This document shows positions 1-64,000 of a stretch of 64,000 bases of DNA, piece by piece. The DNA is from Argopecten irradians (Eukaryota > Mollusca > Bivalvia > Pectinida > Pectinidae). Position 1 is the stretch's first letter, and the number at the start of each line of letters is the position of its first letter. The notes under the pieces are model-generated. The model saw only the letters and a list, made by a program, of their open reading frames with translations, did not search any database and was not told the origin of the DNA. The stretch is from the NCBI RefSeq assembly GCF_041381155.1, contig NC_091135.1:71576888-71640887 (forward strand). The letters run 5' to 3'. Both the position numbers and the translations under genes were made by a program.

Positions 1-1866
1 TAACAAAACCCTGGATAGCTCGAACAGCTATTCGTCGAATACCCCTTATTCCTCAAACAGAAATATATCACTGTTTCAGCAAATACATAGTATGTACCCA
101 TGCATTCGTCCAACAGGTGTTCGGCCCTTGATAATTGTTTACCTGTGTCACACCTGACTGCACCGACCGTCACGACCTGTGTTTATACAAGTGTCGTATC
201 AAGTCTTTCGGTAATTAATGGATTAACAGTGTCAGTATTACCTACCTTCACGATCGCCAGTCGATGCAAACTTTATTTGAATATTTCAGAAAAGGCATTA
301 AATAATCAATGTCTCTCTCGTAATAATCTTCGCTTAAATACGAAAATACGGAAGATGTTGATTCGTGTTAAATAGAAAGTACGCATTGTGAAATGACAAA
401 AGAGTTGGAAGAAATCGCTGACGTCCGACTTCCTGTATAAGTTCAATATTTTTTTTTAATTTCTGTGTTCTTTTTCCAAAAGACATAAACGATACCAAAA
501 TTTGATAGTGCTAAGTACAAATCACATGTTCGATTTTATCAGTGCGTTCCGTATCTTTCCCCCCATATTGTATTTTCGTAACTTTCTTAGTGAACACGTG
601 TAACCTAACGCTTTTACAAGGTAGACATAGGTATCGTTGTTTGTTCGTAACTATGCTGGTTAATAACTTTATAGTGTGTATTTATTTTGTAGATGTGTTA
701 AATGATTTTTGTTAATTAAATTATCGAAATTGTACACATTGCCTGTTTTAACCAATATGGTACCACGTTTGACGATCGTCTACATTTGATTTACTTTGTC
801 GTCAGTATTTTCAAACCCTCATTTTATGTAATACATATTTTTTTCAACTTGATATTGCTATCAAAAACACTTTCATAAAAAATCCAAAATGCTGAAATTA
901 CGGTAATTAAAATGTCATTGCAATGTATTGTTTGTCTTAGGGAGACCGGACATTTTGACTGTCAACGGTCAATCATGACCAACCTCGGATAAGTCGAATA
1001 CCCTGTATTCCTCGAATTATTGATATGGTCCCCTGCTGTTCGAGTTATAGAGGTTTTATTACTGTATATGAAGTCAAGAGGCTATATTGAATGGGTAGCC
1101 ATGCAATACTGCCTCAAGCGAAATGTGTATTACCCCAGACCAGTAGGTATGAGAGAAACAGGGTTTTATATTCATGTCTTCCAATAACTCATACCCGTTA
1201 TGGTGCCATGGACTTGGGTTCCATTTTTCAGCTCTATTGTCACTGTTTCATGACTGAGTTTCATCAAAAATCTGAAAATAAACCAAAAACTAGTTAAATA
1301 AAAGAGGCAGCATCAAAATGAAATTGGGAAAAAAAATTATCGTCATAAAGTACTAAATTTTGCTGAATGATAGAGCATATATATATCCTTTAATATGTAA
1401 AATATCCACTAATAAAAAATGCCCAATGTTTCCAGGTCTTTCCAAACAACTGAAAACCCAAGAGGGGACATTCCGACTCATTGCCACAGAGCCTAAACAT
1501 ATCAAGTTCGCTTGTGCAGGCAGAAAAATGTGGATTTTCCTAAACAAACTTTGTAATGATGTACATGACGGATTCAGAAATTTGCCTAAAACTCACTGAA
1601 TACGAGTTAAATAACACAAATGGGCTCGTTGAAACAGGAGTAAGAACAAGTCAAACTCTGATAATTACGACGATTTAGCTATCAACTCCTATTGCTCCAG
1701 TTTGCATATATTACACGAAAGTTAGTGGTTTTTCCCAACCTGATAATAGTGGAATTAGGACACCCCCCCCCCGACCTGTTATAGTCTAGTCAACATTCAA
1801 CTTCCAATACTATACAGTACTGGTAGGCTAATCCCTATATAGAGATTCCTCCTCGAGACTCTTTTA
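1..1866. other. A+T-rich non-coding stretch
   Basis: No coding region, RNA gene or clear repeat boundary could be supported. The open frames here are short (at most 91 codons), low in complexity and resemble no family I recognise. A short C-run occurs near 1761-1771. Confidence 0.5.
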
Positions 1867-2383
1867 GGCCTAAATTAAAATATTGTTTGTTTGCCCTCCT
1901 CCGACCGACCCATGAAAATCGGCCTGACTCAAAAAATTTTATTGAAATATTCTGGTGAAATTTTTTTTATTGTCGTGTACTTTCCAGCGCCGTGTGAAAA
2001 CCTTTGATGAATTGCGGTATAAATTTTTGTTTCACCTTATTTCAAATTATTCAAATTCAAATTTACATACATTTGTCTCAGCCAAATGAGCAAACGATCG
2101 TGATTTAACTTCAACGTGCCGACATGCACTGATGCAGTTGTTTGTAACAATGTACACACATGTGTAGGAAAATGGCGCCGGGTTGAAGCCATACTTTCAC
2201 ATTTTCACACCGGGTGTTTGGGAATTTGATCGGTATTGCTATTGATACGACGATAGTTTGATAATATTTCAGATATTAATCCAAGTATTAACTGCATTAA
2301 AACGTCGTAGCAAGTATTTTTGTTTCCAGAGTAAAATATGAAACTTTGCGGCTAATCATATTATACTGACTGCGTAAACAAAA

Positions 2384-2441
2384 CATGGCGGCCGAAGAGT
2401 AAAGCATGGTTTCTCCAACTGATCGTGAACTACAGGTACGT
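2384..2441 (+). other. Candidate 5' exon: ATG plus nine codons ending at a strong splice donor
   Basis: A YY1-like start-site motif (AACATGGCGGC, about 2383-2393) is followed by a five-codon upstream frame that stops. A second ATG at 2406 opens ten codons (MVSPTDRELQ). These end exactly at CAG|GTACGT, a near-consensus 5' splice site with the exon ending at 2435. No downstream exon was identified. The region lies inside a possible DNA transposon, so it could be the relic first exon of a transposon gene, a host 5' exon, or chance. Confidence 0.25.
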
Positions 2442-2894
2442 TACGTTCACAAATAAACATATTTGAAACTGTAAATGCCTTAAGTAGATGTTTTAGGTAA
2501 TGATTGTAATGAGTTAGAATCCACGACTGCACAAACGATCTGCATCAATGACGAATATCTTTGCCGATTCATGTAAAAAATGACAAGCCGTACGAACACT
2601 AAAACGTGTTGACCATGCCGATATGAAGTGTTCATGGAAACATATATCGGCGTATTTTGTTGAAAATAACCTCCAAGTAAATATGAGCACTATCCACAAT
2701 TCGTAGTTATTGATAATTAAATTAAATCACCCGTGAATTAACTTGAATTAAATGACAAAAATAACAAGCACACACACAGTTATTTACAACGTGATTTTTC
2801 TATGCCAATAAAACAAACAAAAAGAATTTCCGATACAAAGTCATTTTGGTGATATTTTTAATTACTCCATTGCTCAAATCCATCATCCAGTAAA

Positions 2895-3012
2895 CTGAAA
2901 AATAGGTGGGGGGGTCTTATTTGCAGACATCCCCCCTAAGTCTGAAAATGTGTCAAAATAGGTGGGGGGTCGTATTTGCGGGAGGGGTCTTCTTTGCGGT
3001 CAAATACGGTAA
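2895..3012. repeat. G-rich two-copy repeat
   Basis: AAATAGGTGGGGGG followed by TCTTATTTGC or TCGTATTTGC occurs twice, at about 2909 and 2958, and ends at TTGCGGTCAAATACGGTA. The G-runs could form a quadruplex. It resembles the end of a dispersed repeat, but no partner end was found. Confidence 0.35.
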
Positions 3013-3589
3013 AAGTTGAATCATTCCATGGATCTTCAAACGTTTTGGTAGTCTGATGTAACATGGTCGAATGTCAGAATATTGGGATCAAGGGTCAAAA
3101 ATAGAAGTCCACCGTCGGAGATATGGATTTTTTTTTTTAAATTGGGTTGATGTACGATGGTCCAGAAAATATTTAAAAAGACTCTTTCCCGAGGGTATCG
3201 TTCAATATGCTAACCCTGCCCAGACAAAACGCCCATGTTTGATTATTTTTCTTATACGTCTTGTACTTGTATTGACACATTATGTGTAGTGTGAGTCACA
3301 GCTGTTTATGACGTCATAACAATTGCATGTGATTTGATTGTTCTACACACAGACAAAGCAATGGGCATTTTCAATTGTTGTGACATCCAGTGATAAATCT
3401 ATGTTTTGACAATGATGGGACAATTTGTGGTAATTGAGTCAAAACTATATAAGTTTGAGTTTTGCAAAATAAAATAAAATAATTTTCCTACCTACCGACC
3501 CATTCTTAAAATTCCAGATCAGAAAAGGGCAAACCAACATTATTTTAAGTCTGGCCTTATATACAGACGTTCGATAGATGTTCGATCGC

Positions 3590-3763
3590 TACTTTGAGCA
3601 GCAATTTTGAAAGTCCCTCGCTGTCATGTGACCGCCATAGTCTGTTTCAATAAAATTCATTATCTTTATTTCCTTATTCTATTCAGTGTAATAGGCATTA
3701 ATATCTCGAATGCACTATAGTGCTCATGTGACAGCGAGGGACTTTCAAATTGGCTGCTCAAAG
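3590..3763. mobile_element. Small foldback MITE
   Basis: About 40 bases at 3590-3633 (containing GAAAGTCCCTCGCTGTCATG) are repeated almost perfectly in inverted orientation at 3724-3763, around a loop of about 90 bp. The whole unit is about 174 bp with no coding capacity, as expected for a foldback MITE. The superfamily is not evident. Confidence 0.6.
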
Positions 3764-3896
3764 GACAACCTGACTTGATTTTCCAGAATAAAGTTTAGAA
3801 GGCTCAAGTAGGGATTCCGACGAGAGACATCTATCAAACATCCGAATATAAAAAGAGTCTCGAGGACGAATCACAATAGGAATTACTGGCAAGTGA

Positions 3897-3965
3897 CTAC
3901 TCCTACACTTGTATGAGGTCTTATTCCACCTGATTACATTGGGTGGATATGCGACCTCATACGAG
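3897..3965. repeat. Dispersed repeat shared with 41348-41410
   Basis: The stretch containing CTTATTCCACCTGATTACAT and GGGTGGATATGCGAC recurs with few changes at about 41348-41410 in the same orientation. It is a fragment of an unclassified interspersed repeat. Confidence 0.5.
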
Positions 3966-4293
3966 ATCCTTATGTCCACCATGTTGCTGGCAGCGCCTGG
4001 TTATTTGTTGCTGGGTTTAAACAGATCTAAGACAATTAAAATGGCAAGATATATAAACGATTACTGATTGACTTACATGTTGATTATATATTAATCCATT
4101 CCTGCAAATATTTTTGTATGACACCACACATATTTTGTTAAATCCATGTTAAATCGTATGCAAATTGATGTTCTCAATTCTACTGTCACTAAAACATTAT
4201 GGCTGCTATGGTTAACACACAACACAAAATTTAAATTTAGCGAAACGCATAATGGAAATGAGGCTTACTTCATAAAACCTCAATATTCCTATT

Positions 4294-6282
4294 CAAACAA
4301 GAGATCCCAGAGTGATCTTGGCGCCCACCAAAGAATGATCTATGTCTGACAATGGAAAGATGGATCTTTTCTCTACTTTTTAAACTTTTTCAAACATATA
4401 CTACACATAAAATTTGAGACAGATCCCTTCAGTACTTTCTGAGAAATAGCAGTAACAAACTTCAACTAACAAAATCCAAGATGGTTCCTTGGCGTCATCT
4501 TGATGATGAACATTCCCAAATCGCAATATGCACATCTAGGGCCCTAGGGGATCCTACATGTGAAATTTGAGAATGATACATTCAATACTTTCTGAGAAAT
4601 AGCTATAACAAACTTTAAATATCAAAATCCAAGATGGCTGCCTGGCGGCCATCTTGTTGATCGGTCGGTCCCAAAAGGCAATATGCACAACTAGGTCTCT
4701 AGGGGAACCTACATATGAAATTTGAGACAGATCTTTTCAGTATTTTCTGAGAAATAGCGATAACCATCTTTAAATATCAAAATCCAAGATGGCTGCCTGG
4801 CGGCCATCTCGTTCACCGATCGGTCCCAAAACGCAATATGCACAACTTGGATCTGTGGGGGAACCTACATATGAAATTTGAGACAGATCCCTTCAGTACT
4901 TTCTGAGAAACAGCGATAACCAACTTTAGATATCATAATCCAAGATGGCTGCCTGGCTGCCATCTTGTTCACCAATCAGCCGAAAATGCAATATGCACAC
5001 AGTCCGTGGGGGAACCTACATATGAAATTTGAGACAGATCCCTTAAGCATTTTCTGAGAAACAGCGATAACAAACTTTATATTAGCTATCAAAATCCAAG
5101 ATGGCTGCCTAGCGGCCATCTTGTTCACCGATCGGTCCCAATATGCAATATGCACAACTAGGGACCTAGAGGAACCTTCAAATACAATTTGAGACAGATC
5201 CTTTCAGTACTTTCTAAGAAATAGCGGTAACAAATTTCAACTATCAAAATCCAAGATGGCGGCCTGTCGGCCATCTTGTTCATCGATCAGTCCGAAAATG
5301 CTGTATGCACAACAAGACCTCTAGGGGAACATGCACATAAAATTTGAGACATATCCCTTTATTACTTTCTGAGAAATAGCGGTAACAAACTTTAACTATC
5401 AAAATCCAAGATGGTTGCCGGGAGGCCATCTTGTTGGCCAATTGGTCTCAAAATGCAATATGCACAACTAGGGACCTAGGGGAACCTGCACACGAAATTT
5501 GAGACAGATCCCTTCATAACTTTCTGAGAAATAGTGATAACAAACTTAGGCATCAAAATCCAAAATGGCTGCCTGGCGGCCATCTTGTTCACCGATCGGT
5601 CCCAAAACGCAATATGCACAACTAGGTCCGTAGTGGAACCTACATATGAAATTTGAGACAGATCCCTTCAGTACTTTCTGAGAAATAGTGATAACAAACT
5701 TAGGCATCAAAATCCAAAATGGCTGCCTGGCGGCCATCTTGTTCACCGATCGGTTCCAAAACGCAATATGCACAACTAGGTCCGTAGGGGACCTACAACC
5801 TACATATGAAATTTGAGACAGATCCCTTCAGTACTTTCTGAGAAATAGTGATAACAAACTTAGGCATCAAAATCCAAAATGGCTGCCTGGCGGCCATCTT
5901 GTTCACCGATCGGTTCCAAAACGCACTATGCGCAACTACGTCCGTAGGGGAACCTACATATGAAATTTGAGACAGATCCCTCTTCAGTATTTTCTGAGAA
6001 ATAGCGATGAGAAATAGCGATAACAAACTTTAACTATCAAAATCCAAGATGGCTGCCTGGCCGCCATCTTGTTGACTGATCCGTCCCAAAATGCAATATG
6101 CACAACTAGGGCCCTAGGGGAACCTTTATATGAATTTTGAGACAGATCCCTTTGGTACTTTCTGAGAAATAGTGATAACAAGAATTGTTAACGGAGGACG
6201 GAGACGGACGGACGAAGGACGGACGATGGACCACGGACAAAAAGCGATTTGAATAGCCCACCATCTGATGATGGTGGGCTAA
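4294..6282 (+). mobile_element. Helentron/pearl-like non-autonomous element with a ~155-bp tandem core (copy 1)
   Basis: The left end begins near CAAACAAGAGATCCC and carries GCGCCCACCA. The right end is a perfect hairpin (AGCCCACCATC, TGAT loop, GATGGTGGGCT) running into CTAA at 6279-6282. The subterminal CCCACCA and TGGTGGG are inverted relative to each other. Between them are about eleven diverged units of roughly 155 bp, each with a palindromic core (CCAAGATGGC ... GCCATCTTGG) and a TTTCTGAGAAATAGC motif, followed by a (GACG)n-like tract. Subterminal inverted repeats, an internal tandem core and a 3' hairpin before CTRR match non-autonomous Helentrons and the bivalve pearl family. The family assignment is inference. 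A second copy lies at 28046-29697, inverted. Confidence 0.65.
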
Positions 6283-6423
6283 TAAAAAATGGCGGTGAAA
6301 ATACGGTGAATAAGAAATGCATTTTATCATAGCTTCTTGGACTAATTTATTGGAAATGTCTTGCAATGTATTTATGATATGTAAACCCAAAAAGGTAAGT
6401 GACAACATATAAATAACAAGCTT

Positions 6424-7574
6424 AAGAGGCCCATGGGCCTTAACGGTCACCCGAGTTAGAATATATAATGAAACAAATAATGAAACAAATTAAAGACATA
6501 TAAACACTATATATATGCTGGGCCTTGAAGTTGGTCAGTGATTTATAAATTTGACCCTTTTAGACTATGAAGAGTATTTGCTTCCATCAAACCTGTGAAC
6601 TTCGAGGTATTTTTGAAATTTTAATCAATTTGACCCTGGTTGGTCCTGCCCCTCTGGTCCCCCAGGGGGTCATCGAGGACGGATATGGATGTGAAAATGC
6701 TTTATCTTCGGCTAATAATTCTAATCAAGTTTGACTAATTTCCTACGAAAATTGGGCAAATAATGTTCACAAACATGTTTTTCCTATATAAACTTAAGTA
6801 AACTTGACCCCTCCCCAGGGGGTAATGTGAGACCCCAAGATCATATAATTCAGTTTTTATAAAACACCTGAAGACCTTTCCATCTATAATTATTTGATTC
6901 TACTATATCCAGAATTTTAGAAGATTTTTGAAGTTTTAGCCTATTTGACCCTTTTTTAGCCCCCCCCCCCCCACTGCCCCCAGGGGGTCGGCTTGGACCA
7001 TTATGGATATGATATTAAAATGCTATCTTAGGCTAATAATTCTAACCAAGTTTGACTTGTTTCCAATGAAAATTGAGCAAAAAATGCTCATAAATGTGTT
7101 TTCCCTATATAAACTATAGTAAACTTGACCCCCTCCCCCAAAGGGAAACAGGAGACCCCAGGGTCATATAATTCACAATTTTTGTAAAGGACCTTAAGAC
7201 CTGTCTATTTATGAAAAGTATTTGTTTCTACCATTTCCAGAATTTCAGAAGAAGATTTTTGAAGTTTTAGTGAAGAGTATTTGAGAGTATTTGATTCTAC
7301 CACATCTGTGAGTAGAGAAGAAGATTTTTGAAATTTCACTCAATTTTACCCCTTTTGGCCCCTACCACAGCCCCCTGGGGGGTGGGGACCATATAATTCA
7401 CAATTTTGATTGGCCTTATGCCTTAGAAGGTTTGTGCAAAATTTCATTGAAATTGCTTCAGCAGTTTTGGAGAAGAAGTCGAAAATGTAAATTGTTTACG
7501 GACATACGACGGACGACGGATGACGCACGACGACGGACAAAAGGCGATTAGAAACTTCGTCTCAGGTGACCTAA
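6424..7574 (+). mobile_element. Second Helentron-like non-autonomous family
   Basis: It starts near AAGAGGCCCATGGGCC with subterminal GGTCACCCGAG and ends with CTCAGGTGACCTAA, so the subterminal motifs are inverted and the end is again CTAA. The interior has about three degenerate units with C-run and CCCAGGGGGTC motifs and TTTGAAGTTTTAG blocks. Next comes a GACGGACGACGG tract and ACAAAAGGCGATT, shared with the 155-bp-core element just upstream. It has no coding capacity. The 3' hairpin is weak, so membership in this class rests on the shared tail and the inverted subterminal motifs. Confidence 0.5.
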
Positions 7575-8470
7575 AAATGTGACTTTTGATACATTTTACA
7601 TCATTTTGATCAACTTTGGCCCAGCAACATGAATCGATGATCGTGCTCGTTACAGGTCACACGACGAAATGTTAAAATGTATCTCGTCGTGTTAACCTCT
7701 TAACATTGTTGCAAATGTTTACGTTGGGAGTAATAACAGGCGACCAGTTCTCGCCGAAAACCAATTCTCGCAATCGCATACTGTACGAGTTTTCAGAATA
7801 TCAGCATGGAAGTATCTTCCATGCTGTCCGTCCTATCAGAAGATGACATAATTGGCGTGAAATTGTGTGACAATCATACAGATACGCAAGCGATGACAAG
7901 AATTGGTACTCGGGGAGAACTAGTCGTCTCGAGGGGGAAATTAGACGTCCATTGAATTCGATTGAAAAATTTGATACGGTCCGAAGTTTCTGAAAATCTT
8001 GTAATAGACAAATCAAGACAACAGTATTAACAACGGAACCCTCTGGATAATGTCGCTGTTGAGTTGGGTTTTCTTAGGAGCAATACTTGACGAAGTAAAA
8101 CTTCATGAAAATTGTGCTGTTGTGTTCATCAAAAATGTAAACAAAAGTGTACCGGCTCGATAACAATGGTGTTTACGACATGAATTAACTGAAAAACGTT
8201 AAAAATGACCATCTGATTGCAAAATTTGAACAATACTTCTGAATATGAAATGTCAAGAATATGCATACTTACCTCACTAAATTCATGATTACATGGATTG
8301 ATTTACCATGTAAAATCTCCAAAAATGGCGCATACAATGCGTTTCAAATACGCTTCAAAATATTTGGTTAACAGGACGCTTTAAATTAGGCTACTTGCAA
8401 TCCAAGCGTACGCATGTACACGATTCAGATTCGCTTGGTCACACTAATAACAGCGCGAAATCCGGAAACA
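7575..8470. other. Non-coding stretch, nothing recognised
   Basis: Neither strand has a supportable gene. The open frames (for example 71 codons at 7801-8016, -) show no domain, and no strong repeat structure is visible. Confidence 0.45.
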
Positions 8471-8474
8471 AATT

Positions 8475-8745
8475 GGACGGCGAGCGCCTGGTGCAGTGGT
8501 TGTATTTTTTCATTAAATTCAGAGCTAAAAATTAATTTATTCGTCAATAAACTGAAAAAAATGTTATTTGCACTCTTCAAATTGTCACATTTTTGATTAT
8601 CAAACAAAATGGACAGCGAGCGCCTGATAGTATTTCTTTTTCAAACAAATTTTGAGCCCAAAATTAACTTATTCGTCAATAAATTAAAAAAAAGTCATTT
8701 GTACTTTTCAAATGGTCACATTTGTGATTATCATCATATCCTTAG
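8475..8745. repeat. Two-copy ~135-bp tandem duplication
   Basis: The block containing GCGAGCGCCTG, ATTCGTCAATAAA and a (G)TCACATTTTTGATTATCA end occurs at about 8475-8610 and again, diverged, at about 8610-8745. It is non-coding and its origin is unknown. Confidence 0.6.
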
Positions 8746-9084
8746 CCTTTACTATTTTATGGACTCTAATACTGTATAATAAAATAATAAAACATATAAA
8801 CTAGAAATTGTCATAGACAATTTGGCGGGCTTTTCACTATATTTAGTTTACAATACCGTCATTGCCAGGTAAGTTAAGAACTAGGTAATGCATGGGCTTT
8901 GAAGTTGTAACCAATAAATGACCTTGACTTTCAGCCCTGAATAAAAGTGTTTTAGTGAAGATCTGCATGAAGTTTGATCAGCCGAAGAGAACTCTCATCT
9001 TAATCCAATTCATATTTCCAAATTCGTTCGAGCAAATGATAACGAGATCGAATGCGCCTTAACGTCATCTGACTCGCGGTGTTG

Positions 9085-9205
9085 TTCAACAGGGACTGTC
9101 AGCTACATCCCTGACTGTACCCGTCCACGTACGTACCGGAAGGCTGTAATCGTACCGGATGTATATATAGCCTGTTATCTATAAATGATTCGGTCCGTTC
9201 GAACC
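9085..9205 (+). repeat. Head segment of the 41-bp minisatellite family (copy 1)
   Basis: GGGACTGTCAG, then CATCCCTGACTGTACCCGT, a GTACCGGAAGGC block and CGTACCGGATGT lie left of the 41-bp array. A diverged copy of the same series lies in inverted orientation at about 27640-27760, beyond the other array. This suggests that the arrays belong to a defined repeat family with a unique head. Confidence 0.5.
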
Positions 9206-9552
9206 TCAGAATAACAACGCACATAATGTATTTGATTTATTATCTGTCTCTAATACGCCTGCATCGTCCATCCTGTTTTAAAATAGAGCTTTTAGAAAGG
9301 GATTAGCTATTGTAGAATGTAATAAAATGCATAACACTTATTTTTTCATCTACTTTCACGCGAATCTGACATAAATGTACAAGTCTACATGTACGATGAA
9401 AAAAAAATGATTAGATTCTTCTACTTGGTAGGTACAGATATTCATCATTGTCGGTATCAGTCGCAGGAAAACTACATGCATATAATAATGTTATGAAATA
9501 TACAAAAAACAATGCTGGCTGTATCCGTCACTTAAAACATTTATAATACAAC

Positions 9553-10866
9553 TGATATCCCTGACTGTACCCGTTCTATACAACATCGATAACTTACATC
9601 CCTGACTGTACCCGTGTTTTTACAACATATATAACTTACATCCCTGACTGTACCCGTTCTATACAACATATATAACTTACATCCCTGACTGTACCCGTGT
9701 TTTACAACATATATAACTTACATCCCTGACTGTACCCGTGTTTTACAACATATATAACTTACATCCCTGACTGTACCCGTGCTATACAACACATATAACT
9801 TACATCCCTGACTGTACCCGTTCTATACAACATATATAACTTACATCCCTGACTGTACCCGTGTTTTACAACGTATATAACTTACATCCCTGACTGTACC
9901 CGTGCTGTACAACATATATAACTCACATCCCTGACTGTACCCGTGCTATAAGACATATATAACTTACATCCCTGACTGTACCCGTGCTATACAACGTATA
10001 TAACTTACATCCCTGACTGTACCCGTGTTTTACAACGTATATAACTTACATCCCTGACTGTACCCGCGTTTTACAACATATATAACTTACATCCCTGACT
10101 GTACCCGTTCTATACAACATATATAACTTACATCCCTGACTGTACCCGTGTTTTACAACGTATATAACTTACATCCCTGACTGTACCCGTTCTATACAAC
10201 ATATATAACTTACATCCCTGACTGTACCCGTGTTTTACAACGTATATAACTTACATCCCTGACTGTACCCGTGTTTTTTTACAACGTATATAACTTACAT
10301 CCCTGACTGTACCCTTGCTATACAACATATATAACTTACATCCCTGACTGTACCCGTTCTACACAACATATATAACTTACATCCCTGACTGTACCCGCGT
10401 TTTACAACATATATAACTTACATCCCTGACTGTACCCGTTCTATACAACATATATAACTTACATCCCTGACTGTACCCGTGCTATAAGACATATATAACT
10501 TACATTCCTGACTGTACCCGTTCTATACAACATATATAACTTACATCCCTGACTGTACCCGTGTTTTACAACGTATATAACTTACATCCCTGACTGTACC
10601 CGTGTTTTTTTACAACGTATATAACTTACATCCCTGACTGTACCCGTGCTATACAACATATATAACTTACATCCCTGACTGTACCCGTACTATACAACAT
10701 ATATAACTTACATCCCTGACTGTACCCGTACTATACAACATATATAACTTACATCCCTGACTGTACCCGTACTATACAACACATATAACTTACATCCCTG
10801 ACTGTACCCGTGCTATACAACATATATAACTTACATCCCTGACTGTACACGTGCTGTACAACGTAA
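9553..10866 (+). repeat. 41-bp minisatellite, about 32 copies
   Basis: The unit is ACATCCCTGACTGTACCCGT followed by about 21 bases ending in ATATATAACTT. Variation is concentrated after CCCGT (GTTTTACAACG, TCTATACAACA, GCTATAAGACA). The 20-bp half is nearly invariant over some 32 units (about 1.3 kb). Short open frames on the minus strand only reflect the repeat and are not genes. The same unit in reverse orientation forms the tracts at 25628-26442 and 27452-27650. Confidence 0.9.
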
Positions 10867-13800
10867 AAATGACCTGTATACATGTTTGTGTAGACTGGCC
10901 ACCACTCTCTAGAATATTGAGAAAAATCAAAGTACTGAAAGTACTGCTGCGGTAAAACTTCTGGATGATAGGAGTTGATTCGAGTGTTAAAGATTGATAA
11001 GTCAATGGTTATATTATCAGTATAACTGCAAATTGGAAAACGATCCAAAGAAAACAGGACTTAAACTAAGGCTGAAAAACTAATACAAATAATTGTTTTT
11101 TATTTGGTCGTAATAATTTATCACATTGATTTATTTTCTCACATTTTGTACAGGTCCAGTTATTCTAAATACACATAATGCATTTCAGTGCAGAACCTTC
11201 AATCAAAGAGGAAGTATTTATTTTGTCAAGTTTATATAAAGAAAAGTTTCAGCATTATGGTGACTTGTAATGTCAAATTAAATTGATTTTTTTTTTGTTA
11301 AAAACTAAACAGGCATTCTTCAGATATCAAGAAAAAACTTACTGGTTATTATATTATATAAAATCTCATATAATGTTTAAGCGATACCGTACACGTATTT
11401 GACCTTTAATGACTAATATGAATGACATCAAGGATTTCCTTTTTAACAAAAATGTATCTAGCAAGTTTAAGAACACCATACTATCTATAAGTACAAAATT
11501 TAATGGTTGTCAGACCGTGTAACATATATAACTAACGTATATTGTCATAAAGGATGACTTTCATGCTTCATAACTTCACGAATACTACTTTGGCAACATA
11601 TCAGGGAGAAAGAGGGGAAAGAGAGGGAAAGAGAGAAAAAAAAAATCTCTGTCAGCTATCAGCTGTTTACCGGTATATGCTATATCAAGTTTCAAGTACA
11701 TGAATGTATATATATTAACTAAAGAACTAAATAACCTGAGTTAATTAACTAAACGACATGTAAATGGCACGAAGGATGTTTTTTGTCAAAACATGTTAAT
11801 ATTTTTTCTCTATGTCTATCAAGTTTGTAGTACATTACAACATATATTCTAACAAACGGTAACGGCACGAGTTACCTAAATGACAGATATTGTCATCAGT
11901 GTCCTTTTCTAACTACAATTTGTAAATATCTTCTTATTAAACATTATGGAAAGTTGTTCAGCAAAATTTGGAGCAAGGATAGGTCCAAAATTCGGATCGC
12001 AAATTCACTCAGAAATTTTACTTTGACATGATAATTTACTTTGAAATTTGACTATTGGTTCCAAAACTGTTTTCATAAGGCTTGAACATGATAATTTACT
12101 TTGAAATATGAATATTGGTAGAAAAACTGTTCTTATAAGGCTTGGTTCAAGAAAAAACATAATTGTAGTATATGATTTAATGAAGGATAGTGACACGCTT
12201 ACTTTTTACTGTTTTGATGAATTGATACAAATCTATCAGATTAGTACTAATTTTGTGGAATATCACGGTTTTATTATCTGCTATCAGAGAATACCTGAAT
12301 TAGGCTGACTCTGAAATATGTCAAATTTGTTTCCTACTTACATTAAATATTTCATATTGATCTGTACAATGTAATGAAAAAATAACATACTCCTACCGGG
12401 AAGAGAAGATGGGAAGACTTAATTAGTTCAGTCGAATCATTTGAAATGGGTTGATATTTCTAAAATTTCCTTTACAGTAACGAAAATTATAAGCTTCAGT
12501 GGTTTCAATATATATTATAGCAGATTCACTCAGCAATTTTACTTTGACATGATAATCTACTCTGAAAAAACATTGTGTTACAAATTATATAAGTACATTT
12601 GCCTAGTACAGAATAGTACGTACATGTATTACAATTTCATTTATATTTTAAACACCTCCAATTTTCATTTCATTTGCATAAACAACCAAACGATAAGATT
12701 TCGTTATAAAATGACACTTAATCCTCTAAACAATAGAACAGCCAACCAACTCTAGATCACTGCTTATTGTTTTGATATTTTCCAAAAGAATTTATGATTT
12801 GTCCTTCCTTATATGTACATATTTTCTACTTGTCAAATTTTTGAAATTGATATTTATATATTATGTTTCTCTATACAATGTATTTGTCAAAGAGAACTAA
12901 TAAAGAAACTTGATGTGGTCATGATCAATGTATCACACCTTCACGCTTGGCTGCACACTGCTACAGATACGAAGAGATGTATATATGGGGTGGTTATCTA
13001 TCCTTTAATCTTTGAAATATTTTTCTCGAAAACCCAGCTCCCTACCGCTCCGAACCGCTGTAAATGAAAATGTGTATGAGCAAGGGACGTCAGAAACATT
13101 ATATAACATGTGTTGAGAATATGTATAACAGTATTTACATTAAAACCTATCTATTAAAACCACCCAGTGGTCCGAGTAAAAGTGGTCTTAATAGCGAGGT
13201 GGTCTTAATTCTGAGGTTGGACCAGGTTTCTTCTATGATCATGACGATCAAGAACAGAAACTCTGTATCCTAGCTGACCGGTACATAATATATGTACTGT
13301 ATTTTTGTTTCAAAATTGAAATTTTATGAAAAATGCAATATACATGTATATATAAATGTATATTATATATATATTTTTTTTATTTTTTTTGTTCAATTTT
13401 TTGCATTTAACACATTTACAAATACATGGGACATCAACATAAACTTGACATGACATATACATTACATTTATATAAAAAACATAAGAAACATAACATAGCA
13501 TGCTGAGTATGTACATGTACGTGTGGGGAAAAAACCAGTTTGATATATTTTGGTTAAGATAAATTTGCAAATTACTATATTTGATCAATTAGTTTTGTCG
13601 GCCATTAGAATCTTAATCATATCATATTTTAATGCATGCGTATCTAATCAAAACCAATAATTTACAAATATTTTTTAAAGATTGATAAATTAGGGACATA
13701 TAATGACTATACCATTTATTTCTAGAGCATAGACATATTTTTTTTTTCTTTAAATTAAGTTAATGGTGTGTGCTTACTTAAATCTTAAACTGAATTTCAC

Positions 13801-14860
13801 TGAAGTAATTGTTGACAATCTAAATGAAAATACTTTTTCTAGACATTACTTTCTATTATGTTTTAATTATAATTCAAATACATATCGTTAGTTTAATCAG
13901 AGATTTAGATAGTTATTAAATTATCTATGTCTCTGGTTTAATTATCACATAGTATCACCTGAGGTAAATGAGAATCTATGTGTTTTAAAATTGGTATTGA
14001 TCTGTGTAAATTATTATTAATATTTACGTAAATCGATTTTAATTACCCCCGCCATGTGCAATGATTGGTCAAATAATAACTTACGATCACAATCGGTAAA
14101 GTGTTTGAAAGACTACTGTGCAATAGTCAAGCGTACTTTTAACTAATGCAAAACACCGATTGTTTACCGCAACAAAATAGATGACACATCTATTGAAATG
14201 AGATGATTGACGTACGGTACTTCATAAATATCTGAAATAAGATCAATATATCTCATACATTAAAGAATTTTAATTCCATTGGCGTTACACGTATGAGAAA
14301 GAACTGCCTAAATCGTTCGATCTCGCCACCAGAGCTATCGAAAGAACGTTGCATTACTTGTGGTTTCGATCACGTCAACTGCCAGTCACAAGTATGCAAA
14401 TGATGGTGATTAACACTCTCCTAGTACAGGTAGATAATCTGATAATTAGGTCGACGGAAACAAAAGACTGACTGATGTACCTGCGGGTAGTTGTTCACGG
14501 GTTGCTGCGTGCGGGAAGGTGAGGCACAGCGAGGTGTGAAGTCACATGTGCCTGTGGTCATAATCAAATGGTCAATTAGTGTTAATTTAGTGGTCGTTGG
14601 GACTATTAAAATTGGTCGTAAAACGGAATAGCGGTGTGATTGTATTTCTGAAGAGAAAAAAAAAATCGGAACTGAAAATAAGTGGCCGTAATAGTGGGAT
14701 GTTCGTAATTTAGTGTATATGCTATACATGTCTATGTTTGGAATAAACTTTTGGAAAATAAAAATAAAATAAAACAAAAATAAATATAAAGACAAAATAA
14801 AGAATATTTTCAAGCATGGTGAATTAACAACAAATAAAAATATGAAATAAAAAAAAAAAT
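10867..14860. other. A+T-rich non-coding stretch with minor repeats
   Basis: No gene could be supported. It contains a purine-rich GA tract (about 11603-11645), a tandem duplication at 12026-12150, an AT-rich microsatellite (about 13339-13390) and low-complexity open frames such as 13310-13588 (-) and 14421-14813 (-). Their composition (Tyr/Ile/Phe-rich, runs from AT repeats) argues against coding. Confidence 0.5.
12026..12150. repeat. Two-copy ~61-bp tandem repeat
   Basis: ACATGATAATTTACTTTGAA followed by a TATTGGT...AAAACTGTT...ATAAGGCTTG block occurs twice in direct succession. A related piece (CACTCAGCAATTTTACTTTG) recurs near 12526-12560. It is non-coding. Confidence 0.6.
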
Positions 14861-14866
14861 TAACCT

Positions 14867-14938
14867 GCCGACGATAAGGGTTGAACCCGGGCCATCAGCT
14901 TAGAAAGTTCAGGACTTACCACGACACCACTTGTACCT
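14867..14938 (-). other. tRNA-derived relic (SINE head or tRNA pseudogene)
   Basis: Read on the minus strand, about 72 bases carry an A-box-like TGGTGTCGTGG and a B-box-like GGGTTCAACCC with a CCGGG/CCC-type T-arm, at tRNA spacing. The outer ends do not form a seven-pair acceptor stem, so it is unlikely to be a working tRNA. It is probably the head of an old tRNA-derived SINE. Confidence 0.4.
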
Positions 14939-15273
14939 GTTGATTGCCTCGGGAATATTATTAAGTTACTAATGAAATGCAGTTCACTATATTTTCTTAT
15001 TTTCTTCGCAATCCACTTAAAATGATATTGATGCTGCTGAATAAGTTTACAGAATGATTCTAAACTAGTTTATATTGTATCTGGGTGCAAATTACAACTA
15101 CATATACCACAAATGTGTGGTTATTCAGTTTATTCTTCACGACACCAGCCGGGGGGGTAAAAAGCTAGTTCCGGAATTGCGATACCAATACTGGTAAAAC
15201 CAAGTTTTACCGTAAAAATCACATAAATTTGGATTGATTGTTTTTGTCTCTACATGTCTGATTCTAGAGACTA

Positions 15274-16360
15274 GTCAAATTTCGGACACCTTAATTGTAA
15301 AACCTTTGTATGCTTGAAACCTATCCACATACCCCCATAACTGAGGTATGAGCAGAAAGAGAATTTTCTTTTCTTGCATTTATCACTTGAAACTCGACAC
15401 AGATACTAAATTTGTGTTATACCAGGCCAAAGTAATCAGCAATGTATAACTGTTCGAATTTCAGACAGGTGTGTTCATAATTCGGACATAGGGTGTTCAA
15501 ATTTCGGACAGCAATTAAAAACCAATTAAAATAAGTATGATTTTCATATAAAACATGTATATTGTTACATAATCATGAATTTCATGTGAGCAAATGTATA
15601 TGCATTGAAATAAAAAGTTTGTTGAGTTTGTTTAGTTAATATAATATATATCTTTTGTAACTTTCATCATATATACCCAGATTTTGGGCTCAATGTGTAA
15701 GTACCCTTAAAGGCTTTAGCTGATAAACATGTTCCTTTGTCTACTTGCACTTTTATTTCTAGGATATAACTGGTTACCCTAGTTACTACTTTTACATTTT
15801 TATTGATTTTATAACTAAGGAAAGCTCTGAATTACTAAAATCCATTCAGAACTTTACAAATGTTATGAAAATCGAACAATATTTAAGTATTTATTGATTA
15901 TTTGGACTGTTCCAAATAAGGAAATTTTCATATTAGTAATGGGTGTTCAAATTTCGGACACCAAACTTTATATAGGTATAGTGATGGTTAATTCCCACTG
16001 TATTGTTTATTTTTTACTCAAAATACAAAAAAAAGGATGTGTTTAACAAACAAAAAAACTAAAAAGTTTAATGAACACACTGAATAAGACATGTTTGACA
16101 TGGAGTTCAATATTGCGTCATTTGACAAGTTCATTTTTGTATATTAAATCACAGAAAAGGTCGCAGTCACATATTCACATTCAAACTTACAATACAAAAT
16201 ATAATGCTCACATATCTGTTCTTCAATCTTGTTAATTTCCAATTTGAAAGTAAAGCATAGGTCAGTTACAATGACTTTTTATTAAATATCTGGACTATTT
16301 TATGAGTTTTTAAGTATTTTTTAATTACTGTCCGAAATTTGAATCCGTCCGAAATTTGAC
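15274..16360. mobile_element. Tc1/mariner-type non-autonomous element with TA duplication
   Basis: Perfect 14-bp inverted ends, GTCAAATTTCGGAC at 15274-15287 and GTCCGAAATTTGAC at 16347-16360, are flanked by TA on both sides, the Tc1/mariner target duplication. The 1087-bp interior is A+T-rich and non-coding. It repeats GTGTTCAAATTTCGGACA internally (near 15488 and 15942), so end-like sequence has been copied inward. About 30 bases outside the left end (CTACATGTCTGATTCTAGAG...) are duplicated just outside the right end. Confidence 0.7.
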
Positions 16361-17230
16361 TACTTTCCCCTACATGTCTGATTCTAGAGACTGGTCAAAT
16401 CCGGATGAGGTTTGTAATTTGTTATACCAGGTTTGGCTGGGTGTGAAACCACAAACTTAGTAGGAGAATTAGTCTCGCTTTAGGTCCCTCATTAACACTG
16501 GCTAGCCATAGTGTTATCTGATGGTATGGTGTAACGCCCACACCCACCCATACCTCTCCCCCCACTCCCTCAAGTTACTGACTACAAACTGGTAGGTCAA
16601 AGCTAATCTGTCTCATAGTTCAGTCAATTGAGCAACAAAATAAAATACCGACAGGAAAAAAAATTGGAAATAGGGAAATGCACACAAATGACAAATTTTT
16701 AAAGAGTGATGTCTGCCTCATTTGCGACACTGGTGGATACAAATTTATTTTATTTAATTGTATGTGGAAATTAAAATTTATTGTAGTACATATAAGCTAA
16801 TAAGGAGAGAATTAATTTATTGAACGAAAATCATTGAGCAATCAAAATGTTAAAATTTGTTCTGGAACATAGCAATTTTAACATTTAAGCCCTCTTTACA
16901 TACAGAAAACACTAATAGTTTACCCTAAACAAAAATAGGTTTTGATAAGATTCTACAAACATTACATTTTGTCTAGTATCATTGCATATTAGACCATGCA
17001 TCCACATGGTACAAATAAACAGGAACCTTCAAAGTTGGTCGGTCATGTCAGTGTTATAATGTATGGAAAACAACCGTTGATATTACTCCCTTGACCCATA
17101 TCTAAATCAATAATTTACATAATTCTTGAGCAAGTATTTTAGGTAAAACAAGTAATTCCACTAACAAATTTCTTTTTATATGTGGAGTACATACTGAAAA
17201 CTGCTGTATTTCATATTTTGCATAAGTGAT
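16361..17230. other. Non-coding stretch upstream of non-LTR element 1
   Basis: No gene or strong repeat was recognised. The 5' boundary of the downstream retrotransposon could not be fixed and may lie in here. Confidence 0.4.
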
Positions 17231-17268
17231 GAAAAAGTCCACGAATCTGAACAACTGTAAACAACAAA

Positions 17269-17296
17269 TGCAGGTTTACTTCCGGTCATGGCCGAA
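17269..17296 (+). promoter_or_regulatory. ETS-like motif at the ORF1 start of non-LTR element 1
   Basis: ACTTCCGGTC sits directly before the ORF1 ATG (ACTTCCGGTCATGGCCG). ACTTCCGG is the core ETS-factor site. An almost identical ACTTCCGGTT lies in the 5' region of non-LTR element 2. Internal promoters in 5' untranslated regions are typical of autonomous LINEs. A promoter role here is inference. Confidence 0.3.
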
Positions 17297-19206
17297 GACA
17301 GTCGATTCTATGATCAGCTCTCCGATTCTACAAGCAATTGTGTGAATTGTGTGGATTTAGACGGACTATCGTACACCAATGTGAACTCTGAAACGATGCA
17401 AAACCCTCACACGTTCAATGCAAGTAATCAATCTGGAAATTATGATCATTCCGAAGAAAATTGCGGTGAGTACAGTTTACGTAACACCAGCACGAACACA
17501 AGTAGTCGTACAGAAGCGGACACTTCCAACACTGATCAATCATGTCCTGATATAAGTCAGATACAGAATCAACAGTTTATAGACGAACTTGACCAAACCC
17601 TGTACCATTTGCCAAGAGATTCCTATATACCCAGATTACTGGCTTTAACAAAGCATGATGATAATGTCCTCCAATGGGTATCCCAAATAATGTCTGTATA
17701 AACGAGCACAAACTGTTCCAAATTGTCCGCAACGTACCCTTATTTCGAGGAAGTCTACCCAAACAAGTTCCAAAAGTGAGAAATATGCCAAAGACTGTCA
17801 TATTATAAATATGTTTATATGTGGAGACGATTCAGAAATAAACAGTGTATTTACTAAAGGTAGAGATGAGGCTCTAGACCATGAAACCAGACCAAAGGAA
17901 ATTCTAAGATCGCTCCAATGTGATAATAATGCTCAAAGTACTACTCCAAGTACCTCACAAAACCACTCTTCTGTAAACCTGAACACGTCAAGAATTCCGA
18001 ATCCAACATTACATACAGTGTTAGAACGTCTAGACAATATTGAAATGACATTGAAGTGTAATACAGTTACGGAGAAAAGATTAATAAATGAACTTGAAAG
18101 TATCAAAAAAGAAAACGAAAATCTTTGTGTTATCATAATGGACCTTCGAAATACAATTTTGAACAGTGGAACTTCTGCAACGTATGCGACAGTTTTGAAA
18201 TCGCCGAAAGTCGACAGAATACCGCCCGTTCACAGCCCCACCGATACCGTACTCACATTACCGAGTGATACAAACGACTGTACGAGTGGAAAGCGCAGCC
18301 AACCATGCAGAACAAGGAAACGTAGATAGCTCACTAACTGACAGACCGGTTTCAAGTGCGTGTAACGGTACCGGTACCGCTAATAAAAGTGTAAACACAA
18401 CACCGGGGATACAAAATAGACAGACGCACGCGAACGAAAGACGTGAATACACACCAACCATGTATTTAAAATCAAAATCACCCGAAAAACTTGAGCACCG
18501 AAATAACTATACGAAGACCAACGCATATACCAATACTAATGAACTTACCGAACGTCAAAAACACGGTGGTCCACCAACTGACGTCTTTGTAGGAGTAAAA
18601 CGGAGAAAATCAGCTCGGTTCTACCTGTGTGGCATCGGTGACGAATCCACAGAATCTGGTATTACTAGATATGTAACGGACAAAGGAATCAAAGTCACTG
18701 ATCTCGTACTATTCAATAACAAAGGGAATACATATTCGGCAAAACTCAACGTCAGCACGGATAACCCAGATATCCTTCTTAGAGACGATTTCTGGCCTGA
18801 GGATATCCTATGTCGTCCCTGGGTAAACCGTAACCAATGGGAAAAGCAGAGACAGGAGACATTTACGCGTCGCAGTAGCGGTTCGCGACGAAGGTTTGAC
18901 TCTCGTAGTAATCAGAGAGGGACATACAGTTATAATAGATCACGTCAAAATGACTTTGATACAGAGTGTAGCTATAATCGTGACTGGAAGGAGGGTTTTC
19001 GCCACAACCCTTATGAAAATGACTATGATTATCATGAGGATTATAGGGACGAGACACGTCATTCTGAATTTGACTATGAATCAGACAAATTCAATGGTAA
19101 CTACCAAGAAGATTCTCATCGCCGAGCACATAATAGTGATAATGAACAATTTGTGAACAAAGACAATGGGCGAAGAGATCGCTGGGGAACAGAACGATAC
19201 AAATAG
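17288..19206 (+). pseudogene. ORF1 (nucleic-acid-binding protein) of non-LTR element 1, two frameshifts
   Basis: Three overlapping or adjacent open segments make up about 640 codons. They are 17288-17700 (starts MAEDSRFYDQ), a middle segment open from about 17691 and continuing through 17811-18329, and 18265-19206. The frame moves by +1 near 17691-17699 and again between 18265 and 18329, consistent with two small indels. The middle segment has a coiled-coil-like heptad region (LERLDNIEMTLKCN...ENENL). The last segment has an RRM-like stretch around ARFYLCGIGDES...DFWPEDILCRPWV and a basic/acidic Arg-Gly-Tyr-Asp-rich tail. A coiled coil, an RRM-like fold and a basic tail are typical of LINE ORF1 RNA-binding proteins. 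Programmed frameshifting is possible but less likely than decay. The last segment shares its frame with ORF2, separated by a TAG and nine bases. Confidence 0.65.
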
Positions 19207-19215
19207 AACAATTAA

Positions 19216-22200
19216 ATGGATTACAGACTTTACAAAATGAACAATAAAAATCTACTTATTTGTTTACTATTACTCTTAATGAACTTGTCTATCACTACAT
19301 GGAATGTAAGAGGTATCGGATCTTCGGGTCTATGTGTGAAGAAATTTATGAGTGAAACAGCTAGTGACGTAATTATCCTCACGGAGGCAAATGTGGACAA
19401 CGATAAGTTGAGTATTCTTGATGATATTCATTCAGATTATTTTGTTGCTCCAAGGCCTAAGCCTACAGACGGTACAACGGATAAACAGAAGACTGTTATC
19501 ATGATTAAAAATACAATATATCACAACGTAAATATACTTGAAAACTCATGTACGGATCGGATCGTCGTTATACAAATAAGTAATAACGAAATTGATTGTC
19601 TTACTATAGTTGGAATATACATGCCCAGTAACAATGACTTGAATTTATATGGCTCAATATTACAGCAATTACGAGATACTTGCGTCTTTTACTCACGAAA
19701 CGGAAAAGTTATCATAGCGGGAGATTTGAATGCGCGATTAAATGAAACCCCAGAACACTACGCTTTGAGGCACAAATCCAACGAAATGAAAACTTTAATA
19801 AACGACATGAATCTTAAAATTGTAAACTTAAACAACATTTGTACTGGATACAGATATACTTTCTCTCCAATGAAATCTATGTTGGATTATATATGTATTG
19901 ACGAGCAGCTTCGACCTTATTTGCAACATGCAGAGATATTTGCGACTGCAGAGACAGATATCGCGTCTGATCACTTACCAGTAACGTGTATCTTATTAAT
20001 ACCTATTCAACATACATATTCCAATGAACCAATACTATCCGATGATTCGCGATCTTGGAAAAAAGCATCTGTTGAGAACTTGATTTTATATCAACGCCAA
20101 CTCTCAGAAAGGCTCAAACTACTCGAAGATATGCCTCTTAGGACTCAATATGATATAGACGCTTATACGGAAATACTTACCTTGTCGATAATCATGTCAG
20201 CAAACGTGACAATACCACCTGTAAATAGGAACCCACGTCTCAAACCGTACTGGACACGTGATGTCAGAATCGCTCATAAGCATGCGCTAAACGCAAGGAA
20301 ACAATGGATTTACGATGGTCGACCAAGAGGATTTCATAACAATTCATATAAGGAATATAAGAAAGCAAAGCGTTTATTTAGAAATACCCATGATTTAGCC
20401 TACGAACAATACAGACAAGAGCTTGAAATGGAGCTTGAAAATACAGCGGATTGTGACATTAGGTTGTTTTGGAAAATCATTCGCCAAAGAAAATGTCCGA
20501 AAACAGACCGAAGCCAAAGAATCATTTTTAACAACAACCCTCATGATACACCACGGGGAATATCTGAAGCATTCGCAAGTTATTTCGAAGGAATCTATCA
20601 AACCCCACTATTTCGAGAAAATATTATGACACTATCCGAAGAATATACAGATCAGCAGGCTCAAAATATGCTCAACGCACCGTTTACATTCAATGAACTC
20701 AGAGATGCTATTCAGGATACTAAACTCAACAAGGCACCAGGTGTTGACAACGTATGTAACGAACATCTGAAATATGGAGGACGCGATTTACTGTTATGCA
20801 CTCTACGGTTATTAAAGGCAATCCAAACATATCATTTTATTCCGAAGACATGGAAACGCGGGATCATTATTCCTATATACAAAGGTGGAAACAAATCCAA
20901 ACAAAATCCGGACAATTATAGACCAGTTTCGCTGCTACCAGCATTATACAAGATTATGGAAAAGTTGCTTCATTTAAGACTTCAAGATTGGCTCCTACTT
21001 ACGAAAAACAAACTGTGTATACAACAACAAGGATTTCAAAAGAAATTAAGTTGTGAAACTGTAGCATTCAACCTTCGAGAATGTATTCATTACAATATTG
21101 AAAAACATAGCAATGTATACGCCGCTTTCCTGGACACTCGTAAAGCATTCGATACAGTATGGCATGAGGGAATTCTGAAGAAAGTGTATGATTTTGGCAT
21201 AAGGGGACACACATTTGAAATTATTCGTAATTCCTATACAGACATTTCAAGCGCCGTAATGACCCATGGAACTCGATCTCGCTGGATTGCAGTACGGTCC
21301 GGAATCCGTCAAGGAGGAGTGACGTCAACATTTTTGTATCTGATTTATATCAATGACCTTTTGAAGGAATTAGAATCAACAAAGTTTGGAGCAAGAATCT
21401 CTGAGATAAATTGTGGTAATCCAGCGTTAGCAGATGATCTGGCATTATTGGCTACAAACCCTGCGTCATTACAAGAACTTTTAAATATATGTGGGCGGTA
21501 CTCGAACACATGGCAGTTCGAATACAATGCAAGTAAAAGTGCAGTCCTAGTCTTTGGAAAAACTACTATTAACCCTAACTACAATTGGACATTGAACACA
21601 ACAAGTCTAACAATCGAAACTTCGTACAAACATGTCGGAATGCTGATAACTTCTAACCTTAAAGTTGGTGATGCAATATCAAATGGAATTCAAAAAGGAA
21701 GGAAATCATTTAATCTGATGACAAAGTTTGGTCAAGACTGCAAAACTACAAACCCTACGGTAATCGCCGGGCTATATAAGAAAGTCGTCCTGCCCAGTGT
21801 TTTATACGGATCACAATTCTGGAATAAACTATTAGTCAAAGACATTCAACGACTTAATGTTTTCCAACATGAAATCGTTAAACGAACCCAGTGCTTTATA
21901 AAACCTACTCGATCAGACATTGCCGAGCCAATGCTCGGAATGCGAAGAATCGGCGCAGAGATCGACAAAAAGAAACTACTATTTCTACAAGCTATTATCG
22001 CTTTGCCATCAAAAACATTAACAAAACAAATATTTTTGTCGCGATTATACCAGTATTTGGACCAACCTTCTGTACAAACTGGATTTATTCCTGATATTAT
22101 AAAGCTTTTGAAAAATTATACTCTTCAATGTCATCTTATAACATATGTAAAGGCAGCACAATTTCCCTCCAAAATTATGTGGAAAAGGATAGTTAACTCA

Positions 22201-22689
22201 TCGATATCTAACAGTGAAAATATGTTATTAAGAGATCGAATGCACGCGGAAGGAGATTTCCTAAGATTCCAATATATACATTGTACCTACAGTTCACCTC
22301 ATATATTATGGAAACTACATTGCACACCCACAACACGATACGTTGCCAAAATGCTAGCCTTTGCTCCAACTTGGAATGAAACAGTGTGCGAAAAATGTGA
22401 AGAACTGTATATAGATCCCGTCTTACATTTTACTACTAAATGTCAGCATACAAAATTGGACAGGATTCAATTCATGGAGAAGATTCTCGCGACATATGGA
22501 CCGGAAGTGTGCACTTATATTGATGATATATCCCACGAACACTTTTTGAGAATACTGTTCGGAATGGACTGCCAAGAATTCAAAAATATGTTTACCTCAA
22601 GGGCAGAATATATGATGTTTCTTAAAGACGGCGTACAATTTCTGGAAATTTCGTCAAGACATTTTCACCAGTATAAAAACCTGTTCTAA
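19216..22689 (+). CDS. ORF2 of non-LTR element 1: endonuclease-reverse transcriptase, 1157 aa
   Basis: This single open frame encodes the target-primed reverse transcription protein that nicks target DNA and copies the element RNA. Residues about 25-260 form an exonuclease-endonuclease-phosphatase domain: TTWNVRG, LTEANV (Glu57), AGDLNAR (Asp170/Asn172), LDYICID and SDHLPV (Asp252-His253). The reverse transcriptase spans about 500-800: DNYRPVSLLP, FLDTRKAFDTV (Asp640), GIRQGGVTST and LADDLAL (Asp740-Asp741). A C-terminal CEKC...H...C zinc-knuckle-like motif follows near residue 1050. No stop or frameshift interrupts it, and all catalytic residues are present. Met1 precedes the endonuclease by about 25 mostly hydrophobic residues; Met8 is an alternative start. 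Intact coding suggests a fairly young copy, although ORF1 is broken. Confidence 0.9.
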   Translation: MDYRLYKMNNKNLLICLLLLLMNLSITTWNVRGIGSSGLCVKKFMSETASDVIILTEANVDNDKLSILDDIHSDYFVAPRPKPTDGTTDKQKTVIMIKNTIYHNVNILENSCTDRIVVIQISNNEIDCLTIVGIYMPSNNDLNLYGSILQQLRDTCVFYSRNGKVIIAGDLNARLNETPEHYALRHKSNEMKTLINDMNLKIVNLNNICTGYRYTFSPMKSMLDYICIDEQLRPYLQHAEIFATAETDIASDHLPVTCILLIPIQHTYSNEPILSDDSRSWKKASVENLILYQRQLSERLKLLEDMPLRTQYDIDAYTEILTLSIIMSANVTIPPVNRNPRLKPYWTRDVRIAHKHALNARKQWIYDGRPRGFHNNSYKEYKKAKRLFRNTHDLAYEQYRQELEMELENTADCDIRLFWKIIRQRKCPKTDRSQRIIFNNNPHDTPRGISEAFASYFEGIYQTPLFRENIMTLSEEYTDQQAQNMLNAPFTFNELRDAIQDTKLNKAPGVDNVCNEHLKYGGRDLLLCTLRLLKAIQTYHFIPKTWKRGIIIPIYKGGNKSKQNPDNYRPVSLLPALYKIMEKLLHLRLQDWLLLTKNKLCIQQQGFQKKLSCETVAFNLRECIHYNIEKHSNVYAAFLDTRKAFDTVWHEGILKKVYDFGIRGHTFEIIRNSYTDISSAVMTHGTRSRWIAVRSGIRQGGVTSTFLYLIYINDLLKELESTKFGARISEINCGNPALADDLALLATNPASLQELLNICGRYSNTWQFEYNASKSAVLVFGKTTINPNYNWTLNTTSLTIETSYKHVGMLITSNLKVGDAISNGIQKGRKSFNLMTKFGQDCKTTNPTVIAGLYKKVVLPSVLYGSQFWNKLLVKDIQRLNVFQHEIVKRTQCFIKPTRSDIAEPMLGMRRIGAEIDKKKLLFLQAIIALPSKTLTKQIFLSRLYQYLDQPSVQTGFIPDIIKLLKNYTLQCHLITYVKAAQFPSKIMWKRIVNSSISNSENMLLRDRMHAEGDFLRFQYIHCTYSSPHILWKLHCTPTTRYVAKMLAFAPTWNETVCEKCEELYIDPVLHFTTKCQHTKLDRIQFMEKILATYGPEVCTYIDDISHEHFLRILFGMDCQEFKNMFTSRAEYMMFLKDGVQFLEISSRHFHQYKNLF

Positions 22690-22850
22690 AGAAGCCTTGT
22701 TAAAATATCCTGTATGTAGACTTTAATAGAATCTGACTACTCATTTGATATGTAAAACTGTAAAGTTTTGAGAAATCCTTTTATTTTGTAAATCTCAACT
22801 TAGAGGAATAAAAGAATTGATTGATTTATATTTAAAGAAATGAATTTGAA

Positions 22851-23292
22851 CTTTGACACACAGATAAATTCCTGAAAATTATGTATTATCACATAGCTTT
22901 CTATTGGGGAAAAGGGAAAATTCTCAATTAAAAAACATAATCCAAAAATCCACACAATAATGGCAATTTGAAAAATACATAAATATATCCATATTTAGTT
23001 CCAAATTGTGGATATTTGCCACCAAATGAGCTTTTCGTGAAGCCGAATTAAATCATTATTAGCAAACATCTTAATTTAATTTTCTTAATATTTTCGGGGT
23101 TGAAATAACCACTTTCCCAACTTTTGATTCCTTATTTGTTTCCTCTATCAATACATCTTTATCATTATGAAAACACAATAATATCTTTGACCTCTACAAT
23201 AATAATACAATACATAAACTGTTCCTTGGATGTAATCTAATCTTGTTACCAGTCTAACTGCACTACTCATAGAGGATAGAGTGTCCATTGTT
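22851..23292. other. A+T-rich non-coding stretch
   Basis: Nothing was recognised between the retrotransposon tail and the perfect inverted repeat. Confidence 0.4.
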
Positions 23293-23468
23293 TTACACCC
23301 GGTCCACCCCAACTGCGAATGATAAATATTATGAAGTTCCTTACCGTCAATCGATTGATTTGTAACACAGCGAGAAATTCTGTACCGTGTAGCGATAAAC
23401 GCTAACACTCTACCGACACAACGTGGCTATTTTTAGACTCGAGTACTGTCGCCAAATCCACAGGTAAA
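23293..23468 (+). repeat. Left arm of a perfect 176-bp inverted repeat
   Basis: The sequence from TTACACCCGGTCCACC to CCACAGGTAAA is identical, as far as can be read, to the reverse complement of 24530-24705. The arms are separated by about 1.06 kb. No target duplication flanks the outer ends (…CATTGTT left, GGCCATC right). Either this is a recent inverted duplication, or it is a transposon with long inverted ends whose duplication is lost. Confidence 0.8.
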
Positions 23469-23524
23469 TCGCGGGGCGCTCTGGCTACATCAGCTATACC
23501 AAACACAATCGTAAATGTTACAAA

Positions 23525-23930
23525 TACCGTAAAATCTTGTGTTACTTACACACCAGTGTACTTTGCACATGTATTTTTTCTTATGGCTTTAAATACTGAA
23601 AAAAATCTACTATCGGTATAATTTGCGCATTCAAATTTTGGGGAAAACGATGTCCGGGGAACCACAAATTCAGTGTTATAAAGGTGGTAATTTCATTGCA
23701 AAACATTCACAATAAATGCTTGACAACTTGCACAAAAAGTGTTGTATTTAGAAGAAATAACATAATATAATTGCACTGTGCTTGTTTTCTTTTATTGGCC
23801 ACCGTAACTGAAACAGTGAAATATATCTTGCAGAACATGTCAAAAACATTGGCAGTCCGCCGTATTCGATCCGTACACATGTCAATGTCTGGAGATATTA
23901 CACATGAATAGTTATCAGAACTATTTGAAA
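23525..23930 (+). repeat. Dispersed repeat copy (partner at 42515-42900)
   Basis: A block of about 400 bp includes GGTATAATTTGCGCA, TGCTTGACAACTTGCACAAA, TGTTGTATTTAGAAGAAATA and TTTTATTGGCCACCGTAAC. It recurs at 42515-42900 in the same orientation with moderate divergence. It looks like a MITE-type interspersed repeat, but the ends are not defined. Confidence 0.6.
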
Positions 23931-24529
23931 ATATTATAATTTAGTTACTTTAATATTGCCACAATAAGTTTTAAGTGTGTTTGAGATCATTAACAAACTT
24001 TAAAGAGCATTCCGATAGCATTTACGTTGGCTTGCAATAATCACATCGTGAGTGAACTCACTATGTGTACGGCACCAGATCCAAGCTGATGGCTAATTAT
24101 ATATAACAGTACGGTTAAAATGCCACTAACCTTCTAGCTTGTCAGTTTTGCTGTAATAATATTACAAACCACTTATTGAAAATCCTAAATATAGGACAGT
24201 TTAGGACTCGTCTTATAAATCTCACGTGTGTTTTGACTTTTTGCACACGGCCTGCAGCCGGGACATGTTATGGCGGTTCCCTACGTAATGAGCATAGCTA
24301 GATCTATAAGGAGTTTCATATGCAGTTTTACTAGAAATATGAAGATTTGTTAAAATATCTAAAATAAAGAAATACTAGTCAAGTGAATTTTTATGCAATT
24401 TGAAGAATATTTGTTTTGTTTTTAAGTAGATACAGACGCATTGTTGATGATATATAGATCGGTTAAGCTAACTAGCCATTCAGTTTCGTTAAGCTGGATG
24501 AGAGGCCCGAGCGTAGCATCCAGTACCAG

Positions 24530-24705
24530 TTTACCTGTGGATTTGGCGACAGTACTCGAGTCTAAAAATAGCCACGTTGTGTCGGTAGAGTGTTAGCGTT
24601 TATCGCTACACGGTACAGAATTTCTCGCTGTGTTACAAATCAATCGATTGACGGTAAGGAACTTCATAATATTTATCATTCGCAGTTGGGGTGGACCGGG
24701 TGTAA
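24530..24705 (-). repeat. Right arm of the perfect 176-bp inverted repeat
   Basis: Reverse complement of 23293-23468 with no mismatch seen. Its outer 20 bases overlap the start of the zinc-binding exon relic at 24686. Confidence 0.8.
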
Positions 24706-24957
24706 GGCCATCAACAAAGCAATCAACTTGTGTATTATGTGGAGAATTATGTGGTGAGAAAATTGAAAATGTTAAAGAGTGACAAATGTGAAATGACAGA
24801 ATATTTCGTTTTAATTGAAAAAATCCTCCAAGCTACAATCTCTTCAGAAGGATCTAGTGATGTTTGCTGCCGTCGATGTGTACGAAAATTGGTTATTATT
24901 GATACATCAATCTATCAAATTAAAGTAACATATGTGTCGACAAGCGAAAAGCTTTAA
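24686..24957 (+). pseudogene. Relic exon of a cysteine-rich zinc-binding protein
   Basis: After an acceptor-like ATTCGCAG, the frame WGGPGVRPSTKQ...CVLCGELCGEKIENVKE runs to a stop at 24780. The sense then continues in the +1 frame with SDKCEMTEYFVLIEKI...SSDVCCRRCVRKL and ends at 24957. A CxxCG pair and a second CCxxC pair some 40 residues on resemble the N-terminal zinc-binding domains (ZAD-like or transposon-associated) often found in invertebrate multi-copy proteins. The frameshift near 24777-24782 and the lack of further exons indicate a broken gene. The exact family is not recognised. Confidence 0.45.
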
Positions 24958-25430
24958 CTAAAACAACAAAACGTAACTTGTACAAAAACCAGTTTGGTTC
25001 CAATCCAGCAGGCGGAAAGTTCTTTCTGAAATTGAATATACAATATGCCTCATCTACAGTTATCGAACTAGAGCTTCCAATGCACGGTATTAGACAATTC
25101 TGTCATTAATTATCTGTGATCTCCAATGAGCGACTAATGGCTTGCAAAAATAATGCCAATGCCACACAATAAGGTATTTCTTATAAATAAATTACATTGA
25201 TTCCTTTCTTCGAAATGTTCCCAGCTTGATATTTCACCAGTGCTACCAACGGTGAGATCACAATCACAGATTTGATCAGACCCTAAGTTTCAAACTAGGG
25301 GAGATAAACTTGTGAAGAACTCGGTTTAGAAAGTCTTATCAACTATGGCGTGCCGAACGTTGCAAAATTCAATAAGTAAATACATTTGTGCAAAGAAAAA
25401 TGTTGTATATCGTTATATGTGTTCAATATT
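24958..25430. other. Non-coding stretch, nothing recognised
   Basis: No gene, RNA or repeat could be supported. Confidence 0.4.
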
Positions 25431-25435
25431 TTTAA

Positions 25436-25592
25436 TTTGTGTGTGTGAAAAATATATGTGTGTAATTTTTGGTTATATTTGTGTGTGAAAAAATGGTTTG
25501 TGTGTGAAAAAATATATTTATGTGTGATTTTTGTTTTACATTTGTGTGTGAAAAAAATTCTTTGTGTGTGTGAAAAATATATTTGTTTGTAA
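25436..25592. repeat. Degenerate TTTGTGTGTGAAAAA tandem repeat
   Basis: About five irregular copies of TTTGTGTGTGAAAAAAT-like units separated by ATATAT or TGGTTT pieces. It is simple low-complexity DNA next to the 41-bp array. Confidence 0.7.
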
Positions 25593-25627
25593 TTCTTTTA
25601 TAGTCTCTGATATTTATGGACGGGGAA

Positions 25628-26442
25628 ACTCAGTGATGTAAGTTATATAATGTTTGATGGTACGGGTACAGTCAGGGATGTAAGTTATATATGTTGTATA
25701 GCACGGGTACAGTCAGGGATGTAGGTTATATATGTTGTATAGTACGGGTACAGTCAGGGATGTAAGTTATATATGTCTTATAGCACGGGTACAGTCAGAG
25801 ATGCAAGTTATACACGTTTGATAGTACGGGTACAGTCAGGGATGTAAGTTATATATGTTGTATAGTACGGGTACAGTCAGGGATGTAAGTTATATATGTC
25901 TTATAGCACGGGTACAGTCAGGGATGTGAGTTATATATGTTGTACAGCACGGGTACAGTCAGGGATGTAAGTTATATTTGTTGTATAGCACGGGTACAGT
26001 CAGGGATGTAAGTTATATATGTTGTATAGTACGGGTACAGTCAGGGATGTAAGTTATATATGTTGAACAGTACGGGTACAGTCAGGGATGTAAGTTATAT
26101 ATGTTGTACAGCACAAGTACAGTCAGGGATGTAAGTTATATATGTTGTATAGAACGGGTACAGTTAGGGATGTAAGTTATATTTGTTGTATAGCACGGGT
26201 ACAGTCAGGGATGTAAGTTATATATGTTGTATAGTACGGGTACAGTCAGGGATGTAAGTTATATATGTTGTACAGCACAAGTACAGTCAGGGATGTAAGT
26301 TATATATGTTGTATAGAACGGGTACAGTTAGGGATGTAAGTTATATTTGTTGTATAGCACGGGTACAGTCAGGGATGTAAGTTATATATGTTGTATAGAA
26401 CGGGTACAGTCAGGGATGTAAGTTATATAGGTTGTATCACAG
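25628..26442 (-). repeat. 41-bp minisatellite in reverse orientation, about 20 copies
   Basis: Units of ACGGGTACAGTCAGGGATGT followed by AAGTTATATATGTTGTATAG are the reverse complement of the 9.55-10.87 kb array. Period is 40-41 bp. Variants such as CACAAGTACAG and ACAGTTAGGG recur two or three units apart, which suggests block duplication within the array. Confidence 0.9.
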
Positions 26443-26452
26443 GTGTTCGTTT

Positions 26453-27451
26453 CTTATATAGGTATAAGTATAATACTGGGTCAAGGTCTATAACTCGGCC
26501 GGCCATATAACAGTACCCAATTTCAGAAAAAGTATGATTATTAACTAACCGTATAGGATATGATAATAGGAATACTCTCAATCGACAACCAGATAATTTA
26601 TCTTTAATTTGGTATATGATACAATATATATCATGCCGTATAAATGTCACTAGGTATCCAGAAACATCGGAAAACAGCCAGATTTCAACTGGTCGGACAC
26701 TGGTGTCCTCCGATAAACACGCCAGTGGTCTAATGGGTAGCTCAAAAACCACTGCATGTCAACACTTCAGCGTCATAAGAATGAAAGTTTGGTAGAAAAC
26801 AAACTTACCGGTTAGTAAATCCATGGATAAATATCATCCATTTGCCTAACGTAGCCCTTTGAAATTTCCGATTGAAAAATTTATGTCTCTAGCCGCCATG
26901 TAAGTATGTGTGCAGTAGATTTGTTTTGTCGGCGTTGATTGGCTCTCGGAAATTAATTGACCAATCAACGCCGAGAAAACAAATGTACTACACACATATC
27001 AACATGACGGCTAGAGACACACATTTTTTCAATCGGAAATTTCAAAAGGCTGTATTGAGCATATGGATGGTATATAAATAAAAACTAACAGCGGTAAGTT
27101 TGTTTTTTTACCAAACTTTAATTCCTATGAAGCTGAAATGTTGACATGCAGTGGTTTTTGAGCTACCTATTAGAGCCCTGGCGTGTTTATCGGAGGACAC
27201 CACAGTGTCCGACCAGTTGAAATCTGGCTGTTTTCCGATGTTTCTGGATACCTAGTGACATTTATACGGCATGATATATATTGTATCATATACCAAATTA
27301 AAGATAAATTATCTGGTTGTCGATTGAGAGTATTCCTATTATCATATCCTATACGGTTGGTTAATAATCATAATTTTTCTGAAATTGGGTAGTGTTATAT
27401 GGCCGGCCGAGTTATAGACCTTGACCCAGTATTATACTTATACTTATATAG
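26453..27451. mobile_element. 1-kb foldback element (near-complete palindrome)
   Basis: The segment reads almost the same on both strands about a centre near 26951. Outer ends are TATAAGTATAATACTGGGTC and its reverse complement. The GGCGTTGATTGG / CCAATCAACGCC pair (26931-26942 / 26961-26972) flanks an 18-bp loop. Arms are about 490 bp with small differences (for example a 26.8-kb stretch that is shortened on the right). It is non-coding: the mirrored 109- and 69-codon frames are by-products of the palindrome. It splits the 41-bp minisatellite, so it inserted after that array formed. Confidence 0.75.
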
Positions 27452-27650
27452 CACGGGTACAGTCAAGGATGTAAGTTATACACGTTGTATAGTACATATT
27501 TAGACAAAGATTTAATTTCTATATGTTGTATAGTATGGGTACAGCTAAGCATGTAAGTTATATAGGTTGTACAGTGCGGATACAGTCAGGGATGTAAGTA
27601 ATTTATGTTGTATAGTAAGGGTACAATCAGGGATGTAAATAATGCCATTC
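27452..27650 (-). repeat. Distal part of the reverse 41-bp minisatellite
   Basis: About five diverged units (CACGGGTACAGTCAAGGATG, ATGGGTACAGCTAAGCATG and so on) continue the array beyond the foldback element. Confidence 0.75.
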
Positions 27651-27760
27651 GAATGCACCGAAATAGTCTAGTAACTGACATCCGGTACGACCGCGGCCGT
27701 CCGGTACCAGCAGTGATACGGCTACAGTCACGGATGCGCCTGACAGCCCCTACTCGTGTT
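27640..27760 (-). repeat. Head segment of the 41-bp minisatellite family (copy 2)
   Basis: Read on the minus strand it repeats, with divergence, the series GGGGCTGTCAG, CATCCGTGACTGTA, GGTACCGGACGGC and CGTACCGGATGT that precedes the array at 9085-9205. Confidence 0.5.
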
Positions 27761-28045
27761 GTTAAGTAAACTCTGGACCCCTGTGACCTTGAACGTATGA
27801 AGACTCTTGTCATTTTGGTTATTGTTGAGTCATTTAAATTTTTGAACATATTTGACTCATGTGACCTTGAGTATGGGTCAATGTCATTCCTAGTATCTGA
27901 CTTTATAGCCCATCCCCTGGACATCTTATATATGAAATATGAAGATCCTAGACCTTACAGAACTTCAGGAAAAAAGTTTTCAAGTTTATTGTTAAAAACA
28001 GACCTTTAACATTTGATCCTTACCGAAAACCGGAAGTTGCCATTT
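27761..28045. other. Non-coding stretch between repeat elements
   Basis: It contains CTGTGACCTTGA and CATGTGACCTTGAGTATGG motifs common in mollusc intergenic repeats. No supportable gene. Confidence 0.35.
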
Positions 28046-29697
28046 TTAGCCCACCATCATCAGATGGTGGGCTATTCAAATCGCCTTTCGTCCGTGGTCC
28101 GTCGTCCGTCCTTCCGTCCGTCCGTTAACAATTCTTGTTACCGCTACTTCTCAGAAAGTATGAAAGGGATCTTTTTCAAATTTGATCTGTAGGTTCCCCT
28201 AGGGCCCTAGTTGTGCATATTGCATTTTTGGACCGATCGGTCAACAAGATGGCCGCCAGGCAGCCATCTTGGATTTTGATAGTTAAAGTTTGTTACTGCT
28301 ATTTCTCAGAAAGTACCAAAGGGATCTGTCTCAAATTTCATTTGCAGGTTCCCCTAGGGCCCTAGTTGTGCATATTGTATTTTTGGACTGATCGGTCTAC
28401 AAAATGGCTGCCAGGCAGCCATCTTGGATTTTGAGAGTTAAAGTTTGTTACCGCTATTTCTCAGAAAGTACTGAAGGGATCTTTCTCAAATTTCATATGT
28501 AGGTTGCCCTAGGGCCCTAGTTGTGTTTATTGTATTTTGGGACTGATCGGTCTACAAAATGGCTGCCAGGCAGCCATCTTGGGTTTTGATAGTTAAAGTT
28601 TGTTACCGCTATTTCTCAGAAAGTACTGAAGGGATATTTCTCAAATTTCATATGTAGGTTCCCCTAGGGCCCTAGTTGTGCATATTGCATTTTTGGACCG
28701 ATCAGACAACAAGATGGCCACCAGGCCGCCATCTTGGATTTTGACAATTGAAGTTTGTTACCGCTATTTCTCAAAAAGTTATGAAGGGATCTGTCTCAAA
28801 TTTCGTGTGCAGGTTCCCTAGGTCCCTAGTTGTGCATATTGCATTTTGGGACCAATTGGCCAACAAGATGGCCTCCCGGCAACCATCTTGGATTTTGATA
28901 GTTAAAGTTTGTTACCGCTATTTCTCAGAAAGTAATAAAGGGATATGTCTCAAATTTTATGTGCATGTTCCCCTAGAGGTCTTGTTGTGCATACAGCATT
29001 TTCGGACTGATCGATGAACAAGATGGCCGACAGGCCGCCATCTTGGATTTTGATAGTTGAAATTTGTTACCGCTATTTCTTAGAAAGTACAGAAAGGATC
29101 TGTCTCAAATTGTATTTGAAGGTTCCTCTAGGTCCCTAGTTGTGCATATTGCATATTGGGACCGATCGGTGAACAAGATGGCCGACAGGCAGCCATCTTG
29201 GATTTTGGTAATTGAAGTATTATTACCACTATTTCTCAGAAAGTACTGAAATAATCTGTCTCAAATTTCATGTGCAGGTTCCCCTAGGTCCCTAGTTGTG
29301 CATATTGCATTTTCAGACCATTCGGTGGAAAAGATGGCCGATAGGCCGCCATCTTGGAATTTGATTATTGAAGTTTGTTACTGCTATTTCTCTGAAAGTA
29401 CTGAAACGATCTGTCTCAAATTTCATATTTAGGTTCCCCTAGGACCTTAGTTGTGCATATATATTGCATTTTGGGACCAATTGCTGAACAAGATGGCCAA
29501 CAGGTAGCCATCTTGGATTTTGATAATTGAAGTTTGTTACTGCCATATATCTCGGTAAGTAATGAAAGGATCTTTCTCAAATTTTATATGAAGTTTGTAG
29601 TAAAAGTTTGAAAAGCTGAGAAAAGATCCATCTTTCCATTGTCAGACGTAGATCATTCTTTGGTGGGCGCCAAGATCCCTCTGGGATCTCTTGTTTG
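28046..29697 (-). mobile_element. Helentron/pearl-like element with a ~155-bp tandem core (copy 2)
   Basis: On the minus strand it runs from CAAACAAGAGATCCCAGAGG to the hairpin AGCCCACCATC/GATGGTGGGCT and CTAA, the same ends as copy 1 at 4294-6282. It has about nine core units (palindromic AAGATGGCCGCC...GGCAGCCATCTTGG near 28250, 28402, 28558, 28713, 28867 and onward). The GTCCGTCC-type tract is next to the hairpin end. Copy number of the core differs from copy 1 (about nine versus eleven). Open frames within it are repeat artefacts. Confidence 0.65.
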
Positions 29698-30174
29698 TAA
29701 TAACATGTAGAGAGAAAAAGTTTACGCTTAAGATTATCTGCAAAAAATATTATTGGATGAAATCTGTGAAAAGAACTGTTAATGAGTTATAAGCATTTTT
29801 AAATTTTAAGATATGACGTCATAGCGGCCATTTTTTTTTCGCAAAATCAAAAAAATAAAAATTTGTGAACTTTGTGACCCCATAGCGAACTTTTTTTTTG
29901 ACCTTTGACCTAATTGCTGTAATTGAATAAAAGTTAGTCTTTTATACGATCTACATAAAACATCAAAAATATTTGCTGTATCTTAAACGGTGTTTGAGTT
30001 ATGGCTGTTTTAAACTTTGTAGGTATGACGTCATGGCGGCCATCTTGGATTTTTGACCTACTTAAAAATGTTGCGGTCACCCCTTCAACTCATGCCATAC
30101 AATATAACAATAAGGCCATTGGCATACTTCTTACCATTTTGAAGATCTTTTGGACACAAAAAAGTGTAGAATTA
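29698..30174. other. Non-coding stretch
   Basis: It contains a repeated ATGACGTCAT(A/G)GCGGCCAT motif at about 29813 and 30025, which resembles a CRE/YY1-like pair within a low-complexity repeat. No gene. Confidence 0.4.
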
Positions 30175-31665
30175 TTAACTTACATTATATATAATAATAA
30201 TAATAATAAAAATACTGTAAGAGATATCTTCATAATTCAAATTGTTCTGAAATCAGAACGATTTTTTAAGTGTTCCAGCAAAATTAATGTAGTGTAACTT
30301 ACTTACTTTTGGAGAAAATCGTCTTTTTGTGTCCCTATTTACCTGATACAAATTTTCACCTGGAAAGTCTTTATCACTACGGTGTTTATTCACGTTGAAA
30401 ACAAGCGTTCTGACGCCCTTCGCGGGTTAAGTTCATTTTACGAATTTAAAATCAATAAAAGGAGCGGAACAATATCAAGAAACAATGCTTTTTCAGCTCT
30501 AATATCGACATTAGTCGGGCACAAAACCCGATATCGGATAATAAGAATTTCCTGTAATAGTTGCAATAGGAAAATATTACGATGTCAGTAAATAAATGTT
30601 TAATTTCTTTCGTTTGATTCAATTTCTAAATTTGTTGACTTGATCCCCAACATTCCAGTGACGTCACTTTTAGTAGGAGTGAATAAAACAGCAGTCAGTC
30701 CCGCCAAACAGTGACGTCACAATCACCGGAATGACGTCGCTTACATAATTCTCACGGTAGTAAAAAGGAGTACACACTCATTCGGTTTAGTGAATGCAAC
30801 TTTTCTTGATCGTCAAAGAAGCGTTTCGCTTTGAGCGAAATCGTGTAAATAACAGACAATTTGTTTTCGTTTTGAATACCATCTTCTGTATGTATAATGA
30901 AAAAGTTACAGGATAAACAGAATACCCGGTAACTATCTTACAATACAAGTTTTATTTTGGTGTCGACAAGGAAAACAGAGATGACTCTGCAAAACCTTCT
31001 CATCTATCTCATCGCAAAAAACGATAGCAGCATCGATATTAATTATAGCAAACAAAAAATGTCCAACGTTGAAAATATTGCAAGTACATTCATTATTTAC
31101 ATAAACCAGTAATTAGAATAATCATTTATTTCATCTAGACTAAATAATTTGCGAATCCCATACACCGCCTGCAAGGAGACGACCTTGGCCTATCGCTACC
31201 CACGATGCTCTCGATCGTGGTCTTATATTATGTAACTTTTCATGGGATATTAAATCTAGATATATCTGTTTTCGACAGTTAAATTTCTATGAACATGTGT
31301 AAAACAAGCAGTCTCAACTGCTATTCCGAGGCCGTAAAATGCAATCTTGATCACCTCAGCCAAAACACAGGGGCACGCAAATTATGACAGAAACGTTTAC
31401 TAGTAATTTGATACGTATGTCATTTTAAAGTATTGGAGACCTTTTGATATGCACGTGTATATATCATGACGTTTCAAGTGGCTGCCCGTATTATTTTTTG
31501 TGAAAAATGAATTATATATATTATATATATGTTATAAAATTCGGTTAGCTTTTTTATTGTCGTTATTGTTATATACACTGTATGTGATATTTAAACGAAA
31601 ACACATATTTTACCTAAGAAGCCAATTATATGTATAATGTAAGTATCGGTTAGCTTGTTACTTAT
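30175..31665 (+). repeat. ~1.4-kb tandem unit, copy 1
   Basis: This unit begins with TACATTATATATAATAATAA. It includes ATCACTACGGTGTTTATTC, GCGTTCTGACGCCCTTCG, a CAGTGACGTCAC/ACGTCGC pair, AAGCGTTTCGCTTTGAGCG, CGCCTGCAAGGAGACG and a CCACGAT...ATCGTGG hairpin. It ends GTAAGTATCGGTTAGCTTGT. A full second copy lies at 39416-40770 and a split one at 31666-32145 plus 38950-39415. Open frames of about 70-98 codons are shared between copies but show no domain, so coding is doubtful. Confidence 0.7.
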
Positions 31666-32145
31666 TACTTACATAATATATACTAATAATAATAAAAATA
31701 CTGTTAGAGGTATCTTCATGATTCCAACTGTTCCGAAATCAGAATGATTTTTTTAGTGTTCCAGCAAAATTAATGTATTTTATTTTTCTTACTTTTTAAG
31801 AAAATCAACTTTTTATGTCCCTGTTCCCCCGATGCAAAAATTCACTTGGAAGGTCTTTATCACTACGGTGTTGATTCCGGTTGAAGCGTTCTGACGCCCT
31901 TCGAATTTGCGAATTCAAACTCAACAAAAGTAGCGGAACAATATCAATAAACCAGATATTTTCAGCACTAATATCGAGATTAATCAGGCATAGAATTCGA
32001 TACCAGGTAATAAGAATTTCCTGTAACAGTTGCGATATGAAAATATTGCGATGTGAGTAAATAAATGATTAATTTCTTTATTCTGATTACCATTTCTAAA
32101 TTTGACGATTTGATCCCGAACATTCCAATGACGTCACTTTTTAGT
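31666..32145 (+). repeat. ~1.4-kb tandem unit, copy 2, left part
   Basis: It matches the first third of copy 1 (AATACTGTTAGAGGTATCTT, GGTCTTTATCACTACGGTGT, TTCTGACGCCCTTCG). Homology ends abruptly near 32145 in ATGACGTCACTTTTTAGT. The right part resumes at about 38950, with some 280 bp of the unit missing. Confidence 0.65.
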
Positions 32146-32651
32146 CCTCTATGAGCCCGGGTGATTCGACCTTGCAAGCTGAGGTTTTGAAGGATTGAAT
32201 AAGCATTCTTTTGTGGTATTATGGTGGCAATTTGCACTCATATACAGCTTAACATAGTTTGAAATAATAGTGTTACTTTATCCTGAAACATTTCATTATT
32301 TAAACGTCACTTTGACAAAAAGAAAAAGAAACAGTAGGCCTACGTAAACTACAATGTAAATCTTACAGCGTTTGTGGATACAATGCTTCGTTTAGTAGAT
32401 GAAATTCATGAAATATTGCACAAAAACATCATTAACATGCCTCTGAAACATATAATTAATTATTTGAATTGAACATGTTTGACATTGTGTGTAAAAAAAT
32501 CTATTTTGGTCTTTCGCCGTCGAAAACCGATGAAACCGCGGTACCACTGGGTTCTTCTTCTTCTTATGTGTACGGGACGCCGTCAAAGTATGACGATTAT
32601 GTCACGGGGGACCTGTAGGGGTGCAAGGGTGTGAAAGGATTAGATTTGTGA

Positions 32652-32670
32652 TTTTTTTTTTTTTTTTTTT
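32652..32670 (-). other. Poly(A) tail of non-LTR element 2
   Basis: A run of 19 T on the plus strand lies 28 bases beyond the reverse transcriptase stop codon (minus strand). It marks the 3' end of the element and implies a very short 3' untranslated region. Confidence 0.7.
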
Positions 32671-32698
32671 AGTATATAGATAAAAGGTGTGTGCAGAA

Positions 32699-33090
32699 CT
32701 ATTTTGTGAGGGCTTCAAGGGCTACGTTGGAAATATGTGCCTTGAAGTCCTCGAGTGTAGTGCATTGTACTGCTGCTACAGGGAGGAGATTCCATTGTGT
32801 TATTGTTTGTGGGAAAAATGAGTATTTGTATGTGTCCTTTGTAGCAGAGATTTGTCTGAAGCAGTGTGGATTGGAGTGTCTGGTTCTGTGGTCTACTGGT
32901 ATGAGTATGGTCTGGTATTTGACGGCAACTATATTGTGTATTATTTTGTAGAAAAGTATCAATCTTGTGTGTAGCCGTCGTGTCTGTAGTGTTGGCCAGT
33001 TGAGTTGATGTATCATGTTTGTAACTGAACTGGTGTCGTGATATTTGTTGTGAACATATCTTGCTGCTGCTCTGCGTGTGTGTTTTTTCT
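32699..33090 (-). pseudogene. C-terminal part of the RT protein of element 2, in a shifted frame
   Basis: The frame 33016-32699 (MIHQLNWPTLQTRRL...FFPQTITQWNLLP...LEALTK) is the conserved C-terminal region that follows the RT in CR1-like ORF2 proteins. It is out of frame with the upstream RT segment. The join lies in the A/AC-rich run at about 33075-33089, where a +1 shift restores the sense. It ends in TAG at 32699-32701. Confidence 0.7.
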
Positions 33091-34481
33091 ATCTGTTGAA
33101 TTTGGTGTGTGTTGTGGGGGTCCCATATGGAAGAGCAGTATTCCAGTTTGGGTCGAACTAGTGCTTTGTATGCGTGTGCTTTTATGTGTGGTGAATTAAT
33201 TTTTAAGTTGCGCTTTAAAAACCCTAGTGATCTGTTTGCATTTGCGGTGATATTATTTATGTGCATGTCCCATTTTAGTTTTTTTTGTAGTGTTAGTCCT
33301 AGATATTTGCTTGAGTTTACTTGCTCGAGTGTGTGATTGTGGAGTGTGTAGTTGTGGTGTATTTTGTTGCGTTTTGGTGTAACACTGATTATGTTGCATT
33401 TATCTGGGTGAAATTTCATTAGCCAGTCTGTTTCCCATTGTGCTGCTGCGTCCAGATCTTTCTGTAGTTTTATTGTGTCGTCTTTGTTGTTTATTGTTTT
33501 GTATATAATACTGTCGTCTGCGAATAATCTTAGTGTGCTGTACTGCATGTATTGATGGAAATCGTTAATGTATATGAGAAACAGAATTGGACCCAAACAT
33601 GTTCCTTGAGGGACTCCTGAAGTTACTTGTATTTTATTTGATTGTTTTCCCTCAAGTACTACTGTTTGGGTGCGTTGTGAGAGAAAGTCTGTGATCCATT
33701 TGTGTGTGTTGCCTGTTATGCCGTAGTATTTTAATTTGTATTGTAGGCGTTTGTGTGGGACTTTGTCAAAGGCTTTGGCAAAGTCCATGATAATAATGTC
33801 TGTCTGTTTGTTGCTGTTATTATTGTTTGCGAGGTCGTGTATGAATGTAGCAAGTTGTGTCTCGCATGATCTGGATGATCTGAAGCCGTGTTGTAAGTTG
33901 TATAATATGTTGTTGTTCTCCAGATGTGACATTGTGGCGCTTGTAATGATATGTTCCATGAGTTTGCATGTGATACAGGTGAGTGATATGGGTCTGTAGT
34001 TAGTGGGGTTGTATCTGTCGCCTTTCTTGTATATGGGGTTAACGTTTGCGTGTTTCCAATCTGTTGGTAATGTGCCTGTATTTATTAGTGAGTAAGTGAA
34101 AAGTTTGGTAAGTATGGGTGCTGTTATGTCCCTAAGTTCTTTTAGTAGTCTGCCGTGTATATTGTCTGGTCCTGTTGCTTTGTGTGGGTTGATGTTTTTG
34201 AGGAGGTTATCTATTCCTTGTTGTGTTATGTTTATTTCAGGCATGACTGGGTGTGGTGATGGTCCTTTATCTGGTATGGGGTGATCCTGTTCTGTTGTGA
34301 AGGCTGATTTAAATTGTTCATTTAGTATGTTTGCCTTACAAGTGGTGTCTGTCATTAGGTGTCCATCCTTTCTTAGTGCTGTGATATCTGTGTTCTCTTT
34401 TCTTGTTGTTTTGATGTATGAGAATAATTTTTTGGGGTTGTATTTTCTTCTTTTTTTGTGGTGACTCTTGTTGTTGCTCAT
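33091..34481 (-). pseudogene. Reverse transcriptase segment of non-LTR element 2
   Basis: This covers residues 1 to about 460 of the frame starting at 34481. RT motifs are NPHKATGPDNI, NYRPISLTCI (161-170), MDFAKAFDKVP (Asp233), SGVPQGTCLGP and LRLFADDS (Asp322-Asp323). All catalytic aspartates are present. The frame is offset by +1 from the upstream endonuclease segment, with the shift mapping to a T7 run (A7 on the sense strand) at 34451-34457. This fits a homopolymer indel. Downstream of residue about 460 the frame loses the family sequence, which continues in another frame at 33090-32699. Confidence 0.8.
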
Positions 34482-36192
34482 CTATTGGTAGGTCTTTTAT
34501 CATTTTTTCTATGTAGTTTAGATATGCATTTCTAGTGCGTTTTTGTAGTTCTGATTTGCATGCTTTGTATTTCTGTTTGAGCTCTTGGTCTTGTTTGTTT
34601 TTGTTCTGTACGTGTAATTTTTTACAATTCTTCATGAGTTGACGGATGGGTTTTGTTATCCATGGTAGTTTAGATTTGTATGTGATGTGTTTTTTTGGTA
34701 TGTTTTTATCTACTGAGTCATTAAGTGTGTTCTTAAAAAGGTTCCAGAGGTCATCTATTGTTTGGTTTGTTGGTTCGTCCAGTTTCGTGTTGATGTGGGT
34801 CAGGTCATTTCTAATATTGTCCCAGTTAGCTTTACCGTATAGGGGGATGTCCCTGGGCTGCTTCCTAATTTTCTTGAGTCGCACGTCAATTTCAGTGAAT
34901 ATGATGTCATGATCAGCTTTCCCTATGGGTGGTGATGTTTCAGTCTTGTTGACAATTGAAGGGCGGTTTGTTAGTGTTAGGTCAAGAATGTGGTCACCTC
35001 TAGTTGTGTTGGTAGTCATTTGTGTGAGAGAGTTGTCGTCTATGATATCAAGTAGCTGTTGGTGAAGTTTTGTGTCTGTTTTACCTGGAATTGTTGTGTT
35101 GTTTTGCCAATCTATGTGTGGTAAGTTGAAATCTCCGCTAATGAAAGTAATTGTGTTGTTGTTATGTCCTAGTCTTTTCATGGAGATTTCTAATTGGTCA
35201 AGTGAATGTCCTTTGTCTGAGGGTGGTCTGTAGTACGATCCTATTGTGAGGTTATGTGAGTTTGCCATGGAGATGTTGATGAAAATGGATTCGTTATCGG
35301 TGTCAAGTTCTTGAATTTGTTCTGAGCGGTATTTGTTTGTGACTGCAATTAGTACCCCCCCGTGACTTTGTCCCTTTTTATTCTGTTTGCGGTCTTTCCT
35401 ATATACTGTGTATTCTTGGATCGGGAAGTACTCGTAGGACGATGTTGTGTTGTTTAGCCACGTTTCTGTGCCTATGATGATGTCTGGTTTTAAGGAGTGT
35501 AGTATTTGTTCGAGGTCTGGTTTTTTGTTGGAGATAGATTGGAAGTTAATAGTTGCTATGCGGATTGGCTGGTTGAATTTATTTTTCCTAGTGACATCTT
35601 TGTTGTGTTTGATTGGAGAGGAGGATGCTGTAGGAGGTCCTGGGCTGGTGGGGATGTTCTGCGTGTTAAGGTCTGTATCCGTGTCTAGTTGTGAGAATCT
35701 ATTTGATGTATTTATACTAGTGTTGTTGTCAAATAGTGTAGATGAAAAGTTTGGTAGTCCGCACTGTATGCAATCCCAAGAGACTCCACTGTGGTCCATA
35801 TATTTGAGGAATGAAGGATTCATTCCTTGGCAGTCTACATGGTACCAGGTATTGCACGAATCGCAACATATAGCACTGGATTTCCACGTGACTGCCTTAT
35901 TGCAGGTACCACAGGGGTATCGTGGGGTTCTCGGACCAGGGTTGAGTTCTGTATCTGCAGATATTGAGAGTAGAAGAATGAATATGTATGTACAGCTGGG
36001 TTTAATTGTTTTATGTTTGAGTCTGTGAAGTAGAGATGGATATGCTGCCAGGTAGCAGTGAAGTTGTGTGTGGTCGTAGTTTTGGCTAGGCCTAGGGGAG
36101 AGATTGTGAAGTGTCGAGTGTTTTTTGTCTGTTTGGTGAGTTATCCAATAGGATAGGAGTGATATGGCTAGTGTAAGTGATGTAATCCTCAT
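34451..36192 (-). pseudogene. 5' part of the ORF of element 2: 2A-like motif, PHD finger, endonuclease
   Basis: From Met at 36192: a hydrophobic start (MRITSLTLAISLLSYW), then a second hydrophobic stretch leading into SADTELNPGP at residues 78-87, which fits the DxExNPGP 2A consensus. Next is a PHD zinc finger (Cys94, Cys97, Cys110, Cys113, His118, Cys121, Cys141, Cys144) and a Ser/Thr/Asn-rich linker. An endonuclease domain follows from about residue 209 (IRIATINFQSI, IIIGTETWL, ISGDFNLPHIDW and ADHD in place of the usual SDH). By analogy with known 2A motifs, ribosomes would skip the Gly86-Pro87 bond and release the first 86 residues separately. The frame leaves the family sequence at the homopolymer at 34451-34457, hence the pseudogene label. 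Confidence 0.8.
35932..35955 (-). other. 2A-like ribosome-skipping motif (DTELNPGP)
   Basis: The codons for Asp80-Thr-Glu-Leu-Asn-Pro-Gly-Pro87 match DxExNPGP exactly. The preceding hydrophobic stretch FILLLSISA agrees with the helical upstream context of active 2A peptides. It lies directly before the PHD finger, the same place where 2A-like motifs were reported in sea-urchin non-LTR elements. Activity is not shown by sequence alone. Confidence 0.75.
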
Positions 36193-36235
36193 TGTGTTTG
36201 CTGTATGTGGTTGTCTGTATGCGTAATGTTGTTTA

Positions 36236-36310
36236 CAACTAGGGTTGTATAGAGAAATAGAAACCGGAAGTTGTCAAGCGACGATGTGCAAGATGGCGGG
36301 AGATATAGAT
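36236..36310 (-). promoter_or_regulatory. ETS/YY1-like motifs in the 5' region of element 2
   Basis: On the minus strand CGCCATCTTG (YY1-like, near 36290) is followed by ACTTCCGGTT (ETS-like, near 36265), about 70-100 bases before the ORF start. YY1 sites near the 5' end direct start-site choice in mammalian L1, so a similar internal promoter is plausible here. Confidence 0.3.
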
Positions 36311-36520
36311 GGGGTTCAATCGAGTATAAGGAATGGTTGATTTGGAAGAAGTATAAGGCTATAAGAGGGAAAGGATATGTTGAAGAAAAGAAGTGATGTA
36401 TGGCAAGTACGAGGGATGGTTATGGGTAGCCAGACAGTCAGAAAAAGTTGTGAAAATAGCGAAAATTTACCGTGCTCGTAGAAAGACGTCAGGGTGGTCA
36501 CGCATGCGAGCAGCTATCGT

Positions 36521-37690
36521 GATTTTTTCGTGTTTTTTTTTCTTATTGATTAAAAAGGCGATCGTTGAAGACTTAAGACTATCTCTAGTCCAAAAGGTTT
36601 CGGCAATAGCATTCATTTTTTTTTTATATTTGAGTTGAATGCATCAAATCGGATCTGCTCCCGACATCGACTGTGCATTGTACAACGTTAGGCCTACGTG
36701 TACCTGTACCTGCAGGTATCGTGATTTTTCATGCAACTGTGGCCAAGTGGACTATTCCACTATTAATTAGTTAATTTGTATTTTATTAATTTGATTGTAT
36801 TGTATATTGATAAATGGGTTGTATATTGTTTTAATTTCGTTTGTTTTAAAGTAATTTCTTTCAGGTCAATGTAATGTGATGTCTCACTGAATTATGTATC
36901 ACAGAGTGTGGTAAGTGCTCTGTGATATACAAGTAATGTATATATGTAGAGTGAGCTCACTCACTCTGCCTGGTAAGCTATAAATAGATTTAACTGGGTA
37001 TGTATGAAGTATGTATGGTCATGTGACTTGTCTTTGTGAATGTCCACTATTAAATGTACTGTCCATGTCCTGGGTGCATGTAGAGTAAAGTCCAGTGTTT
37101 GACCTTGACCTGACCTATCTGACCTGTTGTTTTATTGGTTAATATATTTTTGGAGGGAAAGTCTTTGTCCAAAAATTAGACAGTAGCTTGAGATCTGGGG
37201 AAGGAGCAACATCTCCCCTTTTTGGAGATATATATCATGATACGCGCCAATAAGCTACAAACCCAAATGTAAGTCTAATACTTTTTATATTATCTTTTTA
37301 CATATTATTTTGGTATCTAAAGTATGGTAATTAAGAAATGTAGATTGATTCAATTAATTATTGAGTAAGTGTATACATTTTGTATAGAGTGGAATTCGAA
37401 ATAGATTGTAACTTAAATTTGTTATATCTCTAAATCCAGTATGAATTTAGTAACTGTGTAATTTGTGTATGTGTTTTAAAAGTAATTGTGTATGGTTTTA
37501 TACTTGTTACTGATTGATTTATTTATAAATCTTTTAGTGGAATCATGTAGATGTCTGCTATTGTGCTGTATACATTATAAGCATAAGCAACCCTTTACCC
37601 ATAGTTGAGGTAAGCAACATACACATTATAGTTAGAAATGCTTTGTATATTAATCTGATAAAGTAAGATATTATTGAATTTGCTATAATA
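36521..37690. other. A+T-rich stretch within the interrupted tandem unit
   Basis: No coding region was recognised. GCTATCGTGATTTTT near 36514 and GGTATCGTGATTTTT near 36717 form a short direct repeat. A palindromic TCACAGAGTG...CACTCTGTGA-like element (about 36898-36935) and a GTGAGCTCACTCAC stretch follow. These may belong to an unclassified retroelement. Confidence 0.35.
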
Positions 37691-38298
37691 TGTAACCCAC
37701 TGTAATTGGTATATTTATGTGTATATTGGAATAATATCTATTTTCCATATTGTACTAGTTTTAATCATGTTAAGTGTGCAAGTGGATTATTTCCCCTTGT
37801 TCGTAACAAGTGGGTTACTTCCCCTTGTTACCTGACAAGCGGATTACCTCCCCTTGTGTATATTGTACTCTTTATGTATATTTATAATGTATAGGGTAAA
37901 TATTTCTTTTTATCTATCATGCTAATGCATGGTTGTAAGGTAATGGTTACTACCTTTACTGATAGGAAATTATAAAGTTTTACTTATGTATTTGTATCTT
38001 TATAACTGTGATATTTCGATAGGGATAACTTGTCTGGTGTACACGTTTAGTATTGTATGTTAGTTATGGTAGCAATCCTAATGTACTTTTATTTATATGT
38101 TTCAGGGTTCTATCTACATGTCTATCTATCTATATCTATATCAATAAGCAGATACATGTACGTACATCCATTGTTGTATATGGACCAACTGAACCCACAT
38201 GCAGGCAGTACAATATTTATGGTGAATAAATACCAGTGAACCCGACTCGGTTGTCCCTGAGTTTTAATTGCTAAGATCCAGTTCGCAACCCGGTTACA
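37691..38298 (+). mobile_element. Possible solo LTR (608 bp)
   Basis: It begins TGTAACCCAC and ends CAACCCGGTTACA, giving TG...CA with short inverted ends. It has an AATAAA signal (near 38224) some 70 bases before the end, as expected for an LTR R-U5 region. No 5-bp target duplication matches (TAATA left, CAACT right), and no primer-binding site, polypurine tract or coding region adjoins it. It could instead be one end of an unrecognised element. Confidence 0.4.
37778..37858 (+). repeat. Three imperfect 28-29-bp repeats
   Basis: AAG(T/C)GG(A/G)TTA(T/C)(T/C)TCCCCTTGT occurs three times in succession (near 37779, 37807 and 37836) inside the possible LTR. Such short repeats are common in LTR enhancer regions. 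Function is inferred only. Confidence 0.55.
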
Positions 38299-38823
38299 CA
38301 ACTTAGTAGAATTTTACGATGCATACGCAGTAGAAAGATATAATCTAAAAAAGATTGTATTGTACAATTTCTCATTGCATATAACTTTGATATTTCATGG
38401 TATAAAATAAAAACTGTCGTTTTCTCCGTATCAACGTAACACGAGCCTGTGCTTCGTCTCGGCGAAATCTATCTCATTCCTCTCAGGGGATGTCTTCACC
38501 GACGTTCGAGCATATCAGAAAAAAAATCAATAAAATAACAAAGATTATCGTATACCAGGTATATTAAAGAACAACAAAAATCTTTGTGATTTGTGATCAA
38601 TGTGTTATTATCATTTTTTCACTTTTCTTCATGCTGAAACAACAGCTACATGCACATTACATTTACAATTTTTTTATTTTTCCTATTAGGAAATACTCAA
38701 TCATACATCATCAAAAAAATAACAATGTTATCTGCTTCTTATGAAAAAAAAAATCACCGTATATAAAAAAGCAGAAATCTGGCTTAGTTCTTCTGATCTT
38801 TCGATTCTCACCACCGGCGGCAA

Positions 38824-38855
<32 letters not shown>

Positions 38856-38949
38856 CATGCAAACATGCCTATACAAACATGTAGCTCTATTACTACAGAA
38901 TACATAATTATATATCTGAGGATTTACATCGGATATATACACGGTCAGT
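38299..38949. other. Non-coding stretch with a long T-run
   Basis: T-run of about 23 at 38826-38848 could be the poly(A) tail of a minus-strand retroinsertion, but no body was recognised. The rest is A+T-rich with no gene. Confidence 0.4.
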
Positions 38950-39415
38950 ATCTTACAGTACCATTTTATTTTGGTGTTGACACGGAAAAACGAGATGATT
39001 CCTGTCTCCTGGACATTAAAACAAATCATTTATTTCATCTAGGCAAATAATAATTTGAAAATTCCATATACCGCCTGCAAGGAGACGTCCTAGGCCTATC
39101 GCTACCCACAATGCACTCGATCGTGGTCTTATACATATGTATATTATGTAACTTTTCATCGATAATTTGATCCAGATATATCTGTCTTCGACATTTATAT
39201 TTAGAATTATGAATATGTGGAAGGAACGAGTGTACAAGATAAAAATAACCCATCTCAACTGCTATTCCGGGACCGTAAAATGTAATATTGGTCACCTCAG
39301 CCCAAGCACAGAGGCACTCAAATTATTCATCATGTAAAATAATTGCTATGTACGTCATGTCCACATGACTGAAAATTGCGAACAATGAATTATATATTAT
39401 GTAAGTATCGGTTAG
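38950..39415 (+). repeat. ~1.4-kb tandem unit, copy 2, right part
   Basis: Homology with copy 1 resumes here (TTTTATTTTGGTGTTGACAC, CCGCCTGCAAGGAGACG, GCCTATCGCTACCCAC, ACTGCTATTCCGGGACCG). It ends at GTAAGTATCGGTTAGCTTGT, where copy 3 begins. Confidence 0.65.
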
Positions 39416-40770
39416 CTTGTAATAATAATTAACTTACATTATATATAATAATAATAATAAAAATACTGTAAGAGGTTTCTTCATAATTCCAATTGTTCTG
39501 TAATCAGAACGATTTTTTTAGTGTTTTAGCAAAATTAATGTAGTGTAACTTAGTTACTTTTGGAGAAAATCGACTTTTTGTGTCCCTATTTCCCCTATCC
39601 AGATATTCACTTTTGCCATACTTGGAAGGTCTTTATCACTACGGTGTTTATTCCCGTTGAAAACAAGCGTTCTGACGCCCTTCGTGGGTTAAGTTCATTT
39701 TACGAATTTAAAGTCAACAAAAGAAGCGGAACAATATCAAGAAACAATGCATTTTTAGCACTAATATCGACATTAGTCGGGCACAGAACTCGATACCGGA
39801 TTATAAGAATTTCCTGTAATATATGCAATAAGAAAATCTTACGATGTCTGTAAATAAATGTTTAATTCTTTCGTTTCATTCAATTTCTAAATTTGATGAC
39901 TTGATCCCGAACATTCCAGTGACATCACTTTTAGTAGGAGTGAATGAAACGGCAGTCAGTCCCGCCAAACAGTGACGTCACAATCACCGGAATGACGTCG
40001 CTTACATATTCCCCACGGTAGTCAAAAGGAGTACACACTCATTCGGTTTAGTGAATGCATCTTTTCTTGATCATCAAAGAAGCGTTTCGCTTTGAGTGAA
40101 ATCGTGTAAATAACAGGCAATTTGCTTTCGTTTTGATTACCATCTTCTATATATATAATGAAAAAGTTGCAGGATAAACAGAATACACAGTCACTATCTT
40201 ACAATACAAGTTTTATTTTGGTGTCGACAGGGAAAACCGAGATGACTCGGCAAAACCTCTTCATCTCATCTCCTCGCATAAACGATAGCAGCATCGATAT
40301 TAATTTTAGCAAAATAAAAATGTCCAACGTTGGAAATATTGCAAGAACATTAATTATTTACATAAACCAGTAGTAAGAATAAACATTTATGTCATCTAGA
40401 CTTAATAATTTGCAAATTCCATACACCGCCTGCAAGGAGATGTCCTTGGCCTATCGCTACCCACGATGCTCTCGATCGTGGTCTTATATTATGTAACTTT
40501 TTAAGGGATATTAAATCTAGATGTAACTTTGTTCAACAGTTAAATTTCTATGAACATGTGTAAAACAAGCAGTCTGAACTGCTATTCCGAGACCGTAAAA
40601 TACAATCTTGGTCACCTCAGCAAAAACACAGGGGCACGCAAATTATAAAACTCGGTTAGCTTTTTTATTGTCATTATTGTTATATACACTGTATGTGATA
40701 TTTAAACGAAAACATATATTTTACCTAAGAAGCCAATGATATATATAATGTAAGTATCGGTTAGCTTGTA
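39416..40770 (+). repeat. ~1.4-kb tandem unit, copy 3
   Basis: This is an uninterrupted unit matching 30175-31665 throughout, including GCGTTCTGACGCCCTTCG, the CAGTGACGTCAC/ACGTCGC pair, AAGCGTTTCGCTTTGAG and the GTAAGTATCGGTTAGCTTGT end. It lacks about 140 bp found near 31384-31525 in copy 1. Confidence 0.7.
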
Positions 40771-40805
40771 ATAATAATAAAAAAACAGAACAAAAACAAT
40801 AGGTC

Positions 40806-40838
40806 TTTTCACCAAATGGTGAAAAGCCCTAATAATGA
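40806..40838 (+). other. Hairpin with CTAA end (Helentron-like 3' terminus)
   Basis: CTTTTCACCA, an AA loop and TGGTGAAAAG form a perfect 10-bp hairpin followed by CCCTAATAAT. The ACAAAAACAATAGG just upstream recalls the tails of the elements ending at 6282 and 7574. This may be a fourth, truncated family. No matching left end was found. Confidence 0.4.
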
Positions 40839-41084
40839 ACAATAAAAAAAATAGTTTAAAAACAAATCTGCGCCCCCATACGTACTCCAGGTATTGTTCT
40901 TTGTCAAGAAGGTCTGGTGATATAGTGAAGAAGAAAAAACGGGAAGAACTTTGCAGGCAGTCTTCATAATGCTCTGGCGCAAACTAATTACAAAATATAA
41001 ACAAAGGAATCAAAATGTAGCCCCATTTCGATTTTTCGTTGCATTGGGTGACTCGAATTTAATACATTTTATATGTACATTGTA

Positions 41085-41340
41085 TTCCCACTAGAAATAT
41101 CATTATTAGACCTAATGATAAGCCGTGGTTTACATCTGAATTACGACACGAATTAAGAATGAGAAATAGGTTACATACAAAACTTGAACGTACGTAGCTT
41201 TTCTTTGCTAAACTTGGCTAATTTTAAAAAGCAAAGAAATCATGTCAATAATTTAAAACGCAGAATCAGGGAGTTCTTTTTCGCTAATGTAAATGGTGGA
41301 CTACTAGACAATTTTGCCAAAATACAACCAAAACAGAGTA
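41085..41340 (+). pseudogene. Relic of a LINE ORF2 (endonuclease-RT linker)
   Basis: One frame reads IRPNDKPWFTSELRHEL...NRLHTKL up to a stop. The next frame continues LANFKKQRNHVNNLKRRIREFFF...GLLDNF, the conserved linker between endonuclease and RT in many invertebrate LINEs. At least one frameshift and the loss of the flanking domains mark it as a fragment. Confidence 0.55.
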
Positions 41341-41347
41341 TCTCGGT

Positions 41348-41410
41348 CTACTCCTACACGTGTATGAAGTCTTATTCCACCTGATTACTTTGGGTGGATA
41401 TACGACGCAA
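41348..41410. repeat. Dispersed repeat shared with 3897-3965
   Basis: The GTCTTATTCCACCTGATTAC and TGGGTGGATATACGAC sequence is the second copy of the interspersed fragment noted near 3.9 kb, in the same orientation. Confidence 0.5.
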
Positions 41411-41759
41411 TGTTCATCAAAGCACTGAAAGTACTAAATGGCTCGGTCTTGATGATAGGAGGAATATATTTCTAAGCTCAATACTACTGTAGTTTTGTAC
41501 AATAAGAAATAAATTTGGCTGGTGTTCCTTCCAGTTTGGACTTTTGAGGATTCCTTGGACACCAAGGTGTAAAATAAGAGACACATACTAAAATCTTGGA
41601 AGCCCATTCTAATATTTCCTATGATGTTATATGTCAAATGATTTTTTTAACACATTCAGCATTTTCCTTGTTAATTTGATGTTAATGAAAATATCCATTC
41701 TTAATGACTATTGTCATCAAGTTCCTGGGACCACAGTATCAGTTAACAAGTATTGTTTT

Positions 41760-42500
41760 GCAGCAGAGAAAGACAAGAGGCATACTTTTCTGTGCCAAAA
41801 TGTCTTAAATATAGAATATGTCTGTCCTCTAGAAGACTTATCAATATCACCACGTGATTTTTGAATAAATTGGTCAATTGGTCTACTTTTTACAAGTTTT
41901 GTAATTATTCTCTTGTAAAACAGCAAGTTGATTGATATACATTGTATCCGAACTTCAATTCAAACCGGATAACTTGTTAGCTCACCATAGACCATGAAAT
42001 TGTTTGTACACTTTCTTAACTTCAGGATTGTTTTCCAAATTACAACTGAATTTTTCTACAACATTTTTTATTTTCAAATCCCCATACCTCTGATGAGTAT
42101 ACTAAAACTGTCAATACAAGTGAATCAAATATTTTCAGTTTAAGATGCACAGGAAGAGATACATTTCTTTATTTCTTATAAATAGCAAACACCGATTTAA
42201 TTGTTTGTTCAGCAGGTTTTTTCCCCTTTCTTCAAAAACGCTACCATTAACATTATTTTCTGTATTTAGATATGTAAACAATTCTTATAAATCTAATTCT
42301 GTATTCCATAACATCAACTGGTGTTGTTGTACCGATTTACGTCTTGAGAATATCACAATTTTTATCTTTCTGATATTAAGTTCTAATTTCCATGTTATGC
42401 AATATTCTTAAAATTCATGTAGCATTTGTTGTAGACCATCATATATTTCTGATATCATAACAGTGTTATTGGCAAATAATATGATAAAAAGTTTGGGATA
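41760..42500 (-). pseudogene. Decayed LINE reverse transcriptase fragment
   Basis: On the minus strand the conceptual product reads LFANNTVMISEIYDGLQQML, then TWKLELNIRKIKIVIFSRRK, and further on FMVYGELTSYPV and IEVRI. These correspond to the RT active-site block, the following template-grip region and the conserved C-terminal segment of an invertebrate LINE. The FADD box has become FANN, and several stops and frameshifts are present. It is opposite in strand to the linker relic at 41085-41340, so either there are two insertions or one rearranged copy. Confidence 0.6.
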
Positions 42501-42514
42501 CATTCCAATATCAT

Positions 42515-42900
42515 ATACCGTAAAAACTGGTATAATTTGCGCAGGTACTTTTTAGGGCTAAAAATGCTTAAAAAATCTACTATCAGTATATTTTGCGCAT
42601 CAAAAAATGGGGAAATACAATGTCCAGGGAGTCCCAAAACCGATGTATGAAGGTGACAATTTCAATGCAAAATATTCCCCATAAATGCTTGACAACTTGC
42701 ACAAAAAGTGTTGTATTTAGAAGAAATAACATATGAAAACCGCATTGTGTTTGTTTTCTTTTATTGGCCACCGTAACCTGAAACTGAAATATCTAGCAGA
42801 TGTCCAAAACATCGGCTGTCTGGTCCGCCGTACTCCGTGCACATGTCAATGTTTTGAGATATTACACATGAATAGTAATCAAGAATATTTGAAAAGAGTA
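42515..42900 (+). repeat. Dispersed repeat copy (partner at 23525-23930)
   Basis: It starts ATACCGTAAAAACTGGTATA and carries TTTGCGCA, TGCTTGACAACTTGCACAAA and TTTTATTGGCCACCGTAAC in the same order as the first copy. The shared ends suggest a MITE-like element that begins near the ACCGTAAAA motif. Confidence 0.6.
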
Positions 42901-43018
42901 GAATATATTTACATTAGCTTGCAACAATCACAGTGTGCATGATTTGTCGAGATTTGTAAGACAAAATATTCTTTTCCACCAGGTAAGATTCTAAGTCATA
43001 AAGGTAGATTGAAAATAG

Positions 43019-43868
43019 GAAGGGAGATAAAATAACCAGATAAATATTTGTAGCGGGATCAGACTGGGTTGATTATCGGTGATCAGGTAGCTCAGTCGGA
43101 AGAGCTACATTTTCTTTCTCTCCTGTTACAGAATTGGCACCCAACTAAATAACCAACGGTTGTGGTGTTTGAAAGGGTCTCGTATGTATTCAAAAAAGGA
43201 GGGAGGAGTGTAGCGGGACTGGGCTGCGTCGATTATCGATGACCAGGTAGAGCACGGTAGAGCACTCAGCTAGTGTTCGGAGAGTCCCGGGATCAATGCC
43301 CGGTCTTGCCGCTACATTTTCTCCTATCCTGTTACATATGGTACCATACTGTGCATGTAGATATTCAAGGTAAATCAACAATGTTCGTTGATCTTGCAGA
43401 ATTGTCTTACAGTGTTATAATGAATGCAGTAAATGTATGTCTCATTAGGTGTGATTGATTTAAAGGCAGTTCATGTGGTGACCGAAAAAAAAGGTAAAAT
43501 CAATACATTGATAGTCAAGGCGGGGAAAACATAAGACGGCCTGTGTTATACAAATTAATGTTTAATTGATTTTCATTAAATTGTCTCGAAGGTGATGATT
43601 AGTGTGTTATGAACGATAAGCTTAATATGTTTTTGACAAAAAATATAAACAGCTAATGTCATATTGTGTTTTAAATTTAAATAATCTTTTATTTATTCAT
43701 TTCATTTCAAGCATGTACATGTCATAGAATATAAACAAATATCAGGTATATGCTTAAATCATATTACAGTTAAATTCACAATAAGGAATTTGAAGATGAT
43801 GATAGTAATTTTTTCGGATTGAAAATGATTACAATATTAAGCTTCCACAGTTGAAAATTACTTCTTTA
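43019..43868 (+). repeat. Extra tandem copy of the outer palindrome arm
   Basis: About 850 bp, from AGGGAGATAAAATAACCAG to ACAGTTGAAAATTACTTCTT, are repeated almost exactly at 43869-44717. The second copy is the outer part of the left arm of the 5.4-kb palindrome, so one arm end has been duplicated in tandem. Confidence 0.8.
43211..43314 (+). other. tRNA-like module 1 (SINE-type, boxes A and B)
   Basis: TAGCGG at the start pairs with CCGCTA at the end. A T-arm-like CCGGG-ATCAATG-CCCGG holds a B-box-like GATCAATGCC, and GGTAGAGCAC resembles a D-arm. At 104 bases it is too long for a tRNA, and a separate A-box half (GGTAGCTCAGTCGGAAGAGC, 43086-43105) lies just upstream. This is best read as a tRNA-derived SINE head, not a functional tRNA. 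A 63-codon frame on the other strand is an artefact. Confidence 0.5.
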
Positions 43869-43914
43869 CGGTAGAGGGAGATAAAATAACCAGATAAATA
43901 TTTGTAGCGGGATC

Positions 43915-46305
43915 AGACTGGGTTAATTATCGGTGATCAGGTAGCTCAGTCGGAAGAGCTACATTTTCTTCTCTCTCCTGTTACAGAATTGGCACCCAAC
44001 TAAATAACCAACGGTTGTAGTGTTTGAAAGGGTTTCGTATGTATTCAAAAAAGGAGGGAGGAGTGTAGCGGGACTGGGCTGCGTCGATTATCGATGACCA
44101 GGTAGAGCACGGTAGAGCACTCAGCTAGTGTTCGGAGAGTCCCGGGATCAATTCCCGGTCTTGCCGCTATATTTTCTCCTATCCTGTTACATATGGTACC
44201 ATACTGTGCATGTAGATATTCAAGGTAAATCAACAATGTTCGCTGATCTTGCAGAATTGTTTTACAGTGTTATAATGAATGCAGTAAATGTATGTCTCAT
44301 TAGGTGTGATTGATTTAAAGGCAGTTCATGTGGTGACCGAAAAAAAGGTAAAATCAATACATTGATAGTCAAGGCGGGGAAAACATAAGACGACCTGTGT
44401 TATACAAATTAATGTTTAATTGATTTTCATTAAATTGTCTCGAAGGTGATGATTAGTGTGTTATGAACGATAAGCTTAATATGTTTTTGACAAAAAATAT
44501 AAACAGCTAATGTCATATTGTGTTTTAAATTTAAATAATCTTTTATTTATTCATTTCATTTCAAGCATGTACATGTCATAGAATATAAACAAATATCAGG
44601 TATATGCTTAAATCATATTACAGTTAAATTCACAATAAGGAATTTGAAGATGATGATAGTAATTTTTTCGGATTGAAAATGATTACAATATTAAGCTTCC
44701 ACAGTTGAAAATTACTTCTTTTTGTTCACACAATTCTTCTCCTAGACTGTTTCCAGTTGAAATGATACATGCATGCTGACATTCTGTAAAACATAAGGAA
44801 ACAATAAATGTGTTAACAGATTAATTACTGAAAAGGCTAATATCATATAATTAAACATTTTAATCATAAATACCAATACCAGCATAGAGGAAATATTATT
44901 GAAGTTTAATTCCCGCTGTTCTTCAGTCCTCCTGTTCTAACATGTAAGAGTTTTGTCCTTCATAAATTGATTGTAATATACAGTCTATAGCAGTTGTTAT
45001 ATAATGTGCACAAAGAAGTATAAATACACACGTATGCATGGGTACAGTGTGGTAAATTAATGAGTTATACAGAAAATCATGGTGCTGATCATGAAAAGCG
45101 TAAAGTCTATTTTGTTGAGTAAAAAGTTAAAAAAAAACTAACATTGTTCACACCCTAAGGTGTAATCGCACTAAAAACAGCGATCATGTGGGCTTTTGTG
45201 CGATTGCATTTGTAAGACTGTGCCAGGTGGTAGAGATTAGTTCCGCTCGAGTGATCACACAATGCAAGTGAGAGTCGGGAATATGTTTATTTTGCTAATC
45301 TCTGATGCTTGTTGGTAAAATATAACTCAGGATAATTGCTAAACAATTCACAATTAATTTCTCTACATTTGTTACAGATTGAAACAGCTTTTTAAGTGGC
45401 GTTTTACGGAAGAATTATGAAAAAGAAATCGGCATTTTCGTCGATCTAGTAGTCCAAAAAATATCACTTCGAGTTATATGAACATTCCATATATGATTTA
45501 TGTCATTCGGCCAAAAATTTTACTTCGTATTACCCAGTTTAATGAATATGCTGTATGTATATGATCAGAACGTCAAGCTCCTGTGGTGAAAATAACTAAA
45601 ATGTTTTAAAAGTATGGTTTAGTGGTAATCTCTGAACGTACTTTAGTATATGGATATAATCTGATATTTATACATGTGCTTATAAAATTATCGATAATTA
45701 TGGATGTGGTAAATATTCATACCTTATTAACTGCCGTTAGTTTTAAGATTACGCCACCTTGGACATCTACAAAATGTTCACCGTCTGTCACGTACTATTT
45801 TATCATTAGACCAAGTTTGTCCAAAATTTTGTTAGAGTTGTCTTTCTTCCATTGTAGTTCCGGAGGAAGGCCATGTGCCATAACACAGCCGTGATAAATA
45901 TTTGCTCCGAGACAAATTTGATTCAAATTACAAAATTCATTAAGGTATCAATTTTGATGTTCGAGGTGAAATATTGATTTCATTTTTTCCGTTGCGGGAT
46001 AACTGTCACTAATAGGGAGTAAACGACTGGGGGGAACCAGCTTCGGAGCGAAGCATTTTTGGGACGAAACGTCTTCATTTATTGTAAACACCATTTTGGG
46101 ACCGAAAAGTCTAGATACTTTGTAAACAATTTAAGTGAAAATTTTCAAACAGAAGATCTTTTGGATAGTGTATATAATAAGGATATAAAAGCCGTAATAT
46201 ACTATTCCTATTTCAACGTTACAGATACGCTTATATCGGTAACTTTCATATTCAAAATTTGCTATTTAAATTCCCGGTAAAATCAAAGTTGTTGAATACA
46301 CTGCC
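43915..46305 (+). repeat. Left arm of a 5.4-kb imperfect palindrome
   Basis: From AGACTGGGTTAATTATCGG inward to GGTAAAATCAAAGTTGTTGAA, the sequence matches the reverse complement of 46816-49304, with scattered substitutions and small indels. The divergence (for example around 45160-45290 against 47940-48065) shows a real, ageing inverted duplication, not a sequencing chimera. The arm carries a tRNA-like module but no protein gene. Long-armed foldback transposons have this shape. No target duplication was verified. Confidence 0.8.
44066..44169 (+). other. tRNA-like module 2
   Basis: Nearly identical copy of the module at 43211-43314, with GATCAATTCC as the B-box-like element. It lies within the left palindrome arm. 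Confidence 0.5.
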
Positions 46306-46815
46306 GCTAGGAGCGCTAGTATCTGCGAGCAATTTCTAAGCCAATCATATTGAGGAAATTGACTGTAAGAGAATTTTGCAACCACGATCACAATAGCGAG
46401 GTAACCCTCGCCAAAAAGTATCTTGTTGGCGAGGGTCACCTCGCCATTGAGGAAACTGACCTGTAAGAGAATTTTGCAACCACGATCACAATAGCGAGGT
46501 GACAATTGTATCATGTTGACTACTATGGCAAATCATCAATAAAAGACAGTTAAAACTAATATATAACTACTCGAATTGTTTCAAGATATTGCGTTTTACA
46601 TTAGTTAAGTATATTAACATGTGGTAAGGTATTCAAACAAATGCGAGCTATTTCTAAGCCAATCATATTATTGACTGTAAGAGAATTTTGGAAATTGACT
46701 GTACTTTTTGGACGAGAATTTTGCAACAGCACGATCAACGCCCTTCCTCAATGGCGACCCTCGCCAACAAGATTTGGCGAGGGTTTACCTCGCCAACAAG
46801 ATACTTTTTGGCGAG
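46306..46815. repeat. Palindrome centre with nested GCGAGG inverted motifs
   Basis: The spacer holds GGCGAGGGT/ACCCTCGCC and CTCGCCAACAAGATAC motifs in both orientations and two copies of ATTTCTAAGCCAATCATATT...GACTGTAAGAGAATTTTG (about 46330 and 46650). It is a scrambled set of short inverted and direct repeats, non-coding. Confidence 0.6.
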
Positions 46816-49304
46816 CAGTGTATTTCAACAACTTTGATTTTACCGGGAATTTTAAATATTAGCAAATTTTGAAATATGAAAGTTACCGATATAAGCGTAT
46901 CTGTAACGTTGAAATAGGGAATAGTATATTACGGCTTTTTATATCCTTTATTATAACTTATCCTATCCCCAATCCTCGTCTTCTGTTTGAAAATTATTTC
47001 ACTTAAATTGTAGTTTGTTACAAAGTATCTAGACTTTTCGTCCCAAACATGGTGTTTACATCAAACTGAAGACGAAGACGTGTTCGTCAAAAATGCTTCG
47101 CTCCGAAAGCTGGTTCCCCCCCAGTACGTTTACTCCCTATTAGTGACAGTTATCCCGCAACGGATCTTTTCCCAAAAAAATGAAATCAACCATAAAGTTT
47201 TTCACCTCGAACATCAAAATTGATTACCTTAATGAATTTTGTAATTTGATCAAAATTTGTCTCGGAGCAAATCATTATTTATCACGGCTGTGTTATGGCA
47301 CATCATGGCCTTCCCTCCGGAACTACAATGGAAGAAAGACAACTCTAACAAAATTTTGGACAAACTTGGTCTAATGAATAAAAAGTACGTACCCTGTCTT
47401 ATGACAGACAGGTGAACATTTTCTAATAGATGTCCAAGGTGGGCGTAAATTGCTTAAATACTAATCGGCAGTTTTTCATAAGGTATGAATATTTACCACA
47501 TCCAATAATTATCGATATAATTTTATAAGCACATGTATAAATATCAGATTATATCCATATACTAAAGTACGTTCAGAGATTACCACTAAACCATACTTTT
47601 AAAACATTTTAGTTATTTTCACCACAGGAGCTTGACGTTTGATCATAACATACAGCATATTCATTAAACTGGGTAATACGAAGTAAAATTTTTTGGGCCG
47701 AATGAATAAATCATACTATGGAATGTCATTATATGGTTCATTATAGACTCGAAGTGATATTTTTTTGGGACTACTAGATCGACGAAAATGCCGATTTCTT
47801 TTTCATAATTCTTCCGTAAAACGCCACTTAAAAAGCTGTTTCAATCTGTAACAAATGTAGAGAAATTAATTGTGAATTGTTTAGCAATTATCCTGAGTTA
47901 TATTTTACCAACAAGCATCAGAGATTAGCAAAATAAACATATTCCCGACTCTCACTTGCATTGTGTGTGATCACTCGAGCAAACTAATCTCTACCACCTG
48001 GCATTGTCTTACAAATTGCAATCGCACAAAAGCCACATGATCGCTGTTTTTTTTTAGTGCGATTACACCTTAGGGTGTGAACAATGTTAGTTTTTTTTTA
48101 ACTTTTTACTCAACAAAATAGACTTTACGCTTTTCATGATCAGCACCATGATTTTCTGTATAACTCATTAATTTACCACACTGTACCCATGCATACGTGT
48201 GTATTTATACTTCTTTGTGCACATTATATAACAACTGCTATAGACTGTATATTACAATCAATTTATGAAGGACAAAACTCTTACATGTTAGAACAGGAGG
48301 ACTGAAGAACAGCGGGAATTAAACTTCAATAATATTTCCTCTATGCTGGTATTGGTATTTATGATTAAAATGTTTAATTATATGATATTAGCCTTTTCAG
48401 TAATTAATCTGTTAACACATTTATTGTTTCCTTATGTTTTACAGAATGTCAGCATGCATGTATCATTTCAACTGGAAACAGTCTAGGAGAAGAATTGTGT
48501 GAACAAAAAGAAGTAATTTTCAACTGTGGAAGCTTAATATTGTAATCATTTTCAATCCGAAAAAATTACTATCATCATCTTCAAATTCCTTATTGTGAAT
48601 TTAACTGTAATATGATTTAAGCATATACCTGATATTTGTTTATATTCTATGACATGTACATGCTTGAAATGAAATGAATAAATAAAAGATTATTTAAATT
48701 TAAAACACAATATGACATTAGCTGTTTATATTTTTTGTCAAAAACATATTAAGCTTATCGTTCATAACACACTAATCATCACCTTCGAGACAATTTAATG
48801 AAAATCAATTAAACATTAATTTGTATAACACAGGCCGTCTTATGTTTTCCCCGCCTTGACTATCAATGTATTGATTTTACCTTTTTTTCGGTCACCACAT
48901 GAACTGCCTTTAAATCAATCACACCTAATGAGACATACATTTACTGCATTCATTATAACACTGTAAGACAATTCTGCAAGATCAGCGAACATTGTTGATT
49001 TACCTTGAATATCTACATGCACAGTATGGTACCATATGTAACAGGATAGGAGAAAATGTAGCGGCAAGACCGGGAATTGATCCCGGGACTCTCCGAACAC
49101 TAGCTGAGTGCTCTACCGTGCTCTACCTGGTCATCGATAATCGACGCAGCCCAGTCCCGCTACACTCCTCCCTCCTTTTTTGAATACATACGAGACCACT
49201 ACAACCGTTGGTTATTTAGTTGGGTGCCAATTCTGTAACAGGAGAGAGAAGAAAATGTAGCTCTTGCGACTGAGCTACCTGATCACCGATAATTAACCCA
49301 GTCT
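46816..49304 (-). repeat. Right arm of the 5.4-kb imperfect palindrome
   Basis: Reverse complement of the left arm, ending at AATTAACCCAGTCT. Only one copy of the outer 850-bp segment is present on this side. Confidence 0.8.
49059..49162 (-). other. tRNA-like module 3
   Basis: Inverted copy of the modules at 43211 and 44066, within the right palindrome arm. Same B-box-like sequence as module 2. Confidence 0.5.
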
Positions 49305-51045
49305 TCATTGTGATTAAAAAAAAATCAAAGTCATATAATTGATAAATTTTAATATATATATATACATGTAATAATGATAATAATAATCACTGTATTAGTA
49401 TCCACATGCAAGGTATAGCTTTCACTTCATGATTTTTTTTAAAATGGCTGTTAAATACATTTCTTTTTTAGTTGCACTTCCCTAGTAATATTTTGAAAAA
49501 TATTAAACGATGACTTAATATATTAATCTTAATATTGAATCATGACTCCTCAGATGTAAATGGAATAAATTACTAAAATAAACTATTTTTTTTTCATTTC
49601 ATTTTAAGAAACTATTATTTACCTTTACTGACTATCGTTAAAATACAAATCATAAATATCTTTCATCTGGTAGAATTGATGGAAAAAAAATAATATTATT
49701 TCATGTAAGCATACATTGTGTTTCATAATTTTTTTTCCATATTTTATCTTATTTTTAATGTCCAAAAGATAAATACATATATCTATTACATTGATTTATT
49801 GTACTGTATTTAACTTTTTATTGGCCATTTGTACTTAGGGAGTTACCTCCCTTACAATACTGCATGCGTTTCACGGAAATGTTTTTCTTGATAAGAAATA
49901 TAAATCACTGATTAAGCGTAAGTTGACCATTTCTATATTATTATCATTCATTGTAATGAAAATTTTCATCAATAAAACATGTATCTGCTTGACCAAGAAC
50001 GTAGTTACAAATTCTTGGCTTGACTCGGTACACTGTCAAAAGATCGTGGCCATTTCCTCTCAAAATTCGTTCTAGAAGGCCTATGGAAGCTATGATATCT
50101 ATTTACAATAAGCTAGGTGACTATCACATTAAGTCATATATACATACTGCGGAAGTTAGGATTATGTTTACTTCATCTCGCACTTCAGCTGAAGAAATAT
50201 AAACAACCTGATAGAACACTAAGAACAGTGACTATAATGTAAGCTACCGTGATGTAAACGTTGACTCTAACGGTTACAACATAACTGTAGATATTTAATT
50301 TTGGGGAAAATATTGCAGTTTTTCCTCAGTCATGATCGCAAAAACTGCTGCCGCGCATGCGTCAAGTAGAATGAATACCGGCGATATAAAAAAAACCATT
50401 TAGGGTACTGATGAAGTGGATCGGATTGATTTTGCTAATAATCAAGTTTATTATTTACGATCCGATTCAAATTTTATAAGCAAATACAATACTAGATCTA
50501 GCACTACGTATAACGCTTGCATTAGACACTGGGCGGTTCACTGTTATAAGTCAGTAGTCAAATAATTATATAATATCGTATTTTCCGGAGTATAAGTTGC
50601 GACTTTTCCCTCTTAAATTCGGGATCGCTACCTATACACCAGTGAGACTTATCTGTGGACGAAAACCAAAATCTGACGATGTTTTTGCATTATTACGTAA
50701 TGATCCACACGTGAAAATCGTAAGTTTTACTCGCCGGTTTAGTAAAGCTATACATCGAAAAAAAAATCGCCATAAAAGTGTTTAAAAGATAAAATAAGTA
50801 ATGAAAATATAATAAGGATGAAAATATTTACGTACCAGATGCATGTTCAATCGTACAATTGTTTAATTCACGGAAAATCGGCCAACTGAAGCGTGGTTGT
50901 CTACTTACAACACAATGGCGGTCTGAACTCGCTATCGATTTTCTGGGGGTTTGTTATCGAGATAATAATATTAAAACGTCAAAAATGATCAAATATCAAA
51001 TAAAAGGTTAAATATATTATTTAAATATTATGTTTGGACAAGAAA
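49305..51045. other. A+T-rich non-coding stretch
   Basis: No supportable gene. Near 50578 the motif CGTATTTTCCGGAGTATAAG resembles the start of a widespread invertebrate MITE, but the other end was not found. GGGAGTTACCTCCCT (about 49839) is a short palindrome. Confidence 0.45.
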
Positions 51046-51047
51046 TG

Positions 51048-51900
51048 TCAGCAGACACCAAGAAAACGGTCTTCAGAATGACTGCTAACTTGCACACGTG
51101 TTACGAAGTTATCTGTCAACAGGTGTATTTCCCGGAATCCTGTCTTCGTGATTTTAATGAAATAATCAGCAATCAAGTTATACACGTAAATAACATGTAA
51201 TATAGAACATAATACCAATTTTATAAGCATCTCACTGTCGTATAAAACATCTTGTAATCGATCTCTGCAGCATCAAACCCCACGAGGTCATCTGGAAGTT
51301 TACAAAAATAAAGCTTGGGATTATAGGATACGCCTACACTCTAAACAAAGTCGATAGTACAGTAACTCTTTACACAAAGACATATCAAATACACATAATA
51401 TATCAAAATAAAGATATAATACACTCATATGCGTACTGAAGACAGTATCTTAACCGGCGTATTGAAATGTTAGCGAGAGTAAGCATGAATTCGAACTTGC
51501 AAATGTGTTACACATGTGTATTTCCTGGAATCCTGTCGCCATGATTTTAATGAAATACTCCAATCAACTTTATAAACGGAAATAACGTGTAATATTTAAC
51601 ATAATACCGACATTATAGACATCAAACTGTCGTATAAAACATAATTTAATTGATCTCTGCAGTGGCAAACACCACGAGGTCATATCCGGAAGTTTGCAAA
51701 AATAAGGCTACGGTAATGCATTATGCGATACGCCTTCACTCTAAACGAAGTCAAATTTAGGTTACGATGCTAATCTTGATAATACATTAAACTATTACAC
51801 AACAATATGTTTGATACACAAACTATGTCAAAATAGTGATACAATACAATCCTATTCATAGTGAAGACTGTATTTTAACCGGCTTACTGAGATTCGTACG
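51048..51900 (+). repeat. Two-copy ~0.42-kb tandem duplication
   Basis: The blocks at about 51048-51470 and 51475-51900 share AACTTGCACACGTGTTAC-like starts, TTTCC(C/T)GGAATCCTGTC, CTGTCGTATAAAACAT, CACGAGGTCAT, GATACGCCT(A/T)CACTCTAAAC and TTAACCGGC ends. They are clearly diverged. Neither copy encodes anything recognisable. Confidence 0.7.
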
Positions 51901-53700
51901 GCCGCCATGTTTGTTTACACACAAGTAGGCTTACGTAATGGCAGAGTAAACAACAAACAGAAACATGACCAAATCCACTTTTACTCAAGATATTTTCATC
52001 ATTGTGAGTGTTATTTGTTATTTATTTCCATTAAGTTTACAGACAGTTTTAGTTATTCTAATCAATCGATAATCATTACCGTATACGTACATGTACTTCA
52101 TCAGAGATCGATCGTATGCTTTCAAACGTGGGTAACATTAATATTGGGGAATAATAAATTGATGATCCTGTTGATGCATAAAACTAAATAAACCAAATCA
52201 AATAAAGTATGTGTAGCAAATGTGAAGCATGCGAGAACAGGCAATCCCCTTGACCTCTGTGCAATGCACAACGTTACAATACACAGTGTAAAAGTTATCT
52301 CCCGTAGTTACGGAGATTGCCGATAGGATTACCAAGGTATAGTGTTCCGGTTAAAATGAAAAACACGGTAACCGCATAATGGAAGGTGTATACACACCTC
52401 CATAAAAACAGATAAACAAAACACGAAGGTACGTAGAAATATGTTTTAATGGTTTTAATAAAACATGTAAATCCTGTCATCTTATACATATCATATATAG
52501 GAATTCTATTGAGAAACAACATGACAGCTTAAAAAATGAAAACAGGAATTTCATTTGGAAATGTATATACAGATTTCAATGCGTTCTTGGACTTAACACT
52601 TCCTTTCGAGCTCGCCATATATTTGTCGACTTTACTTTCAGTAAACAAAGAACAGTGACCTTTTATTTCATGCCGACAATAGTAAATAAAAGTTATAAGA
52701 TTTGGTTTTAATTCTACTGTACATGTACAATGTAAATATACTTTCACTCAACAGGTACTGATGTACGGCTTATATTTAAGTATTGCTACTGCCAACAATC
52801 GTTGATAAAATAGACAATTTTAAAAATTCTTGACAATATAGGGGAAAAAAGAGGATAGTCTTCTATGTTACTGAACAGAAAAAAATGGAAAGAGAACGAA
52901 AAATAATAAACAAGAACAAAAGGTGAGAATGAGATCTTTGTACAAGTAGTAATTATCCTGTACATGGAATTCATACAATGTTTGCAGACAAATAAGTCAG
53001 GTCAGTAATTGCAGAATCAGATTTTATATTCACCTACTGTAGCGAAATAACAAAATGGCCACAATTAAAAACATAAGTCTCTCACACAGTGGAATTTATT
53101 TCACTAAAATTATAAATTGAACGAGCTCACGAATGTAAAATATAATGAATCTTACTAAAGAACTGAGAATCATCTCCTAGAGCTATGAACTAACATGACC
53201 ACCATACACCCTAATGATATATAGTCACATAACTTGACCACCATATACGCCGTAATGATTTATAGTCACATAATGATATAGAATTCACAAGTTAGCATGG
53301 TAGCCTCCCCTTGTGAACTCTTCAGAGTGTAGTAAGGCTTGGATGTCTGGACATCAAGCTTAGCTAGGATGTCCATCATACTATAAGCCAATATAATGTT
53401 CTTATCCAACAACATTTTCACGGTGATTAAATTTATACTAAAATTTTGTACATCATTGTACTTATTAATTGTGGAAACTTTTTCATAAGGAATAATTTTC
53501 AAGAGTACTGACCACCCGCAAAATACACCAAATTTAATAACACTCGAAAAGTAATCTGTATGCCCCTCCCACTCTCCCCATGCCATATAAATAAAATGAA
53601 ATGATTGTTAACTGTAGTACTCATATCAATGAATTCCACCACGAACATTTTAAACAATTTGGAATATTTCACAAAAATGGTAAATATCTTTTATGGCAAA
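51901..53700. other. Non-coding stretch downstream of the Derlin gene
   Basis: No second gene could be supported. Two short near-repeats (AATGAT(A/T)TATAGTCACATAA at about 53212 and 53255) are present. The longest open frame (53266-53586, -) has no recognisable domain. Confidence 0.4.
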
Positions 53701-53701
53701 C

Positions 53702-53707
53702 TTTATT
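53702..53707 (-). promoter_or_regulatory. Candidate poly(A) signal of the Derlin-like gene
   Basis: AATAAA on the minus strand lies about 140 bases beyond the stop codon at 53846. The spacing is plausible for a short 3' untranslated region. Other A+T-rich sites downstream could also serve. Confidence 0.4.
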
Positions 53708-53845
53708 CATGATGATTTTTCCTCAATATTCATTGTGTTAAAAATTGAGTTGCATCAATCAATTTTCGAGTTGGCATCAAATCCCCATGATCATTCTAGA
53801 CTAATAATTGTTTATAAATAAGTCCCTTGTACATGACTGTCAAGA

Positions 53846-53972
53846 CTAGTTCATGTGATTTCCACGTCCCCAGTTATGATGCTCGTTGCCATCATCTTGT
53901 TGCTGTCGCCGACTTGAGGGCGCCATTCCGAAGCCAGACACACCCCCTTGTCTGTTGGGTAGATATTTGTAC
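53846..53972 (-). CDS. DERL1: Derlin-1-like protein, last coding exon
   Basis: After the acceptor TTTTTATGTTCAG the exon encodes YKYLPNRQGGVSGFGMAP...HHNWGRGNHMN and a TAG stop. RGGVSGFG and the HNWG(x)G tail are hallmarks of Derlin-1. The end keeps an aromatic-Gly-x-Gly-x-x-hydrophobic pattern (WGRGNHM), the SHP box by which Derlin-1 recruits p97/VCP. Derlins are rhomboid pseudoproteases of the ER membrane that form part of the ERAD retrotranslocation channel; this exon supplies the cytosolic tail. It joins the previous exon in phase 2 (TT|G gives Leu). The family assignment is firm. Derlin-1 over Derlin-2/3 rests on GGVSGFG and the tail. Confidence 0.9.
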
Positions 53973-54315
53973 CTGAACATAAAAAGAACCAGCTTTATAC
54001 TCTGGCATACACATACAAAATCAGGGTCCATATTAAAGAAACAAATCTTATGAAATCTAAAATCAGTGCCATACATTCCAAACTTCTTCTGAATTAGGTA
54101 AGGGAGTTTTCATTAGGGAAGGCTATATCACTGTAACTGCAGGCTATTTAATGGTAATTTTATTTTTTAATTTCATTACTGTCCAGGAGCAATTAAATAT
54201 AACAACTTAAGGTACTACATGGCAAGGTTACTTTACTTTTATAACCAATTTATTCTTGATACTAAAACATCATTACCATCTTGAATCATTTTGATGAAAA
54301 TAATGCTGCACTTAC

Positions 54316-54426
54316 AATATATTTGGAACTGTAAGAAAGCGTGATCCTCCAAAGTCTTGTGGGTATTTAAACATTAAAAAGAAGTACAAGTGGCCAACAA
54401 GTATTCCAAGAAGTTCCGAGATTCCT
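54316..54426 (-). CDS. DERL1: Derlin-1-like protein, penultimate exon
   Basis: Acceptor TTTCTCTCTGCAG, donor ATT|GTAAGT. The 111 bases encode GISELLGILVGHLYFFLMFK followed by YPQDFGGSRFLTVPNI(L). This is the most conserved Derlin block, ending the last membrane segment and starting the cytosolic tail (compare the GNLVGHLYFFLMFRYP pattern of animal Derlin-1). Phase agrees with both neighbours. Confidence 0.92.
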
Positions 54427-54707
54427 CTGCAGAGAGAAATATAAGGTGATTTTGAACACCTTGTCATGTGACAACAAAATATTTATCGTTTAAAGGATGC
54501 AAAATTTGACTTTGATCTGAAGAATTAACAATATTGATCTGACAAATATCATAAGCTTTTGTAAATTGGTCAATAATTCACATGGTTATCAGGAACAACT
54601 ATTTGGACAATTTATCTCCTAGGTATTGGTGTAAGTACTGGTTGTGTTGGTCATAAACAAACTTGTTCGTTGTACAATACACAGTATTCAATCTATATCA
54701 TACATAC

Positions 54708-54760
54708 CCTTGGCCCAATATCATGTTGAATGCGAGCAGAACCCAAGGTAGGTACATTGC
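54708..54760 (-). CDS. DERL1: Derlin-1-like protein, 53-bp exon
   Basis: Acceptor TTCTATGTTCTCAG, donor AAGG|GTATGT. It encodes AMYLPWVLLAFNMILGQG, the YLPW(V)...FN membrane segment of Derlins. Exact phase continuity with the exons on both sides (…FGTQFK|AMYLPW and GQG|GISELL) supports the splice sites. Confidence 0.9.
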
Positions 54761-55069
54761 CTGAGAACATAGAATTCATCACAATAGCTGCTATTTTGAA
54801 GAAAATACACGAGCCCTGGGCGGATCTATCGCCTGGGAAGTTTGATTTAATTTATCATGATGAGTATTACTGTAGATACTGATAATGGTACATTTTACAT
54901 TGGACTAAACGGTTGAGGATGTCACTGACAGACAAATATCTTACAAATATGATAAATTGGCTGAAACTTCACAAGAAATTGATATAGCATTAAAAAAATA
55001 CAATTTTTTTTTTATAAAAGTTAGACAAAGAAACCAAGATCTATAACTTTTTACATCTTCCATACCAAC

Positions 55070-55168
55070 CTTAAACTGTGTTCCAAACCAGAACTGTACA
55101 ACTGTTTCTTTGTTTAGCTGACACCAATATATATATAGTACACTCAGAACCATGGGGTCCATCAATAA
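55070..55168 (-). CDS. DERL1: Derlin-1-like protein, exon next to the minisatellite
   Basis: The 99 bases (33 codons, phase 0 at both ends) encode LLMDPMVLSVLYIYWCQL followed by NKETVVQFWFGTQFK. The WxQLN...FWFGT(Q/R)FK pattern is diagnostic of Derlins. The acceptor is TTTCTGTTGTAG|TTATTG and the donor AAG|GTTGGT. The first 30-odd codon bases and the acceptor are identical to the unit of the adjoining 71/72-bp array, and this is the only copy that continues into the rest of the exon. An extra TAT codon (YIYW, where array units read YIW) sits exactly at the array breakpoint. Confidence 0.9.
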
Positions 55169-58100
55169 CTACAACAGAAATCATTCAGTCTTTATCAACC
55201 ATATATATAGTACACTCAGAACCATGGGGTCCATCAATAACTACATCAGAAATCATTCAGGCTTTATCACCATATATATAGTACACTCAGAACCATGGGT
55301 CCATCAATAACTACAACAGAAATCATTCAGTCTTTATCAACCCATATATATAGTACACTCAGAACCATCAGTCCATCAAAACTACACAGGCTTATCAACC
55401 AAATAAGTACACTCAGAACCATGGTCCATCAATAACTACAACAGAAATCATTCAGGCTTTATCAACCATATATATAGTACACTCAGAACCATGGGGTCCA
55501 TCAATAACTACAACAGAAATCATTCAGGCTTTATCAACCATATATATAGTACACTCAGAACCATGGGGTCCATCAATAACTACAACAGAAATCATTCAGG
55601 CTTATCAACCATATATATAGTACACTCAGAACCATGGGGTCCATCAATACTACAACAGAAATCATTCAGGCTTTATCAACCATATATATATAGTACACTC
55701 AGAACCATGGGGTCCATCAATAACTACAACAGAAATCATTCAGGCTTTATCAACCATATATATAGTACACTCAGAACCATGGGGTCCATCAATAACTACA
55801 ACAGAAATCATTCAGGCTTTATCAACCATATATATAGTACACTCAGAACCATGGGGTCCATCAATAACTACAACAGAAATCATTCAGGCTTTATCAACCA
55901 TATATATAGTACACTCAGAACCATGGGGTCCATCAATAACTACAACAGAAATCATTCAGGCTTTATCAACCATATATATAGTACACTCAGAACCATGGGG
56001 TCCATCAATAACTACAACAGAAATCATTCAGGCTTTATCAACCATATATATAGTACACTCAGAACCATGGGGTCCATCAATAACTACAACAGAAATCATT
56101 CAGGCTTTATCAACCATATATATAGTACACTCAGAACCATGGGGTCCATCAATAACTACAACAGAAATCATTCAGGCTTTATCAACCATATATATAGTAC
56201 ACTCAGAACCATCAGGTCCATCAATAACTACAACAGAAATCATTCAGGCTTATCAACCATATATATAGTACACTCAGAACCATGGGGTCCATCAATAACT
56301 ACAACAGAAATCATTCAGGCTTTATCAACCATATATATAGTACACTCAGAACCATGGGGTCCATCAATAACTACAACAGAAATCATTCAGGCTTTATCAA
56401 CCATATATATAGTACACTCAGAACCATGGGGTCCATCAATACTACAACAGAAATCATTCAGGCTTTATCAACCATATATATAGTACACTCAGAACCATGG
56501 GGTCCATCAATAACTACAACAGAAATCATTCAGGCTTTATCAACCATATATATAGTACACTCAGAACCATGGGGTCCATCAATAACTACAACAGAAATCA
56601 TTCAGGCTTTATCAACCATATATATAGTACACTCAGAACCATGGGGTCCATCAATACTACAACAGAAATCATTCAGTCTTTATAATTATCAACCATATAT
56701 ATAGTACACTCAGAACCATGGGGTCCATCAATAACTACAACAGAAATCATTCAGGCTTTATCAACCATATACATAGTACACTCAGAACCATGGGGTCCAT
56801 CAATACTACAACAGAAATCATTCAGTCTTTATAATTATCAACCATATATATAGTACACTCAGAACCATCAGGTCCATCAATAACTACAACAGAAATCATT
56901 CAGGCTTTATCAACCATATATATAGTACACTCAGAACCATGGGGTCCATCAATAACTACAACAGAAATCATTCAGGCTTTATCAACACCATATATATAGT
57001 ACACTCAGAACCATGGGGTCCATCAATACTACAACAGAAATCATTCAGGCTTTATCAACCATATATATAGTACACTCAGAACCATCAGGTCCATCAATAA
57101 CTACAACAGAAATCATTCAGGCTTTATCAACCATATATATAGTACACTCAGAACCATGAGGTCCATCAATACTACAACAGAAATCATTCAGGCTTTATCA
57201 ACCATATATATAGTACACTCAGAACCATGGGGTCCATCAATAACTATAACAGAAATCATTCAGGCTTTATCAACCATATATATAGTACACTCAGAACCAT
57301 GGGGTCCATCAATACTACAACAGAAATCATTCGGGCTTTATCAACCATATATATAGTACACTCAGAACCATCAGGTCCATCAATAACTACAACAGAAATC
57401 ATTCAGGCTTATCAACCATATATATAGTACACTCAGAACCATGGGGTCCATCAATACTACAACAGAAATCATTCAGGCTTTATCAACCATATATATAGTA
57501 CACTCAGAACCATGGGGTCCATCAATACTACAACAGAAATCATTCAGGCTTTATCAACCATATATATAGTACACTCAGAACCATGGGGTCCATCAATACT
57601 ACAACAGAAATCATTCAGGCTTTATCAACCATATATATAGTACACTCAGAACCATGGGGTCCATCAAATACTACAACAGAAATCATTCAGGCTTTATCAA
57701 CCATATATATAGTACACTCAGAACCATGGGGTCCATCAATAACTACAACAGAAATCATTCAGGCTTTATCAACCATATATATAGTACACTCAGAACCATG
57801 GGGTCCATCAATAACTACAACAGAAATCATTCAGGCTTATCAACCATATATATAGTACACTCAGAACCATGGGGTCCATCAATACTACATCAGAAATCAT
57901 TCAGGCTTTATCAACTATATATATATAGTACACTCAGAACCATCAGGTCCATCAATACTACAACAGAAATCATTCAGGCTTATCAACCATATATATAGTA
58001 CACTCAGAACCATGGGGTCCATCAATACTACAACAGAAATCATTCAGGCTTTATCAACCATATATATAGTACACTCAGAACCATGGGGTCCATCAATAAC

Positions 58101-61100
58101 TACAACAGAAATCATTCAGGCTTTATCAACCATATATATAGTACACTCAGAACCATGGGGTCCATCAATACTACAACAGAAATCATTCAGGCTTTATCAA
58201 CCATATATATAGTACACTCAGAACCATGGGGTCCATCAATAACTACAACAGAAATCATTCAGGCTTTATCAACCATATATATAGTACACTCAGAACCATG
58301 GGGTCCATCAATAACTACAACAGAAATCATTCAGGCTTTATCAACCATATATATAGTACACTCAGAACCATGGGGTCCATCAATAACTACAACAGAAATC
58401 ATTCAGGCTTTATCAACCATATATATAGTACACTCAGAACCATGGGGTCCATCAATACTACAACAGAAATCATTCAGGCTTTATCAACCATATATATAGT
58501 ACACTCAGAACCATGGGGTCCATCAATACTACAACAGAAATCATTCAGGCTTTATCAACCATATATATAGTACACTCAGAACCATGGGGTCCATCAATAA
58601 CTACAACAGAAATCATTCAGGCTTTATCAACCATATATATATAGTACACTCAGAACCATGGGGTCCATCAATACTACAACAGAAATCATTCAGGCTTTAT
58701 CAACCATATATATAGTACACTCAGAACCATGGGGTCCATCAATACTACAACAGAAATCATTCAGGCTTTATCAACCATATATATAGTACACTCAGAACCA
58801 TGGGGTCCATCAATACTACAACAGAAATCATTCAGGCTTTATCAACCATATATATAGTACACTCAGAACCATCAGGTCCATCAATAACTACAACAGAAAT
58901 CATTCAGGCTTATCAACCATATATATAGTACACTCAGAACCATGGGGTCCATCAATACTACAACAGAAATCATTCAGGCTTTATCAACCATATATATAGT
59001 ACACTCAGAACCATGGGGTCCATCAATAACTATAACAGAAATCATTCAGGCTTTATCAACCATATATATAGTACACTCAGAACCATTGGTCCATCAATAA
59101 CTACAACAGAAATCATTCAGGCTTTATCAACCATATATATAGTACACTCAGAACCATGGGGTCCATCAATACTACAACAGAAATCATTCAGGCTTCATAC
59201 CATATAATATAGTACACTCAGAACCATGGGTCCATCAATACTACAACAGAAATCATTCAGGCTTTATCAACCATATATATAGTACACTCAGAACCATGGG
59301 GTCCATCAATAACTACAACAGAAATCATTCAGGCTTTATCAACCATATATATAGTACACTCAGAACCATGGGGTCCATCAATACTACAACAGAAATCATT
59401 CAGGCTTTATCAACCATATATATAGTACACTCAGAACCATGGGGTCCATCAATAACTACAACAGAAATCATTCAGGCTTTATCAACCATATATATAGTAC
59501 ACTCAGAACCATGGGGTCCATCAATAACTACAACAGAAATCATTCAGGCTTTATCAACCATATATATAGTACACTCAGAACCATGGGGTCCATCAATAAC
59601 TACATCAGAAATCATTCAGGCTTTATCAACCATATATATAGTACACTCAGAACCATGGGGTCCATCAATACTACAACAGAAATCATTCAGGCTTTATCAA
59701 CCATATATATAGTACACTCAGAACCATGGGGTCCATCAATAACTACAACAGAAATCATTCAGGCTTTATCAACCATATATATAGTACACTCAGAACCATG
59801 GGGTCCATCAATACTACATCAGAAATCATTCAGGCTTTATCAACCATATATATAGTACACTCAGAACCATGGGGTCCATCAATACTACAACAGAAATCAT
59901 TCAGGCTTTATCAACCATATATATAGTACACTCAGAACCATGGGGTCCATCAATACTACAACAGAAATCATTCAGGCTTTATCAACCATATATATAGTAC
60001 ACTCAGAACCATGGGGTCCATCAATACTACAACAGAAATCATTCAGGCTTTATCAACCATATATATAGTACACTCAGAACCATGGGGTCCATCAATAACT
60101 ACAACAGAAATCATTCAGGCTTTATCAACCATATATATAGTACACTCAGAACCATGGGGTCCATCAATATACTACAACAGAAATCATTCAGGCTTTATCA
60201 ACCATATATATAGTACACTCAGAACCATGGGGTCCATCAATAACTACAACAGAAATCATTCAGGCTTTATCAACCATATATATAGTACACTCAGAACCAT
60301 GGGGTCCATCAATACTACAACAGAAATCATTCAGGCTTTATCAACCATATATATATAGTACACTCAGAACCATGGGGTCCATCAATAACTATAACAGAAA
60401 TCATTCAGGCTTTATCAACCATATATATAGTACACTCAGAACCATCGGGTCCATCAATAACTACAACAGAAATCATTCAGGCTTTATCAACCATATATAT
60501 AGTACACTCAGAACCATGGGGTCCATCAATAACTACATCAGAAATCATTCAGGCTTTATCAACCATATATATAGTACACTCAGAACCATGGGGTCCATCA
60601 ATAACTACAACAGAAATCATTCAGGCTTTATCAACCATATATATAGTACACTCAGAACCATGGGGTCCATCAATAACTACAACAGAAATCATTCAGGCTT
60701 TATCAACCATATATATAGTACACTCAGAACCATGGGGTCCATCAATACTACAACAGAAATCATTCAGGCTTTATCAACCATATATATAGTACACTCAGAA
60801 CCATGGGGTCCATCAATAACTACAACAGAAATCATTCAGGCTTTATCAACCATATATATAGTACACTCAGAACCATGGGGTCCATCAATACTACAACAGA
60901 AATCATTCAGGCTTTATCAACCATATATATAGTACACTCAGAACCATGGGGTCCATCAATAACTACAACAGAAATCATTCAGGCTTTATCATATATATAG
61001 TACACTCAGAACCATGGTCCTCAATACTACATCAACCATATATATAGTACACTCAGAACCATGGGGTCCATCAATACTACAACAGAAATCATTCAGTACT

Positions 61101-61256
61101 AGTTATCAACCATATATATAGTACACTCAGAACCATGGGGTCCATCAATCTACAACAGAAATCATTCAGGCTTTATCAACATATAATAGTACATCAGAAC
61201 CATGGGGTCATCAATACTACAACAGAAATTATTCAGGCTTATCAACCATATATACC
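55128..61256 (-). repeat. 71/72-bp minisatellite made of the Derlin intron-exon border, about 85 copies
   Basis: On the minus strand each unit reads TTGATAAAGCCTGAATG, ATTTCTGTTGTAG (3' splice site), then TTATTGATGGACCCCATGG and TTCTGAGTGTACTATATATA, which codes for LLMDPMVLSVLYI of the Derlin exon. A 71-bp variant lacks one A of AATAAC (plus strand). Interior units are nearly identical. The edges (55261-55440 and 60990-61256) are degenerate. Linked variants (ACCATCAGG with CAGGCTTATC at about 56210, 57367, 57942 and 58868; TTTATAATTATC at about 56678 and 56830) indicate multi-unit block duplication. Because 72 is divisible by three, long spurious frames run along the plus strand. Confidence 0.95.
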
Positions 61257-61424
61257 TCATGGGGTTAATTAGCAAGCTTTATAAAACTAAGGGTCCATCA
61301 ATAACTGAAATCATTCAGTCTTTTCAAAAATATACAATGTTATCAACTTCCAACGTAGATTTCGCCTATAAATAATAAGTCCAATTATCTTAACAAACAT
61401 GTTAAGGAAAAAAATATATAACTA

Positions 61425-62056
61425 GAACACTGACACGTCAGAAAGGGCCCCGCTATGTGTCTGACGTGCTTAAGTGGAAAAGTAGTATTTTGACAACGAA
61501 TTCTTACATGTTAGCTATATGTTGCTAATAAATAATTAATGTCAACATTAATTGGGAAACCGATGATGGTACATTATTATAATTCTTTGGAAAAAGTCTT
61601 CAAAGTATTTAACTTGAATCCTGATTCCAAGCTAACATTACATTAAGAGCATACAATTAACTCAAATAAATTTGACCTTGACCTTTGACTTAGTAACCTT
61701 GGCCCATGACCTTACCTTTGGACAGTCAACTCCTTGTTTAATTCTGAACAACTTTGCATCATAATGTTATAACAAAATGTTTATCAGTTAAGAGCAACAA
61801 CATTGTGATTTTTTAAAATGTTAAAATCCAAGATGGCCGATTTTTTAATTTAATTTCAGCCTGAAAAATTACCAAGCAGATCTAGGATGGATGGGGAATC
61901 ATCATGTAAAATATGGGGAAAATACTCCACTCCCTTCCATCATTAATGTGCAAAAGAAAAAAAAGACGGACAGACGGACGGACGGACAGACAGACGGACG
62001 GACGGACGGACAACCTGATTACTATAGGGCACCCGCATCTCGATGCGGGGCCCTAA
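61425..62056 (+). mobile_element. Third Helentron-like non-autonomous family
   Basis: The left end carries a hairpin (CACGTCAG...CTGACGTG) with GGGCCCCGC in it. The right end is a CCCGCAT/ATGCGGG hairpin, then GGCCCTAA at 62049-62056. GGGCCCCGC and GCGGGGCCC are perfect subterminal inverted repeats. A GACGGACAGACGGACGG tract precedes the right hairpin and a single AAAATCCAAGATGGCCG motif recalls the 155-bp core. About 630 bp, non-coding, in the large intron of the Derlin gene. Confidence 0.55.
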
Positions 62057-62261
62057 TTACCAACAAGTGGTCTAGAGGGCCTGTTACTGGTCATGAATAC
62101 TAACTGGTATATGTATAACATATAAGACGGTAATCAGTGTTCCTAGTGACTTTACTATACGACAGCTATTATCTACAGCAACGTTTACCAGTGATACAAT
62201 ATATATTTATTTCTTCTGTCCTTTAAACAAAGACAGTCAATGAATCAGTCACTAATCCTAC

Positions 62262-62356
62262 ATTAGATTGTAAACCACAACAAAAGGATACAACAAGTGA
62301 TAGCCAGTTGAAGAGTAACAAGAAGGCATATTCAGCAGGCTTTCCAGCAAAGATAC
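62262..62356 (-). CDS. DERL1: Derlin-1-like protein, most upstream exon seen
   Basis: After the acceptor TTTTTATAATTGCAG the exon encodes (G)IFAGKPAEYAFLLLFNWLSL followed by VV, matching the Derlin segment G(A/I)F...(K/R)PA(D/E)Y.F.LLFNW at the start of a central membrane helix. The donor is uncertain. AAT|GTAGGA at 62262/62261 gives a loop of about the expected length (VSFCCGLQSN before LLMDP) and keeps phase 0. GTT|GTATCC further upstream also keeps phase but would shorten the loop by ten residues. Earlier exons (N-terminal helices) were not found up to the window end. Confidence 0.75.
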
Positions 62357-63266
62357 CTGCAATTATAAAAAGAGTAAGTATAGTTCTAAGTAAATAGTCT
62401 AATGATATAACATTTCTCATATCATAAGGACTAAAAAATGACATTAGGAGTACTAGTATGGTTTATGAGTGGGGGATTATGTGACTGTAGTGATACACAT
62501 ATAGCATCCCAAAATTACAGCTTCATCAATCTTCATCCATGGCTGGGAATGTACATAATATATCTTAAACAAAGATGAATTTCTCGCAATATTCAGTTAA
62601 TAAGAAGATAATTTTTTTTTGTTAGCTATGTAGTTAGATCAAATCATGTGTTGAGTAAAATGTAATCTATTCTTTTCCTATATAGCTAGCTAGCAATAAT
62701 CAACAAGAGACTCAAAGGCCGATCATCTGGCAGACTTTGCCCCATTTGAACAGAAAAAGAATTACGGTAAACCTTTGGTTAGTTCGAACAAAATTAATTA
62801 GATATTGATGGACCAGTTCAAATTATCCAAAGTTAATCGTCGGGAAAAAATTGTGTGTTTGAACTATCTGCCGGTTTACCATAAATATGGTGGTTTTTTT
62901 CATGATGGTGACTTTGTTTGGTGTACATCTCTGGTTTTCTATGACAGTAGATCATCATAACCCTTTACTGCTGTTGAACCCTATCTGTGAACGACGAAAG
63001 TACTATACTGTAGCAAGTGTACATTGTACTGAATGAAGTGACGCAACAAGATAGTCGCGTCCCACTCACCCTAAGGTGACGATGGTTGGCTGAACTTGAA
63101 GTATGCAGAGTTGAAAATAATTTAAGTCTTATTTGCTGAATCAGCTGAACATTGTGGCTACGCTACAAAAGCATGTCAGAAGAATAAATAAACAAATAAA
63201 TGCAATAAATCTGGTTATGTTCTTGTTTTTTTTTATTTAAACATATCCACATTGCTCAAAAAAGCG
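62357..63266. other. Intronic/non-coding stretch
   Basis: No upstream Derlin exon or other gene could be recognised on either strand. A GCTAGCTAGC microrepeat lies at about 62685. Confidence 0.4.
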
Positions 63267-64000
63267 TCAAAAATAGGAATTGGGAATATCAAGTGCATTG
63301 ACAACAGCATGCTCAGTAAATTCAGAAAGGAAACGAGGATCTGAATGAAGACAATATCTCATTGTCTGAAAAACACATTCAGTAACGTTGTACTGAGGGC
63401 TATAAGGAGGCTGAAAAACTAATGAAATTCCATGATTGTCTCACATTCTCTTCAATATTTGTTCTCCTTGGTGATGGTGGCAAGACCCGCAGTTGTCCAT
63501 GATGATAGCGTCACCCCTTGAAAATTTTGGATTCCCTATGTCATTTGTCTTTAGCAAGCTTCATCGAAAAAAAATTTCATTTCAAAAGCGTAGATGGTCC
63601 ATTAATAATATTATAATGATCTTTTCCAAAATAGCTGCATCATACATTAACAGTAAGGCTGGCATTGCTAGCGTAGCACTGCATCTCTACAGCCCTCGTA
63701 CCCACAACACTATGTCCATACGTACCGTTTCCAGAGGTTGAAATTGCCTCATCAAAGAAATGCATCTGCCGTAGAGTGTAACTCATCATCTTGGCCAAAA
63801 ACCTGATAACAGTATCATCATGATTTCAGTGTTTCTTCAGGAGTTTGTTGAATTCTTTTGTGCGACATGTCCCAGAAGTGTTTAATAACGTTATTTATTT
63901 TGGATACCGACAGAACATTTTCGGCAGTACAGATATTATTTCTCAGGTCTCCTTGAATTTCCCGACAGTAAATACTATTATGGTTTTTAGCAGAGATTCC
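63267..64000 (-). pseudogene. Decayed DDE-type (IS630/Tc1-like, DDE_3) transposase, runs off the window
   Basis: The minus strand reads first a helix-turn-helix-like part (YCREIQGDL...AENVLSVSKINNVI). After stops and frame changes come MHFFDEA, NGTYGHSVVGTRAVEMQ, GDAIIMDNCGSCHHHQGE and GISLVFQPPYSPQYNVTECV, ending with HAVVNALDIPNSYF and a stop at 63267-63269. FDE, MDN and the NVTE position give the DDE triad of this superfamily, and PPYSPxxNxxE is its signature. At least four in-frame stops make it inactive. It belongs to a multi-copy family common in marine invertebrates. Confidence 0.7.

Follow-up and report, generated by a model that had tools for sequence, protein, structure and literature searches.

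How does a cell pick one true 3' splice site when many near-identical copies of it stand in the same intron? It should have to do so at a Derlin-1 locus of the mollusc Argopecten irradians, where a junction between an intron and the following exon has been multiplied in tandem. The array is a real observation, confirmed in this assembly. Its 86 near-identical 3' splice junctions offer a natural competition assay for acceptor choice by the spliceosome, and its host is apparently the sole Derlin-1 gene in the assembly. The features that concern us are given in gene order, by positions in the window, i.e. the whole stretch of 64,000 nucleotides analysed.

62262 to 62356, minus strand: Derlin-1 exon A (GIFAGKPAEYAFLLLFNWLSLV...), ancestral donor after 62292, best donor after 62262.
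61355 to 61388, minus strand: relic of a 27-nt Derlin-1 microexon (IIGLI...GEIY) with a frameshifting 7-nt insertion.
61305 to 61354, minus strand: presumably what is left (50 nt) of a once short intron between microexon and exon B, judged from the sequence and the anatomy.
55169 to 61320, minus strand: mirage-type minisatellite, 86 tandem copies of about 72 nt, defined by repeat finding, acceptor cutting and edit counts.
55070 to 55168, minus strand: Derlin-1 exon B (LLMDPMVLSVLYIYWCQLNKETVVQFWFGTQFK), 99 nt, phase 0, donor AAG/GTTGGT.
54708 to 54760, minus strand: Derlin-1 exon C (AMYLPWVLLAFNMILGQ-G).
54316 to 54426, minus strand: Derlin-1 exon D (GISELLGILVGHLYFF...), ends counted by hand.
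53846 to 53972, minus strand: Derlin-1 exon E, the last coding exon, ending in TAG, ends counted by hand.

The identity of the host is clear. The exon at 55070-55168 had been taken for Derlin by an earlier, sequence-only reading of this DNA, and three of the four PDB matches to its 33 residues are indeed Derlin-1 chains (the fourth is a designed repeat protein). The joined exons match Pfam DER1 (PF04511, E 4.8e-36), and the closest protein is a derlin-1-like protein of Mizuhopecten yessoensis, with 84% identity over 161 residues; a DER1 domain and a derlin-1 best match place the gene in Derlin-1. Exons 1 and 2, which lie upstream of the window, are 94% and 95% identical to the same species, exon D 92% and exon E 77%; in exon A, 3 of 22 residues are different. 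On reading, the other exons are open with matching phases. Exon B carries an extra Tyr codon in its (TA)n stretch, at the very edge of the array, which is absent from all 120 aligned homologs. A search of the 846-Mb assembly gave six matches in the Derlin-1 gene and two at a Derlin-like locus on C9 (34% and 39%). No second Derlin-1 was found in this search, nor any copy of exon B or of the array unit elsewhere by DNA search, the best candidates being scored in both. Derlin-1 thus looks single-copy in the assembly, and the idea of a dead gene duplicate is not supported.

What is the array made of? Its unit comprises the 3' end of the intron, including a branch-like TTGAT, then TTTCTGTTGTAG and the first 41 or so nt of exon B. 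Tandem Repeats Finder places a 72-bp array at 55129-61031, with edge pieces up to 61254. When units are defined by cutting the sense strand at each aligned acceptor, 87 acceptors are obtained on the minus strand, of which the one at 55168 is real and the other 86, from 61304 down to 55240, are decoys. The 86 intervals measure 72 nt (40 cases), 71 (25), 70 (6), 73 (5), 74 (2) and 78 (2), the remaining six being single lengths, and range from 50 to 88 nt. There are 31 unit types; 32 units of 72 nt are identical to one another, as are 17 of 71 nt. The array had first been described as about 85 decoys at 55128-61256. The description stands, with the count corrected to 86 and the outermost, degenerate unit starting at about 61320. 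The intron that holds it, originally no doubt short and presumably of about 50 bp, is now about 6.2 kb long.

A short array might have been inflated in assembly, or sequence errors might have created the 7-nt insertion of the microexon as well as the extra codon of exon B; a mirage in the amphioxus draft genome does seem to be misassembled (PMC3087553). We consider this very unlikely here, given that 31 unit types in irregular order are not easily made by simple misassembly and that the array lies on a 73-Mb contig. A DNA search of the one assembly found no second haplotype.

The decoys resemble the real junction closely. Its last 14 intron nucleotides are identical in 74 of the 86 and its last 20 in 73, while its first five exon nucleotides recur in 48 and the first 38 of exon B in 38; after the AG, 35 decoys start TATT, not TTAT. 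The unit therefore aligns with the exon, as the sequence-only reading expected when it proposed tandem amplification of a module of splice acceptor and exon start from a Derlin exon. It spans the predicted exon-intron boundary of its host gene, and the result, with a period of 72 and 86 copies, is a tandem, minisatellite-like array; in both respects it is like a mirage. AG is present in every decoy, a count that the cutting pattern itself requires, but no interval could hide a lost one. As for the branch point, TTGAT is a better candidate than the CTGAATG named earlier: it stands 26-27 nt upstream of the AG in 77 of the 87 acceptors, and is present in at least 80 when the five commonest classes are counted. 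Consensus donors are lacking: GTAAG, GTGAG and GTRAGT do not occur in the array, and the single AGGT in its 6136 nt, at 61257, is away from the unit acceptors. When the upstream exon is taken in phase 0, all 86 decoys run into a stop codon before exon B is complete, and only the real acceptor, one of 87, is open through it. The earlier reading had likewise predicted a stop on read-through into a decoy, and had seen the full exon follow the nearest unit only.

These features dispose of several roles for the array. Stepwise removal had been suggested, but a recursive ratchet is rejected because AG/GT is missing at the unit acceptors. A cluster of mutually exclusive exons fails for want of a GTRAGT donor and because every copy stops before the end of exon B, and on the latter ground a coding function is rejected as well. 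Nor is RNA structure likely to mask the decoys: a 358-nt stretch of the array, covering about five units, is no more stable when folded than its shuffles (z -0.98), 17 of 100 of which equal or exceed it in stability, and the same sequence is present at the real site.

We consider it probable, at roughly two chances in three, that the array is a neutral or mildly harmful expansion of the mirage type, tolerated rather than used. The reason would be that, of all the acceptors, the last alone leads into the complete exon B with its donor. By exon definition the spliceosome would pair that acceptor and the exon B donor across the 99 nt of the true exon, and copies picked by mistake would give early stops and then decay; correct splicing of the intron is assumed here. 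For choice of the last copy exon definition would not suffice by itself, since the nearest decoys, 171, 241 and 312 nt upstream of the exon B donor, are near enough to be defined as exons too. That donor is itself weak compared with those of exons C and D (5.2 versus 7.3 and 7.1 by an informal donor matrix).

How did the copies stay so alike? The 76 interior units differ from the consensus by 1.25 edits on average, against 13.8 in the five distal units and 5.8 in the five closest to the exon. Interior homogenisation, noticed already in the sequence-only reading, is thus borne out by the counts, and the edge units escape it. Such a gradient is the pattern of tandem-repeat turnover. Alternatively, the decoys might regulate the gene, with decoy use feeding nonsense-mediated decay and copy number tuning Derlin-1 output. 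The AG in each of the 86 and the premature stops that all would give fit this idea, which we hold to be highly improbable. Retention of AG is explicable by homogenisation alone; the 76 interior units have only 30 substitutions in total, of which fewer than one would fall on the AG dinucleotide by chance, so that selection on the AG of the decoys is not apparent and the changes are too few to tell; and amphioxus mirages are suggested not to disturb splicing (PMC3087553).

Most units encode LYIW, of the same length as in homologs, so the array was probably derived from exon B before this gained its extra codon. An initial tandem duplication may have joined the (TA)n/TGG stretch of the exon to the GTTGATA stretch in the intron of about 50 nt. 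Unequal exchange or slippage would then have amplified this junction to 86 copies and turned the short Derlin-1 intron into one of about 6.2 kb, leaving most copies with a putative branch point, a pyrimidine stretch, AG and an exon start, and with no consensus donor.

At 61388-61355, on the far side of the array, lies a broken microexon that was overlooked in the earlier reading. Its score was reached by none of 400 simulated sequences, and the window has no other such place. It is now 34 nt long, and if it is retained none of the 87 acceptors is open through exon B. By the informal matrix, its donor scores -2.5 and the ancestral donor of exon A (GTT/GTATCC, after 62292) -2.2, while the best donor of exon A, AAT/GTAGGA after 62262, 30 nt further on, scores 5.1. 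Among 443 frame-preserving paths scored through this middle region, the one closest to relatives (276) would include 11 nt left of the microexon and would keep the segment length exactly, but both of its donors are poor (-3.2 and -2.5, same matrix). The direct path from 62262 to exon B scores 250; it is less like relatives and has the best donor (5.1, same matrix).

Expansion of the array probably destabilised this neighbourhood. Frameshifted as it is, the microexon that borders the enlarged intron would probably be skipped, with exon A read to the donor 30 nt downstream. A more specific proposal, which we make tentatively and would sooner doubt than believe, is that inflation of the intron from 50 nt to 6 kb made the microexon unspliceable, whereupon it decayed and exon A was extended by 30 nt. 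The ten residues VSFCCGLQSN would then stand for the nine of IIGLIGEIF/Y, next to the conserved LLMDPM motif. If this were true, a minisatellite would have forced the loss of a microexon and rebuilt the exon structure of an apparently single-copy Derlin-1.

The frameshifted microexon and the extra codon could also mean a failing gene rather than tolerance. The only Derlin-1 found would then be a hypomorph or on its way to loss, crippled by the array, with the distant Derlin paralog, for which the locus on C9 is a candidate, covering its function. The 7-nt insertion, the absence of any open path with the 34-nt microexon retained, the poor donors of exon A (ancestral) and of the microexon by the informal matrix, the Tyr codon seen in no homolog and the divergence of exons E and A all point this way. 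We think it unlikely, as the other exons are open in matching phase, exons 1, 2 and D are well conserved, and a frame-preserving path exists through exon A to 62262 and then exon B. Tolerance of the array remains our preferred reading.

The sequence-only reading knew of no described case of this kind; in fact several are published. Mirages, tandem copies of intron-exon boundaries, are described in amphioxus Adh3, globin, troponin C and PGBD5 genes (PMC3087553, PMC3902484), and the amphioxus data available in the first of these reports, globin RT-PCR included, suggest that such anatomy leaves regular splicing undisturbed. Its BflGb6 globin mirage has the anatomy of the Derlin-1 array: its tandem copies run from the 3' end of an intron into the 5' part of the exon that follows, and the cluster boundaries are left out of homogenisation. 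It differs in that its two haplotypes have six or three units, each of 150-160 bp, as against 86 of about 72 bp, and in its host, a cephalochordate rather than a mollusc, in which RT-PCR was done. In Adh3 (Canestro 2002, cited in PMC3087553) a minisatellite likewise lies over an exon-intron boundary, with units of 10-72 bp; there length and somatic instability are described, whereas our array comes from one assembly. Lancelet PGBD5 and troponin C also have tandem repeats that include splice sites, and the relevant passages of PMC3902484 report no aberrant mRNA; the PGBD5 repeats (60-bp, and three of 108 bp, imperfect) have far fewer copies. Literature searches turned up no such array in a scallop or other mollusc, which does not prove absence.

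Outside the mirages proper, the human G1P3/IFI6 minisatellite (Turri 1995, cited in PMC4526556) also multiplies a splice site, but its units are used as donors and those of Derlin-1 are predicted acceptors. Minisatellites at exon-intron boundaries in human segmental-duplication genes alter gene structure and splicing (PMC2812944), a further likeness; they average four units of 30 bp and are discussed as exon change or intron formation. The VNTR in ABCA7 intron 18 (PMC5954066) is intronic too, and its 25-bp unit holds a splice site, its length affecting splicing; that unit is of donor type, unlike ours, and the part of the report consulted does not state an origin in a neighbouring exon. The Derlin-1 array is, then, a large new example of a known phenomenon, not a new phenomenon. 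What is new is the mollusc host, to which it extends mirages, the 86 copies, which make it much larger than the cases compared, and the damaged neighbourhood.

Judged from its sequence, the tandem array in the intron before the Derlin-1 exon at 55168-55070 (minus strand, exon B) qualifies as a mirage, that is, a minisatellite of tandem intron-exon boundary copies, and it has the three mirage features that can be tested from sequence. It spans 61304-55169 on the minus strand with a unit of about 72 nt (Tandem Repeats Finder recovers a 72-bp period), each unit being the intron end GGTTGATAAAGCCTGAATGATTTCTGTTGTAG followed by the exon start TTATTGATGGACCCCATGGTTCTGAGTGTACTATATATAT. Cutting at each acceptor gives 87 sites: the true one at 55168 and 86 decoys. 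The cutting pattern requires AG, but the longest interval is 88 nt, so no AG-less unit is hidden and all 86 decoys carry AG. The sequence-only reading, with about 85 decoys, was right and if anything slightly understated. The last 14 intron nucleotides are the same as at the true site in 74 decoys and the last 20 in 73; the first 5 exon nucleotides agree in 48 and the first 38 in 38.

Edits relative to the consensus average 1.25 across 76 interior units, 13.8 in the five distal units and 5.8 in the five nearest the exon, the usual turnover pattern of tandem repeats with neglected edges. In 35 of the 86 decoys (55240-61304) TATT replaces TTAT following the AG, in nearly all of them with one T gone right after AG. 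This form is spread through the array, irregularly interspersed with the full-length form, and the mixture is a record of exchange inside the array. The unit substitution data give no sign of selection on the decoys. True exon B has an additional Tyr codon in (TA)n, at the point where the array begins; most units lack it, as do all 120 aligned homologs (the 120 listed of 718 protein matches).

The identity of the host gene is clear. Exon B encodes LLMDPMVLSVLYIYWCQLNKETVVQFWFGTQFK, and three of its four PDB matches are Derlin-1 chains, the remaining one being a designed repeat protein. The joined exons match Pfam DER1 and are 84% identical over 161 aa to Mizuhopecten yessoensis derlin-1-like, the best of the 718 matches. 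The window maps to C2:71576888-71640887 of the 846-Mb assembly, and the gene begins upstream of it:

C2:71650345 to 71650187, Derlin-1 exon 1, 94% identity to M. yessoensis
from C2:71647158 down, Derlin-1 exon 2, 95% identity to M. yessoensis

An assembly-wide protein search gave eight matches, six within this gene (exon D 92%, exon B 86% and exon E 77% identity, the others extending into introns). The remaining two, at 34% and 39%, lie on C9 and presumably belong to a different Derlin. A DNA search with exon B and its border gave 84 matches, every one at this locus. Since neither search, each scoring best candidates only, found a second Derlin-1, the locus is probably the only one in the assembly.

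The sequence-only reading saw the array and overlooked a damaged microexon next to it. In homologs nine residues, e.g. IIGLIGEIF, separate NWLSLV from LLMDPMV, and this segment has equal length in 118 of the 120. Both exceptions, P0006 and P0044, are shorter; P0044 lacks exactly nine residues, as expected of a gene model skipping a microexon. The corresponding piece is:

61388-61355, minus strand, microexon piece: ATAATTGGACTTATT (IIGLI), 7 extra nucleotides, GGCGAAATCTAC (GEIY)

Now 34 nt long, it is frame-shifted. No other place in the window scores as high on either strand, and its score of 34 was reached by none of 400 first-order sequences modelled on the host intron (best 28). The first, degenerate unit (61304) starts 50 nt past it, so the original intron would have been about 50 nt long, the array having grown within. 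If the microexon is kept, exon B cannot be read through in an open frame from any of the 87 acceptors. This added lesion raises the interest of the locus.

How the middle of the protein is read can be approached from donors, scored with a generic matrix. GTT|GTATCC, the donor that exon A (the upstream exon, 62356-62262) had ancestrally, and the donor of the microexon are poor (-2.2 and -2.5). AAT|GTAGGA, 30 nt downstream of the former, scores 5.1, and the exon B donor 5.2. Splicing from AAT|GTAGGA would replace the segment, in an open frame, with VSFCCGLQSN, which is one residue longer than in relatives. An alternative path through an 11-nt microexon remnant keeps the segment length exactly and is closer to relatives (score 276 vs 250); it depends on two poor donors.

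A branch-point-like TTGAT lies 26-27 nt upstream of AG in 77 of the 87 acceptors, and at some distance in at least 80; a single typical decoy scored for pyrimidine content equalled the true site. The simplest mechanism would be exon definition, because the last acceptor alone precedes the remainder of exon B with its donor; GTAAG, GTGAG and GTRAGT are all absent from the array. As had been predicted, entry at a decoy meets a stop, in all 86 cases (most commonly after 19 codons, 40 decoys, or one codon, 35), and RNA so entered would be expected to decay. We infer exon definition combined with such decay. This reading is weakened by the three nearest decoys, which are just 171-312 nt away from the donor of exon B. 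Stepwise removal of the intron (recursive splicing), also proposed earlier, is unlikely since no unit acceptor is AG|GT. The gene may cope, adapt or fail.

The window holds other repeats. A 1-kb palindrome (26455-27450, 90% identity to its own reverse complement) is bordered by 41-bp minisatellite arrays (25630-26437 and 27447-27638), whose unit also occurs inverted at 9546-10862 (matched by eye). Inverted copies of about 2.4 kb (43915-46307 and 46811-49304, 94% identity, about 500 bp between) resemble a large foldback element. A 155-bp tandem array occurs in opposite orientations at 4401-6181 and 28135-29590 (about 82-87% identity), and a direct repeat of about 1.2 kb at 30170-31385 and 39424-40646 (91%). 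By eye, long open frames at 19216-22686 (plus) and 32718-36273 (minus) resemble LINE-type retrotransposon proteins, and broken frames at 63200-64000 (minus), inside the Derlin-1 intron that precedes exon A, a DDE transposase.

The sequence-only reading knew of no described case, wrongly: the closest kind is already published. Amphioxus structures of like kind are named mirages, with an earlier report in Adh3, and they seem to leave regular splicing undisturbed, to judge from the Adh3 data and from RT-PCR of globin (PMC3087553). Other examples come from the lancelet genes PGBD5 and troponin C (PMC3902484). Human segmental-duplication genes carry tandem repeats at exon-intron boundaries that alter splicing (PMC2812944), and the human gene G1P3/IFI6 has a minisatellite that provides it with several splice donors (PMC4526556). 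What is new here, relative to the published cases compared, is a mirage in a mollusc, and its size: 86 units, in contrast to the 6 and 3 in two haplotypes of the globin BflGb6 (PMC3087553).
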